Below, in pieces: positions 1 through 57,891 of a stretch of 57,891 bases of DNA. Origin of the DNA: Lachnospiraceae bacterium (GTDB lineage: Bacteria; Bacillota; Clostridia; Lachnospirales; Lachnospiraceae); NCBI GenBank assembly GCA_024696825.1, contig JAILGL010000136.1, forward strand, positions 1 to 57,891, given 5' to 3'. The translations under genes and the position numbers were made by a program. Below the pieces are notes generated by a model. It did no database searches. It was not told where the DNA came from and saw only the letters and a program-made list of their open reading frames with translations. The stretch's first letter is position 1. Every line of letters begins with the position of its first letter.

Positions 1-93
1 CAGGGCTTTTTGAGGCTTCAGGACTTGCTGATGCTTCCGGGCTTTTTGAAGCTTCAGGACTTGCTGAAGTTTCAGGACTTTTTGAGGCTTCAG
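1..93 (-). repeat. 18-nt tandem repeat coding a Ser-Pro-Glu-Ala-Ser linker
   Basis: At least five near-identical 18-nt units encode a hexapeptide of the type E-A-S-(K/A)-S-P. Lys and Ala alternate at the variable position. The array continues beyond the left edge, so its full length is unknown. Confidence 0.85.
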
Positions 94-1840
94 GTAAAGC
101 TCCACCCGTTGTCTCTATAATTTCTTCGGGTGCATCTTCATAGCTAACATTAATTTCATTTTCCTTTGCATAAGAATCTGCTACAGTGCCTTCACTAGTA
201 TATATTGTAAGCTCCTCACAAGCGTCAAATGCATATTCTCCTATGCTTGCTACATTTTCAGGAATTATTGCAGCTGTCATATAAGAGCATCCATAAAAAC
301 TCCATCTTCCTATGCTTGTAACTCCTGTTCCAATAGTAATTCTCGCTAAAGAATCACAACCATAAAAAGCATAATCACCTATACTTAATACACTATCAGG
401 AATAACAACTTCTCCCCAAATGTTCGAGCATCCGCAAAATGCATAGTCTCCTATGTTTTTAAGGTTCTTAGGTAATTCTAATGATATTATTTTATTAGAG
501 TTATAAAATGCTTTTTCTCCTATTTCTGTAACTGTATCCGCTATGGTAACATTGGTTATACCACAGTTATTTCCAAAAGCATTAGAACCTATGTAGGTTA
601 CACCCTCACCTATTTCAACAATTTTAATGTTATCTCCAAATCCATAAAAAGCAGAATCACTTACGTTTTCATAATCCTTCATGGCACCATTTCCTGAGAT
701 TTTAAGTGTTGAAGTTTCTATATCATACTCATAGGATAATGTGCCCTCTTTTGCCTCAAATTCTCCCTTTAAAAGATTATATTTTATATTATTATCAATA
801 GCATACTGATGACCTATAGTATCTGCATTTACATATAATACAAGATTATCACAGTCATCAAAAGCATATTTTCCTATATATTCCATATCATCAGGTAATA
901 CAAGTTTTTCTAGAATTGAACACTTCATAAATCCTTTGTCACCTATATATTTAAGAGAAGCTGTATTAATATTTTTTAATCTGGAGCAACCATAAAATGC
1001 ACTATTTCCAATCTTTGTAATATTATCTGCTCCTAAGGTATCCAAATACATGCATCCGGAAAAGGCTTCGTCAGGAATTTCTGTAATTGATTCCGACATA
1101 TTACATTGTTTCAATTCGAAACACATAGTAAAAGCACCTTCTCCCAGACTCACAACTGAATCATTTATAAGTATTGAATTAATTTTAGTAAAATTAGAAA
1201 ATGCATAGTCACCTATGTGGGTTATTCCTTCTTTAATACTAATATATTCAGCCTTATATTTCTTTATCATAAAGTCAGAGCTATCTCCAAATTTATAATC
1301 CTTCATAGCTCCCGTACCATAGAAAATCAGGCCTTCCCAATCTTCATTATATTCCCATACTACATTGGCACCGTCCGCACCACAAGTTCCACCTTCTACG
1401 TAAGTAATATTATTGTAATATGCATATTTCTGAATAAGTTCCAAGTCAGAAGGCCCTAAAAATTTAATCATGCTACAGCCTGTAAATGCATCTGAACCAA
1501 TTGATTCTACGGTATCAGAAAATATGGCAACTGTTACTACTGAAAATCCATAAAATGCACATTGACCAACAGCTGTTATACCTGACTCCATATATATAGT
1601 CTTTACTGTAGCCCTATATGTACGAAAATCAGAGGTATCAGTATCACTATAATCCTTTATAGCGCCTGTACCACTTATAGTAAGTACATCTGTCTCATCA
1701 TCATAAGTCCAGGTTACTGTTCCCTCTGTAACACCGCAGTCGCCTGTCGTTACCTCAGCTTTGGCATAGTCTGCCTTAAAGCCAATCATCATCACCGCCA
1801 ATAATAAAAGTATTGGCAAAGTCAAAATACTTCTTCTCAT
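1..1840 (-). CDS. Secreted BspA-like leucine-rich-repeat surface protein (3' part missing)
   Basis: The gene starts at 1840 after a strong AAAGGAGG box and stays open to the left edge, so its C-terminus lies outside. It begins with a signal peptide (MRRSILTLPILLLLAVMM, cleavage probably near AKAE). The body has repeated modules of the BspA/LRR_5 type: recurrent IGDYAFSGC-, SIGEYAFDGC- and VTSIGxxAFYGC-like segments. These are interleaved with three copies of a WxYDxxTxxLxIxGxGAMKDY motif (starts near residues 45, 160 and 385). Beyond about residue 580 it becomes a low-complexity Glu-Ala-Ser-Lys/Ala-Ser-Pro linker. Family members are surface or secreted binding proteins; the ligand cannot be told. 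The linker resembles that of the GH5 enzyme at the other end of the window, suggesting a shared export or anchoring style. No catalytic motif is visible. Confidence 0.85.
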   Translation of the reverse strand, partial: MRRSILTLPILLLLAVMMIGFKADYAKAEVTTGDCGVTEGTVTWTYDDETDVLTISGTGAIKDYSDTDTSDFRTYRATVKTIYMESGITAVGQCAFYGFSVVTVAIFSDTVESIGSDAFTGCSMIKFLGPSDLELIQKYAYYNNITYVEGGTCGADGANVVWEYNEDWEGLIFYGTGAMKDYKFGDSSDFMIKKYKAEYISIKEGITHIGDYAFSNFTKINSILINDSVVSLGEGAFTMCFELKQCNMSESITEIPDEAFSGCMYLDTLGADNITKIGNSAFYGCSRLKNINTASLKYIGDKGFMKCSILEKLVLPDDMEYIGKYAFDDCDNLVLYVNADTIGHQYAIDNNIKYNLLKGEFEAKEGTLSYEYDIETSTLKISGNGAMKDYENVSDSAFYGFGDNIKIVEIGEGVTYIGSNAFGNNCGITNVTIADTVTEIGEKAFYNSNKIISLELPKNLKNIGDYAFCGCSNIWGEVVIPDSVLSIGDYAFYGCDSLARITIGTGVTSIGRWSFYGCSYMTAAIIPENVASIGEYAFDACEELTIYTSEGTVADSYAKENEINVSYEDAPEEIIETTGGALPEASKSPETSASPEASKSPEASASPEASKSP

Positions 1841-1938
1841 CTGTCTCCTCCTTTGAGTGTTGAATATTATATCTGTTTTTAATTTGTTGCTATCCATTAT
1901 TAATATGCTATTTGTAAACTACGAAAACATTTTAAACC

Positions 1939-1967
1939 AATATAATTTTACCTTGTATATTAGTCAA
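1939..1967 (-). promoter_or_regulatory. Sigma-A type promoter for the LRR protein gene
   Basis: A TTGACT -35 box (1962-1967) and a TATATT -10 box (1939-1944) are separated by exactly 17 bp. They lie about 100 bp upstream of the LRR start codon. The assignment rests on consensus match and spacing only. Confidence 0.5.
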
Positions 1968-2019
1968 ATTCAAGTCAATATGTAAGGGGTAAATTTTGAC
2001 TTCTTTATGAGAAATCTTG

Positions 2020-2066
2020 AAAGTAAGCTAAATCATTGTTTTTTCTCGTTTTTAGCTTACTTTTTC
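2020..2066. terminator. Bidirectional hairpin, second of a tandem pair
   Basis: An inverted repeat pairs AAAGTAAGCTAAA with TTTAGCTTACTTT around a loop of about 20 nt, with A/T runs on both sides. It lies upstream of the LRR gene promoter and just beyond the terminator of the acyl-CoA synthetase gene. The stem has nearly the same sequence as its neighbour. Confidence 0.55.
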
Positions 2067-2080
2067 TTTAAAACAGCAAA

Positions 2081-2127
2081 AAAAAGTAAGCTTAAATCTT
2101 GATTTTTCTTGATTTAAGCTTACTTTT
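2081..2127 (-). terminator. Intrinsic terminator of the acyl-CoA synthetase gene
   Basis: A perfect 16-bp stem (AAAGTAAGCTTAAATC and its complement) with a 12-nt loop is followed on the minus strand by a run of seven T. It sits about 50 nt after the stop codon of the acyl-CoA synthetase. Confidence 0.8.
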
Positions 2128-2175
2128 CGCAAAATCAACTATTAAATTCAACTTGCAAATTCAACTCAAAAACCA

Positions 2176-3810
2176 TCACTCTTTATTCTCAAGCTCTACA
2201 AGTCTCTCTACGCCGTACATTTTACGAAGTACAGGCTTCTCGATTTTACCTGTGGCATTACGAGGAACGTCTGCGAAGATGATTTTCTTAGGTCTCTTGT
2301 ATCTTGGAAGGTCCATACAGAATTCATTGATTTCTTCTTCTGTACACTCCATGCCTTCCTTGATGGAGATGATTGCACCGGCAATCTCACCGAGACGCTT
2401 GTCTGGAAGTCCGATAACTGCTACGTCATGAATCTTGTCAAACTTACGTAAGAAATCTTCAATCTGAACCGGGTAGAGGTTCTCTCCACCTGATACGATA
2501 ACGTCTTTCTTTCTGTCTACCAGGAAGATGAAACCATCCTCGTCCTGCATAGCTACGTCACCAGTATAGAGCCAGTCGCCCTTTAATACTTCCTTGGTAG
2601 CTTCTTCATTCTTGTAATAGCAAGTCATAACGCCAGGCCCCTTTACACAAAGCTCACCAGGCTCGCCCTGCTTAACTAAATTATCATTCTCATCAACTAT
2701 CTTGCACTCCCAGCCATAGCCTGGAACACCGATAGCACCAACTTTATGAATATTTTCTACGCCAAGATGTACGCAACCTGGTCCGATAGACTCACTGAGA
2801 CCATAGTTGGTATCATAATCATGGTTAGGGAAATATTTCTTCCAACGCTTAATAAGTGAAGGTGGTACAGGCTGTGCACCTATATGCATAAGTCTCCACT
2901 GAGAAAGCTTGTAATCTTCTATCTTCATATCCCCGCGGTCAAGAGCATCTAAGATATCCTGAGCCCAAGGAACTAAAAGCCAAACGATGGTACAGCCTTC
3001 CTTAGATACTGCATCAAGTACGTATTCAGGACGGGTTCCCTTTAAGAGAACTGCCTTGGAACCTGACACAAGACTACCGAACCAATGCATTTTCGCACCT
3101 GTATGATAAAGAGGTGGAATACATAAAAATACATCGTCTCTTGAAGTGCTGTGATGCTTCTGCTCTACAAATGCTGAATGCATAAGACTCATGTGGTTAT
3201 GCAGAATTGCCTTAGGGAATCCTGTAGTACCTGATGAGAAATAAATAGCCGCATCATCATCATATGTTAAATGTACATTTGGAGCCTCACTTGAACAATC
3301 TGCAACAAGCTCTCTATAGCTTTCTGCGAAGGTTGGGCAAGTCTCTCCAACAAATATTAAAAGTCTGTTTTTGCTGATTTTGTCTACGATTGCTTCCACA
3401 CGACCGATAAATTCAGGGCCGAATAAGAAAACATCCACATCCGCAAGATCAGCACAATATAAAATTTCATCTGCTGAATAACGGAAGTTGAAAGGTACTG
3501 CAAGAGCACCACTTTTAAGAATACCAAAATATATTGGAAGCCATTCAAGGCAATTCATCATAAGAATAGCGACTTTGTCACCTTTTTTAACCCCACGGCT
3601 TATAAGCATATTAGCCATACGGTTAGCCTTCTCATCAAATACTCTCCAGCTAATTTCTCTTCTAAAAGGTCTGTCCTCAGTCTGCTGAATAAGGTCATAT
3701 TCCTTCCAGGATACCTTTCTGTTGTCCTTCTCATCAGGATTAAGCTCTACTAAAGCTATCTCATCCCCATATAATTTTCTGTTTCTTTCAAGATAATCTA
3801 CTATAGGCAT
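2176..3810 (-). CDS. AMP-forming acyl-CoA synthetase (fatty-acid/carboxylate CoA ligase family)
   Basis: This 544-residue adenylate-forming enzyme activates a carboxylic acid with ATP and transfers the acyl-AMP to CoA. Family motifs are all present: the P-loop-like YFSSGTTGFPKA near residue 190, YGLSE near 335, YTGDVAMQDEDGFIFLVDR near 410, and the C-terminal catalytic lysine in PRNATGKIEKP near 520. The start is placed at MPIVDY, preceded by AGGAAAGAGGAAAG; the frame stays open 26 codons further upstream but has no ribosome site there. Residues 35-60 hold a short duplication-like segment around EISWRVFD and KVSWKEYD. It is monocistronic, divergent from trpB and ended by a strong terminator. 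Substrate class (medium/long-chain or aromatic acid) cannot be told from sequence. Confidence 0.85.
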   Translation of the reverse strand: MPIVDYLERNRKLYGDEIALVELNPDEKDNRKVSWKEYDLIQQTEDRPFRREISWRVFDEKANRMANMLISRGVKKGDKVAILMMNCLEWLPIYFGILKSGALAVPFNFRYSADEILYCADLADVDVFLFGPEFIGRVEAIVDKISKNRLLIFVGETCPTFAESYRELVADCSSEAPNVHLTYDDDAAIYFSSGTTGFPKAILHNHMSLMHSAFVEQKHHSTSRDDVFLCIPPLYHTGAKMHWFGSLVSGSKAVLLKGTRPEYVLDAVSKEGCTIVWLLVPWAQDILDALDRGDMKIEDYKLSQWRLMHIGAQPVPPSLIKRWKKYFPNHDYDTNYGLSESIGPGCVHLGVENIHKVGAIGVPGYGWECKIVDENDNLVKQGEPGELCVKGPGVMTCYYKNEEATKEVLKGDWLYTGDVAMQDEDGFIFLVDRKKDVIVSGGENLYPVQIEDFLRKFDKIHDVAVIGLPDKRLGEIAGAIISIKEGMECTEEEINEFCMDLPRYKRPKKIIFADVPRNATGKIEKPVLRKMYGVERLVELENKE

Positions 3811-3940
3811 TTGTCTTTCCTCTTTCCTTACTTTTGTATTCTTATGAGCATCTCTTAAACCCCATTTGTTCGGAGAATTATAAAGCATAGCCTCTGATAA
3901 ACTTTTATTTTAAGGCTTTTTTTGCTAAATCACTCAAAAA

Positions 3941-4054
3941 AATACGTACGCATTACATTTTAACACATTACTAAAGTATAAACAACTTGAAAATTATTCT
4001 TTATAAAATTAATGAAATATGGTAAAATCACAAAGTGTGCGTATTCCTACGTAC
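3941..4054. promoter_or_regulatory. Paired TACGTA/TGCGTA inverted elements between divergent genes
   Basis: TACGTACGCA (3943-3952) is mirrored about 85 bp away by TGCGTATTCCTACGTA (4038-4053). The stretch between is AT-rich and should hold the divergent promoters of the acyl-CoA synthetase and trpB genes. The two sites could be operators for a dimeric regulator, but none is identified. No promoter boxes are convincing here. Confidence 0.3.
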
Positions 4055-4094
4055 AAATCATATAATTGTTTAAATGTTTTTTGGAGGTTTAATA

Positions 4095-5468
4095 ATGGAA
4101 AAGAAAATACCTTATAAGATTTATCTTGAAGAAAATGAGATGCCTGACAAGTGGTACAACGTGCGTGCTGACATGAAGAAGAAGCCGGCTAAAATCCTTA
4201 ATCCTGGGACATTACAGCCTGTTACCAAGGAAGAGCTTTCAGGTATATTTTGTGAGGAGCTTGCAGCTCAGGAGTTAGATGATACAACACCTTATTTTGA
4301 AATTCCTGAAGATATTAGAAATTTCTATAAAATGTATCGTCCTTCACCACTTGTAAGAGCTTATTGTCTTGAGGAAAAGCTTCAGACACCTGCTCACATT
4401 TATTATAAATTCGAGGGTAATAATACATCAGGAAGTCACAAGCTTAACTCAGCCATCGCTCAGGCTTATTATGCTAAGAAGCAGGGCCTTAAGGGTGTTA
4501 CTACAGAGACCGGTGCAGGACAGTGGGGAACTGCACTTTCAATGGCTTGTTCTTACTTTGATTTGGATTGCCAGGTATACATGGTTAAGGTTTCTTATGA
4601 ACAGAAGCCATTTAGACGTGAGGTTATGCGTACCTATGGTGCATCAGTTACACCTTCACCTTCCATGAATACTGAGGTTGGTAAAAAGATAAATGCAGAA
4701 TTTCCTGGAACTACAGGAAGTCTTGGATGCGCTATTTCAGAGGCTGTTGAGGCTGCTACAACTCAGGAGGGTTACAGATACGTGCTTGGTTCTGTACTTT
4801 CTCAGGTACTCCTTCATCAGTCAGTAATCGGACTTGAGACTAAGAGCGCTCTTGATAAATATGGCATTAAGGCTGATACAATTATCGGCTGTGCAGGTGG
4901 TGGTTCAAACCTTGGCGGACTTATCTCTCCATTTGCAGGTGAGATGCTTAGAGGTGAGGCTGACTATGAAATTATCGCAGTTGAGCCTGCTTCATGTCCT
5001 TCCCTTACAAGAGGTGTTTATGCTTATGATTTCTGCGACACCGGTAAGGTTTGTCCTCTCGCTAAAATGTACACTCTTGGAAGTGGATTTATCCCATCAG
5101 CTAACCATGCAGGTGGCTTAAGATATCATGGAATGAGTAGTGTAGTTTCTGAGCTTTATGACCAGGGACTTATTACTGCAAGAACTGTTGAGCAGACAAA
5201 TGTATTTGAAGCTGCAAGAGATTTCGCAAGAATCGAAGGTATCCTTCCTGCTCCAGAATCAAGCCATGCTATAAGAGTTGCTATCGATGAAGCTCTTAAA
5301 TGTAAAGAAACCGGTGAGGCTAAAAACATCGTATTTGGTCTTACAGGTACAGGATATTTTGATATGGTTGCATACCAGAAATTCAACGATGGAGAAATGA
5401 GTGATTACATCCCAACAGATGAAGATTTACAGAAGTCAATCGCTAATCTTCCTAAGGTTGAATTATAA
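4095..5468 (+). CDS. trpB: TrpB2-type tryptophan synthase beta chain (orphan)
   Basis: This 457-residue PLP enzyme condenses indole with L-serine to give tryptophan. The N-terminal extension (MPDKWYNVRADMKKKPAKIL) and the overall length fit the TrpB2 branch, which usually lacks the TrpA-interaction surface of TrpB1. The PLP lysine lies in GSHKLNSA near residue 113, and the phosphate-binding glycine run is GCAGGGSNLGG near residue 266. The start was chosen because GGAGG ends 7 nt before this ATG; an in-frame ATG 21 nt upstream would place that box inside the coding region. There is no trpA and no other trp gene nearby, so it probably salvages free indole or acts outside a classical trp operon. 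Confidence 0.9.
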   Translation: MEKKIPYKIYLEENEMPDKWYNVRADMKKKPAKILNPGTLQPVTKEELSGIFCEELAAQELDDTTPYFEIPEDIRNFYKMYRPSPLVRAYCLEEKLQTPAHIYYKFEGNNTSGSHKLNSAIAQAYYAKKQGLKGVTTETGAGQWGTALSMACSYFDLDCQVYMVKVSYEQKPFRREVMRTYGASVTPSPSMNTEVGKKINAEFPGTTGSLGCAISEAVEAATTQEGYRYVLGSVLSQVLLHQSVIGLETKSALDKYGIKADTIIGCAGGGSNLGGLISPFAGEMLRGEADYEIIAVEPASCPSLTRGVYAYDFCDTGKVCPLAKMYTLGSGFIPSANHAGGLRYHGMSSVVSELYDQGLITARTVEQTNVFEAARDFARIEGILPAPESSHAIRVAIDEALKCKETGEAKNIVFGLTGTGYFDMVAYQKFNDGEMSDYIPTDEDLQKSIANLPKVEL

Positions 5469-5581
5469 TAAATACGCCTGGTAAATAGGTTAAGATATAA
5501 AAGTTAAAATATAATAGTTAAAGCAGGTAAAATTAATTATAATCAAGATTCAGGAAATGTTAGAAATAACGGAGGGAAAGA

Positions 5582-6682
5582 ATGTCTGAGAGAAAAAGAC
5601 TGGATTATGTGGATGCCGCCAAGGGCTTAAGTATAATCATGATAATGATGGGACATATAACATCTTATTACAATCCGCTTGATCAATGGATGTCCTCATT
5701 TAAGGTGTCTGTATTTTATGTGATTTCCGGCTTTTTAATGTGCTATACGGGATCTGTAAAAAACAGAACCTTTAAGGAATTTATCAAAAAGCTGTTTATG
5801 AATATATGTGTGCCATACATTTGGTTCTGCGTACTTGGCCTTCTTTTCAAAATTGTTATTAATCTTTTGAGACATAAGTCTATAGCGGCTGTTATATCAG
5901 TTGTTAGAGTTTATGCAATTCACTCTGTTTGTCTTAAGGGAATTAATTCAATGTGGTTTATTCCGACGCTTATAATCGGTGAAATTGTATTTTACATTTT
6001 GCTTAGAACTAATTGGTTTGTATGGATTCTTTATGGAATTATCGGACCATTTTCAATAACTATTTTTTCTGTTTTATATAATAAGTTTGAGGCTATTCCG
6101 GATAAGCACAGCGTGAAATATCTCGGTGGCACAGACCTTATGAGTGCCCTTGGAAAGGGCTTTATGGCCGCCTGGTTTATAGGGGCCGGTTACCTTATCT
6201 ATGTGATTTATAAAAAGCTTGAAAATAAATATATAAAGCTAATACTTGGTATTATTTTCTCCGTTTCAAATTATTTTATATCTTATATAAATCCACATGT
6301 GGATATAAATCTTTTGAAGGAAGGAGACAGGCCTTATCTTTTCTATGTTACAGGAATTGTCGGTTCTATCGGAGCCATAATGATACTTGATTTTATTTCA
6401 AGTTTTGTAAAGCTTACCTTCTTAGATTACTGGGGTAAGAACAGTCTCATAGTAATGTGTACCCATACAGTATTGGCTTACAAGGCTATAGCCTATGAAG
6501 GCTGGCGATGGATGGCTCATTTTAAAGAGGCTAATTCAGCAGAATATATACTGCATTGCTTTATAGTGCTGGCTCTTTTAATGCTTATGCAATATACAGT
6601 TATCCATATTATTAATAACTATCTGCCATTCCTAATTGGTCGCAAGAAACCAAAAAAGGCAGTGGCTACACCTGTAGCCTGA
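5582..6682 (+). CDS. Acyltransferase family 3 integral membrane protein
   Basis: The 366-residue protein opens with the acyltransferase-3 signature RLDYVDAAKGLSIIMIMMGH near residues 6-25, which includes the conserved histidine, followed by about ten hydrophobic segments to residue 355. Members move acyl groups (often acetyl) across the membrane onto extracytoplasmic sugars or lipids. A clean GGAGGGAAAG ribosome site precedes the start. It follows trpB by about 110 bp with no visible terminator between, so read-through is possible. The last residues are basic. The acceptor is unknown; capsule, wall polysaccharide or lipid modification are all possible. Confidence 0.8.
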   Translation: MSERKRLDYVDAAKGLSIIMIMMGHITSYYNPLDQWMSSFKVSVFYVISGFLMCYTGSVKNRTFKEFIKKLFMNICVPYIWFCVLGLLFKIVINLLRHKSIAAVISVVRVYAIHSVCLKGINSMWFIPTLIIGEIVFYILLRTNWFVWILYGIIGPFSITIFSVLYNKFEAIPDKHSVKYLGGTDLMSALGKGFMAAWFIGAGYLIYVIYKKLENKYIKLILGIIFSVSNYFISYINPHVDINLLKEGDRPYLFYVTGIVGSIGAIMILDFISSFVKLTFLDYWGKNSLIVMCTHTVLAYKAIAYEGWRWMAHFKEANSAEYILHCFIVLALLMLMQYTVIHIINNYLPFLIGRKKPKKAVATPVA

Positions 6683-6733
6683 CAGTAATTAAACTTTAAA
6701 AACTAAAAAATTAAATATAATTATAAAACTAAA

Positions 6734-6772
6734 AATAAGCCTTAATAATCACCACGATTATTAAGGCTTATT
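6734..6772. terminator. Bidirectional terminator between converging transcripts
   Basis: A perfect 17-bp stem (AATAAGCCTTAATAATC and its complement) has a 5-nt loop. It overlaps the last bases of the ANTAR gene on the minus strand and follows the acyltransferase gene on the plus strand, so it can end both transcripts. Confidence 0.85.
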
Positions 6773-7349
6773 CTAAGTCATCTATTATTCTTTCGGCTAT
6801 CCTTCGTCGGGACAGGCCTTTATCCATGGCTCGTTTTCCTATGAGCCTGTGTGCATCATCCTCTGTCATATGCTTTTTCTCAACTAAGAGAAGCTTAGCT
6901 TTGCTGACGATTCTAAGTTCTTCCATTTTTTCCTTCACATTTATCACATTTTGCTGCAGCTTATGAATCTTATTCTGATAGGCTGTAAGAAAACGGATTG
7001 CTTTATCTATATAATCTAGCTGTGAGGTACTTGTAAGAACCATTATTCCATAATCTGTCAGACGTTCTAAAACATCTCCATATAATTCCTTTGGTGTTAC
7101 CACGAGAACTGAGGCACTGCTGTTTTCCACAACGTCCAGTGCAAAGTCTTCTCCGGTTTCATCCGAGAGGGGCATATTGACTACTACCAAATCATAGTAT
7201 TTTTCAAGGATACACCTTCTTGACATCGCTACATTTTTTACGATGTCAATGGTGATAAAATCCTTTAATGATTTCTTTACTGTCGCATTAAATCTGTCTG
7301 AGGTCGATACAATCAAAATGGAATGATATATATTTTTACTTTTATGCAT
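6768..7349 (-). CDS. ANTAR-domain RNA-binding antiterminator with degenerate receiver (NitR/EutV-like)
   Basis: The protein has 193 residues. Residues 8-118 have a receiver-like fold: ILIVSTSD, then YDLVVVNMP, then SVLVVTP. The phospho-acceptor Asp is Asn58, the acidic pair is reduced to one Asp, and the conserved Lys near residue 107 is absent, so phosphorylation is unlikely. A coiled-coil linker (residues 118-145) leads into an ANTAR domain (residues 140-193) with the family landmarks SKAKLLLVEKKHMTEDDAHRLIGKRAMD. ANTAR domains bind paired hexaloop RNA hairpins and prevent intrinsic termination; in clostridia one (NitR) is encoded beside glnA. The gene follows the glnA-like gene by 15 bp with an AAGGAGG site. 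Candidate targets are the gltB and glnN leaders in this window. Confidence 0.88.
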   Translation of the reverse strand: MHKSKNIYHSILIVSTSDRFNATVKKSLKDFITIDIVKNVAMSRRCILEKYYDLVVVNMPLSDETGEDFALDVVENSSASVLVVTPKELYGDVLERLTDYGIMVLTSTSQLDYIDKAIRFLTAYQNKIHKLQQNVINVKEKMEELRIVSKAKLLLVEKKHMTEDDAHRLIGKRAMDKGLSRRRIAERIIDDLE

Positions 7350-7364
7350 TTCGACCTCCTTTTC

Positions 7365-8540
7365 TTAATGCTTGGTATACTGACAAATAATCTCCTCTGG
7401 AATTATATTTTTTACGAACTCGCTGTCCTTTGCAATCTTTCCGGCTTCTTTTTTAGAACTAGGAAGCATTGCGCCCTCTTCACTCATTTCCTCAGGTAAA
7501 TCCATTTTATTCTGAACACCATGAATTCCTGCATATATAAGAAGTGTATATACAAGATAAGGATTAGAGGAAGCATCAGGTGAACGAAGCTCTGCACGCG
7601 TTTTATTCTTATAGGTCTCGATATACATAAGCTCTGATTCACTTCTTCCGGACCATTTTACACTGTCTGGTGCTGTATTGTTACCAAGTCTTGAATAGGA
7701 TTCGTCAGTAGGATTTAAGAACAAGGTTATATCTCTAATCTTGTCTATAATACCTGCTGCTGCATATTTCACCAAATCATTTTCATTCTCATCCACTGCA
7801 TAGATATTAATGTGATATCCATTTCCAGGACTTTCCGGAAGTGGCATAGGTGAAAAATCTGCTACAAGACCGTATCTGTCTGCAATTGTATTTACAACCA
7901 TTTTAAAGGTTGTCATCTGGTCAGCCGCCTTAAGTGGCTTTCCATAATGGAAATCAATCTCATTCTGACCGGGACCACTTTCGTGATGTGACCTTTCAGG
8001 CACAAGACCCATTCTCTCTATGGTGAGGATAATCTCACGTCTCACATTCTCACAACGATCAAGAGGAGCTATATCCATATATCCTGCATTGTCATAAGGA
8101 GTCTTGGTTGGATTACCATTCTCATCCTTTAAGAAAAGATAAAATTCCATCTCAGAGCCAAAACGGAACTCCACGCCTGCCTGCTTTGCGTCCTCCATGG
8201 CCTTCTTAAGCATGGCTCTTGAATCTGACATATATTCCTCTCCGTCCGGTGTATACACATCACAGAACATACGAAGAACTCTTCCACTGTCAGGTCTCCA
8301 TGGGAGAATTGCAAGGGTTGAAGAATCCGGTCTAAGATAAAGTGTTGAATATGGACAATTACTGAAGCCCGCAATCTCCTTAGGATTAATGGCTATACCA
8401 TCTTCAAATGCTTTTTTTATCTCACTTTGTAAAACAGAAATATTTTTCTGCACTCCAAATGCATCGCAAAATGCAAGTCTTATAAATTTTACATCCTCTT
8501 CCTCAATGAATTTGAGAACTTCATCAAATGTATATTTCAT
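7365..8540 (-). CDS. Short glutamine synthetase type I family protein (GlnA-like), divergent ammonia site
   Basis: The protein has 391 residues, shorter than usual GSI (about 440-470). Conserved pieces are GSEMEFYLF (metal-binding Glu), ESGPGQNEIDF, GNGYH (first His kept), the ELRSPDASSNPYL segment and a C-terminal DLPEE. The loop that in GSI reads FDGSSI, with the ammonia-binding Asp50 and Ser53, is INPKEI here, and the second His of the usual MHxH is Asn. There is no adenylylation-type NLYD motif. The fold and nucleotide/glutamate sites look intact, but classic ammonia chemistry is doubtful; another amine substrate or a sensing role is possible. It is co-transcribed with the ANTAR gene and lies 91 bp after carB. 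Confidence 0.8.
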   Translation of the reverse strand: MKYTFDEVLKFIEEEDVKFIRLAFCDAFGVQKNISVLQSEIKKAFEDGIAINPKEIAGFSNCPYSTLYLRPDSSTLAILPWRPDSGRVLRMFCDVYTPDGEEYMSDSRAMLKKAMEDAKQAGVEFRFGSEMEFYLFLKDENGNPTKTPYDNAGYMDIAPLDRCENVRREIILTIERMGLVPERSHHESGPGQNEIDFHYGKPLKAADQMTTFKMVVNTIADRYGLVADFSPMPLPESPGNGYHINIYAVDENENDLVKYAAAGIIDKIRDITLFLNPTDESYSRLGNNTAPDSVKWSGRSESELMYIETYKNKTRAELRSPDASSNPYLVYTLLIYAGIHGVQNKMDLPEEMSEEGAMLPSSKKEAGKIAKDSEFVKNIIPEEIICQYTKH

Positions 8541-8560
8541 AATTTACATCCTTTCATTGT

Positions 8561-8590
8561 CACATACTGGTTACTGTAAACTACTGTCAA
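8561..8590 (-). promoter_or_regulatory. Possible promoter for the glnA-like/ANTAR pair
   Basis: TTGACA (8585-8590) and TATGTG (8561-8566) are spaced 18 bp apart in the gap after carB. The -35 box is perfect and the -10 box is weak. It would allow expression of the two regulatory genes apart from the upstream biosynthetic genes. Confidence 0.4.
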
Positions 8591-8631
8591 AAAACTAATA
8601 TTTTCATACAAATTTATTCTAAACAAAAGCG

Positions 8632-11600
8632 TTAAATAGTTGAAATCTTAGGGGTTATATCCTCTAAAACGTCTAATAATATTTTAACTGTATCAAGTGA
8701 AGTAAACATAGTGACTCCATTCATTATAGCACATCTTCTTATGGATGCGCCATCTTTATAATGAATTCCTGAAAGAACAGCTCTGGTGTTAATTATATAG
8801 CTTACGTAACCTGCTCTTATGGAATTTAGTATTTCATCACTGCCTTCACTTATTTTACCGCGGATTCTGGTTCTGATTCCTGCCTTTTTAAGAAATGTTC
8901 CGGTACCCTGAGTAGCCTCAATATTAAAGCCTAACTCATAGAATCTTTTAACCAAAGGAAGGGCCTCTTCCTTATCTTCGTCTGCTAAGGTAACCATAAC
9001 GGTTCCATATTCCTTCATCTTAATTCCTGAAGCCTGAAGGGCCTTATATAAAGCTCTCTTAAGACTCTTATCATAGCCTATGGCTTCACCTGTAGACTTC
9101 ATTTCCGGAGAAAGATAAGCATCCATTCCATTTAATTTTTCAAAGGAAAATGCTGGTGCCTTAACATACCAAAAATCCTTTTCAGGAAGTATCTTTCCTG
9201 CATAGCCCTGCTCCTCTAAGCTCTCTCCAAGCATGACCTTTGTAGCTATATCTACGAGAGAAAGGCCGATGGATTTGGATAAAAATGGAACGCTTCTTGA
9301 AGCTCTTGGATTAACCTCGATTATATATACATTTTCATCCTTATCTACTATGAACTGTATATTGTAAAGACCAACTATTCCTATACTTAAGCCAAGTCTC
9401 TTAGTGTAATCTGCGATAGTATCCTTAACCTTATCTGATAAAGAATATGGAGGATATACGCTGGTACTGTCGCCTGAATGGACTCCTGTACGCTCTACAA
9501 GCTCCATGATTCCAGGTAAAAATGCATCCTTTCCGTCACAGATGGCATCTACCTCAACCTCCTTACCAACCACGTATTTATCTACAAGTACAGGTCTGTC
9601 TCTGTCAACCTCTACCGCACTGGTAAGGTATTTTACAAGCATATCCTCATTGGCAACTATTTCCATGGCTCTTCCGCCAAGAACGTAGCTTGGACGCACA
9701 AGTACAGGATAACCTGTTCTCTTTGCAACCTCGATTCCGTCAGGAATATTGGTTACTGCATGTCCCTTTGGATGAGGAATATTTAAGTCTTCGATTATAT
9801 GTGAAAATGCATCTCTGTCCTCAGCGTTAAATATAGCCTTAGACTCTGTTCCGATTATCTTCACTCCTCTCTTTTCAAGAGGCTCAACTAAGTTTACTGC
9901 AGTCTGTCCACCAAGAGTTGCTATGATTCCCAGAGGTTTTTCAAGATCCACTATATTCATAATATCCTCTACTGTAAGAGGCTCAAAATACAGCTTATCC
10001 GCTGTGGTATAGTCAGTGGAAACTGTCTCCGGATTATTATTAATTACTATTGCTTCATAGCCCATTTCATGAATGGTTCTAACTGCATGAACGGTGGAAT
10101 AATCGAATTCCACACCCTGTCCGATTCTGATAGGACCTGCACCAAGTACTATTATCTTTTTATTGTTTGAAACTATAGATTCATTTTCATCCTCATAGGT
10201 AGAATAAAAATATGGCACATAGCTTTCAAACTCGCTTGCACAGGTATCTATCATCTTGTAAACCGGACGGATATCGTGAAGCTTTCTAAGCCTGTAGATA
10301 TCCTCCTCAGTTGCATTAGTAAGCTCTGCTATATAGGAATCTGAAAAGCCCATTTTCTTAGCTTCGTAAAGGAGTGATTTACTTAAGGAGGTACCCTTAG
10401 TCCTCTCTTCAATCTTCTTTTCAAATTCAACTATATTCTTAATTTTATCTAAGAAAAACATATCGATTTTGGTGCGGTTGTAGATAACCTGTTCATCCAC
10501 ACCTAACCAAAGGAGTTCTGAGATAGCATAGATTCTGTCATCTGTTCCCTCTTCGATATATTTTAACAGCTTTTCAATGGCTTCCTTCTCATTGTCAGGA
10601 GCCGGTTTGTTGGAAAGATTTTTCACATCAAATTTTTCCAAATGTATATGATTCTTGCCATCCTCCAATGAACGAATAGCCTTTAATAAGCTTTCCTCCA
10701 TGGTTCTTCCCACACTCATGGTCTCTCCTGTAGCCTTCATCTGAGTTGAAAGTACATTTGATGCAAGAGTAAATTTATCAAATGGGAATCGTGGCATCTT
10801 AGTTACAACATAGTCAAGGGATGGCTCGAAGCAGGCAGGTGTATTGGCAAGTCTTATCTCATCCAGATTCATGCCTACTGCAATCTTTGCAGATACCCTT
10901 GCGATAGGATAACCGCTGGCCTTGGATGCAAGGGCTGATGATCTTGAAACTCGAGGGTTTACCTCAATTACATAGTAATCAAAGGATTCAGGATCAAGGG
11001 CAAACTGAACATTACATCCACCCTTTATTTTAAGTGCTCTAATTATCTTTAGGGCACTGTCTCTAAGCATGTGATACTCTTTATTAGTAAGGGTCTGGCT
11101 TGGTGCCACTACTATGGAATCACCTGTATGAATACCTACAGGATCTAAGTTTTCCATGTTACATACAGTTATGGCTGTATCATTAGCATCCCTTATTACC
11201 TCATATTCTATCTCCTTATAACCCTTTATACTTTTCTCTACAAGCACCTGATTTACAGGAGAAAGGGCGAGAGCATGCTTCATCATCTCTCTCATTTCTT
11301 CCGCATTATTACTGAAACCTCCACCTGTTCCACCAAGGGTAAATGCAGGTCTGAGTATTACAGGATAACCTATTTTTTCTGCAGCCTCTAAGCCCTCTTC
11401 GATACTTGTAGTTATCATGGAAGGCACTACAGGCTCATTTAATTCTTCACATAATTCCTTAAATTCTTCTCTATCCTCAGCCCTTCTAATACTGGCTGCG
11501 TCCGTTCCGAGAAGCTCTATCTCACATTCCTCTAACACGCCCTTATCATAGAGCTGAAGGGAAAGATTAAGTCCTGTCTGTCCACCGATTCCGGGGATAA

Positions 11601-11856
11601 TGGCATCAGGTCTTTCATATCTGCATATTCTTGCCATATATTCCAATGTAAGGGGCTCCATATAAACCTTATCTGCAATGGAATTATCTGTCATTATGGT
11701 GGCTGGATTAGAGTTTGCAAGGACTACCTCATAACCCTCTTCCTTAAGGGCTAAGCAGGCCTGTGTTCCTGCATAATCAAACTCTGCTGCCTGACCTATT
11801 ACAATGGGACCTGAACCTATAACCAATACCTTTTTAATATCTGTTCTCTTAGGCAT
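8632..11856 (-). CDS. carB: Carbamoyl phosphate synthase, large (ammonia-using synthetase) subunit
   Basis: This full-length 1074-residue subunit makes carbamoyl phosphate from bicarbonate, ATP and ammonia channelled from CarA, feeding pyrimidine and arginine synthesis. The two homologous ATP-grasp halves are visible. Half one begins IKKVLVIGSGPIVIGQAAEFDYAG; half two begins NKKIIVLGAGPIRIGQ near residue 545. Each carries ALGG-type glycine loops and an EVNPR metal/nucleotide motif (IEVNPRVSRSS and IEVNPRASRSV). An MGS-like allosteric domain fills about residues 935-1074. The start is preceded by TTGGAGG. It follows carA by 79 bp without a terminator. No frameshift or missing block is seen. 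Confidence 0.97.
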   Translation of the reverse strand: MPKRTDIKKVLVIGSGPIVIGQAAEFDYAGTQACLALKEEGYEVVLANSNPATIMTDNSIADKVYMEPLTLEYMARICRYERPDAIIPGIGGQTGLNLSLQLYDKGVLEECEIELLGTDAASIRRAEDREEFKELCEELNEPVVPSMITTSIEEGLEAAEKIGYPVILRPAFTLGGTGGGFSNNAEEMREMMKHALALSPVNQVLVEKSIKGYKEIEYEVIRDANDTAITVCNMENLDPVGIHTGDSIVVAPSQTLTNKEYHMLRDSALKIIRALKIKGGCNVQFALDPESFDYYVIEVNPRVSRSSALASKASGYPIARVSAKIAVGMNLDEIRLANTPACFEPSLDYVVTKMPRFPFDKFTLASNVLSTQMKATGETMSVGRTMEESLLKAIRSLEDGKNHIHLEKFDVKNLSNKPAPDNEKEAIEKLLKYIEEGTDDRIYAISELLWLGVDEQVIYNRTKIDMFFLDKIKNIVEFEKKIEERTKGTSLSKSLLYEAKKMGFSDSYIAELTNATEEDIYRLRKLHDIRPVYKMIDTCASEFESYVPYFYSTYEDENESIVSNNKKIIVLGAGPIRIGQGVEFDYSTVHAVRTIHEMGYEAIVINNNPETVSTDYTTADKLYFEPLTVEDIMNIVDLEKPLGIIATLGGQTAVNLVEPLEKRGVKIIGTESKAIFNAEDRDAFSHIIEDLNIPHPKGHAVTNIPDGIEVAKRTGYPVLVRPSYVLGGRAMEIVANEDMLVKYLTSAVEVDRDRPVLVDKYVVGKEVEVDAICDGKDAFLPGIMELVERTGVHSGDSTSVYPPYSLSDKVKDTIADYTKRLGLSIGIVGLYNIQFIVDKDENVYIIEVNPRASRSVPFLSKSIGLSLVDIATKVMLGESLEEQGYAGKILPEKDFWYVKAPAFSFEKLNGMDAYLSPEMKSTGEAIGYDKSLKRALYKALQASGIKMKEYGTVMVTLADEDKEEALPLVKRFYELGFNIEATQGTGTFLKKAGIRTRIRGKISEGSDEILNSIRAGYVSYIINTRAVLSGIHYKDGASIRRCAIMNGVTMFTSLDTVKILLDVLEDITPKISTI

Positions 11857-11935
11857 ATATTACCTCCAAGTATATTATAAATATGCTAATCTGTTTGCTA
11901 AATCTTTATTTCTAAGCTTTAAGAATTCATCTGGT

Positions 11936-13012
11936 TTACTTTTTCATAAGTGCCGTAAACTGCTTAAATAAATATGTACTGTCACATGGACCCGGTGCAC
12001 TTTCAGGATGATACTGAACTGAAAGAATCTTTTCTTCCTCGTTATATAATCCTTCTACTGTCTGATCTAAAATATTTAAATGTGATATCCTAAGTCCTGT
12101 ATTTACGATGGAATTTTCATCCACCGCATAGCTGTGATTCTGACTGGTGATTTCCACCTTTCCTGTAAGTAAATTTTTAACAGGATGATTACCGCCTCTG
12201 TGTCCAAATTTAAGCTTATAGGTTGACGCTCCACATGAAAGTGCGATTAACTGATGGCCTAAGCATATTCCAAATATAGGACATTTTCCTCTTATTTCCT
12301 TTAAGGTTTCTATTACAGGTTTAACATCTGTAGGGTCTCCCGGTCCATTTGAAATAAATACTCCATCCGGCATCAGGGATAATATTTCCTCGCTGCTGGT
12401 GTTATATGGAACTATAGTCACGTTACATTTATTCTGATTTAACATTCTTACGATATTGGTCTTCATACCACAGTCAATTGCAACTACGTGATATAAGGGA
12501 TTGGTTGTACGGCTGTACCACTTTCTTTTACAGCTTACACGGTCAACCGCGTCATGTCTTATTTCAGTATCTCTTATCTTCCTAAGCCCCTGCTCCTTAG
12601 AGGTGTTCTCATCAGTTATAAGAACTCTTCTGGAACCGTAATCTCTAATGCTTCTTACCAGCTTTCTGGTGTCCACACCATAGATTCCTGCAACATCATT
12701 TTCCTCAAGTAAATCGTGCAATGTTCCTGTGGATCTGAAGTTTGAAGGACTGTCATTAATATCTCTCACAATAAGTGCCGATGGTGCGATTATCTTGCTC
12801 TCATAATCCTCATTGGTAATACCATAATTTCCAATAAGAGGATAAGACATAACCACCGCCTGATCGGTGTAGGAAGGATCTGAGACTATCTCCTGATATC
12901 CCACCATAGAGGTATTAAATACTATTTCACATACTACTTCCTTTTTACTTCCAAAGGAAAAACCGTAATACTCGCTCCCGTCCTCTAAAATAAGTTTTCT
13001 GTTATAAGTCAT
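11936..13012 (-). CDS. carA: Carbamoyl phosphate synthase, small (glutaminase) subunit
   Basis: The 358-residue subunit hydrolyses glutamine and passes ammonia to CarB. It has the N-terminal CPSase small domain (MTYNRKLILEDGSEYYG) and a class I glutamine amidotransferase domain from about residue 168. The nucleophile Cys is in FGICLGHQ and the His-Glu pair in YHPESAPGP. The upstream pyrG stop codon lies inside the ribosome site (TAAGGAGG), so the genes are tightly coupled. CarA and CarB being adjacent and in order supports one complex made from one message. Confidence 0.97.
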   Translation of the reverse strand: MTYNRKLILEDGSEYYGFSFGSKKEVVCEIVFNTSMVGYQEIVSDPSYTDQAVVMSYPLIGNYGITNEDYESKIIAPSALIVRDINDSPSNFRSTGTLHDLLEENDVAGIYGVDTRKLVRSIRDYGSRRVLITDENTSKEQGLRKIRDTEIRHDAVDRVSCKRKWYSRTTNPLYHVVAIDCGMKTNIVRMLNQNKCNVTIVPYNTSSEEILSLMPDGVFISNGPGDPTDVKPVIETLKEIRGKCPIFGICLGHQLIALSCGASTYKLKFGHRGGNHPVKNLLTGKVEITSQNHSYAVDENSIVNTGLRISHLNILDQTVEGLYNEEEKILSVQYHPESAPGPCDSTYLFKQFTALMKK

Positions 13013-13027
13013 GAATTAAAGGCCTCC

Positions 13028-14653
<1,626 letters not shown>

Positions 14654-14778
14654 TCATGAAACCTGCCTATTGTTTAAATGTTCTAAATACATGAAGTTGT
14701 TATATTTTGCTTATATTTTGCTTTTGTTTTTTCTATATTTTGCTTAAGTTTTTTAAATGTTTTTAATTGTTTATATGC

Positions 14779-16263
14779 TTATAAATTGGTATATCCTATA
14801 AGGTCTCTATCTACTTCCTTAGCTACCTCTCTACCCTCAGCTATAGCCCATACTACAAGTGACTGTCCTCTATGCATATCTCCTGCAACATAAACCTTAT
14901 CCTTAGAGGTATGATAAGAACCAAGACCTGTCTTAACATTAGTACGAGGATCTAAATCTACTCCAAAGCTGTCTGTTACATACTTTTCACTTCCCAAGAA
15001 ACCTGCTGCAATAAGTACTAAATCTGCAGGAACCTTCTTTTCAGAACCCTCTATAGGAACCATGTTAAGTCTTCCTGTTTTCTTATCAATCTGCTTATCA
15101 AGACTTACTGTAACAACCCCCTTAAGCACTCCCTTTTCGTCCTTTATAAATTCCTTTATGGTTGTGCAGTAAACTCTAGGGTCATCGCCAAATTTATAAA
15201 TAGCCTCTTCCTGACCATAGTCAGTTTTAAGGACTCTTGGCCACTCCGGCCATGGATTAGAAGCAAATCTTTCCTTTGGTGGCTGAGGCATCATTTCTAA
15301 CTGAGTAACCTTCTTGGCACCGAGTCTTATACAGGTTCCAACACAGTCATTTCCTGTATCTCCACCTCCGACTACGATTACCTTTTTACCCTTAACTCCC
15401 TTTGTTGGAAGCTTCTTAAAGTTAGAATCCAAAAGCTCTTTGGTAACCTCTCCTAAGAAATCTACCGCAAAGCGAATTCCCATAGCCTCTCTACCTGGAG
15501 CCTGTATATCTCTTGGCTTTGAAGCACCACAGGCTAAGATAATGCTGTCATACTGTTTAGTTAATTCTTCTGCTGAAATGTCTTTTCCAACATCAGTATT
15601 TACTACAAATTTAACTCCTGCCTTTTCCATAAGTCTGACTCTTCTGTCAATTACGGATTTATCTAATTTCATATTTGGAATACCATATCTTAAAAGACCA
15701 CCGACTCTGTCATGTCTTTCATATACAGTAACCTCATGACCTCTTCTGTTAAGGAGCTGAGCTGCTGCAAGTCCGGAAGGACCGCTACCTATAACCGCTA
15801 CCTTTTTATCGGTGCGAACCTGAGGAGCCTCCTCCTTTACATAGCCATTTTCAAATGCATATTCAATGATGGTTCTCTCATTTTCCTTAGTACAAACTGC
15901 CTCATCATTAAGTCCGCAGGTACATGCTGCCTCGCAAAGAGCAGGACATACTCTTCCTGTAAATTCAGGGAAGCTGTGAGTCATACTAAGTCTTTGATAT
16001 GCCTCTTCCATTTTTCCGCGATATACTAAATCATTTGTTTCAGGTACGAGATTGTGCAAAGGACAACCGGAAGCCATTCCTGAAATCATCATTCCTGCCT
16101 GGCAAAATGGAATTCCACAATCCATACATCTTGCAGCCTGCTTTTTCTGTTCCTCAAGTGGAAGGTTCTCATGAAATTCATAGAAATCCTTGATTCTCTC
16201 TTCTTCAGTTCTTACGTCGCCTTCCATACGCTCATATTCCAAAAATCCTGTTGTCTTTCCCAT
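14779..16263 (-). CDS. gltD: Glutamate synthase (NADPH), small subunit
   Basis: The 494-residue FAD/iron-sulfur subunit supplies electrons from NAD(P)H for GOGAT. The N-terminal cysteine-rich region (CMDCGIPFC near residue 46 and GRVCPALCEAACTCG near residue 103) binds two [4Fe-4S] clusters. The FAD motif is VAVIGSGPSGLAAAQLLNRRGH near residue 149 and the NADPH motif is VIVVGGGDTGNDC near residue 292. The start overlaps the gltB stop codon as TAATG, and its GGAGG site lies in the last gltB codons, so the two subunits are translationally coupled. Confidence 0.96.
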   Translation of the reverse strand: MGKTTGFLEYERMEGDVRTEEERIKDFYEFHENLPLEEQKKQAARCMDCGIPFCQAGMMISGMASGCPLHNLVPETNDLVYRGKMEEAYQRLSMTHSFPEFTGRVCPALCEAACTCGLNDEAVCTKENERTIIEYAFENGYVKEEAPQVRTDKKVAVIGSGPSGLAAAQLLNRRGHEVTVYERHDRVGGLLRYGIPNMKLDKSVIDRRVRLMEKAGVKFVVNTDVGKDISAEELTKQYDSIILACGASKPRDIQAPGREAMGIRFAVDFLGEVTKELLDSNFKKLPTKGVKGKKVIVVGGGDTGNDCVGTCIRLGAKKVTQLEMMPQPPKERFASNPWPEWPRVLKTDYGQEEAIYKFGDDPRVYCTTIKEFIKDEKGVLKGVVTVSLDKQIDKKTGRLNMVPIEGSEKKVPADLVLIAAGFLGSEKYVTDSFGVDLDPRTNVKTGLGSYHTSKDKVYVAGDMHRGQSLVVWAIAEGREVAKEVDRDLIGYTNL

Positions 16264-19200
16264 TACATACCTCCTACAAATGTTTTAAATGCTTCGATCT
16301 TTGCATTGTCAGGGTCAACACCTTTCTCTTCGCTCTTAGCGATAAGCTTTAACATCTCTTTGTAATCTGTCGGTATAATCTTCTTAAAATGTGGAAGATA
16401 TTCATCGAAGTTATCTAAGATTACCTGGCCCTTCTTAGAACCTGTATGCTCAACATGTTCTCCGATTATTTTCTTAAGCTCTTCCAAGTCATTTTTATTT
16501 TCAATGCTCTCCATACTTACAAGCTGCTTGTTTAGGTTTCTGTAAAGCTTGTTATCCTCATCCAGTACATATACAACTCCGCCGCTCATACCTGCTGCAA
16601 AGTTCTTTCCTGTACCTCCAAGAATAACTACCGTACCACCTGTCATATATTCACAACCATGCTCGCCAACGCCTTCAACTACTGCAATGGCACCTGAGTT
16701 TCTTATGGCAAATCTTTCACCTGCCATACCTGCTATAAATGCCTTTCCTGAAGTCGCACCGTAAAGAGCAACATTTCCTATAATAATATTTTCATCAGGA
16801 TCATAGCTTGCTTCCTTTGGAACCTTTACTGTAAGCTTACCACCGGACAAGCCCTTTCCAAAGTAATCGTTACTGTCTCCTTCTAAGCTAAGAGTAAGTC
16901 CCTTTGGAATAAATGCTCCAAAGCTCTGTCCTCCTGCTCCCTTACAATTAATTACTATAGTATCCTCTTTCAGTCCCTCCGGATGCTGTCTTGTAATCTC
17001 TGCACCAAGCAGTGTTCCGAAGGTTCTGTCTGTATTAGTAAGCTCTATATCCACCTCAGATGTCTTACCATCCTTTATGGATGCAAGAATATCCTTTCTT
17101 GCTAAAATAACCTTTTCATCCTTAGTATTTTCAAGCTTAAAGTCATATTTATTCTCAGGATTAAATGTGGAATCCTTTCTGTCTACATCAGACATATCTA
17201 TGAGAATTCTGTGAAGATCTAACTTACTCTGCTTATCATTTAAATCTTCCTTAACCTTAAGTAAATCAGTTCTACCAACTAATTCCTTCATGGAACGCAC
17301 ACCAAGCTTTGACATTAATTCTCTAAGCTCTTTTGCTATAAATATCATGAAGTTCTCAACATACTCAGGCTTACCCTTAAATCTCTTTCTAAGCTCAGGG
17401 TTCTGAGTTGCAACACCCATAGGGCAGGTATCTGACTGACAGGCTCTCATCATGGTACATCCCATGGTAATAAGTGGTGCTGTTGCAAAACCAAATTCCT
17501 CTGCTCCGAGGATGGCTGCTATAGCAACATCTCTACCACTCATAAGCTTACCGTCTGTCTCTATAACTACCTGATTTCTAAGGCCGTTAGCTACAAGTGT
17601 CTGATGTGTTTCTGCAAGTCCCATTTCCCAAGGAAGTCCTGCATTATGTATGGATGAAAGTGGAGCAGCACCTGTACCACCGTCATATCCTGATATAAGG
17701 ATTACCTCAGCTCCGGCCTTTGCAACACCGGATGCTACAGTACCAACACCTACCTCAGAAACAAGCTTAACTGAAATTCTTGCTTCTTTATTAGCATTTT
17801 TGAGGTCATATATAAGCTGTGCCAAATCCTCGATAGAATAAATGTCATGATGTGGTGGAGGTGATATAAGACTTACACCCGGAGTAGAATGTCTTGTTTT
17901 AGCTACCCAAGGATATACCTTTTTACCAGGAAGATGTCCACCCTCACCAGGCTTAGCACCCTGCGCCATCTTTATCTGAATCTCCTTGGCACTTACAAGA
18001 TATCTGCTGGTTACACCAAATCGACCACTGGCAACCTGCTTAATAGCTGAACTTCTGTCATTATCAGTTCCTGCTGATAAAATTCTTTCTTCGCTCTCTC
18101 CACCCTCACCGCTGTTTGACTTACCGTGAAGTCTGTTCATGGCTATTGCAAGGGTTTCATGAGCCTCCTCTGAGATAGAACCGTAGGACATGGCACCTGT
18201 TTTAAAATGCTTTACAATCTCCTCAACTCCTTCTACCTCATCTAATGGAATACTCTTTTCACTAAAGTTAAATTCCATCATATTTCTTAAGAAGCCCTGA
18301 TTTTCTTCATCCACCATCTGTGTATACTGCTTGAATTTATCGTAATCTCCCTCTCTTGTGGAGGCCTGCAGCATATGAATAGTACGTGGATTATATCTAT
18401 GCTTCTCACCCTGGGCTCTCATCTTATGTCTTCCCGTTGCGGTAAGCTCCATATTTACTGAAAGTCCAAGTGGATCAAATGCTTTGCTGTGCTGCTTATC
18501 TACAGCACGCTCTATATCCTCTAATGTAATTCCACCAACACGGCTTACAGTGCCGGTGAAATATTCATTTATAACCTCTTCTGAAATACCTATTGCCTCA
18601 AATATCTTACTTCCCTGATAAGACTGGATGGTTGAGATTCCCATTTTTGAAGCAATCTTTACGATACCAAAAAGAATGGCATCTGTGTAATCCTCAACTG
18701 CTGCATAGTAGTCCTTCTCAAGAAGCTCAGTCTTAACTAATTCCTTGATGGTTGCATGTGCAAGATATGGGTTAACTGCTGAAGCACCGTAACCTAAAAG
18801 TGTTGCAAAATGATGCACCTCTCTAGGCTCTCCTGATTCAAGAATAAGTGACATGGCTGTACTCTTTCTTGTATCTACCAAATGCTTATGCACTGCTGCA
18901 ACAGCAAGAAGTGATGGAATTGCCACATGATTCTCATCCACTCCCCTGTCGGATAATATAAGGATGTTAGCACCCTGTCTATAAGCTTTATCAACCTCTA
19001 CAAAGAGATGATTTAAGGCACGCTTTATAGATGTATTTTTATAATAAAGAGTTGAAACCTTAGCAACCTTAAAGCCATGACTTCCATTTAACTCCTCGAT
19101 TTTAAGTACATCCAAATCAGTTAAAATAGGATTGTTTATCTTAAGTACATGGCAGTTCTCAGGCTTCTCCTCCAAAAGATTTCCATTTTTTCCTACATAT

Positions 19201-20831
19201 ACAGTTCTTGAAGTTACGATTTCCTCACGCTGTGCATCAATTGGTGGGTTTGTAACCTGTGCAAAAAGCTGTTTGAAATAGTAGAATAATGGCTGATACT
19301 CTTCTGACAATGGAGCTATAGGAATGTCCACACCCATGGAACCTATTTTCTCAGAACCTGTAAGGGCCATGGAAAGAATTCCCTCATTGTAATTCTCCCA
19401 AGTATATCCAAATGCTTTCTGAATCTGCTTTAATCTGTCAGATGTAAATGAAGGCACCTTTCTGTTAGGAATCTTAAGCTCTGAAAGACTTAAAAGATTA
19501 CTGTCTAACCACTCACCAAACGGCTTGGCGCAGGCATATTTTTCCTTTATCTCATCATCATAAATAACTCTCTTCTGCTTTGTATCTACTAAAAGAATTT
19601 TTCCAGGATGAAGTCTTTCCTTCTTTACTACATGCTTCTCATCTAAGTCAAGTACACCGACCTCTGAAGAAAGAATAAGTCTGTTATCATCCATTACATA
19701 ATATCTTGAAGGTCTTAAACCATTTCTATCAAGAATTGCTCCCATTACATCTCCGTCTGAGAAAAGGATTGATGCAGGGCCGTCCCAAGGCTCCATCATG
19801 GTTGCATAATATTGATAGAAGTCTCTCTCTTCCATGGAAAGAGTTTCATTATGTGCCCATGGCTCAGGGATTGCAATCATTGCAGCAAGTGGTAAATCCA
19901 TACCGCTCATTACAAGGAATTCAAGGGTGTTATCAAGCATTGCTGAGTCAGATCCATTTTGAGAAATAACAGGAAGTACCTTTGTCATATCCTCCTCTGA
20001 AAATGTATCTGTATGCATGGTCTCTTCTCTTGCAAGCATCTTATCAGCATTTCCCTTAATGGTATTAATCTCACCATTATGTACCATAAATCTGTTAGGA
20101 TGTGCTCTGTTCCAACTTGGATTAGTATTAGTTGAGAAACGTGAATGCACCATGGCAATAGCTGACTCATAATCCGGATCCTTAAGATCTGTGAAGAAAA
20201 GTCTCAGCTGATTCACAAGGAACATTCCCTTATATACTATTGTTCTGCAGGATAATGAAGGCACATAAGTATCTGCACTACTCTGCTCAAATTCTCTTCT
20301 GACAATGTAAAGCTTTCTGTCAAAATCTATATCTTCCTTTAATTCCTTTGGTCTGTTTATAAATACCTGCTCTATATTTGGCATGCACTCTCTGGCCTTA
20401 TCTCCAAGTACCTCTTCTGCAGTATCTACCTTTCTCCAACCAAGAATTTTAAGTCCTTCTTTTCTAACAATTACTTCAAACATGGACTTTGCCTGTCTTC
20501 TTGCAAGCTCATCCTGTGGGAAGAAGAACATACCTACTCCGTATTTTCTTCTATCTGGTAACTCAACTCCCAACTTCTTCATCTTCTTTGCGAAGAATCT
20601 ATGTGGAATCTGAGTAAGAATTCCAACACCATCACCGGTCTTTCCTTCTGCATCCTTACCAGCTCTGTGTTCGAGATTTTCAACTATGGATAATGCATCG
20701 CGAACTAATTCATGACTTGCTCTGCCCTCAATATCAATAATGGCTCCAATACCGCAGTTATCGTGCTCAAAGGCAGGGTTATATAGTCCGTTTTTTTCAA
20801 TTTTCTTAAACATATCCTTAATTTTCTTCAT
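16263..20831 (-). CDS. gltB: Glutamate synthase (NADPH), large subunit
   Basis: This 1522-residue subunit converts glutamine plus 2-oxoglutarate into two glutamates. The start is placed 27 bp inside the longest frame, because AAGGAGG then lies 9 nt before it. Residues 1-25 form a propeptide whose removal would expose Cys26 (HDN|CGIG) as the N-terminal glutaminase nucleophile. A central domain follows, then the FMN/synthase domain (residues about 820-1190) with the 3Fe-4S cysteines in CTMMRACQSDTCPMG, and the C-terminal glycine-rich GXGXG beta-helix (about 1260-1450). It is the first gene after a promoter and an ANTAR-type leader, making it the clearest candidate target of the cluster's own regulator. 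Confidence 0.96.
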   Translation of the reverse strand: MKKIKDMFKKIEKNGLYNPAFEHDNCGIGAIIDIEGRASHELVRDALSIVENLEHRAGKDAEGKTGDGVGILTQIPHRFFAKKMKKLGVELPDRRKYGVGMFFFPQDELARRQAKSMFEVIVRKEGLKILGWRKVDTAEEVLGDKARECMPNIEQVFINRPKELKEDIDFDRKLYIVRREFEQSSADTYVPSLSCRTIVYKGMFLVNQLRLFFTDLKDPDYESAIAMVHSRFSTNTNPSWNRAHPNRFMVHNGEINTIKGNADKMLAREETMHTDTFSEEDMTKVLPVISQNGSDSAMLDNTLEFLVMSGMDLPLAAMIAIPEPWAHNETLSMEERDFYQYYATMMEPWDGPASILFSDGDVMGAILDRNGLRPSRYYVMDDNRLILSSEVGVLDLDEKHVVKKERLHPGKILLVDTKQKRVIYDDEIKEKYACAKPFGEWLDSNLLSLSELKIPNRKVPSFTSDRLKQIQKAFGYTWENYNEGILSMALTGSEKIGSMGVDIPIAPLSEEYQPLFYYFKQLFAQVTNPPIDAQREEIVTSRTVYVGKNGNLLEEKPENCHVLKINNPILTDLDVLKIEELNGSHGFKVAKVSTLYYKNTSIKRALNHLFVEVDKAYRQGANILILSDRGVDENHVAIPSLLAVAAVHKHLVDTRKSTAMSLILESGEPREVHHFATLLGYGASAVNPYLAHATIKELVKTELLEKDYYAAVEDYTDAILFGIVKIASKMGISTIQSYQGSKIFEAIGISEEVINEYFTGTVSRVGGITLEDIERAVDKQHSKAFDPLGLSVNMELTATGRHKMRAQGEKHRYNPRTIHMLQASTREGDYDKFKQYTQMVDEENQGFLRNMMEFNFSEKSIPLDEVEGVEEIVKHFKTGAMSYGSISEEAHETLAIAMNRLHGKSNSGEGGESEERILSAGTDNDRSSAIKQVASGRFGVTSRYLVSAKEIQIKMAQGAKPGEGGHLPGKKVYPWVAKTRHSTPGVSLISPPPHHDIYSIEDLAQLIYDLKNANKEARISVKLVSEVGVGTVASGVAKAGAEVILISGYDGGTGAAPLSSIHNAGLPWEMGLAETHQTLVANGLRNQVVIETDGKLMSGRDVAIAAILGAEEFGFATAPLITMGCTMMRACQSDTCPMGVATQNPELRKRFKGKPEYVENFMIFIAKELRELMSKLGVRSMKELVGRTDLLKVKEDLNDKQSKLDLHRILIDMSDVDRKDSTFNPENKYDFKLENTKDEKVILARKDILASIKDGKTSEVDIELTNTDRTFGTLLGAEITRQHPEGLKEDTIVINCKGAGGQSFGAFIPKGLTLSLEGDSNDYFGKGLSGGKLTVKVPKEASYDPDENIIIGNVALYGATSGKAFIAGMAGERFAIRNSGAIAVVEGVGEHGCEYMTGGTVVILGGTGKNFAAGMSGGVVYVLDEDNKLYRNLNKQLVSMESIENKNDLEELKKIIGEHVEHTGSKKGQVILDNFDEYLPHFKKIIPTDYKEMLKLIAKSEEKGVDPDNAKIEAFKTFVGGM

Positions 20832-20994
20832 CTCATTAGGCCTCCTTGTTTTTTTCATTCTCCACCTATTCTTGTTTTTAGCTACACATTGTTATTTTTA
20901 GTTTTTTTTAGATTTGTATTTATATTTATATTTGCATTTATATTTAAGCAATTTCAGGGGTCACATTTTTCCCTTCCATCCCCTTTAATTGCAT

Positions 20995-21037
20995 AAAAAA
21001 AAGGCACTTCAAGTATTTAAAATACTCGAAGCGCCTT
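20995..21037 (-). terminator. Leader terminator (attenuator) in front of gltB
   Basis: A stem of about 16 bp starting GGCGCUUCGAGUAUU, with two G-U pairs and a very small loop, is followed by eight U. It lies about 165 nt before the gltB start codon and inside its transcript. Its 5' arm is also the 3' arm and half the loop of hairpin P2, so the two structures exclude each other. This is the arrangement expected for regulated antitermination. Confidence 0.85.
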
Positions 21038-21093
21038 TGCTTCCAAAAAAATATAAATAAAAATAAAAGAAGTCGATGTCTCCTTTGACATCA
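21028..21093 (-). promoter_or_regulatory. ANTAR-binding dual hexaloop RNA motif in gltB leader
   Basis: On the minus-strand RNA, P1 is GAUGUC-AAAGGA-GACAUC (21093-21076) and P2 is GAAGC-AAAGGC-GCUUC (21043-21028). Both have 6-nt loops with A at position 1 and G at position 4, the known ANTAR recognition rule. A 32-nt A/U-rich linker joins them, longer than in most described examples. P1 begins at the predicted RNA 5' end. P2 shares its 3' arm with the downstream terminator. The ANTAR protein encoded at 6768-7349 is the natural partner. Confidence 0.85.
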
Positions 21094-21100
21094 CCTATCA

Positions 21101-21128
21101 TTTTACTTTGTGATAGGGGAGTTGTCAA
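21101..21128 (-). promoter_or_regulatory. gltB promoter with overlapping palindrome
   Basis: A perfect TTGACA (21123-21128) and TAAAAT (21101-21106) are separated by 16 bp. CCTATCA and TGATAGG arms (about 21095-21118) flank the -10 box with a 10-bp spacer and may be an operator. The predicted transcription start, near 21094, coincides with the foot of hairpin P1. Confidence 0.7.
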
Positions 21129-21275
21129 GAACTTTTTAGGGGAATTTAGCGAGAGCACGAATGGTGATAAGTGAAATATATGGCAACACTTATGATACTT
21201 GAAAGACTTGCTTGAGAAAGGTCGCCGCCGCATCCTTGAAACACTTGCTCGTGATGTGTACAAAGCGCGCAATAC

Positions 21276-21547
21276 GCGCTTAAAAGGCTGCAAACTTGAA
21301 CAACTTGCTCGTGATGTGTACTCGCTTCAGGCTGCGGATTTTCTACCACAGTTGCACGCGCTTATTCGTCGCCATATCACTTGCAAACTCGTGTAAGTAA
21401 GGTGATGGGTTAAGTGGAGGCAGTGTTCACTCGGACAGCAAGTTAAGCGATGGCGACTGCTAGCGTGCAACTGTGCTGACGAAAATGCACGCAAAGCCAT
21501 TCCGCTTCGTACACACATCGAGCGGCGTTGTTGAGCAAGTTAAGCGT
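21276..21547 (+). repeat. Left arm of a ~270-bp imperfect inverted repeat
   Basis: This block matches, in reverse complement, the block at 22974-23243. Long identical runs include the GCGGATTTTCTACCACAGTTG, GTCGCCATATCACTTGC and CGCAAAGCCATTCCGCTTCG regions. A short divergent patch lies at about 21405-21425. A further partial copy of its beginning lies just outside (21233-21261). The block is less AT-rich than the surrounding intergenic DNA. No gene is supported here. Confidence 0.85.
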
Positions 21548-21808
21548 GCGGCTCCTGCGAATTCGCCGTAGGCGAATTTGTGTTCAGGCGCTAACGAAAA
21601 TACACGCAAAGCCTTTTCGCTTCATAAGCGCATTTAATGCGCTTCACACACACTGAGCGGCGTTGTTGGACAAGCTAAGCGTGAGGCTCCTGCGAATTCG
21701 ACGTAGGCGAATTTGTGTTCAGGCGCTAACGAAAATGCACGCAAAGCCTTTTCGCTTCATAAGCGCATTTAATGCGCTTTATACACTATCGATCGGCGTT
21801 GTTTGGCA
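21541..21808 (+). repeat. Two 135-bp direct repeats with internal hairpins
   Basis: Copies begin at 21541 and 21676, exactly 135 bp apart, and are nearly identical. Each carries a small AATTCGCC/GGCGAATT-type hairpin and an AAGCGCAT/ATGCGCTT hairpin. A shorter 97-bp relative at 21444 lacks both hairpins, and a diverged relative lies at 22905-22975 on the other strand with a different hairpin. The hairpins therefore look like modules gained or lost within a common unit. Confidence 0.8.
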
Positions 21809-21865
21809 AGCGAAGCATACGGCGACTTACTTTATCGATTGAGTCGAGGTTATGTATAAGTGTTA

Positions 21866-22850
21866 GGCATCGGAATTGTGAGTTATCGCAGTGATCGATG
21901 CTCACCTAATTTCCCCGGCATCGGAAAAGTAAGTAATCGTGAAAATCGATGCTCACCTTAATCCGGTAGGCATCGGGATAGCAAGTTTTGGCAATAATCG
22001 ATGCTCGGCTTAATCCGGTAGGCATCGGGATAGCAAGTAATCGTGAAAATCGATGCTCACCTAAATCCGCCGGGCATCGGAAAAGTAAGTAATCGTGATA
22101 ATCGATGCTCACCTAAATCCGCCGGGCATCGGAATAGTAAGTAATCGTGAAAATCGATGCTCACCTAAATCCGGTAGGCATCGGGATAGCAAGTTTTGGC
22201 AATAATCGATGCTCGGCTTAATCCGGTAGGCATCGGAAAAGCAAGTTTTGGCGATAATCGATGCTCGCCTAAATCCGGTAGGCATCGGAAAAGCAAGTTT
22301 TGGCGATAATCGATGCTCACCTTAATCCGGTAGGCATCGGGATAGAAAGTTTTGGCAATAATCGATGCTCGCCTTAATCCGGTAGGCATCGGAAAAGCAA
22401 GTAATCGTGATAATCGATGCTCACCTTAATCCGGTGGGCATCGGAATAGCAAGTTTTGGCAATAATCGATGCTCGCCTAAATCCGGTAGGCATCGGAATT
22501 GTAAGTAATCGTGAAAATCGATGCTCGGCTTAATCCGGTAGGCATCGGGATAGCAAGTTTTGGCAATAATCGATGCTCGGCTTAATCCGGTAGGCATCGG
22601 AAAAGTAAGTAATCGTGAAAATCGATGCTCGCCTAAATCCGCCGGGCATCGGAATAGTAAGTAATCGTGAAAATCGATGCTCACCTTAATCCGGTAGGCA
22701 TCGGAAAAGTAAGTAATCGTGAAAATCGATGCTCACCTTAATCCGGTAGGCATCGGAAAAGCAAGTTTTGGCGATAATCGATGCTCACTCAAAATTACCG
22801 GGCATCGGGATAGCAAGTAATCGTGATAATCGATGCTCACCTAGGGTGCT
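21866..22850. repeat. Array of 18 tandem 52-bp mosaic repeats
   Basis: Units start with ATCGATGCTC at 21894 and recur every 52 bp (the first is 51) up to a truncated copy at 22829. Each unit has two constant words, ATCGATGCTC and GGCATCGG, whose CGATGC/GCATCG cores can pair as hairpins within or between units. Three positions vary among a few alternatives: the middle (for example ACCTTAATCCGGTAG or ACCTAAATCCGCCGG), a GATAGC/AAAAGT-type word, and a tail that is either TAATCGTGA-A/T-A or TTTTGGC-A/G-ATA. The alternatives are shuffled between units. Since 52 is not a multiple of 3, the apparent short frames across the array are artefacts. Confidence 0.9.
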
Positions 22851-22973
22851 TTGTTTGTAGCCGCCGGTGCTTAGCAAACACGAAGCTAAATAAGTGCAGC
22901 ACAGTGAGGCTTTGCGCAAATTTTCATCAGCGCTGTTGTACATATTCTCCTTCGGAGAATTTGCAGTCGCAAT

Positions 22974-23243
22974 CGTTTAACTTGCTCAACAACGCCGCTC
23001 GATGTGTGTACGAAGCGGAATGGCTTTGCGTGCATTTTCGTCAGCGCAGTTGTAGGCTAGCAGTCGCCATCGTTTAACTTGCTGTCCGAGTGAGCATTGT
23101 CTTGACTTGTCAAGAACCTGGCTTACACGAGTTTGCAAGTGATATGGCGACGGATAAGCGCCTACAACTGTGGTAGAAAATCCGCAGCCTGAAGCGAGTA
23201 CACACATCGAGCAAGTTGTTCAAGTTTGTAGCCTCACAAGCGC
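22974..23243 (-). repeat. Right arm of the ~270-bp imperfect inverted repeat
   Basis: Reverse complement of 21276-21547. Together with the left arm it brackets the 52-bp array and the 135-bp repeats in a roughly 2-kb unit. Weaker similarity continues inward to about 22905. An internal CTTGAC-TT-GTCAAG palindrome (23101-23114) sits where the two arms differ. Confidence 0.85.
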
Positions 23244-23273
23244 ATCTTATTAGCGAGTGTTCATAACAACTGC

Positions 23274-23310
23274 AAAAAAACAGGGACGCGAGATTAATCT
23301 CGCATCCCTG
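23274..23310 (-). terminator. Terminator downstream of purF
   Basis: The minus strand reads CAGGGATGCGAGATT followed by its complement (one G-U pair) and seven T. It is about 225 nt after the purF stop codon, so the purF message would have a long 3' tail. Confidence 0.85.
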
Positions 23311-23535
23311 CTCTCTGGACAATGAGAAGTTGGTTTGTCCTACTCCATTCGTAGCTTAAAACACACTGGACACTATGTTTTAAGCCCGGCAAAACTAGAG
23401 GTTTATGTGATTTGTGTTAACCCTTTAAACAGTTAATACTTTAAGCAATTGTGTGTTATGGAAGGTTTGCTTTATAAGTTACTACTATGGGCTAACACTT
23501 TACGGAGTTGTTATGTATGTCGGTTTTACGATTCT
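23311..23535 (-). other. Structured 3' tail of purF or small RNA
   Basis: No coding frame is supported. On the minus strand there are two further hairpins before the terminator: GCTTAAAACA/TGTTTTAAGC, and GGACAA/TTGTCC. This spacing of hairpins could be a stable 3' UTR or a separate small RNA. No convincing internal promoter was found and no known RNA family was recognised. Confidence 0.35.
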
Positions 23536-24921
23536 TTACACCGGATAGTTGTTGTCGAAGCAGGCTGAGCAAATGGATAGGTCTCCGACCATGGCCTTGA
23601 AGTCCTTGGTGTCAAGGTATACTAAGGAATCTGCCCCTATGTTTTTGCAAACTTCTTCGGCTGAATGTTCAGATGCTATTAGCTGTCCGCTGCTTGGTAC
23701 ATCGGTGCCATAGAAACATGGATATAAGAAAGGTGGGGAGCTGATTCTTACATGTACTTCTTTGGCTCCTTCTTTCTTAAGCATTTCTATTATCTTTTTC
23801 ATAGTGGTTCCACGTACTATGGAGTCGTCTATTATAACTATTCTTTTATCTTTAACCACACTCTTTAATACGCTAAGCTTCATAATTACTGCATTTTTTC
23901 TTTCCTCATCTGTAGGTTTTATGAAGCTTCTGCCAATGTAGCTGTTTTTATGAAATGCAAGTGCAAAAGGAATGCCTGATTCTTTTGCATAGCCCTCTGC
24001 TGCCACAAGTCCCGAATCCGGAACTCCTACAACTACGTCAGCCTCAACGTGAGAAGATCGGGCAAGAGCTTGTCCTGCCCGAAATCTCGCTTCATGTACT
24101 TCGATTCCATCAATGATAGAATCACTTCTTGCAAAATATATATACTCAAATATGCAATGTGCACATTTAAGACCACAAAGGGTCTCGTCACTATATATTC
24201 CTTCCTCTGTGATTACTATTTCTTCGCCAGGTTTTATGTCTCTTATTAATTCTCCGCCAACTGCGGTTATAGCAGAACTCTCAGAAGCCAGAATATATTT
24301 ATCCTGCTTTTTTCCAAGTACCAGAGGTTTGATTCCATATGGATCTCTGATACCCACAAGCTTTTTAGGACTCATGACAAGACAGGCATATCCACCCTTC
24401 ATCTTTTTCGCTGCATTTATTACTGCCTCTTCGATGGATTGGGTTTTTACTCTCTCACTAACTATTTCATAGGCTATAACCTCTGTATCAGTGGTGGTGT
24501 AATGAGCCTGCCCACGATACATTTGAAGCTCTTTTATTTTCTGGGCATTTATGATATTACCATTATGCACCAAAGATAGACTCCCCTTAATATACTTCAT
24601 CGATATAGGTTGAGCATTTTCTGGAATACTTTCACCTGTAGTCGAATATCTTACATGACCAACACCGATATTTCCTTTGAGCTCTTTCAAATCGCTTTTG
24701 CTAAAAACCTCACCTACAAGTCCCATGCCTTTTTTTGTCGTAAGATTTCCCATATAGCTATCGGTATCTGACACTGACATTCCTGCTGATTCCTGACCTC
24801 TGTGCTGTAAAGCAACCAGACCATAATATATGTCGTTTGATACATTTTCACCAGCAGGTGCATATACTCCAAACACTCCACATTCTTCGTGGAGCTTATC
24901 CGACTCGAAATAGTCAGTCAT
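23536..24921 (-). CDS. purF: Amidophosphoribosyltransferase (glutamine PRPP amidotransferase)
   Basis: The 461-residue enzyme catalyses the first step of purine synthesis, PRPP plus glutamine to phosphoribosylamine. A 13-residue propeptide ending in HEE precedes Cys14 (ECGVFGVY), the future N-terminal nucleophile. Glutaminase residues are intact: HRGQESAG, VRYSTTG, HNGN and TTTDTEV. The PRPP loop is IVIIDDSIVRGTTM near residue 362. Cysteines at CAHC, PCFYG and CSAC fit the Bacillus-type [4Fe-4S] enzyme. A CGGAGG site lies before the start. It stands apart from the other pur genes, inside the glutamine cluster. Confidence 0.96.
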   Translation of the reverse strand: MTDYFESDKLHEECGVFGVYAPAGENVSNDIYYGLVALQHRGQESAGMSVSDTDSYMGNLTTKKGMGLVGEVFSKSDLKELKGNIGVGHVRYSTTGESIPENAQPISMKYIKGSLSLVHNGNIINAQKIKELQMYRGQAHYTTTDTEVIAYEIVSERVKTQSIEEAVINAAKKMKGGYACLVMSPKKLVGIRDPYGIKPLVLGKKQDKYILASESSAITAVGGELIRDIKPGEEIVITEEGIYSDETLCGLKCAHCIFEYIYFARSDSIIDGIEVHEARFRAGQALARSSHVEADVVVGVPDSGLVAAEGYAKESGIPFALAFHKNSYIGRSFIKPTDEERKNAVIMKLSVLKSVVKDKRIVIIDDSIVRGTTMKKIIEMLKKEGAKEVHVRISSPPFLYPCFYGTDVPSSGQLIASEHSAEEVCKNIGADSLVYLDTKDFKAMVGDLSICSACFDNNYPV

Positions 24922-25308
24922 TTTTAGTCCTCCGTTGTATAATTAATTTTTAGGTTTTTTAAATTCTTCTTTTATTTTTATTTATATTTTTTGACTATTA
25001 ATATGACTATTTTTTTCTAATTTGACTACTTTTATTTTTTGATTTTTTCTTTTATTTTTATTGTTTTATTTACTTAAAAATCCACCCTGTTATACGCTTT
25101 TCACTTCTTTTATTTTTTTCCCTATTATACGCTTTGTTTTACCTAATATATTTACTCAAAAATTTTACTTATACTTACTTTTAATCCATTGACATAATGT
25201 TTTCTTACTGTTTTTTTTAGCATTTTTATAGCATTTTTATAGCATTTTTTTAGCTTTTTTATAGCTTTTTCATTAGCATTTTCTTATTAGTTTTTTAGCT
25301 TTTAAAGA
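24922..25308 (-). other. AT-rich purF leader / intergenic region
   Basis: No gene is seen. The minus strand is strongly purine- and A-rich. It contains three ATAAAAATGCT-like direct repeats (about 25215-25260), two GCGTATAA(T/C)AGGG repeats (the first holds a perfect TATAAT), and three TAGTCA words nearer to purF. The -35 element is not clear, and no terminator after amt could be found, so purF may be read from its own promoter or from glnN-amt. Confidence 0.45.
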
Positions 25309-27078
25309 TTACTCAACATCCTGAAGTGCTTCGAAATCTTCCTCGCCGGTTCTAATCTTAACTACGCGGCTAACTGGATATACGAAGATCTTACCGTCAC
25401 CAATCTTACCGGTGTAAAGAGTTTTCTTGGCTGTTTCGATTACTGCATCTACTGGGATTTCACTTACTACTACTTCAAGCTTAATCTTAGGAAGTAAGGT
25501 AACGTCCATCTCAACTCCACGGTACATCTGACCACTACCCTTCTGCATACCACAACCTGTTACCTGAGTTACGGTTACACCGGTGATACCTAATTCATTA
25601 AGGGCTTTCTTAAGTCTGTCGTATCTTGAAAGCTTTGTGATGATTACTACCTTGTTCATTCCTGTGTCAAGGCTTGTTCCCTTAACTGCCTGAGTCATGT
25701 CATGTACAGGAACTGCAGCCTTTCTCTTAGCTTCGCTGGCAGCCTCGTAGCTATCTTCGCCGAGATGAGTATTTTCATTTTCATCCATTGTACCGCTACT
25801 CATATCTACGATTGAGAAACCAGCATATGCTGAAGTAAGACCATGCTCTTTCTCGTCAAGACCTTCGATTTCTTCTTCTTCAGAAACTCTTAAACCAAAG
25901 ATTAATTTGATGATAGCAAATACAATTACCATGGTTACTGTTGTCCAAGCTGCTACTGCAAGAACTCCGATTGCCTGAACTCCTAAAAGATGGAAGCCAC
26001 CGCCATAGAAAAGACCCTGAAGAGTGTCATTTCCTGGTGCTGTTTTTGTTGCGAAAAGACCAGTTGCGAGTGTACCCCACACACCGTTCATCATATGTAC
26101 TGCAACTGCACCGACTGGATCGTCAATGTGAAGTACGTAATCTAAGAACCAAACACCGAAGCATACTAAAAGTCCTGCAACTGCACCGATTATAATAGCA
26201 CCTGTGGCGTCTGTAACATCACAAGGAGCTGTGATTGCTACAAGACCTGCAAGAGATGCGTTTAAACACATTGAAACGTCAGGCTTACCATACTTAATCC
26301 ATGTAAATATCATACATACTACTGTTGCTACTGAAGGAGCGATTGTAGTTGTTACAAATACTGATGCAAGCTGATCTGATGATGTACAAGCTGCACCGTT
26401 GAAACCATACCATCCAAGCCAAAGGATGAATACACCTAAGGCACCGATAACGATATTATGACCAGGGAAAGCATTTACCTTAGTTACCTTACCGGATTTA
26501 TCTCTTTTAAACTTACCGATACGAGCACCAACCATCTTGGCACCAACTAAAGCTGCGATTCCACCAACCATGTGAATTGCACATGATCCTGCAAAATCAT
26601 GGAATCCCATCTCTGCAAGCCAGCCGCCGCCCCAGATCCAATGTGCCTCAATTGGGTATATTAAACCTGATATAACACCAGAATATACACAGTAGCTTAA
26701 GAACTTAGTTCTTTCTGCCATGGCACCTGATACTATAGTAGCTGTGGTAGCACAGAAAACAAGGTTGAATACGAAGTTTGACCAATCAAACTTTGCATAA
26801 TCTGTAATAATATCAAAACCTGGTTTTCCGATGAAACCTAACATGTCTTCACCAAGGAGTAAACTAAATCCAATGATGATAAACATTACACAACCGATAC
26901 AAAAGTCCATGAGATTCTTCATAAGAATGTTACCTGCATTCTTAGCTCTTGAAAAACCTGTCTCAACCATTGCAAATCCTGCCTGCATCCAAAATACAAG
27001 CGCTGCACCAATAAGGAACCATACGGAGAACACTTCTCCGCTTATCGCATTCATAATTTCTTCTGTCATATCCGTCAC
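25309..27078 (-). CDS. Ammonium transporter fused to a PII signalling domain (Amt-GlnK)
   Basis: The protein has 589 residues. Residues 1 to about 415 are an Amt channel with eleven hydrophobic segments and family words such as GFAMVETGFSRAKNAGNIL, ATIVSGAMAERTKF and DDPVGAVAVHMMNGVWG. After an acidic, charged linker, a complete PII domain begins at MNKVVIITKL (about residue 475). It has a T-loop around GMQKGSGQMYRGVE and the ATP-binding TGKIGDGKIFVYP and RTGE motifs. Where GlnB has the uridylylated Tyr51 this domain has Met, so that modification is excluded; control by ATP/ADP/2-oxoglutarate binding is the likely alternative. Fusion puts the gate on the channel itself. It follows glnN by 88 bp with no terminator between, suggesting one operon. 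Confidence 0.92.
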   Translation of the reverse strand: MTDMTEEIMNAISGEVFSVWFLIGAALVFWMQAGFAMVETGFSRAKNAGNILMKNLMDFCIGCVMFIIIGFSLLLGEDMLGFIGKPGFDIITDYAKFDWSNFVFNLVFCATTATIVSGAMAERTKFLSYCVYSGVISGLIYPIEAHWIWGGGWLAEMGFHDFAGSCAIHMVGGIAALVGAKMVGARIGKFKRDKSGKVTKVNAFPGHNIVIGALGVFILWLGWYGFNGAACTSSDQLASVFVTTTIAPSVATVVCMIFTWIKYGKPDVSMCLNASLAGLVAITAPCDVTDATGAIIIGAVAGLLVCFGVWFLDYVLHIDDPVGAVAVHMMNGVWGTLATGLFATKTAPGNDTLQGLFYGGGFHLLGVQAIGVLAVAAWTTVTMVIVFAIIKLIFGLRVSEEEEIEGLDEKEHGLTSAYAGFSIVDMSSGTMDENENTHLGEDSYEAASEAKRKAAVPVHDMTQAVKGTSLDTGMNKVVIITKLSRYDRLKKALNELGITGVTVTQVTGCGMQKGSGQMYRGVEMDVTLLPKIKLEVVVSEIPVDAVIETAKKTLYTGKIGDGKIFVYPVSRVVKIRTGEEDFEALQDVE

Positions 27079-27166
27079 CCTTCCTTTTCTTATAATTTTT
27101 ATTTATATTTTTTTCTAAAAACTCTTATAATTTTTTCCATTTATGTCCCATAATCTAGCTTTTTTA

Positions 27167-29266
27167 TTAATATACTGAGAATAAAAGCTTTCCATAGCTT
27201 GGGAATGGCCAGCACTCCTCTGGTGAAAGCATTTCTGCCTCATCAACATATTTTCTTAAGTCTTCCATTGAAGGAAGTACCTTATCTCTGGTGAACTCTG
27301 AGGTTTCGATGATAGTATCAAAATCATCAACCTTAGAAAGTACATCCTCGAGAACTTCAACCTTTTCTAAGATGTAATCTGTAAGCTCTGAAAGTCTTTC
27401 CATAGTTGAAAGCTCGTAGTTACATTTAACCTTGTCACTTACTGACTTCATAAGTGAAATAGTTCCTGCAACTCTGTTTAAATAACCCTCGATTGCTGGA
27501 AGGTAATTCTTTCTAACCATGTCAACCATTGTAAGTCCTTCGATATTAATAGTCTTACAATAATTCTCAAGCATGATCTCACATCTTGAATTAAGCTCTG
27601 TCTCTGTAAATACCTTGTGAGACATAAGCATTTTCTTATTCTTCTCATCTAAGAGATGTGGCATTGCATCAGCTGTAGTTCTAAGATTTGAAAGGCCTCT
27701 AACCTCTGTTGCCTCCTTAATCCACTCTTCGCCGTATCCGTTACCGTTGAACAAGATTCTCTCATGCTTAACAATTACTTCCTTGATAAGATCATGAAGC
27801 TCTGCCTCGAAATCCTCTGCCTTTTCAAGTCTGTCAGCATACTGCTCAAGACTTTCTGCAACTGCTGCATTTAACATGATATTACAGCATGCAATGCTGT
27901 TTGAAGAACCAAGAGATCTGAACTCGAACTTGTTACCTGTAAATGCAAATGGTGAAGTACGGTTTCTATCAGTTGTATCTCTTGAGAATCTTGGTAATGA
28001 ATGAACACCAAGCTTCATAACAACCTTCTCATGCTCCTCATATGGCTTATCATTCTTGATTGCATCAAGGATTGCTGTTAACTCATCTCCAAGGAATACT
28101 GAAATGATTGCAGGGGGTGCTTCGTTAGCTCCAAGTCTGTGATCATTTCCTGCTGTTGCAGCTGAGAGACGAAGAAGATCCTGATAATCATCAACTGCCT
28201 GAATTACACCACAAAGGAATAAAATGAACTGTGCATTCTCAGATGGTGTATCACCAGGTGAAAGAAGATTCACACCTGTGTCAGTAGCCATGGACCAGTT
28301 GTTATGCTTACCTGAACCATTAACGCCTGCAAATGGTTTCTCATGAAGTAAGCAAACCATGTCATGCTTTCTTGCTACCTTTTGCATAATCTCCATGGTG
28401 AGCTGATTGTTATCAGTTGCCACGTTGGTAGTTGAGAAGATAGGAGCAAGCTCATGCTGTGCAGGTGCAACCTCGTTATGCTCAGTCTTTGCGAGAATTC
28501 CAAGCTTCCAAAGCTCGTTATTTAAATCCTCCATGAAGGCTGTTACTCTTGGCTTGATTACACCAAAGTAATGATCATCTAACTCCTGTCCCTTTGGAGC
28601 TCGTGCTCCGAAAAGAGTTCTTCCTGTATATACTAAGTCAGGCCTTTTTTCAAACATTTCCTTGTCTACAAGGAAGTATTCCTGCTCAGGTCCAACGCTT
28701 GTTCTAACATATTTAACTTCTTTACCGAAAAGTTTTAAGATTCTCTTTGCCTGGCGGTTAAGAGCTTGCATAGAACGAAGGAGTGGAGTCTTTTTATCAA
28801 GTGCATCTCCTGAGTAAGAGCAGAACGCTGTTGGGATGCAAAGTGTGTGATCCTTGATAAATGCATATGAGGTTGGGTCCCATGCTGTATAACCTCTAGC
28901 CTCAAATGTTGCTCTAAGTCCTCCGGAAGGAAATGAAGAAGCATCAGGTTCACCTTTAATAAGTTCTTTACCTGAGAATTCCATAAGTACTCCGCCATCA
29001 GGTGAAGGTGAAATGAAGCTGTCATGCTTTTCTGCAGTTACACCTGTAAGAGGTTGAAACCAATGTGTGTAATGAGTAGCTCCATTTTCAACTGCCCAGT
29101 CACGCATTTGAGTAGCAACTGCCTCGGCTACATCCTCTTCAAGTTTTACGTTTTCATCAATGGTTCTTTTAAGTGATTGATAAACCTTGTCTGAAAGACG
29201 AGCTTTCATAACTTTGTCACTGAAAACTTTTGAACCAAACATTTCAGGAACATTTTGCTTATTCAT
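27167..29266 (-). CDS. glnN: Glutamine synthetase type III
   Basis: The 699-residue enzyme joins ammonia to glutamate using ATP. Length and the family signatures are diagnostic of [40 protein letters not shown], and [19 protein letters not shown] near residue 320. The start is placed at MNKQN, 5 nt after AAAGAGG; the frame runs upstream to a TTG, but that codon lies inside an inverted repeat and has no ribosome site. Since the GlnA-like protein of this cluster lacks the usual ammonia-site residues, GlnN is probably the main assimilatory synthetase. It has its own promoter and an attenuator-type leader, and is likely co-transcribed with amt. Confidence 0.96.
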
Positions 29267-29281
29267 ATTTACCTCTTTTCT

Positions 29282-29323
29282 GCGTCGCAAAAAGTTTTTC
29301 TACCGGTCTATGTCAAGCGACGC
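29282..29323 (-). promoter_or_regulatory. GCGTCGC/GCGACGC inverted repeat before the glnN ribosome site
   Basis: A 7-bp GC-rich inverted repeat (29282-29288 and 29317-29323) ends about 4 nt before the AAAGAGG ribosome site. In RNA it would form a hairpin with a 28-nt loop next to the initiation region. It is the only GC-rich word in this leader. A function is not known. Confidence 0.4.
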
Positions 29324-29400
29324 TAGAACATAAACCCTTAAGTGACTTTTTAAATCACTTTTCAAAGTACATAAAGCATTTACTTTAAAGCATTTACTTT

Positions 29401-29472
29401 TCATAAAGGCTTAAAAACACGCAAAAAAGAGCGCCCAGAGATTGTATCTCTAAGACGCCCTTGCCTTTATGA
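29401..29472 (-). terminator. glnN leader attenuator with one ANTAR-like hexaloop
   Basis: The minus-strand leader starts, about 5 nt after the predicted RNA 5' end, with hairpin AAGGC-AAGGGC-GUCUU (29467-29452); its 6-nt loop has A1 and G4. The loop's GGGC and the 3' arm are also the 5' arm of a terminator (29460-29429) followed by six U (29428-29423). In addition TCATAAAGGC and GCCTTTATGA, a perfect 10-bp inverted repeat, enclose the whole terminator (29463-29472 with 29401-29410). That helix would open the hexaloop hairpin. No second hexaloop hairpin fits between promoter and P2. Confidence 0.65.
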
Positions 29473-29478
29473 TAAACA

Positions 29479-29507
29479 ATAATAATTCCTATCCAAAAAA
29501 ATGTCAA
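29479..29507 (-). promoter_or_regulatory. glnN promoter
   Basis: TTGACA (29502-29507) and TATTAT (29479-29484) are separated by 17 bp, close to the sigma-A consensus. The predicted start near 29472 places the attenuator at the very beginning of the transcript. Confidence 0.75.
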
Positions 29508-29534
29508 GCACTTTTTTTTAAAAAATTTTATTTT

Positions 29535-31409
29535 TTATTTAGTTTTGATTTTTCCATAGAGCTTAACCTTAAATTTTCTAATCCATGGAGAGTAGTTTCT
29601 ATAGACCTTTCCAAGGTTAAATGAAATGATATACTGATTGTTTTCAGATGAATCATCATCGATAACCTGTGGTGCTTTAAATCTAGCAAGTAATTCACTA
29701 TAAGAAACCTGACTTCCTCTGTGAGTAAGCTTAAGCTTCTTAGCCTTCCAGGTAGGATATACCTTAGGAACTATAATCATTCTGTTGCTTACAGAGTCTA
29801 TCTGGTTAATATCTGTTATACCATCCTCTGAAACAAGCTTAATAACGGCATTTTTACCAGCCTTTTTCTTAACGATTCCTGTAGCATATAAGATGTTATC
29901 AGCTGCATCAAAACCAAGCTCATTATAGCCAAGCTGCTCATAATGAATTGTTGCATGCACCTGTTTTATCTTAGTAGGAAGACTTGCTGCAGACGCATTT
30001 CTAAACTTAATTCTGTTCTTATAGTTCTTATTATTACCATACTTGGTCTTAAAATAATGCTTTACAGTAGATGATGAATACCATGCCTCTCCAACCTGAC
30101 TGGATAAATAAATATCCTTATATCTTGGTAAGCTGGATGAAGTCATATAATACTGAGCTATACGTGGTCCTGTCATTCTAAGATCTTTAACATTCTTAGG
30201 ATTGGCATGAGCTCTTACAGGTATAACGCCTGCAAATTCAATCTTGCCCTTAACCTTGCTATAGTCAGAAAGTCCCTTAAACTTAAGCTTCTGCTTAAAA
30301 CCTGCGTGCATACGCATGAACTTGTTGCGGTATTCTGTAGATGACATACGGAAATCCTGCTCTCCCTGCATCCACATATATCCTTTATGTGATAGCTTAT
30401 AATGACCTGCCTTAATCTCTTTATTAAGAACCTTAGCACATCTCTTATAAAGCTCTACTGCCTCTTTAAACTCTTTACCTGTAGGCACCCACTCGCTAAT
30501 AGACTTACCATTATGGGAAGCATTAACAAGCCAAACCTTCTCACCTGTCTTCTTTACCCATTCATAGGCAAATGCAGAGTCCATACCAATCTTACCCTGA
30601 GCACTTGAAGCCTTTGTAAGATTGTTAGTTCTCTTACATATATTTTTAGAAGAATTATCTGTAAGGGAATCCGGTACAAAATGTGACGCATTATAGTAGG
30701 TAAGTCCCTGTGAATAGCTGCCATAGCCTCCAACCTTCCTACCATGTCCTGCATCTGAAGGGCCATAGGTATTATAAACCTGTCCTACTTCATTGAGAAC
30801 AGACTGCATTCTGTAGGTATCTGCCTTAGTTTTAATACTTGGACTACCTTCCATGTTACTCTGTCCAGCCATAAGAATAAGACTTATCTTAGCAGGGCTA
30901 ACCTTAACAGTTATCTTCTCATTATTATCCAGTGTAACCTCTGCTTCACCGCAGCCTTTGGCGATAACCATCTTCTTATTCTTAGAATCTCTTGATAACA
31001 CAGAAGAATCGGTTTCCCCTGTTTTAACATTCTTGGATGAAACCGATTTATTACTTATACTTTTGACGTTATTCTCGAATCTGTATCTGTCATCATACTT
31101 AAGCTCAATGTAGTTATCTACAGTCTCTGTACGAGTCTCATCTTCAGGTACATATTCATCATAGTACATAGAAACGTCTTCAGTAGTAGTTATTTTTTTC
31201 GAAGAAGCCTTCGAACTTGAAGACTTCTTCGAATTATTTTTCTTCTTTGCAGATTTATTAACAATATTTGATTTTCCATTTAAAGCCTGTTTCCTTGTAA
31301 AACTTATACTTTGAGCACTGGCTGTCTCATAACTTACTGATATGAGAATCAATGCTAAAGATAATACAACAACACATGCTACAAGCCTTTTTCTAATAAT
31401 AGATAACAC
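29535..31409 (-). CDS. Secreted SASA-domain esterase (sialate O-acetylesterase / acetylxylan esterase-like)
   Basis: The 624-residue protein starts with GTG and a signal peptide (LVACVVVLSLALILISV, then TASAQS). Residues 40-75 form a Lys/Ser-rich low-complexity stretch and residues 80-175 an Ig-like segment. The SGNH-type esterase domain follows, with the Ser nucleophile in ILMAGQSNMEGS near residue 182, WMQGEQD near 345, and a late HATIHYEQLGYNELG block carrying the probable catalytic His. Family members remove acetyl groups from sialic acids or plant xylan; for a fibre-associated organism xylan is a reasonable guess but not proven. The C-terminal segment after residue 510 is a basic beta-rich tail. 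The ribosome site is weak (AAAGTGG). Confidence 0.75.
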   Translation of the reverse strand: MLSIIRKRLVACVVVLSLALILISVSYETASAQSISFTRKQALNGKSNIVNKSAKKKNNSKKSSSSKASSKKITTTEDVSMYYDEYVPEDETRTETVDNYIELKYDDRYRFENNVKSISNKSVSSKNVKTGETDSSVLSRDSKNKKMVIAKGCGEAEVTLDNNEKITVKVSPAKISLILMAGQSNMEGSPSIKTKADTYRMQSVLNEVGQVYNTYGPSDAGHGRKVGGYGSYSQGLTYYNASHFVPDSLTDNSSKNICKRTNNLTKASSAQGKIGMDSAFAYEWVKKTGEKVWLVNASHNGKSISEWVPTGKEFKEAVELYKRCAKVLNKEIKAGHYKLSHKGYMWMQGEQDFRMSSTEYRNKFMRMHAGFKQKLKFKGLSDYSKVKGKIEFAGVIPVRAHANPKNVKDLRMTGPRIAQYYMTSSSLPRYKDIYLSSQVGEAWYSSSTVKHYFKTKYGNNKNYKNRIKFRNASAASLPTKIKQVHATIHYEQLGYNELGFDAADNILYATGIVKKKAGKNAVIKLVSEDGITDINQIDSVSNRMIIVPKVYPTWKAKKLKLTHRGSQVSYSELLARFKAPQVIDDDSSENNQYIISFNLGKVYRNYSPWIRKFKVKLYGKIKTK

Positions 31410-31502
31410 TTTATCAAACCACTTTCTTATAAATCTAATGCTAATTTAATCTGTAAACCAATCAATGTAACCTATATGGTTAATCAATCATCAACTTACT
31501 AA

Positions 31503-31988
31503 TTACTTACTCTCTTCAATTCCACCCTTAATAAGATGAAGGTCGCTAACAACCTTGCCAAAGAGCTCGTTAGCTCCTGCAAGTGCGCTATTAGTCTTCT
31601 GACACTCATCATGCTCCCATACCTCAAGCTCTCCGCCTTCGGTGAAGACATTATACTTAATCTGGAATGAATCGTCAACAGGTACATGGAACTTTTTAAG
31701 AACAACACCTACCTCGGTCTTCTTAATGTTCTCAACAACGTCATTCTGCTTGATGCACTCAAGATCCCACTGCTGAATCTTTTCTCTAACTTCATCAAAT
31801 GTTGTAAGATCTGATAAGATATCAACTATCTCTGTTGTACCGAAAGTCTCCATCTTCTCAGCATCAGTAAGGCCTTCGAGCTCTTCAGGGAGAGATATTT
31901 CACGGACAAATTCCCAAACCTGCTCTACTAATTCCTTTTCCTTTGCACTTAAATCATCTCTAAGTACTTTCTGTTCTAACAATCCCAT
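31503..31988 (-). CDS. Conserved-looking protein of unknown function (161 aa)
   Basis: I do not recognise a family. The protein is acidic and has no signal peptide or membrane segment. It has helical N-terminal and central parts (KEKELVEQVWEFVREISLPEEL; FDEVREKIQQWDLECIKQNDVVENIKK) and a short beta-like segment around FQIKYNVFTEGGELEVWEHDE. A good promoter (TTGTAA, 17 bp, TATAAT) and an AGGAGA ribosome site argue that it is real. Its 5' untranslated RNA can form a GGTTAC/GTAACC hairpin (32018-32043). It is divergent from the second purF-like gene. Confidence 0.65.
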   Translation of the reverse strand: MGLLEQKVLRDDLSAKEKELVEQVWEFVREISLPEELEGLTDAEKMETFGTTEIVDILSDLTTFDEVREKIQQWDLECIKQNDVVENIKKTEVGVVLKKFHVPVDDSFQIKYNVFTEGGELEVWEHDECQKTNSALAGANELFGKVVSDLHLIKGGIEESK

Positions 31989-32054
31989 AGTAACAATCTC
32001 CTATCTTTAAATTTTTTGGTTACCTTTGCGCTAAACAGTAACCCACTGTTTCAC

Positions 32055-32083
32055 ATTATACAATATTTTTGATTCGGTTACAA
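32055..32083 (-). promoter_or_regulatory. Promoter of the 161-aa protein gene
   Basis: TTGTAA (32078-32083) and a perfect TATAAT (32055-32060) have a 17-bp spacer. It is divergent from the promoter of the purF-like gene about 28 bp away, so the two could share regulation. Confidence 0.65.
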
Positions 32084-32110
32084 TTCAAAATAAAAAATTT
32101 TTTTTAAAAG

Positions 32111-32139
32111 TTTACTAAATGTTCTCAATGTGTTAATAT
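32111..32139 (+). promoter_or_regulatory. Promoter of the purF-like gene
   Basis: TTTACT (32111-32116) and TAATAT (32134-32139) are 17 bp apart, about 40 bp before the start codon. Spacing is ideal and box match moderate. Confidence 0.5.
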
Positions 32140-32181
32140 TTGTTATGAAAAATTTATGCATATAGTGAAGGAGATTTAGAA

Positions 32182-33591
32182 ATGGGCGGTTTTTACGGAG
32201 TCGCAGCCAAAAAGGACTGCGTTTTTGATTTATTCTTTGGAACTGATTATCATTCACATCTTGGTACAAGACGCGGTGGAATGGCTGTCTATGGCGAGAA
32301 TGGTTTTAACAGAGCCATACACAACATTGAAAATTCACCTTTCCGTACCAAATTCGACAAGGATGTCCATGAATTAGAGGGTTACTACGGTATCGGCTGT
32401 ATCTCAGATTACGAACCACAGCCCCTTATAGTTCGTTCTCATCATGGCACTTACGCCATCACTACCGTCAGCAAGATTAATAATACTGATGAAATAGCTG
32501 ATAAAATCTTTTCAGACGGCAATTCTCACTTTTTGGAAATGAGCGGTGGAGATATTAATCCTACTGAGCTCGTTGCAGCAATTATCAATCAAAAAGAGAA
32601 TATTATAGAAGGTATCCACTATGCTCAGGAGCTTGTGGACGGTTCCTTAAGTCTCCTCTTACTCACACCTAAGGGAATATATGCTGCCAGAGATAAATAC
32701 GGCAGACATCCTATAGCAGTTGGAAAGAAGGAAGATGCTTACTGCCTCTCCTTTGAATCCTTTGCCTATAGAAACTTAGGTTATACAGATGTTAAAGAAC
32801 TTGGTCCTGGTGAGATAGCTGTAGTTACCAGCGAGGGTGTTCGTACTCTCATGGCACCTGGAACAAAGATGAAGATATGTACCTTCCTTTGGGTTTACTA
32901 TGGTTATCCTTGTAGTTCCTATGAAGGTCACAGCGTTGAGCAGGTTCGTTATAACTGCGGTGCCTGCCTTGCAAAGCGTGATGATGTTAAGCCTGATATA
33001 GTAGCAGGTGTACCTGATTCAGGTACTGCTCATGCCATCGGTTACTCTAACGAAAGCGGCATACCTCATTCAAGACCATTTATCAAATATACTCCAACCT
33101 GGCCAAGATCATTTATGCCTACCATTCAGAGTAAGCGTGATATGATAGCAAAAATGAAGCTTATAGCTGTACCAGAGCTTATTAAGGATAAATCTCTTTT
33201 AATTATAGATGATTCCATAGTTAGAGGAACACAGCTTAGAGAAACTACAGAATATCTCTTCGATAGCGGTGCCAAGGAGGTTCATATAAGACCTGCCTGC
33301 CCACCTTTAGTATATGGCTGTAAATACCTTAACTTCTCTCGTTCTAATTCAGAAATGGAGCTTATCACTCGTAGAATGATAGCAAAACTCGAGGGAACTG
33401 AGGATGTTTCAGAGGAAACCTTAAAGGAGTACTGTGATCCGGATAATCCAAAATATGATCAGATGGTTGAAGAAATCAGAAAAGAGCTTAAATTTACTAC
33501 TCTTAGATTTAACAGACTTGATGATATGCTTGGTTCAGTAGGAATTCCTACAGAAAACCTTTGTACTTATTGTTGGAATGGTGAAGAGTAA
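32182..33591 (+). CDS. PurF-like phosphoribosyltransferase lacking the glutaminase nucleophile
   Basis: This 469-residue protein is a full-length PurF homologue. The N-terminus reads MGGFYGVA where PurF has CGVFG, so the nucleophilic Cys is Gly. The HRGQESAG, VRYST and HNGN glutaminase motifs are replaced by HLGTRRGG, ISDYE and HHGT. By contrast the PRPP loop LLIIDDSIVRGTQL is perfect, and cysteines in KICTF, VYGC and CTYC match the iron-sulfur ligands. It may use free ammonia, form another nucleotide-like product, or regulate. A GAAGGAGA ribosome site precedes it and a strong terminator follows, so it is monocistronic. It is commonly labelled amidophosphoribosyltransferase by similarity; that label would over-state its chemistry. 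Confidence 0.88.
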   Translation: MGGFYGVAAKKDCVFDLFFGTDYHSHLGTRRGGMAVYGENGFNRAIHNIENSPFRTKFDKDVHELEGYYGIGCISDYEPQPLIVRSHHGTYAITTVSKINNTDEIADKIFSDGNSHFLEMSGGDINPTELVAAIINQKENIIEGIHYAQELVDGSLSLLLLTPKGIYAARDKYGRHPIAVGKKEDAYCLSFESFAYRNLGYTDVKELGPGEIAVVTSEGVRTLMAPGTKMKICTFLWVYYGYPCSSYEGHSVEQVRYNCGACLAKRDDVKPDIVAGVPDSGTAHAIGYSNESGIPHSRPFIKYTPTWPRSFMPTIQSKRDMIAKMKLIAVPELIKDKSLLIIDDSIVRGTQLRETTEYLFDSGAKEVHIRPACPPLVYGCKYLNFSRSNSEMELITRRMIAKLEGTEDVSEETLKEYCDPDNPKYDQMVEEIRKELKFTTLRFNRLDDMLGSVGIPTENLCTYCWNGEE

Positions 33592-33633
33592 TATTAAAAT
33601 AATATTAGAATAATATCATAGTAAAAATTAATT

Positions 33634-33674
33634 AACCCCGTTTATGGTAGTTTTGCCATAGACGGGGTTTTTAA
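33634..33674 (+). terminator. Intrinsic terminator of the purF-like gene
   Basis: A stem AACCCCGTTTATGG / CCATAGACGGGGTT (one G-U pair) with a short T-rich loop is followed by TTTTT on the plus strand. Confidence 0.85.
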
Positions 33675-33735
33675 TTTAAATGTTATTTTATTCTTTTTGC
33701 ATTTCAAATCTTTATACTACATACACTTTGAATCT

Positions 33736-36102
33736 TTATACTGTATTTACAGGGGCTCTAAGCACATCCTCCAATGGCTTTGGTCTACTAAAGAGATAGC
33801 CCTGTATCATGTCGCAGCCAAGACTCTTTAAGAATTCATACTGTTCCTTGGTTTCAACACCCTCTGCTAAGGACTTCACACCAATCTTACGAGCCAGGGA
33901 AACTATGGTCTCTATGATAATTGCAGAATTCTTCTTAACCTTAAAGGAACGAAGGAATTTCATGTCAATCTTCATAACGTCAAATTCAAAGTCCTGAAGT
34001 AAATTAAGGGATGAGTATTCACTACCGAAATCATCCAGATATATTTCAAAACCATAGTCTCTGAAGCTGTCAATTTTCTCAATCAAATCATCAAAGTTAT
34101 CGGAGAGAGCACTTTCAGTAATCTCTATATGTATATCCTTTGGATTCACCTTATATTCTTCCACATAGCCAATTATATTACCTACCACGTCAGTAAGCAT
34201 GAAATCCTTTCTGGAAAGGTTCATGGAAACCGGTGTTGGCTTAATACCCTTGTCACACTGCTCTTTATAATCCATGCATACGCGCTTTACCACAAACATA
34301 TCCAGCTTATCTATAAGCCTTGAATTCTCAAGCACTGTTATGAAGTCTCCCGGTGAAAGCATTCCATATTTTGGATCCACCCAGCGGCTAAGGGCCTCCA
34401 TACCTACCATCTCACCTGTTTCAGAGGAAACTATAGGTTGATAATAAACCTTTATATATTCTCTTTCCACCGCTTCATCAATGTTATTTATAATATATTC
34501 ATGAATCCTATTACTCTTTTCAAAGCTTTCATCATAGAATTTATAATTGACATCGAAGGCGCCTTTTATGCTGTCACAGGCAAGCTTAGCATGGTCGCAC
34601 GGAATGGTAACATCCTCTTCATCTGCATATATACAGATTCCTGCTTTAAGCTTGGTACTCATTCTGTTATGATATTCATTTACCTTGGCACAAACCTGAT
34701 TAATGGTTTCCTCTACGCCCTCTGCATAGCACATTACCACAAAATGGTCCTCGCCAAATCTTGCTACTATTCGCCTGTTAAAATATTCTGTAAGAGTATC
34801 TGCTATAAATATTAACAGCTCATCACCCTTTTTAAAACCATACTCCTCATTGTAGGATTTTAAGTTCTCAAGATTAAAATAAACAAAGGCAATTTGCCTG
34901 GTTCTATCCACTATATTTTCAAGGTATTCCATAGACTTTCTTCTAAAAAATGTCATGTTTGGAAGACCTGTAAGTTCATCTATATTTTCTGATTTAGCAT
35001 TAAATCCAATATAAGAGTACTTGGAAATCTCTTTAACATCCAAATCCTCCTTATACTCATCTCCCGCCATATGAGTTTCATTATCACCCAAAGCCTGATA
35101 AAGCATAATATCGGCGTAATAAATCATCTTTTGGAGGCCGTCCTTTTTAACCTTTCCATAGGTATATCCAAAGCTGCAGGACGGATAGATGGTAATACCA
35201 TCAACCTTCAAGGTAGAGATTTTTTCACTTAAAACCTTTGCTTTTTCTAAGAAAAAATCTTCTCCCTCATTTTCCAAAATAATTAAAACATTATCACCGT
35301 TGTAGAGATAGGAATTAAAGCCTACAAACTCTAATCTTATATCCTTGGCAAACTCGCTTAAAATGTACTCTCCTGCCCTGTGGCCATACATATCATTAAA
35401 GAATTTAAAATCGTTAATGGTAGCGAGTATAACCATAACATCCATATCTGTATAGTAATCCGTATCATTTTTCAAGGCATATCTGTTCTTTAATCCCGTA
35501 ACATCGTCTATACTGGATTTTTTCATAAGCTTTTCATAGCTTTCCACACCTTCAATATGAACAAGGTTAACATAAAGCTCAATCATTACAGAACAAATAT
35601 AGAAGCCTAAAACATGAATTATATCGTCTTTAAATACTGAGAAATCCTTAAACAGGAAGCTTAAGAGCGCAAAAAGAAAAGTATTGGAGGTTATATAGAC
35701 TGTAACCTTCCAAGGCTTGTCGATTATAAATATAGGCATTACTAGTATCATTAGTAAAAATGTAATTGCATCCTTATGAGGATCCCATACAGTTCCCATA
35801 AGTATAGAGAGTATCATTACCGGCTCCTCTATAAAATAAAGTGCCAGTGTAGAATTTTTATTCCCTTTTAATAAAACAAATCTATATACCAAATATACTG
35901 ACAAAAAATAAACTACTAACAATAATCCCTGTAAAAATACATCTGTATGCATTATAAAGGTCTGGGCAATAATGTTAACTACGCTTACCATCATGCCAAC
36001 TAATATGTATGATTTGATAGATTTTAGATTTCGTTTTTTTATTTCTTCTCTATACCTGTCATAACGGGCGGAACTTACCCATTTTACAAATAAATCCCCC
36101 AT
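33736..36102 (-). CDS. Membrane c-di-GMP phosphodiesterase (EAL) with two degenerate GGDEF domains
   Basis: The protein has 788 residues from the chosen start (MGDLFV, with GGGA upstream; the frame opens 14 codons earlier without a ribosome site). Residues 30-180 hold about five to six membrane segments. A first GGDEF-like domain (about 200-350) has NGD in place of GGD, and a second (about 375-510) reads FGEDHF, so neither should make c-di-GMP. The EAL domain (about 540-780) is intact: MEALSRW, MNLSRKDF, IEITESAL, YLDDFGSEYSSL, AEGVET and QGYLFSRP. The protein most likely degrades c-di-GMP in response to a membrane or cytosolic signal. It stands alone, before a GNAT gene. Confidence 0.88.
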   Translation of the reverse strand: MGDLFVKWVSSARYDRYREEIKKRNLKSIKSYILVGMMVSVVNIIAQTFIMHTDVFLQGLLLVVYFLSVYLVYRFVLLKGNKNSTLALYFIEEPVMILSILMGTVWDPHKDAITFLLMILVMPIFIIDKPWKVTVYITSNTFLFALLSFLFKDFSVFKDDIIHVLGFYICSVMIELYVNLVHIEGVESYEKLMKKSSIDDVTGLKNRYALKNDTDYYTDMDVMVILATINDFKFFNDMYGHRAGEYILSEFAKDIRLEFVGFNSYLYNGDNVLIILENEGEDFFLEKAKVLSEKISTLKVDGITIYPSCSFGYTYGKVKKDGLQKMIYYADIMLYQALGDNETHMAGDEYKEDLDVKEISKYSYIGFNAKSENIDELTGLPNMTFFRRKSMEYLENIVDRTRQIAFVYFNLENLKSYNEEYGFKKGDELLIFIADTLTEYFNRRIVARFGEDHFVVMCYAEGVEETINQVCAKVNEYHNRMSTKLKAGICIYADEEDVTIPCDHAKLACDSIKGAFDVNYKFYDESFEKSNRIHEYIINNIDEAVEREYIKVYYQPIVSSETGEMVGMEALSRWVDPKYGMLSPGDFITVLENSRLIDKLDMFVVKRVCMDYKEQCDKGIKPTPVSMNLSRKDFMLTDVVGNIIGYVEEYKVNPKDIHIEITESALSDNFDDLIEKIDSFRDYGFEIYLDDFGSEYSSLNLLQDFEFDVMKIDMKFLRSFKVKKNSAIIIETIVSLARKIGVKSLAEGVETKEQYEFLKSLGCDMIQGYLFSRPKPLEDVLRAPVNTV

Positions 36103-36220
36103 ACAAATTCCCTTTCTATGTCTCCGCATCAAGTAAAAAATCACCCTTTATCTTTTACTTCCCATAATATCTTAATTTACTACTAAATCGTCTTATTTCG
36201 TCCTACTTCGTACCCAAAAC

Positions 36221-36261
36221 AAAAAATAAAAGCCCTATCTTTTTCACGGTAAAAATAGAGC
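36221..36261 (-). terminator. Terminator of the GNAT acetyltransferase gene
   Basis: On the minus strand GCTCTATTTTTACC pairs imperfectly with a GTGAAAAAGATAGGGC segment and is followed by TTTTATTTTTTG. It is about 60 nt after the stop codon of the acetyltransferase gene. Confidence 0.6.
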
Positions 36262-36321
36262 AAATCGCCCCTAAAATCTTACCTTAAGTATACCTTTTAA
36301 CACCTAAACTGTCAAGAATAC

Positions 36322-36765
36322 TTATGATTTCACCACTTCATTACTGCTTAATCTGGAAAGCCACATGCTCATTCCCGGACCATGATTTCCATATGGTCTT
36401 GTGTGAAATCCAAATCTCTCATAAAAATCTTCTCTTTCAAAGGCCGCCATAAGGCTTACCATAACGGTTTCATTCTCTCCCACGTCTTCCTTTATGAAGT
36501 TTAATAATTCCTCTATCATATGGCTTCCTATATGATTTCCCTGGCAATCAGGTCTTACGATTACATCAGTAATAAAATAGGTATATCCACCGTCACTTAC
36601 TATACGCGCCATACCTACGGGATTCTCATCCATATATGCAATTATTTTATGATATGAATTATCTAGAGCTTTCTTAGCTCTTTTGGGATTAACCCTTATC
36701 CATTTTACAGAGCTTCTAAGCTCATTATAATCTTCTACTGAAATGTAATCCTTATATTCAACCAT
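36322..36765 (-). CDS. GNAT-family N-acetyltransferase
   Basis: The 147-residue protein carries the GNAT acetyl-CoA motif in VIVRPDCQGNHIGSHMIEELL (Q-x-x-x-I-G, residues about 72-92), preceded by a beta strand ending FITDV. The C-terminal FYERFGFHTRP block is typical of the last strands of the fold. A strong GAAAGGAG ribosome site precedes it. The acceptor (protein, small molecule or antibiotic) cannot be inferred. Confidence 0.85.
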   Translation of the reverse strand: MVEYKDYISVEDYNELRSSVKWIRVNPKRAKKALDNSYHKIIAYMDENPVGMARIVSDGGYTYFITDVIVRPDCQGNHIGSHMIEELLNFIKEDVGENETVMVSLMAAFEREDFYERFGFHTRPYGNHGPGMSMWLSRLSSNEVVKS

Positions 36766-36876
36766 TTTATAAACTCCTTTCAGGAATTATATATTTTTAT
36801 CTATATTTTATCTATATTTTATCTATTTTTTTACTCTTAGAGTCTTATCTTATAAGGTCTTATCTTTAGTCTTTTC

Positions 36877-37611
36877 TTAAGTTTTACCCTGGCAAAGAGT
36901 CACAAAGTAAACCTCTTTAACTCCTGCCTTCTTTAAGATAAATGCACATTCATCCAGGGTACTCCCTGTAGTATAAATATCATCTACAAGCATGATTCTG
37001 TCAATACCCGAATTAATATTTTTTTCCGGATTAATGGAAAATGCTTCTCTTAAATTAGACCTTCTCTCTTCCTTATCAAGCTCCTTCTGTCTCGTGGTAT
37101 TTTTCACTCTGATAAGTAAATTGTCCCAGGGTATGCCTGTAAGAAGAGAAAGCTCCCTTGCAAGAAGCTCTGCCTGGTTATAGCCTCTCTTATAATATCT
37201 GCTTCTATGTATGGGGATTGGAACCAAAAAACTCGGGTTAATTCTCGCCATAAAATCCCCCAGTTCTTCATACATAAGCTTTGCATAGCTACTGGCATAT
37301 TCCTGCCTTTTATGATATTTAAAATTACTTACGGAATGACGCATATTGGTATCATAAAGACATAGGGCCCTGCCTCTTTCAAAGTTAAAATCCTTACCCC
37401 TACATTCCTCACAATACTCTTCTCCGGCATCCGTTTCCCTGCCACATTTCATACAATAGGGCTCATATATTATCCTGGGCTTATCCTTGCATTTCTCACA
37501 AAAGCCCCTTTCGCCTACAGGTCTCACCCCATCGCAGATAGGGCATCTGGCAGGATAAAATATATCCTCCACCGTCCTGTATACATCCCTTATTAAACCC
37601 ATTACAGCCAT
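36877..37611 (-). CDS. comFC: ComF-type phosphoribosyltransferase-like protein
   Basis: The 244-residue protein has a cysteine-rich zinc-binding N-terminus (CPICDG, CEKC, CMKCG, CEEC between residues 22 and 75). A phosphoribosyltransferase-like domain follows, with the PRPP-type loop IMLVDDIYTTGSTLDEC near residue 215 and the SRYYKRGYNQAELLA signature near 145. ComFC is needed for DNA uptake during transformation in several bacteria. It follows recD2 by 13 bp with an AAGGAT site, so it belongs to the same message as that DNA helicase. No other competence gene lies in the window. Confidence 0.9.
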   Translation of the reverse strand: MAVMGLIRDVYRTVEDIFYPARCPICDGVRPVGERGFCEKCKDKPRIIYEPYCMKCGRETDAGEEYCEECRGKDFNFERGRALCLYDTNMRHSVSNFKYHKRQEYASSYAKLMYEELGDFMARINPSFLVPIPIHRSRYYKRGYNQAELLARELSLLTGIPWDNLLIRVKNTTRQKELDKEERRSNLREAFSINPEKNINSGIDRIMLVDDIYTTGSTLDECAFILKKAGVKEVYFVTLCQGKT

Positions 37612-37624
37612 ATTATTATCCTTT

Positions 37625-39862
37625 TTATATAAGTTGCTCTTTTATACGTTCGCAAAGTCCTGAATATCTTTTAGACTCCACCTTGTTACCAATCATAAAT
37701 TCAAGCTTTTCCCTGCTGCCGGCTATGGTTACGCACTGTCTTGCCCTTGTAATGGCGGTATATAAAAGGTTTCTGTTAAATAGTATTGGCGGACCTGAAA
37801 AAATAGGTATAACTACCGCCGGATACTCACTTCCCTGAGATTTATGAATGGTAATTGCATAGGAAAGCTCTATTTCATTCATATCAGAAAAATCATAATC
37901 CACTATTTTGTTGTCTTCAAATTGAACCACAACCTTTTCTCCGTCATTATCAATTCTCTTTATAATGCCGCAGTCACCATTAAATACGCCCTTTCCTTCT
38001 TCCTCTATAAAACCTTTACCAAGGCGTTTTTCCCAGGTAATATTATAATTATTTTTAATCTGCATTATCTTATCACCCTCTCGGAAAAGCACTCCATGAA
38101 ACTCTCGCTCCACCTTTCCAAATTCCTCGGGATTTAAAAATCTCTGCAGAACCTTATTCAGATTTTCTACTCCAAGCTCACCCTTTCTCATGGGCGTTAA
38201 AACCTGTACATCATATGGGTCCGCCTTAACATATTCCGGCATACTCTTCATTACAAGATGCACCACCAGCTGAAGAATGGTATTAGGATCATCTCTCTTA
38301 AGGAAGAAGAAATCCTTACTCTTATTATCCATCTTTATCTTTTCCCCATTATTAATGGCATGGGCATTCATAATAATATCGCTTTGTGCAGCCTGTCTGA
38401 ATATTTTCTTAAGTCTTACAACTGTACAAAAATCAGCATTTATCATGTCCTTTAATACATTTCCGGGTCCCACGCTTGGAAGCTGACTTGCGTCACCTAC
38501 CATTATAAGTCTGACTCCCGGTGTAAGTGCCTTAAGAAGGGCATTCATAAGATATATGTCCACCATGGACATCTCATCTATAATTACAACATCGCATTCT
38601 AAGGGATTGGTCTCATTTCTGGAAAATATAGTGCCATCCCTTTCAACTCCATCCTCAGTCATTCCATTCACCTCTAAAAGTCTGTGAATAGTCTGGGCTT
38701 CGTACCCCGTAGCCTCTGTCATACGCTTAGCCGCTCTTCCTGTAGGAGCTGCCAGTAAGAAGTCCATGCCTTCTTTTTCAAATATTTTTATAATGGTATT
38801 AATGGTGGTGGTTTTACCTGTTCCGGGACCACCGGTTATAATCATTACTCCACTTTGAGCAGCCTCTATAATAGCATTTTTCTGAATATCATCCAGCTCA
38901 ATACTATCTTCCTTTTCTATCTTCTCTATCTCTTTTTCAAGGCCCTCTGTATCTGCAGAAAACCTTATATTAAGATCATTTAACATGCGGGCACAGCCGG
39001 CTTCCATATAATACATAGAGGCCAAATATACATTTTTATCCTCACCCTTTTCCTCCAAAATGAAATCCTTATCCAAAAGGAGGTTTAAGGCTTCTCTTCT
39101 AACTATCTCCTCGTTAACTCCCAGAAGCCTTACGGTTTCCTGAATAAGACCTTCCATAGGAAGATAGCAATGTCCGTTATTACCTGCAAGGCTAAGAGTA
39201 TACTTAAGTCCTGCAGATATTCTAAAGTTGGAATCACCACTTATTCCCATGCTGGAAGCTATATTATCAGCGGTTTTAAAGCCCACTCCAAATATATCCT
39301 CCGCCAGACGGTATGGATTATCCTCTAGTACCTTATACATTTTCTCACCATAATACTTATAGACCTTAACCGCCAGGTTCATAGGAATATTATATTTCTG
39401 CAAAAACATCATGGCAGAACGCATTTTTCTGTCATTCATAAACTGCTCAGCGATTTTCCTTGCACCTTTTTTACTTATTCCCTTAACCTTTACTAACTTT
39501 TCCGGAGTCTCCTCTATAATCTTAAAGGTATCCTCCTTAAACATAGTTACTATTCTGGCTGCAAGTGCCGGCCCCACGCCCTTTATGGCACCTGAACCAA
39601 GGTATTTTTCCATAGATGTCGTGTCACTTGGATCCTTTAAAACATATTCCGTAACATTAATCTGTGGACCATAATCCCTATGAACAGTAGCATTGCCTGT
39701 AACCTCTAAAAACTGTCCTTCGGCTATATATGAAAATGTACCGGTTAAGCTCATGTCTTCGCCACTGTCTGCTTCACTCATGGTAAGGACTGTGTAGCCG
39801 TTATTTTCATTTCTATATACGATTTTTTCTACATACCCTGATACCTTTACTACCTCATCCAT
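37625..39862 (-). CDS. recD2: RecD2-type DNA helicase (SF1B)
   Basis: The 745-residue helicase translocates 5' to 3' on single-stranded DNA in repair, independent of RecBC. It has the RecD2 N-terminal region (OB-like start, then helix-hairpin-helix around GSGAIKGVGPALAARIV). The motor core follows: Walker A GGPGTGKTTTINT near residue 345, Walker B VVIIDEMSMVD near 430, VGDASQLPSVGPG near 457, and the C-terminal YAITIHKSQGSEYPAV and LLYTAITRAR motifs. The start is ATG 39862, six nt after AAGGTG; a GTG three codons upstream is in frame but sits inside the ribosome site. Confidence 0.94.
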   Translation of the reverse strand: MDEVVKVSGYVEKIVYRNENNGYTVLTMSEADSGEDMSLTGTFSYIAEGQFLEVTGNATVHRDYGPQINVTEYVLKDPSDTTSMEKYLGSGAIKGVGPALAARIVTMFKEDTFKIIEETPEKLVKVKGISKKGARKIAEQFMNDRKMRSAMMFLQKYNIPMNLAVKVYKYYGEKMYKVLEDNPYRLAEDIFGVGFKTADNIASSMGISGDSNFRISAGLKYTLSLAGNNGHCYLPMEGLIQETVRLLGVNEEIVRREALNLLLDKDFILEEKGEDKNVYLASMYYMEAGCARMLNDLNIRFSADTEGLEKEIEKIEKEDSIELDDIQKNAIIEAAQSGVMIITGGPGTGKTTTINTIIKIFEKEGMDFLLAAPTGRAAKRMTEATGYEAQTIHRLLEVNGMTEDGVERDGTIFSRNETNPLECDVVIIDEMSMVDIYLMNALLKALTPGVRLIMVGDASQLPSVGPGNVLKDMINADFCTVVRLKKIFRQAAQSDIIMNAHAINNGEKIKMDNKSKDFFFLKRDDPNTILQLVVHLVMKSMPEYVKADPYDVQVLTPMRKGELGVENLNKVLQRFLNPEEFGKVEREFHGVLFREGDKIMQIKNNYNITWEKRLGKGFIEEEGKGVFNGDCGIIKRIDNDGEKVVVQFEDNKIVDYDFSDMNEIELSYAITIHKSQGSEYPAVVIPIFSGPPILFNRNLLYTAITRARQCVTIAGSREKLEFMIGNKVESKRYSGLCERIKEQLI

Positions 39863-39896
39863 ATAACTCACCTTCTCACGCTTTTCATGTTGTCTA

Positions 39897-39929
39897 AAGC
39901 ATCATGCAGGCTTGTCTGCCATGATGCTT
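39897..39929. other. Hairpin between recD2 and the mreB terminator
   Basis: AAGCATCATGCAG pairs with CTGCCATGATGCTT (one bulge) around a 6-nt loop. It lacks a T run on either side, so it is probably a leader structure of recD2 rather than a terminator. Confidence 0.45.
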
Positions 39930-39950
39930 ATTAATTATTTCAAATAAAAG

Positions 39951-39982
39951 AAAAAGGCGACTTAAAAAATTTAAGCCGCCTT
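39951..39982 (-). terminator. Terminator of mreB
   Basis: The minus strand reads AAGGCGGCTTAAATT with its near-perfect complement ending CGCCTT, then TTTCTTTTATTTG. It lies 18 nt past the mreB stop codon. Confidence 0.8.
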
Positions 39983-39999
39983 AGTAGATTTTTTATTAA

Positions 40000-41007
40000 T
40001 TAGTCTTCGCTGCTTCTTGAACCAGCGTTACTTAAAAATTCAACATACATACCTGTTCCTACTGCAACAGCTGTCATAGGATCTTCAGCTGTCATGGTGT
40101 TAATACCAGTCTTCTCATAAATGAGTTCTTCAAGACCATATAAAAGGCTTCCGCCTCCTGTAAGAACGATACCTCTGTCTGAAATATCTGCAGCAAGCTC
40201 TGGAGGGGTCTGCTCTAATACGCTATGAACAGCCTCTACGATTTCTGAAGTAACTACGCTAAGTGCCTCAAGAGTTTCATCTGATGAAATCTCAATAGTC
40301 TTAGGAAGACCTGTAATTAAGTTTCTACCTCTAACATCCATAGTTACTACCTCTGGACGCTTATAAGCAGAACCAATGTTAATCTTAATATCTTCTGCAG
40401 TTCTCTCACCTATTAAAAGGTTATGAGTAATTCTCATATAACGAACAATAGCATCATCAAAGTTATCGCCGGCAATCTTAATAGAAGTACTTACAACAGT
40501 ACCGCCAAGACTGATAACAGCTACGTCAGTAGTACCACCACCGATGTCAACTATCATGTTACCACATGGCTTGGAAATATCTATACCAGCACCGATAGCT
40601 GCTGCTACAGGCTCTTCGATAATTGCAACCTCACGTGCTCCTGCCTCATAGGTTGCTTCCTCTACTGCTCTCTTCTCAACTTCTGTAGCCTCACTAGGAA
40701 CACAGACACTGATACGAGGCTTCTTTCTAAATCTGCTCTTACCAACAGCCTTCTGAATGAAGTAACGAAGCATCTTCTCAGTTACGGTATAGTCTGAAAC
40801 TACACCCTGTCTAAGTGGTCTTACTGCTACTATATTACCAGGTGTACGACCAAGCATAAGTCTTGCATCCTCACCTATAGCTTTAATTTTGTTAGAGTCC
40901 TTATCAAATGCTACTACTGAAGGCTCTCTTAAAACAACACCTTTTCCCTTAATATATACAAGCACATTGGCTGTACCTAAATCTATTCCGATATCACTTG
41001 CTACCAT
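40000..41007 (-). CDS. mreB: MreB/Mbl-type rod-shape actin homologue
   Basis: The 335-residue protein forms membrane-bound filaments that steer wall synthesis. Actin-fold nucleotide motifs are present: DIGIDLGTANVLVY at the N-terminus (phosphate 1), MIVDIGGGTTDVAVISLGG near residue 150 (phosphate 2), and DRGIVLTGGGSLLYGLEE near 280 (adenosine). It is monocistronic with its own promoter and terminator and is not followed by mreC/mreD, so it may be an Mbl or MreBH-like paralogue rather than the mreBCD copy. A CGGAGG site precedes the start. Confidence 0.93.
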   Translation of the reverse strand: MVASDIGIDLGTANVLVYIKGKGVVLREPSVVAFDKDSNKIKAIGEDARLMLGRTPGNIVAVRPLRQGVVSDYTVTEKMLRYFIQKAVGKSRFRKKPRISVCVPSEATEVEKRAVEEATYEAGAREVAIIEEPVAAAIGAGIDISKPCGNMIVDIGGGTTDVAVISLGGTVVSTSIKIAGDNFDDAIVRYMRITHNLLIGERTAEDIKINIGSAYKRPEVVTMDVRGRNLITGLPKTIEISSDETLEALSVVTSEIVEAVHSVLEQTPPELAADISDRGIVLTGGGSLLYGLEELIYEKTGINTMTAEDPMTAVAVGTGMYVEFLSNAGSRSSED

Positions 41008-41115
41008 GGTTTTTCCTCCGTAAATAAAACAACTAAATTCTCTTTGTCAATTCTTAATTATTACCTACCTATTATTTAAACAATCAAAAAATACTTATAT
41101 CGTCTATCGACACAT

Positions 41116-41144
41116 ATTATATAACTTTTTCAAGAATAAATCAA
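41116..41144 (-). promoter_or_regulatory. mreB promoter
   Basis: TTGATT (41139-41144) and a perfect TATAAT (41116-41121) are 17 bp apart, about 110 bp before the mreB start. The rest of the 263-bp gap up to recJ is AT-rich and shows no gene. Confidence 0.65.
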
Positions 41145-41270
41145 AGACAAAATGACTAAATAAAATTATTCTACATTTTACACAAAAAAAGTAATTTTTC
41201 TAATGGTTATAATGTGTACTTTTACTAAATAATTGTGGACAGAACTTATAAATCCCACAAAATATAGATT

Positions 41271-43013
41271 CTAGCAGGCATCGATATATTTATACTGCAC
41301 CTGATTATTATAAGAACTGATAGAAGGCTGGTATGCAAGATTCATCATAATCCCTTCTTTATTACCCATTGTAAGACTTGTCCAGCTTTCTTCATCATAT
41401 TTATCTATTATATTTTTCTTAATTCCATTTTCAACATCGAAGTCCACTACCGTAAATTCTTTTCCATCCTTAGAGCAGGCAAAGCGACCAATCTGATTTT
41501 CCTTACCGCATAAAAATACTCTGTGGAAACAAATATTTTCATCAGCAAATATTATCTGCTCATTGGATGCGCCAAATGGTTTGAAAAGCTCAAGTTCCTT
41601 TACAACCTTTTCATCTACAGTTGTTATAGGACTTACAACATCCACTTTAATTTTTTCAACAAGATCCTCATCCTTCATGTTCTCATTATTTTTGAGAGCA
41701 GAGATGAAGGCCTCTAAATTCTCCTTTTCAAGAGAGAAGCCTGCTGCAAGGGCATGACCGCCACTGGCTATTGTAAGGTCCTTAACCTTTTGAAGCTCCT
41801 GCTGCATATGATAGCCTTCTATGGACCTTCCTGAACCCTTAAGGCAGTTCTCGGAATCCACTATTATATATACAGGTCTATAATAGGCCTCCTTTATTCT
41901 TCCCGCAACTATACCTGCTACAGCCTCGCTGCACTCCGGAAGATACATTACAAGGACCCTGTCATTTTCCATATGATTTTCCTCATACAGTTTTTTGGCA
42001 TCATTAGTTCCTTTTTCCGTGGTATATTTACGGTCATTATTAAGATTCATAAGTTTGTCTGCCTTCTTATAAGCTTCCTTTTCATCCTTTTCCATAAGGA
42101 GAGCTAAGGCATCCTCAGCACTTTCAAGTCTTCCCGCTGCATTTATAACGGGACCGATTCTAAAGCCAAATGCATAGGAATCAATTCCATTTTTAAATTC
42201 ACATCTGTCTATAAGAGCCCTTAATCCTTTATTACTTACCTTATTGCTGTTAATAAGCTTTAATCCAAAGGATACTATTACTCTGTTGTCTCCTGTAAGT
42301 GGAACTACATCGCAGACAGTAGCTATGGCAGCAAATACCATAAGCTCCATAAGAAGGGCGTGGTAATCCTTATTCTTACCAGCCATATATTGAATGAGCC
42401 TGTAGCAAAGACCTGCTCCACACATTTCATGATATGGATAGGTTTCGTCTGAGCGCTTACAGTCACATACTACATCCGCAGGCACAAGGATATCCTCTCC
42501 ATCCTCCTTTGGCACATCATGGTGATCTGTAACTACCACAGTTAGTCCCTTTTCCTTGGCATACTCTATAGCCTCAAACTGAGATATTCCATTATCACAG
42601 GTAATAATAAGCTTAGCGCCCTTTTCTACGGCTTCATCCACCATGGTTTTATTCATGCCATAGCCGTCCTTTACTCTGTGAGGAAGTCTCACTGTAACAT
42701 CTGCTCCAAACGCCTTTAAACCTGAATAAAGTATGAAGGAGGACATAACGCCATCCACATCATAATCACCTATAATCATGATTTTTTCTTTTGCCTCTAT
42801 AAAGCTGTTTATAACATATACAGCCTTTTCTAAATCCAGAATTTTAGAAGCATCGGTAAGCTTTACCTTAAATGGATTGATATATTCATCCATTTCATTT
42901 ATAGTTTTAAACCCTCTGTTTAAAAGGATTTTTGCTGTAACCTCTGTTATATTATATCTGTTTTTTATAGCTTCTACATCGTAGTTTACGCGCTTATAAA
43001 TCCATTTTTTCAT
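41271..43013 (-). CDS. recJ: RecJ-family single-strand DNA exonuclease
   Basis: The 580-residue protein has the DHH phosphoesterase motifs: IMIIGDYDVDGVMSS near residue 78, ITCDNGISQ near 137 and VVVTDHHDVP near 160. The DHHA1 motif GRSIEGYHMQQEL...ASGGHALAAGFSLE is near 400-425, and an OB-like C-terminal region follows. RecJ removes nucleotides 5' to 3' from single strands in recombination and repair. It follows prmA by 14 bp, so both are on one message. The length is at the short end for RecJ. Confidence 0.92.
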   Translation of the reverse strand: MKKWIYKRVNYDVEAIKNRYNITEVTAKILLNRGFKTINEMDEYINPFKVKLTDASKILDLEKAVYVINSFIEAKEKIMIIGDYDVDGVMSSFILYSGLKAFGADVTVRLPHRVKDGYGMNKTMVDEAVEKGAKLIITCDNGISQFEAIEYAKEKGLTVVVTDHHDVPKEDGEDILVPADVVCDCKRSDETYPYHEMCGAGLCYRLIQYMAGKNKDYHALLMELMVFAAIATVCDVVPLTGDNRVIVSFGLKLINSNKVSNKGLRALIDRCEFKNGIDSYAFGFRIGPVINAAGRLESAEDALALLMEKDEKEAYKKADKLMNLNNDRKYTTEKGTNDAKKLYEENHMENDRVLVMYLPECSEAVAGIVAGRIKEAYYRPVYIIVDSENCLKGSGRSIEGYHMQQELQKVKDLTIASGGHALAAGFSLEKENLEAFISALKNNENMKDEDLVEKIKVDVVSPITTVDEKVVKELELFKPFGASNEQIIFADENICFHRVFLCGKENQIGRFACSKDGKEFTVVDFDVENGIKKNIIDKYDEESWTSLTMGNKEGIMMNLAYQPSISSYNNQVQYKYIDAC

Positions 43014-43027
43014 AGTATTTCACCCCA

Positions 43028-44059
43028 TTATAATTTTCTTGAAAGAAAGCCTGTCCATTCTCCAAGAGTCTCTACATTTACTATTTCAAAGCCATTTTTC
43101 TCTAAAGCATCTCTTACATCCGCGCTTCTCTCATTTAAAATTCCTGAGACTATATAATAGCCATTAGTCTTTATAAATTCAGGAATTATGGCTGTAAGTG
43201 GGATAATTACATCTGCAAGAATGTTTGCAAATATTATATCAAATTTTTCACAGTCATTTTCTTTTGCAAATTTTTTAGCCTCTTCCTTCTCAGATAATAT
43301 ATCCATTTTTTTTGCTGCGTAGGTTCCAGGCTTAATATTATTTAATTCCATATCCTCGCAGACATTGTCTATAGCAAGCTCATCTATATCTATTAAAATA
43401 GATTTTCCTGCTCCCTTTAACAGAGCACTTATTCCAAGGATGCCGCTTCCACAGCCTATGTCAAAGACCTTATTATCCTCTTTTAAAACCTTTTCCATAT
43501 TCATAAGGCAGAGCTTGGTGGTCTCATGCATTCCTGTTCCAAAGCCTGCTCCCGGATTAATCTTTACAAGAGTATCCGTCTCCTTAAGGTCTTTAGGGTC
43601 ATCCTCCCACATAGGACTTATGTAGATATCATCCGTAACTCTAAAGCTCTTAAAGGTCTCTTTATATTTATCCTTCCATTCGCTGTCATCTCTCTCCTCT
43701 TTAGTAAGAGTTGGGAGCTTATCAGGCTCCTCCTTATATTCCTCCTTTAGGGCAGAAAGAAGCTTCTCATATACCTTCTCACTTTCCTCTCTGGAAAATG
43801 AATCTGAAAGCTCCTTATCTCTTATGGATGAACCTGTGCTATAGCTTACATCCTCTTCAGTTGAATATACCTTAAATACAGCCCTGTCGCTTACAGGAAG
43901 GTCTGCAGGAATATCCGTAAACATCTTTTTTTCATCTTCGTAAGAAAGAGGCATATCATCCTCTAATACGAAAGAATCAAATCCCATAACAGTAAGCAGG
44001 TCTGTTATCCTTCCAATCTCACTTACCTTAGTTTTAATTTGATATTCTATCCATTTCAT
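43028..44059 (-). CDS. prmA: Ribosomal protein L11 methyltransferase
   Basis: The 343-residue SAM-dependent enzyme trimethylates ribosomal protein L11. The N-terminal recognition domain (MKWIEYQIKTKVSEIGRITDLL) contains a charged insert around residues 70-120. The methyltransferase core has the PrmA signature NPGAGFGTGMHETTKLCL near 170-187, SAM motif FDIGCGSGILGISALLKGA near 200, and the NILADVI block near 278. It is co-transcribed with recJ. PrmA genes are often linked to rsmE or dnaJ; neither is present here. Confidence 0.93.
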   Translation of the reverse strand: MKWIEYQIKTKVSEIGRITDLLTVMGFDSFVLEDDMPLSYEDEKKMFTDIPADLPVSDRAVFKVYSTEEDVSYSTGSSIRDKELSDSFSREESEKVYEKLLSALKEEYKEEPDKLPTLTKEERDDSEWKDKYKETFKSFRVTDDIYISPMWEDDPKDLKETDTLVKINPGAGFGTGMHETTKLCLMNMEKVLKEDNKVFDIGCGSGILGISALLKGAGKSILIDIDELAIDNVCEDMELNNIKPGTYAAKKMDILSEKEEAKKFAKENDCEKFDIIFANILADVIIPLTAIIPEFIKTNGYYIVSGILNERSADVRDALEKNGFEIVNVETLGEWTGFLSRKL

Positions 44060-44132
44060 GACATACCTCTTTGAATTTATTATTCTAATTGTTATTTAAT
44101 GCTTGTTAATCACTTTTCTTTTCCGAAAAAAA

Positions 44133-46058
44133 TTAAGCTTTTCTCTCTTTTTTACGGTCAATCTTATTCTGATACATGTAGCTGTCGGCAATTTTAATCA
44201 TTTCTTCAGCATCCAAAGTACCCTCTATCTTCTTACAGCATATACCTACACTGCCTTCGATAGGATAAGGCTTATCCTTAACCCCCTCAAGACTGTAAAT
44301 ACACTTTTTAAGATCATCAGTAAGATGACAGTCATCATTATTAACGTAATTGTCACTTACTACGGCACAGGAGAATTCGTCTCCACCAAATCTTGAAGAA
44401 ACTCCGTATTTATATACTACCTTTTCTAAAGCCTTGGCAATACAGGTAAGTGCATAGTCACCTTCTGCATGACCAAATGTATCATTAATGTATTTTAATC
44501 CATCCATATCCACTGATATGATCGTAAGATACATTCCCTTATTATTATCATTTTCCATAATCTCCTGCAGCTTCTCAAAGAAACCTCTTCTGTTATAAAG
44601 CTGTGTAAGAGGATCATAAAGTGAGAGATTCTCGATTCGTTTATATGCTTCCATCAGTTCCTGATTCAAGTGACTTAACTGATAGTTATGAATAACTGTA
44701 TTTATGGTATTTGAAAGGAACATATGGAACTCATTACACCTTTCAAGTCCTCTGTTAGTAAGAAAATCAAAGGCTTCAGCTATATATCCATAAGCTTTAT
44801 GACCTGAGTTAATCATACAGATAACCAAAATATTATACTCGCCGCCAACCTCTAAAATTTCATCTAATCCTGGAATGAAATCATCAATCTGGAAAGTCTT
44901 TCCAGGGTCTAAGAACTCTCCCATATTAGTTTCTAATATAGTTGTAAGCTCATTAAACTCATCTATATATTCGCCACCATCTACGATATCACTCTTAATG
45001 CAGGCAAATCTATAATGATCAAGCCACAAGGCAAGCTTTGAAGGAAGCTCCTTTGCAACGTCCCAAATCTTAGTCTTTTCAAGCATGGCTGTCTGCATCT
45101 GATTCATGGTTATGGTATGCCAGATACAGTCGCTCATTTCCTCTGTAAGACTTGTAAGAGCAACATTGTATTCACTCATTTCCTTAGGCTTACAGCCACA
45201 GGACTGATCTTCTCTAAACTTATATAAAACACTATGGTCACAAGGATTAACTGTTCCAAGTCTCTTGTATATCTCCATTTGCTCTGCGATAAACTCTGCC
45301 ACATCTATAAAATCCGGCACGCAGGTAGAAAGCTTTGGAAAATGATACTGTCCGCTTTGGATACCGTCAAAGCCTGTAACTACAACATCTTCAGGCACTG
45401 AATATCCATGCTCCTCTAATACAGAACATGCAGTTATAGCCATAGAATCATTAGCGCAGACAATAGCCTCAGGAAGGTCATACTCTAAAAATTTAGCCAT
45501 GGCAACTCTTGCTGGTCTGTCCCAGAAGTTACCATAACCGATTCTTTCCTTTTCTACAGGTATTCCATTCTCTTCCAAAACCTTTTTGTAAATGTTTACA
45601 CGCTCGTCGCTTATGTCATTACCCTGGAAACCTGCAAGCATATCAACACGCTTATAACCATGGTGCTCCACAACGTGTCTTACCATCTCTTCAAAGCCGT
45701 AGCCGTAGTCTGTCTTGATATTGTAGCATCCCTCTATCACTCTATTCATAACAAAGACAGGGATGTTCTTCTCCTTACCAATATCAACAATGTAATTAAT
45801 AACATTTTTATTCTTAATACTTTCGCCAAATATCACCAGTCCTTGGATATTGGCATGCCTAATAAGGTCAAAGAGCTTTAAATCTCCCTTTACCTCTTCG
45901 TTATCTTCTTCTGAATCAGAGTCAGAAGAAAATGCCACAGTAAAAATGTTATTCTTCTTTCCTACCTCAATAATCGCGTTCAAAAACGAAAGCGTAATGA
46001 GGTCGAAAAGGCGGCTGCCACAAACGCCAATAGCCATTCTCTTTTGTTTTTTCGCCAC
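44133..46058 (-). CDS. Cytosolic diguanylate cyclase with LacI/ribose-binding-type sensor domain
   Basis: The 641-residue protein has no membrane segment or signal peptide. Residues 5-290 are a periplasmic-binding-protein type 3 domain as found in LacI regulators (AIGVCGSRLFD, then AIVCANDSMAITACSVLEEHG and VVVTGFDGI), but with no DNA-binding helix-turn-helix. A helical middle region leads to a GGDEF domain (about residues 480-641) with LYDPLTQLYNRRGFF and an intact SRFGGDEFSCAV site, so it should make c-di-GMP in answer to a small ligand, plausibly a sugar. GTG 46058 is taken as start because AGAGGGG lies 8 nt upstream; the frame opens ten codons earlier. It is the natural counterpart of the EAL protein at 33736. 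Confidence 0.85.
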   Translation of the reverse strand: MAKKQKRMAIGVCGSRLFDLITLSFLNAIIEVGKKNNIFTVAFSSDSDSEEDNEEVKGDLKLFDLIRHANIQGLVIFGESIKNKNVINYIVDIGKEKNIPVFVMNRVIEGCYNIKTDYGYGFEEMVRHVVEHHGYKRVDMLAGFQGNDISDERVNIYKKVLEENGIPVEKERIGYGNFWDRPARVAMAKFLEYDLPEAIVCANDSMAITACSVLEEHGYSVPEDVVVTGFDGIQSGQYHFPKLSTCVPDFIDVAEFIAEQMEIYKRLGTVNPCDHSVLYKFREDQSCGCKPKEMSEYNVALTSLTEEMSDCIWHTITMNQMQTAMLEKTKIWDVAKELPSKLALWLDHYRFACIKSDIVDGGEYIDEFNELTTILETNMGEFLDPGKTFQIDDFIPGLDEILEVGGEYNILVICMINSGHKAYGYIAEAFDFLTNRGLERCNEFHMFLSNTINTVIHNYQLSHLNQELMEAYKRIENLSLYDPLTQLYNRRGFFEKLQEIMENDNNKGMYLTIISVDMDGLKYINDTFGHAEGDYALTCIAKALEKVVYKYGVSSRFGGDEFSCAVVSDNYVNNDDCHLTDDLKKCIYSLEGVKDKPYPIEGSVGICCKKIEGTLDAEEMIKIADSYMYQNKIDRKKERKA

Positions 46059-46130
46059 TATTAATACCCCTCTTTTCATAAATACCAAATTACCACTTAC
46101 ATTTAAATATATCTAAAAGCCCCAAAAATA

Positions 46131-46158
46131 TAGATATATTCTATAGATATAATGTCAA
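46131..46158 (-). promoter_or_regulatory. Promoter of the sensor-GGDEF gene
   Basis: TTGACA (46153-46158) and TATCTA (46131-46136) are 16 bp apart. The gap after the ech operon is AT-rich and shows several TAGATATA words around the -10 region. Confidence 0.5.
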
Positions 46159-46200
46159 TATGCACTTGTGTTTACGTGAAATCTCTTAAATATATTTTTA

Positions 46201-47169
46201 TTATAAACTAATTACACCCTGAGGGCAAGCACTAACGCAAGCTCCACAAGAAACACATGCATTTTCATCTACCTTCCAGGTTCCACTGGCTGCATCAACT
46301 GTTATAGCTCCTGCCGGACATCCTCCTGCACAGGCACCACAGAAAATACAATCATCTACATTACAGGTAGGCACCTTTCCTACACCACCAGCTTCGGCTC
46401 CCCCAGCCTCTTCTGCAGCTTCTTCCTTAGATGCACCTGTTGTATCTTCAAGGCCCTCCTTTAAGTCATAGGTAGGAGTTCCGTCTGGAAGATAATAATT
46501 ACTACCTGCCTTAAGCTCGATACATTTCTTAGGACAATTAGTCTCACACTGTCCGCAGTCAACACAAAGTCCTTCATTAACCTCCCAAAGCTTTGTCGCT
46601 CTGTCAACTGTTATAGCTCTTACAGGACAGTTTCTTGCACACATGGCACAATATACACACTCGTCAATATTGTTATGTGGAACAGGTGTTATATTGGATG
46701 TGTAATAATGCTTTGGAAGCACCTTTTTCTTTTTATTCTTATTAGCTGTACCTTCTGTAGCCTTTGCCGCAGGCTTAGCTGCTGCCTTAGGTGCAGCCTT
46801 TGGCTTAGGTGTAGGAAGCGGACCGCCTGGTCTGTTTACTACAAACTCAGCCTTTTCTTCAGCTGGCTCTGTATATCCTGGAACTATCTTAAGACATTTC
46901 TTAGGACATACTGTTGAGCAGTAATTACACTGAATACAATCAAATCTGTTTAAGGTCCATGTTCCCTTTGCTCTATCAACTGTAATGGCACGTGGAGGAC
47001 AGTTTCTCATACACATACCACAGAAAATACACTCATTAATATCGATAACTATATGGCCTCTTGTTCTCTCAGGATACTCCCTTGGCTCTGCAGGATAGTT
47101 GAGAGTTGCAGGCTCTTTAAACATATTTTTAAGCGCTGTTTTCGCAAATTCCATTATTTTAGTAGACAT
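46201..47169 (-). CDS. echF: EchF-like polyferredoxin subunit with six [4Fe-4S] motifs
   Basis: The 322-residue protein contains three successive two-cluster ferredoxin modules: residues about 40-92, 165-218 and 268-322. Each has two CxxCxxCxxxCP motifs (for example CIFCGMCMRNCP and CIQCNYCSTVCP). A Pro/Ala/Lys linker joins modules 1 and 2 and an Ala/Glu/Gly linker joins 2 and 3. Modules share the AITVDRAxxxW line, so they look like internal triplication. EchF normally has one such module; it carries electrons from ferredoxin to the NiFe subunit. It is last in the ech operon, 43 bp after echE, with a GAGGTTG ribosome site. Confidence 0.88.
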   Translation of the reverse strand: MSTKIMEFAKTALKNMFKEPATLNYPAEPREYPERTRGHIVIDINECIFCGMCMRNCPPRAITVDRAKGTWTLNRFDCIQCNYCSTVCPKKCLKIVPGYTEPAEEKAEFVVNRPGGPLPTPKPKAAPKAAAKPAAKATEGTANKNKKKKVLPKHYYTSNITPVPHNNIDECVYCAMCARNCPVRAITVDRATKLWEVNEGLCVDCGQCETNCPKKCIELKAGSNYYLPDGTPTYDLKEGLEDTTGASKEEAAEEAGGAEAGGVGKVPTCNVDDCIFCGACAGGCPAGAITVDAASGTWKVDENACVSCGACVSACPQGVISL

Positions 47170-47212
47170 TATTCAACCTCACTTTTCTTAAAGAAGTTAT
47201 ATTTGCTTCTTC

Positions 47213-48292
47213 TTATCTCTCAGTACAACTTATACATGGATCAATAGTAAGCACTAACAAAGGTACATCTGCAAAAGCTGCACCCTTAAGAGTAGCAACA
47301 AGTGGAGCGAGGTTTGCAAAGGTCGGAGTTCTAACTCTGAATCTCTCTAAGAACTTAGTTCCATTACCCTTTACATAGTAAAATGCTTCTCCTCTTGGCT
47401 GCTCCAGTCTCATAAGGAACTCACCGTCCGGATTACCCTGAGGTTTAACGAGTATATCACCCTCCGGAATCTTTGCTATAGCCTGTTTTACTATATCACA
47501 TGACTGTAAAAGCTCACCGATACGAACTGCACATCTGCCATAACCATCACAGTCATTACTTGTAATAACTTCAAAATCAATATCATCATAAGCAGCATAT
47601 CCATTTTTACGAAGGTCTACCTCGATACCGCTGGCTCTCATCATAGGACCGCAGGCACCAAGCTTAATAGCATCTTCCTTAGTAAGTATACCGCTTCCGC
47701 AAAGTCTTGATTTTACTGTATAATCATTTAAAAATGTTTTGGAAACCTTTTTAATGTCTCTCTCTATTATCTTAACATTATCCTCTAATACCTTAAGCAT
47801 ATCAGGTGTTATATCCTTAAGCACTCCACCCGGCTTATTAACTGAAGCAATGAGTCTTCCACCTGTGGTCATCTCAACCATATCAAGAACTCTTTCTCTT
47901 ATTCTCCAGCATTCATTGAAAAGTGCCTCGAATCCGAATCCGTCAGCTAAAAGTCCAAGCCAGAGAAGGTGGCTGTGAAGTCTTGAAAACTCACACCAGA
48001 TAGTTCTAAGATACTTAGCCCTGTCTGGAACCTCTACGTCCATAACATGCTCAACTGCCTCGCAGTATCCCATACCATGCATAAAGGAACAGATACCACA
48101 GATTCTCTCTGCTACATAAACCATCTCATTATAGTCCTTCTTCTCAATAAGAGACTCAAGACCACGATGTATAAAACCTACTGAAGGGATAGCCTCAACT
48201 ACTGTCTCATCCTCCATTACAAGGTCAATGTGTATAGGCTCCGGAAGTACCGGATGCTGTGGGCCAAAAGGTACGATAGTTCTCTTTCCCAT
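47213..48292 (-). CDS. echE: Energy-converting hydrogenase large (NiFe) subunit
   Basis: The 359-residue catalytic subunit reduces protons to H2 or oxidises H2. It has both Ni-binding cysteine pairs: ERICGICSFMHGMGYCE near residue 63 and DPCISCTER at the very end. As in group 4 hydrogenases, the N-terminus (FGPQHPVLPEPI) resembles NuoD. After the last CxxC only three residues remain, so there is no C-terminal peptide for a maturation protease to remove. It starts right after the echD stop codon. No hyp maturation genes are in the window. Confidence 0.94.
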   Translation of the reverse strand: MGKRTIVPFGPQHPVLPEPIHIDLVMEDETVVEAIPSVGFIHRGLESLIEKKDYNEMVYVAERICGICSFMHGMGYCEAVEHVMDVEVPDRAKYLRTIWCEFSRLHSHLLWLGLLADGFGFEALFNECWRIRERVLDMVEMTTGGRLIASVNKPGGVLKDITPDMLKVLEDNVKIIERDIKKVSKTFLNDYTVKSRLCGSGILTKEDAIKLGACGPMMRASGIEVDLRKNGYAAYDDIDFEVITSNDCDGYGRCAVRIGELLQSCDIVKQAIAKIPEGDILVKPQGNPDGEFLMRLEQPRGEAFYYVKGNGTKFLERFRVRTPTFANLAPLVATLKGAAFADVPLLVLTIDPCISCTER

Positions 48293-48293
48293 C

Positions 48294-48659
48294 TTACTCG
48301 CCTCCCTTCTTTAAGAATGGTGTTTCCTGCTCGATTCTGTAGAACTTATTGTTATAATCTGGTACTATACCCTCGATTTTAACACCGAACAGTTCCTTCA
48401 TCTCATTCTCATAGGTAAAGGCTGGCGCGTAAATGCTTGAAATACTTGGAACAACCTCATCAGGCTTTACTGTCACCTTATAGCTTACTAATTCATAATC
48501 ATCAGCAAAAGAATATATGAGCTCATATCTGCCCTTTACATAGGATGCACAAGCCTGTGCAAGTCTTGTACCCTTGTCTCTTTCCTTCATAGCAGTGGTT
48601 ACAAGCTCTTTTAAAGGAATCTTTATTATATTCCTGCCATTTTCAATAACTTTTTCCAT
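48294..48659 (-). CDS. echD: Ech hydrogenase subunit D (NuoC-like)
   Basis: The 121-residue hydrophilic subunit corresponds to the NuoC/30-kDa subunit. The conserved VPSISSIYAPAFTYENEMKELFGVKIEG block at residues about 70-97 is the family signature. It ends in TPFLKKGGE, and its stop codon is one base from the echE start. It lies 18 nt after echC with an AAAGGAG site. Confidence 0.88.
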   Translation of the reverse strand: MEKVIENGRNIIKIPLKELVTTAMKERDKGTRLAQACASYVKGRYELIYSFADDYELVSYKVTVKPDEVVPSISSIYAPAFTYENEMKELFGVKIEGIVPDYNNKFYRIEQETPFLKKGGE

Positions 48660-48677
48660 TCGTCTAAAGACTCCTTT

Positions 48678-49481
48678 CTATTTTTTCTTCTTTTTCTTCT
48701 TGCCTTTTTTCTTCTTGTTACTATTGTTATTGTTTTTGTTATTATTGTTAGAAGGCTTATTTTCAGGCTTTTTCTCTTCTTTTTCCTTAGCCTCTTCTTC
48801 CTTCTTTTCTTCCTTTTTTGTAGCCTTAGCTTCAGTCTTCTCTTCCTTTTTATCGGCCTTAGCTTCAGTTTTCTCTTCCTTCTTATCAGCCTTCTCTTCC
48901 TTCTTATCAGCCTTAGCCTCAGCCTTATCTTCCTTCTTTTCAAGCTTCTCTTCAGTCTTAGCCTTTTCCTCTGCTTTGGCCTTCTCTTCAGCCTTAGCTT
49001 TTTCTTCAGCCTTCTTAGCCTTTTCTGACTCCATTTCTTCAGCTTCATTTAAAGCTGCAAGTAATTCGTCATGTCTCTTCTGATAGATGCCTAAAGCCTT
49101 TACAACACCATCTATAATAGACTCTGGTCTTGCGGCACAGCCTGGAACATATACATCTACAGGAATTACTGTATCAACGCCACCGTTTATATTGTAGCAC
49201 TCCTTAAAAATACCACCTGTACATGCGCAGGTACCAACTGCAACTACAACCTTAGGTTCAGGAATCTGATCATATATCTGCTTAACAACAGCAGCATTTT
49301 GCTTATTAACTCCGCCTGTTACCAAAAATATATCGGCATGCATCGGATTACCTGTATTTATAATACCAAATCTTTCTACATCGTAACGTGGCATGGTACA
49401 AGCAAGTACTTCAATGTCGCAACCGTTACAGCTGGAAGCATCATAATGTATGAGCCACGGTGACTTATGAAAGTCTTTCAT
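48678..49481 (-). CDS. echC: Ech hydrogenase small subunit (NuoB-like) with a long Lys/Glu tail
   Basis: The 267-residue protein carries a proximal [4Fe-4S] cluster. Ligand motifs are in SSCNGCDIEVLAC near residue 15, GTCACTGG near 88 and VPGCAARPE near 120, all within the first 140 residues, the usual size. Residues about 150-267 are an added tail: first repeats of K-A-E-E-K and K-A-D-K-K-E-E-K type predicted as a charged helix, then an Asn/Lys-rich end. The start is placed at MKDFHK, 8 nt after GAGAGG; a TTG further upstream is in frame but is the ribosome site itself. Other reading frames across the tail are artefacts of the repetitive A-rich DNA. Confidence 0.9.
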   Translation of the reverse strand: MKDFHKSPWLIHYDASSCNGCDIEVLACTMPRYDVERFGIINTGNPMHADIFLVTGGVNKQNAAVVKQIYDQIPEPKVVVAVGTCACTGGIFKECYNINGGVDTVIPVDVYVPGCAARPESIIDGVVKALGIYQKRHDELLAALNEAEEMESEKAKKAEEKAKAEEKAKAEEKAKTEEKLEKKEDKAEAKADKKEEKADKKEEKTEAKADKKEEKTEAKATKKEEKKEEEAKEKEEKKPENKPSNNNNKNNNNSNKKKKGKKKKKKK

Positions 49482-49526
49482 ATGCATTTCCTCTCTTTCC
49501 AATTAACGAATAATAAGATACTTTAT

Positions 49527-50462
49527 TTAACCAAACATGTTAAGGAACTGTAATTCCTGTAATTTGTTGAGATATTGTAATACAAGGAGATTCACTCCTG
49601 AAAATACTAATATAACTCCCCATGTAAGCTTAAGCATAAGATCCCATTTAACTCTTGCTGAAACATTATCAATAAGAATTTCAAGGAAAAATACTACTAA
49701 TATAGCTAAGAGAGCAAATATATAGCTAATAGGATTCTTAGTAATGAAGAAGAGTGCTACAACACCGTAGAGAAGCACTTCCTCATACCATTCTGCAATT
49801 TCAGTAATTGCATACATACTTCCTGAAAACTCAGCAGTAAGACCCTTTACAACCTCCTGATGTGCATGATGTGATGTACTGAGATCGAAAGGTGACTTTC
49901 TGAATTTGATAGTAAGTATAAATACAAAACCGATGAAAAATCCCGGTAAATATACAATAGCAGGCTTATCAGTTTTTAGAAAATCTGAAACCATAAATGA
50001 AGCTCCATTATCATAAGAACCTACGCAGGTAGCTGTATAAAAACCAACTGCTGTAAGAAGCTCCATAGGTTCATAAGCCATTATCTGTACCAATTCTCTC
50101 ATGGTACCTACTCCCGTATAAGGAGAATGGGTTGTGGATGCTGCAAGTAAAAGAAAGATAACTGCTGTACTTGTTGCAAAGAACACAAGAAGCATATCAT
50201 AACCTGCAAAAAACATTGAACCAGCAAATATTACAAAGAAAAGATAAGTCATAAGTAAAAATAACTGTCTCTTATCAACCGCTGATGGAAGCTTATTAAA
50301 AAGCTTTCTTACATCATAGAAAGGCTGGAGAATAGGAGGTCCTACTCTTCTCTGCATTCTTGCGGATATTTTTCTGTCAATACCATTTAACAGACCACCT
50401 ATAAAAGGTGCACATACGAGATATATTATAACTGTAATAAAACTTTTCAGAATTAAATTCAT
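49527..50462 (-). CDS. echB: Ech hydrogenase membrane subunit B (NuoH-like)
   Basis: The 311-residue protein has about eight membrane segments and the NuoH/HycD-type words GLLNGIDRKISARMQRRVGPP near residue 23 and YAITEIAEWYEEVLLYG near 230. It is the membrane anchor that links the hydrophilic hydrogenase to the ion pump. The start overlaps the echA stop codon as ATGA, so translation is coupled. Confidence 0.93.
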   Translation of the reverse strand: MNLILKSFITVIIYLVCAPFIGGLLNGIDRKISARMQRRVGPPILQPFYDVRKLFNKLPSAVDKRQLFLLMTYLFFVIFAGSMFFAGYDMLLVFFATSTAVIFLLLAASTTHSPYTGVGTMRELVQIMAYEPMELLTAVGFYTATCVGSYDNGASFMVSDFLKTDKPAIVYLPGFFIGFVFILTIKFRKSPFDLSTSHHAHQEVVKGLTAEFSGSMYAITEIAEWYEEVLLYGVVALFFITKNPISYIFALLAILVVFFLEILIDNVSARVKWDLMLKLTWGVILVFSGVNLLVLQYLNKLQELQFLNMFG

Positions 50463-52414
50463 ACTAATGCACCTCCTAAGAACATTCCAAGCATAATGAT
50501 AATTAAGGCCGCACTAATTAAAACAGAAGGGTTAAACAGTTTTTTCTCACCGAAATACTCTTCCATATACCAGTTTGATACCTTTAACTTCTTAGACTCA
50601 CCAAATGCATCTACGAAGCTCTCATTATCACCTGTATTAATACCATTCATGTAGGCAAGGGTTTTCCTGCCCTCGAAATCTTTGGTAGTGTAGTAGTTCA
50701 CAAGAGGTACTACCACAATGGCTACAATCATAACCACCATAACTGTAAGGTTTGCCATGCTCATGGCCTCTGTACCTGTATAACCATAGGTTCCACCGTC
50801 AAACATATCCTTAACATAATAGTTATTGATAAATGGTGTAACAACCTTAGCAGATACAAATGGAAGTCCAACACATATAAGAATAGCCATAGCAGCATGT
50901 GTGAACATTGAAATATATTCATTAAGCTGTGTTACGTCCTTTGCCTTAGCCTCGCTCATTCCTGTAAGCTTGGTCATCCACTTTGTCCAATAGAACATAG
51001 TGGTTGCACTACCGTAACAAATAAATAGAATCATGATTACGCTATGCTCGTCAACAACTGACTTAAGAGCAGCCCATTTTGATATAAGCATTCCAAATGG
51101 AGCAAGATACATACCAACCATACCAATTAAAAGTATCATTGCAAGCTTTGGAAGTCTGTTTAAAAGACCCTGCATATCTTCAATGTCTCTGCTACCTGTA
51201 GTATTCTCAATAGCACCTACAGACTGGAAGCACATTGACTTAGATACTGCATGGAAAATCATAAGAAATACAGCTGCCCAGACACATTCTGCAGAACCAA
51301 CTCCTGCACAGGCTGCCATAAGTCCTAAGTTTGATATAGTTGAATAAGCAAGCACCTTCTTGCCATCGCTTTGAGAAATTGCCAGAAGAGAACCGGCGAA
51401 AAATGTAAATCCACCGATTAAATAAACCATCTTTCCAACTGAAGTAACATTTAAGGCTGGTGAAAGTCTGATAAGTAAGTAAACTCCTGCCTTAACCATA
51501 GTGGCACTATGAAGAAGTGCTGAAGATGGTGTTGGTGCAACCATGGCACCAAGAAGCCATTTTGAAAATGGAAACTGAGCAGTCTTAGAAATAGCAGCAA
51601 ATGCAAGTGCAGCCACAACAAATACACCTATCTCAGTATGTTTTCCTGAATAGCTTGCCTTTATAACTGTATATAAATCATGGGTGTGGAATGTATAGGA
51701 ACCGTAGATTATAGCTACTGCAAAACCAAGACCTCCAACCAGGTTCATCCATAATGCTCTAAAGCAGTTTGTAATAGCTTCTTCGGTCTTTGTATATCCT
51801 ATAAGAAGGAAGGAGCATACGCTGGTTGTCTCCCAGAAAAATTCAAGCCAAAGCACGTTCTGAGTAGTGACAAGTCCAAACATCGCACCATAAAAAAGAA
51901 ACATAATAGACAGGAAAAATGATCTTCTATCCTGATATTCTTTATGATGTACATGATATCCTCTCATGTATCCAACTGCATAAATTCCTATGAGTATACC
52001 TACTATTCCAATGATAAGAATCATTATCATTGATAAATAATCAAATCTCATAGAAGCTGTATGCTTTACCTTTGGTCCAAATAAATCAACATATACGACT
52101 ATTACAGTCTGTACTATTGAAATAAGACTGATTATCTTCTTGTTGTACTTAAAACTAAGAACGATGATAAGTACCATAAGTACTACATCTCCAAGTAACG
52201 TGAGCCTGTCAACCACGTGATTAAAAGGCAAATTAAATACAACAGTTTCTCCTCCTGATTTTGCCCAGTAAATTGCTGTACCTATCGCAAGGCCCATGAT
52301 AATAACACCACAGGTATAAACAATATATCCTCTAATCTTATCATCATGAACGAGAGCTATGAGTATAGCAGATACCAGTGGAACAAGAATCAGTAATGCT
52401 ACCAGGTTACCCAT
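50459..52414 (-). CDS. echA: Ech hydrogenase ion-pumping subunit A (NuoL-like)
   Basis: The 651-residue antiporter-like subunit has about 15 hydrophobic segments. The family core lies at residues 125-420 (GYMRGYHVHHKEY, WEFFWETTSVCSFLLIGY, KTAQFPFSKWLLGAMVAPTPSSALLHSATMVKAG). It carries the conserved Glu in FFWETT and Lys in KTAQFPF and MVKAG expected in the proton/sodium channel. The start at MGNLVAL fits GGAGG 8 nt before; an ATG five codons upstream is in frame but overlaps that box. It is first in the ech operon and directly behind a strong promoter. Confidence 0.93.
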   Translation of the reverse strand: MGNLVALLILVPLVSAILIALVHDDKIRGYIVYTCGVIIMGLAIGTAIYWAKSGGETVVFNLPFNHVVDRLTLLGDVVLMVLIIVLSFKYNKKIISLISIVQTVIVVYVDLFGPKVKHTASMRFDYLSMIMILIIGIVGILIGIYAVGYMRGYHVHHKEYQDRRSFFLSIMFLFYGAMFGLVTTQNVLWLEFFWETTSVCSFLLIGYTKTEEAITNCFRALWMNLVGGLGFAVAIIYGSYTFHTHDLYTVIKASYSGKHTEIGVFVVAALAFAAISKTAQFPFSKWLLGAMVAPTPSSALLHSATMVKAGVYLLIRLSPALNVTSVGKMVYLIGGFTFFAGSLLAISQSDGKKVLAYSTISNLGLMAACAGVGSAECVWAAVFLMIFHAVSKSMCFQSVGAIENTTGSRDIEDMQGLLNRLPKLAMILLIGMVGMYLAPFGMLISKWAALKSVVDEHSVIMILFICYGSATTMFYWTKWMTKLTGMSEAKAKDVTQLNEYISMFTHAAMAILICVGLPFVSAKVVTPFINNYYVKDMFDGGTYGYTGTEAMSMANLTVMVVMIVAIVVVPLVNYYTTKDFEGRKTLAYMNGINTGDNESFVDAFGESKKLKVSNWYMEEYFGEKKLFNPSVLISAALIIIMLGMFLGGALV

Positions 52415-52451
52415 CTGATATTCCTCCATTCATTTTTACATAGTCAGACTT

Positions 52452-52480
52452 ATTATACAATTTTAGTTCTATAAAGTCAA
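52452..52480 (-). promoter_or_regulatory. Promoter of the ech operon
   Basis: TTGACT (52475-52480) and a perfect TATAAT (52452-52457) are 17 bp apart, about 40 bp before echA. The -35 box covers the stop codon of the upstream lipoprotein gene, so no terminator separates the two units. Confidence 0.75.
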
Positions 52481-53523
52481 AGTTTTAAGCTGTTCCAAAA
52501 ACTATTATTTATATCTATTTTTAAACTTGAAAGCCATTTTTGATAATTATCCTTAAAAGCCTTCTTCTGACTGCTTTCTATAAGCTGCTCTTTTCTCTTC
52601 TGAGTCGCCTCTTTATCATTACTGCTTACGCAATATAAAATGTAGCAGCCGTCGTTACCCTCAACCACTGAGCTTACCCTGTTATCTGTAAGGGAAAGGG
52701 CAGCATCTATAACCTTGTCGCCAAATTTCTTACTTCCCTGTCCTACTATAGCAGCAATGGTTTCAGACTCTGTATATTTTCTTGCAAACTCAGCAAAATT
52801 CTTTTCCTTCAAGGCTTTTTTCTTAATCTTCTCAGCCTGAACCCATTTCTCATTAGCATCCTCTTCGGAAAGTCCTTTTGTCTTAAAATATATATATTCT
52901 ATAGACACCTGACGTGCCTTTTCATCTGTCACTTCATCCTCTGCACCCTCTGTATAAATGTAATACATCTTTTCGGCTATCTTATTCTGAGAAAAAACTG
53001 TCTCAAGCTTAGCTGCTGTTATACCATACTTCTCAGCATTTTCCTTAGAAATGGTACCCATATATTCTTCAGCCTTTTCATGGATCTCAGCATCCTCATC
53101 AGCTGTAAGAGTAACATTCTCCGCTGCTGCCTTATGATTTATAACCTGTATCTCTAATATGAAATCTAAAAGCTCCTGTCTTGCCATGGAATTAAGGCTT
53201 GAACTTCCATCCTTCATATCCCAGATATCCTCTCCAAAAGCCTCATACTTAGACTTAAGGAAATAAGTATAAACCTTAACATCTGAAACTCTGACATTAT
53301 CCTCACCAATGTACATAACAATGGTGTCATCAGAAAAATCCGATTCTTCCGTACCGGAGTCTTCATCCCCTGTATTCACACTGGTTTTTTCTTCAGAAGT
53401 AACCTTTTTATCAGTATTCTTTTTACTTGATTTATCGTTCTTTTTACCAAGGCCACATCCTGTAAATAGTAATGAACAGGCCATAATCACACTAAGAACG
53501 GAAACATATTTTTTCTTCACCAT
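52477..53523 (-). CDS. PrsA/SurA-type foldase lipoprotein (peptidyl-prolyl isomerase family)
   Basis: The 348-residue protein has a lipoprotein signal with lipobox LLFTGC (Cys23), followed by a Lys/Ser/Asp/Glu linker. A SurA-like helical region (about residues 75-210) comes next, then a parvulin-like part near 245-320 (FAEFARKYTESETIAAIVGQGSKKFGDKVIDAALSL). Such proteins help exported proteins fold outside the membrane. The start is ATG 53523; the next codon, GTG, has better spacing from TTTGGAGG and could be the true start. The frame extends 32 codons upstream, but that part is 6S RNA sequence, not protein. Confidence 0.82.
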   Translation of the reverse strand: MVKKKYVSVLSVIMACSLLFTGCGLGKKNDKSSKKNTDKKVTSEEKTSVNTGDEDSGTEESDFSDDTIVMYIGEDNVRVSDVKVYTYFLKSKYEAFGEDIWDMKDGSSSLNSMARQELLDFILEIQVINHKAAAENVTLTADEDAEIHEKAEEYMGTISKENAEKYGITAAKLETVFSQNKIAEKMYYIYTEGAEDEVTDEKARQVSIEYIYFKTKGLSEEDANEKWVQAEKIKKKALKEKNFAEFARKYTESETIAAIVGQGSKKFGDKVIDAALSLTDNRVSSVVEGNDGCYILYCVSSNDKEATQKRKEQLIESSQKKAFKDNYQKWLSSLKIDINNSFWNSLKL

Positions 53524-53545
53524 AACCTCCAAAAACAAATTATTC

Positions 53546-53755
53546 ATAAAAATACCCGAGATGCCGGCTTCTGAATTTTGAGTCCTAGCGCACAGCCAGG
53601 TGGGCTTCCGCATGTACACTTACTGTCTTCCACTTATAGAGGCTTGACATCATTGCACAGATATAGGATTCCCCTCAAAAATTTGTAGGTTCAAAATGTC
53701 AGAAGTTTTCGTACATCCCAGGCAAATATTTAATTGATTCACATTTATTTTTGAT
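53546..53755 (-). ncRNA. ssrS: 6S RNA
   Basis: The minus strand folds into the 6S pattern. The closing stem pairs CCUGGGAUG (53722-53714) with CAUCUCGGG (53563-53555), then CUUCUGA with UCAGAAG, AUUUUGA with UCAAAAU, and CCUA with UAGG, separated by small internal loops around a large central region. GGGAUGUACG and GCCGGCAUCUCGG closely resemble the ends of E. coli 6S (GAGAUGUUCG, GGCGGCAUCUCGG). The core is 168 nt. 6S RNA mimics an open promoter and binds sigma-A RNA polymerase. A UAUUUUU run ends it. The mature 5' end is uncertain (about 53725-53755). The PrsA-type gene starts about 25 nt after it. Confidence 0.85.
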
Positions 53756-53761
53756 ATAAAT

Positions 53762-53790
53762 ATTTTACCACACTATCCCTATATAAACAA
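53762..53790 (-). promoter_or_regulatory. Promoter of the 6S RNA
   Basis: TTGTTT (53785-53790) and TAAAAT (53762-53767) are 17 bp apart. A start near 53755 would give a 5' tail of about 30 nt before the closing stem, perhaps trimmed. Confidence 0.5.
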
Positions 53791-53866
53791 TATTATTTTA
53801 AGAATAAAGATGGTATAAAATGTAAATTTTTTATTAACACAAATTGTCAATTCTTAAGTGACTGTA

Positions 53867-56800
53867 TTATTTTATTCTTACAGTAACTCTTCTAACAATC
53901 CTCTTGCAACCCTTCTTAGTAGCTATACAGGAAATTCTTACTCTTCCCTTCTTCTTATTAGCTACAAATTTTGCATAGTACTTTCCATATTTTTTAATCT
54001 TACCAAGCTTCTTCTTGTTAACTGTCCACTTAAAGGAATATCCTGACTTCTTAAGATTTATAGCCTTTCCATTAGCATCATAAACCTTAACCTTTAAAAC
54101 AAGCTTCTTACGACGTCTAACAACCTTCTTGCAAGAAATCTTCATCTTCTTAACAACTATTTTGGTAGAAGCTGTTGCAGTTGGCTCTACGCTTGGTACA
54201 ACTGAAGGCTCTATACTTGGCACAACTGAAGGCTCCACGCTTGGGCTTGGACTTACCTCTGTGCTTGGACTTGGGCTTACCTCTGTGCTTGGCTCAACAC
54301 TTGGTTCAACTGAAGGCTCAACGCTTGGCTCTACACTTGGTTCTACTGAAGGCTCTACACTTGGTTCTACACTTGGCTCTACTGAAGGCTCTACGCTTGG
54401 TTCTACACTTGGTTCAACGCTAGGTTCAACACTTGGCTCAACGCTTGGCTCAACACTTGGACTTACCTCCACGCTTGGTTCAACGCTTGGTTCTACTGAA
54501 GGCTCAACACTTGGCTCAACACTAGGCTCAACACTTGGTTCAACACTTGGTTCAACACTTGGTTCAACGCTTGGCTCAACGCTTGGCTCAACGCTTGGCT
54601 CAACACTTGGTTCTACACTAGGCTCTACGCTAGGTTCAACGCTTGGATCTACGCTAGGTTCAACGCTTGGCTCTACTGAAGGTTCTTCACTAGGAATTAT
54701 AGTAGGGTCTGAAGTAGGCTCAGCTGAAGGCTCCTCACTTGGCTCAACACTAGGCTCAACACTTGGACTTACCTCCACGCTTGGCTCTACACTAGGCTCA
54801 GCTGAAGGCTCCTCACTTGGTTCAACGCTTGGTTCAACACTAGGCTCAACACTTGGACTAACCTCAACGCTTGGCTCAACTGAAGGCTCTACACTAGGCT
54901 CAACACTTGGGCTAACCTCAACGCTTGGCTCAACTGATGGCTCCACACTTGGCTCTACTGATGGCTCCACACTTGGCTCTACCGAAGGCTCTACACTAGG
55001 TTCAACACTTGGGCTAACCTCAACACTTGGCTCTACTGAAGCCTCTACGCTTGGACTTGGACTAGTCTCTACGCTTGGGCTCGGACTTACAGTCTCGCCA
55101 CTTCCCTCTTCAACTGTCTGGCTAATATTATAGCTCTTTGTGATTCCTGCACATTCAACTATAATTGTATCGCCATATTTCTTAGCAGAAAGACCTGACT
55201 TAAGACCAACGGTGAAGCTTGTACTTTCACCAGCCTCAAGCTCTGATTCTAAACTGCTCTTAATCTCAAAATATGATCCTAAACCAAGACTTGCTTCAAA
55301 ACCAGACATGGTCTTTTCGCAGGTATTAGTTACTGTAACTGTATATACTCCTGCATCTGTATAACCTTCACTGACACTATCAAGATTAGATGTAGGACTT
55401 ACTGAAATCTCAAAGCTTCCATTAGAAGTATCAGTTCCCTCTTCTTCATCAGCTCTTTCTCTGTAAGTATTTACAAGCCATTTACCAGTAGTAGCAAGGT
55501 CTGACTCAGTCCAACCACCTGTGGTAGATGCACTACTGTTAAAATATGATGCTGACTCATTCTTATTACTCATAGCCCAGCATGCATAACTTATTCCATA
55601 ACTATCAAGAAGTTCTATCCATGCAGTTGCATTATCTAAATCAAAATTACCATTTCCACTTGCATCACATGTACCAAATTCTGTAACAAAAATTGGAACC
55701 TTGTTATTTATGGCTGTTGCAAGCTTATTTTTAAGATCTGCATAATGGGAACCTGAATAAAAATGTAATGTATACATTATATTTTTAAAACCGTCATTTG
55801 CAAGTAAACTTGGATTTACAGAATCTACATCCTGTGACCAGGTATTGGTTCCAACAATTATAAGATTATCATTTCTCTCTACCTTAGTTCCTGAAGAACT
55901 GTCATATCTTATAATGTCACAAATATCCTTTGCATATGTATAGATATCATTTCCACTTCCATTATTGTAGAAATTAGTACCGGTTGGCTCATTACAAATT
56001 TCAAATATTACATTGTCATAATCCTTATATTTTTCAGCATAATATTCAAAGAAATCCTCAGCTGCAGAAACAGTATCATTAGGGTTCTCAGCATGAATAT
56101 GCCAATCTATAAGTACATACATTCCAAGCTTTGTAGCTGCCTCTACACCAGTCTGAATCTTCTCGTCAAGAGTACTCTTAGCTCCTCCTGTATAACCGCC
56201 CTGTGTTACATAACTTACAAGACGCACCATATTAACACCAAACTCATCTCTTAAAGAATGAAATGCTGATTCGTTTACAAAAGGTCCTCCAACATCCCAA
56301 TGCATACCATGAGTTGATGCACCTCTTAATGTAAATGGATCACCATTTTCATCTACTATAATTGGCTGAGTATGTCCTGAAACTGTAGCAAGAGAAAGCT
56401 TTCCATGCTTTCCAAAAGGTGTATCCTCTGCTGCAAGCTCCTTAGTAGTTCCTGTTAATGTATAGTTTAACTCACTGTCTGTGGAACCGCTTACTTCACC
56501 ATATGAAAATGTAACGGTAGGAGTTGAAAGTGTTGCTCCACCTCCACCAAAACCGAATTTATTATCATCACTGTTGCAGACATATGTCTCACCTGCTGCA
56601 AGAGATTTTGTAATTGATAAAACGATATTTCCATCTGAAGTTGTAGCTGATATAACTCCAAATCCCTTAATGTTAGAAACTGTTCCTGAATATGGAACGA
56701 TGACCTTTATATTACTAACTGCTACATCTAATCCATTACTTACAGTGAAACCATACTCAGTCCAGTCACCACCACCGCTTCTATAAGAAACAGTTGCAGT

Positions 56801-57367
56801 TACCTCATCATCAGTTACACCACTTGTGGAGCTTCCTGACTCTGAACCTGAGCTTGAACTGTCTGTACTGGTAGTTAATGTAACACTCTCAATCTGATAT
56901 GTAAGAGTTGAAGATGAATCTATATTAGAAAATTTAAGACCAAAGGTACAACCACCCGAATTATTAGTATAGCTTGAAATATCAAGTGTTGTAGTATATT
57001 CACCGGTTCCATTTAAGGTTGTCCACTGATTACCAAGCCAGTCCCAGCCAGTGGTTTCCTGTAAATAAACCATAGCACCAGGAGTCTGACCTGAAGCTGC
57101 AGTATAGGCGCTAACCTTATATTTTACAGTAATCTTTGTAACGCCGGCACTTTTAAGCGAACTAAAATCAGTATAGCCTGTACCATCAGCAAGCTTTACA
57201 TCAGCTTCACCAGTAGTAGTATGCTCTGAAGTATCTACACTTAATTCAATAGTGCTTTCTGCGGCTTTAGCCTTCTTAATTCCATCGAAGCTTACACTGG
57301 TAAAAACCATACTAAATGCAATTAAGAACGCCAAAATTCTCATTTTTCCACGTATTTTTCTTCCCAT
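53867..57367 (-). CDS. Modular secreted GH5 endoglucanase with Pro-Ser-Val-Glu linker
   Basis: The protein has 1166 residues from ATG 57367 (GGAAGG 9 nt before). Order: signal peptide ([17 protein letters not shown] to KAKAAE); a carbohydrate-binding-like beta domain (about 38-170); after a Ser/Gly linker, a second beta domain (about 185-300); a GH5 catalytic domain (about 320-640) with [24 protein letters not shown], acid/base Glu in FEICNEPTG and nucleophile Glu in IFVTEFGTC; an Ig-like domain (about 660-765); a linker of some 300 residues, mostly P-S-V-E; and a 95-residue, extremely Lys/Arg-rich C-terminal beta domain. GH5 enzymes of this type cut beta-1,4-glucans such as cellulose. The basic end may hold the enzyme to the acidic cell wall; no LPxTG or dockerin is seen. 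Confidence 0.92.
54183..55089 (-). repeat. 12-nt tandem repeat coding the P-S-V-E linker
   Basis: About 70 copies of a 12-nt unit encode Pro-Ser-Val-Glu, with occasional V-S-P-S, E-E-P-S-A and T-E-V-S-P inserts. Third positions vary (CTTGG/CTAGG, CTCAAC/TTCAAC/CTCTAC), so the protein repeat is kept while the DNA drifts, which suggests selection on the peptide. Because 12 is a multiple of 3, the opposite strand also stays open as Gly-Ser-Thr-Leu repeats; that frame is an artefact. Confidence 0.92.
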
Positions 57368-57433
57368 GATAAATACCTTCCATTCATGATAATACACATA
57401 ACACAACGAGTTACACCCCACATACCCATATTA

Positions 57434-57462
57434 AATATATTCTCTTTTCTTAGGTTTGTAAA
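57434..57462 (-). promoter_or_regulatory. Promoter of the GH5 gene
   Basis: TTTACA (57457-57462) and TATATT (57434-57439) are 17 bp apart, about 70 bp before the GH5 start and immediately after recO. Confidence 0.55.
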
Positions 57463-57468
57463 GCACTT

Positions 57469-57891
57469 TTAATCCTCTGTCAAAAATTGTAAGGATTTAA
57501 ATGTATGACCTACATGCATTCTAAAATAATCGCCGCTAATTCGCTTTAAATCCATTAAAACCTCTTCACTTACATTGAAGCTAAAAAGCTTCTTTATGTC
57601 CGCAGAAAGAATGTATTTTAAGGTATAAACTGTATCTCCAAGAATCCTAAAGGGCTTATCCTCCTTTAACATAGGATTTTTCGCGATACAGTCAGGACAC
57701 ACAAGGCCTCCTCTTCTTATATCAAAAAGCATTCCATTTTTCTCTTCAGTACAAACCACACATTCATACACATTGGGACCTATACCTTGAATCTGAAGCA
57801 TTCTGTATTCAAAGATCAGTCTTATAAGATTACTTTTTACAACACCCTTTTCCAGCTCTAAAAATGAGAAATACAAGAGATTTACCTCTGC
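57469..57891 (-). CDS. recO: DNA repair protein RecO, C-terminal part (5' end outside window)
   Basis: The frame is open through the right edge, giving 140 residues of the C-terminal part; the N-terminal OB-fold lies outside. The zinc-finger-like cysteines are in CVVCTEEKN and GGLVCPDC, and the ending YFRMHVGHTFKSLQFL is the RecO C-terminal signature. RecO loads RecA with RecR at gaps. A TTG five codons from the edge is not a credible start, since the RecO domain continues upstream. Confidence 0.88.
   Translation of the reverse strand, partial: AEVNLLYFSFLELEKGVVKSNLIRLIFEYRMLQIQGIGPNVYECVVCTEEKNGMLFDIRRGGLVCPDCIAKNPMLKEDKPFRILGDTVYTLKYILSADIKKLFSFNVSEEVLMDLKRISGDYFRMHVGHTFKSLQFLTED

Follow-up and report, generated by a model that had tools for sequence, protein, structure and literature searches.

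The glutamate synthase gene gltB of a Lachnospiraceae bacterium is preceded by a leader that raises two questions: is it a transcription antitermination switch worked by an ANTAR protein, and does such a switch need two hexaloop hairpins at a fixed spacing? The leader lies on a stretch of 57,891 nt (contig JAILGL010000136.1, positions 1-57,891), which is called the window here. The loop determinants of ANTAR sites, A in position 1 and G in position 4 (A1/G4), come from mutagenesis of EutV targets (PMC3369931), and a hexaloop signature was obtained for NasR by SELEX (PMC7496416). We find that the gltB leader is very probably an ANTAR-controlled transcription antitermination switch. It appears to be a known mechanism in a new variant architecture, and we infer its function from its sequence and from that of its relatives.

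Anatomy of the gltB leader

The gltB operon has a predicted promoter of the sigma-A type on the minus strand (21100-21128), recognised by its match to the consensus. Its -35 box TTGACA (21128-21123) and -10 box TAAAAT (21105-21100) are separated by a 17-nt spacer; the promoter has 11 of the 12 consensus bases and ranks first among 39 promoter-like sites in 14.8 kb. Hairpin P1 (GATGTC-AAAGGA-GACATC, minus strand, 21075-21092) starts 7 nt past the -10 box, that is, at the predicted 5' end of the RNA, and its 6-bp stem can be extended to 7 bp. An A/U-rich linker on the same strand (21044-21074) leads to hairpin P2 (GAAGC-AAAGGC-GCTTC, minus strand, 21028-21043), which has a 5-bp stem and is the predicted antiterminator. 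Both loops, AAAGGA and AAAGGC, carry A1 and G4, and both are closed by the C:G pair of the NasR SELEX signature. The intrinsic terminator (minus strand, 20995-21038), recognised by folding and by sequence, consists of an 18-bp stem (21038-21000) and a U tract. Its 5' arm is made of the P2 loop and the P2 3' arm, so P2 and the terminator are mutually exclusive. The leader thus has the features of the dual-hexaloop motif (Ramesh 2012): a pair of hairpins with stems of 3 bp or more and 6-nt loops, and an overlap between P2 and an exclusive terminator. All the parts named in the preliminary description, the promoter, P1, P2 and a terminator sharing the P2 3' arm, are present on the minus strand. 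The linker is indeed longer than in described motifs, which have 5-12 nt in eut leaders (PMC3369931) and 2-25 nt in an actinobacterial curation (PMC8164766), and it falls outside both ranges; its length is 31 nt (21074-21044) and not 32 nt as had been given.

When the growing chain was folded, P1 and P2 formed first and the terminator displaced P2 once the terminator 3' arm had emerged. The predicted energies are -14.3 kcal/mol with P1 and P2 and -34.5 kcal/mol with the terminator, and the leader folds 7 SD better than shuffled sequences. Dinucleotide shuffling of the 5' segment produced a 6-bp, C:G-closed A1/G4 hexaloop hairpin in 4 of 20,000 trials. The composite of P1, P2 and terminator occurs once in the window and was found in none of 30 whole-strand shuffles. 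In an Rfam scan of the window, the leader matched no family at the gathering threshold, and at a relaxed threshold all matches fell far under the gathering scores of their families. The sole window match at the gathering threshold is a 6S RNA (RF00013, 76.4 bits) at 53549-53727 on the minus strand. The region between the gltB promoter and purF contains 135-bp repeats (21511-21780) and about 20 head-to-tail copies of a 52-bp repeat (21865-22944).

The operon and its ANTAR protein

The genes on the minus strand downstream of the leader are, in order, gltB for the large subunit of glutamate synthase (16263-20858, likely start 20834 or 20858), a gltD-like gene for the small subunit (14779-16263), three genes named by reading their sequence, namely a pyrG-like gene for CTP synthase (13028-14638) and carA-like (11936-13012) and carB-like (8632-11856) genes for the small and large chains of carbamoyl-phosphate synthase, a glnA-like glutamine synthetase gene (7365-8540), and the gene of an ANTAR regulator (6768-7349). 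A strong terminator directly 3' of the ANTAR gene (6732-6774, minus strand) is the predicted end of the operon. This terminator and that of the leader are the only strong ones on the minus strand between 21.3 and 6.5 kb, so the ANTAR gene is probably the last gene of the switch-controlled transcript. The genome has no other ANTAR gene, and the position of this one at the end of the gltB cluster, noted in the preliminary description, fits a place in the same operon.

The encoded protein has a pseudo-receiver, a coiled coil and an ANTAR domain (138-189), the arrangement of the EutV type. Its predicted structure (mean pLDDT 93.5) contains five strands interleaved with helices, one long helix and the helices of the ANTAR domain. 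Where EutV has its phospho-acceptor Asp54, the protein has Asn58. No Asp occurs at this position in the 61 aligned family proteins, which mostly have Gly, Asn or Ser there; one mis-framed ANTAR row, L301, is ignored. Control by a phosphorelay was dropped as a candidate, since the receiver lacks its phospho-acceptor. The EutV residues that contact RNA include Lys149, Glu160, Tyr164 and Arg142 (PMC8934654). Essentially all of the 61 family members retain Lys149 and Glu160. At the Tyr164 position most have His, which AmiR has too, whereas Arg142 is not conserved. In the window protein Arg142 is replaced by Leu and Tyr164 by His, substitutions that count against the explanation we favour below.

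Conservation of the leader in relatives

Leaders of gltB were drawn from 114 genomes of the family and from 80 named loci. In the first leader set, 25 of 115 leaders contained an A1/G4 hexaloop hairpin overlapping a terminator, compared with 0-1 in shuffles; scanning yielded 48 distinct gltB leaders of this kind. When the loop letters were left unconstrained, 35 of the 46 hexaloop/terminator overlaps in gltB leaders were A1/G4 and 41 had a closing C:G pair. Ten shuffle sets gave six such overlaps in total, none of them A1/G4.

The P2 stem covaries, with 67 double-change cells against 23.5 expected, a figure matched in 0 of 500 shuffles. The scanner demands a stem and thereby inflates the covariation of P2. 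We therefore ran a selection-free test, in which sites were picked solely by the pattern AANGRNG at the base of a terminator. A stem of at least 4 bp was present in 40 of 50 unique sites (permutation mean 12.7, maximum 23), and 46 of the 50 sites had the closing C:G pair. The terminator helix likewise covaries in relatives, and across the seven leaders that have a P1, double changes occur in 4 of its 6 pairs. Covariation in homologous leaders was among the checks proposed in the preliminary description; P1 and P2 both covary, and the finding survives.

A strict scan, which required a terminator and two hexaloop hairpins with stems of 4 bp or more, returned only the window and one other genome (G005) among the 115 leaders. 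This was initially read as absence of the switch from the relatives. That reading was overturned, because the scan fails there for want of P1 and not for want of the switch. A search of the genome with a short consensus pattern gave more than 1000 matches and was of no use.

Co-occurrence with ANTAR genes

A covariance model of P2 and the terminator, R1, was searched with a cut-off of E <=0.001. Across 150 genera of the family, 133 genomes have an ANTAR gene and 99 of these contain the R1 element; the other 17 have no ANTAR gene, and none of them contains it (Fisher p = 1.4e-9; this p-value and the next are optimistic, because the genomes share ancestry). Since gltB, too, is missing from most of the ANTAR-less genomes, genomes without gltB were compared apart. 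Here the element was found in 10 of the 16 that have an ANTAR gene and in none of the 14 that have none (p = 3e-4). Class-wide, it is present in 31 of 100 genomes with an ANTAR gene and in 2 of 96 without; at the loci fetched from both of these exceptions the hexaloop core is absent. Anatomy, the covariation of P1 and P2, the ANTAR gene at the operon end and this co-occurrence all support the earlier reading of the gltB leader as a putative dual-hexaloop ANTAR site.

Other elements of the genome and family

R1 identified three elements in the genome itself: the gltB leader, the leader of glnN and a site on contig C71. The second element, which goes beyond the preliminary description, lies within the window, also on the minus strand, and has a single hexaloop. 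Its predicted promoter (29479-29507) combines TTGACA (29507-29502), a 17-nt spacer and TATTAT (29484-29479). The hairpin AAGGC-AAGGGC-GTCTT (29452-29467; R1 match 29467-29424) follows 11 nt past the -10 box, with no P1, and a terminator (29421-29462) overlaps it. Downstream on the minus strand are glnN for a type III glutamine synthetase (27167-29290, likely start 29266; a GSIII-type N terminus is recognised in homologues) and a gene for a fusion of an ammonium transporter with a P-II regulator domain (25309-27078). The third element (L235, C71 439-486, minus strand, 44.9 bits) precedes a gene of the Peptidase_C26 (glutamine amidotransferase-like) type; about 26 nt upstream is a hairpin whose hexaloop, ATTAAT, has A1 and no G4. 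Weak R1 matches on C36, C38, C16 and others lack a hexaloop core and were set aside as ordinary terminators.

In relatives the element precedes gltB, glnN, glnA, purF, carA, asnB, pyrG and amt. Several further loci were observed. Contig C5 of genome G001 has five element matches within 15.5 kb (12502-28015), one of them at the gltB leader, and these are putative repeated attenuators along one gene cluster. Element matches also lie upstream of a NifB-like radical SAM gene (L344, genome G236) and of a circularly permuted ATP-grasp-like gene (L281, genome G151), both genes identified by eye. At L139 (genome G095), a hexaloop/terminator on the opposite strand, GAGC-AAAGGC-GTTC, was seen by eye about 200-250 nt upstream of gltB. 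It faces a divergent ANTAR gene, which suggests direct autoregulation of ANTAR there.

One hairpin or two

In most relatives, the leaders of gltB, glnN, purF, carA, asnB and amt have one hexaloop, placed at the predicted 5' end of the RNA. Among the relatives with a single-hexaloop gltB leader is the cultured Pseudobutyrivibrio xylanivorans DSM 14809 (L184). The hexaloop hairpin lies 4-14 nt past a -10 box in 26 of the 48 gltB leaders (23 with a strong promoter), a spacing that 1.5% of random positions match. A hairpin so close to the -10 box leaves no room for a P1 in the RNA. Similarly, the hairpin is 7-11 nt past the -10 box in 21 of 29 classified element loci from the genome scan, the window glnN leader included. 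The second hairpin of the published dual motif is lacking both from the glnN element of the window and from relatives' leaders with one hexaloop; these elements would work like that motif without belonging to it.

A P1 was found in the gltB leaders of the window, its congener G151, G005, L155, L158, L161 and L167 only, and all seven fall within one 25-row clade of the GltB tree (support 97/84). Their linkers measure 31 (window), 8, 28, 28, 28, 65 and 33 nt. The 'complete' dual switch of the preliminary description therefore stands for gltB in the window and fails as a rule for the family, since P1 is missing from most homologous leaders. At L154, L263, L275 and L345, one gene is preceded by a tandem pair of complete elements, each with a hexaloop and a terminator. 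A classical dual site with a short linker exists elsewhere in the class, in an amt leader (L363, linker 2 nt).

The search model of Ramesh 2012 permitted a variable linker (PMC3369931). In experiments with EutV, a 14-nt linker strongly cut induction in vivo (PMC3369931) and a linker lengthened by 20 nt abolished antitermination in vitro (PMC8934654). The 31-nt linker of the window exceeds the length that EutV tolerates, which also counts against our preferred explanation. Walshe 2022 concluded that a dimer engages just one hexaloop at any time, and asked whether single-hexaloop sites are used (PMC8934654). NasR binds a single P2 weakly, at about 12 uM (PMC7496416). It seems reasonably likely that the pseudo-receiver ANTAR proteins of Lachnospiraceae and wider Clostridia antiterminate from a single hexaloop at the RNA 5' end and control a regulon of glutamine metabolism, and that the dual form with its flexible linkers of 8-65 nt is a lineage-specific elaboration.

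Discussion

In the proposed mechanism, transcription of the gltB operon would start just upstream of P1. ANTAR dimers would bind the emerging P2 hexaloop, recognising A1, G4 and the closing C:G pair, and hold P2 in place, leading to read-through. Without active ANTAR protein, the far more stable terminator would form. Because the operon that the ANTAR protein would control ends with the gene of that protein, the circuit should be self-amplifying, with the ANTAR gene autoregulated via the gltB operon. The same protein would act on the single-hexaloop leader of glnN and amt. ANTAR proteins of this family would work on one hexaloop, and P1 would recruit the protein independently, without forming a rigid unit with P2. 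The signal may be glutamine or nitrogen shortage, conveyed through protein contact rather than phosphorylation, since the receiver has lost its Asp. With no phospho-acceptor, the likeliest route would be contact with a partner, like that between AmiC and AmiR. The receiver-like domain of AmiR is established to function without phosphotransfer. AmiR differs in that no AmiC-type partner was identified for the window protein. The neighbouring glutamine synthetase and the P-II domain are candidate signal partners.

The main rival to this explanation agrees that the ANTAR switch consists of P2 and the terminator and holds that P1 is idle, either a 5'-end hairpin that stabilises the transcript or a decaying relic. 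It would account for the absence of P1 from most homologous leaders, for a linker far above the EutV limit and ranging from 8 to 65 nt among relatives, and for the P1 loop of the congener G151 (GATGCA), which has lost A1. However, the A1/G4 loop and the closing C:G pair of P1 are kept in 6 of 7 leaders despite compensatory changes in the stem, and P1 always sits at the RNA 5' end, the very place of the single hexaloop in other species. We consider an idle P1 unlikely. The opposite view, a rigid eut-like dual site in which P1 and P2 act as one unit because the A/U linker folds up or a further factor spans it, draws on the linkers of 28-33 nt in five of the seven leaders with P1 and on weak pairing of the linker ends in the terminated fold. 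Such a unit is improbable, given that linker sequences are unrelated between species, that two of the lengths lie well away at 8 and 65 nt, and that predictions yield no stable linker structure. The linker was also dropped as a conserved third element, being A/U-rich, unrelated in sequence and variable in length.

That the element is operated by something other than an ANTAR protein, be it another RNA-binding protein or a ligand-binding RNA, deserves mention because the link between ANTAR protein and RNA is indirect here and the single-hexaloop form lies outside the published dual motif. We give it very little credence: the loop and closing pair fit the ANTAR SELEX signature (PMC7496416), the element occurs in none of the 17 ANTAR-less genomes and persists without gltB where an ANTAR gene is present, and the hairpin, which has no Rfam match at the gathering threshold, is too small for a known type of aptamer. 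An ordinary constitutive attenuator or terminator with hexaloops by chance would fit the strength of the terminator alone (-23.9 kcal/mol), but it is contradicted by the shuffle, covariation and co-occurrence tests and is almost certainly wrong.

Our preferred explanation, antitermination from one hexaloop with P1 as an additional recruiting site, can be compared with known systems. The gltB leader resembles the eut leaders controlled by EutV in Enterococcus faecalis (Ramesh 2012, PMC3369931; Walshe 2022, PMC8934654) in its two A1/G4 hexaloop hairpins, the overlap of P2 with an intrinsic terminator, the receiver-ANTAR protein and the nitrogen-related targets. It differs in its linker (31 nt, compared with 5-12 nt in eut), in targets that belong to glutamine metabolism, in a receiver without the phospho-acceptor Asp, and in having many homologous sites in Lachnospiraceae with one hexaloop only. 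AmiR of Pseudomonas and NasR of Klebsiella share the ANTAR fold and the RNA signature, and AmiR also shares the His at the Tyr164 position. NasR, in contrast, senses nitrate through a NIT domain.

Nitrogen-metabolism regulons of ANTAR proteins are already described in the main text of PMC3369931. There, the regulons predicted for Desulfotomaculum reducens and D. acetoxidans likewise comprise leaders of glutamate synthase, glutamine synthetase, P-II and ammonium transporter genes, with several sites per genome; they differ from ours in having been predicted with a two-hairpin model. That main text includes neither a single-hexaloop class nor the glutamine amidotransferases purF, carA, asnB and pyrG as targets, although the supplementary tables may list some of these leaders. 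As PMC6316151 cites Stutz 2007, NitR of Clostridium saccharobutylicum is an ANTAR protein encoded in a GS/GOGAT cluster, and it induces the GS/GOGAT genes by antitermination under nitrogen limitation. The window cluster differs in containing pyrG and carAB in addition; the comparison with NitR covers the genes and their induction.

If our explanation is correct, the requirement of EutV for two hairpins at a fixed spacing would not be general. The structural work on EutV left the question of whether single-hexaloop ANTAR sites are real and active, and why the spacing is so tight (PMC8934654). A common family of the gut and rumen provides dozens of natural single-hexaloop leaders along with dual leaders that have long linkers, and in one genome the two types occur together with a single ANTAR protein, so that the question can be tested directly. 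For a major gut family in which nitrogen regulation has received little study, our results suggest that one ANTAR protein coordinates ammonium uptake, the GS/GOGAT pathway and several enzymes that use glutamine.
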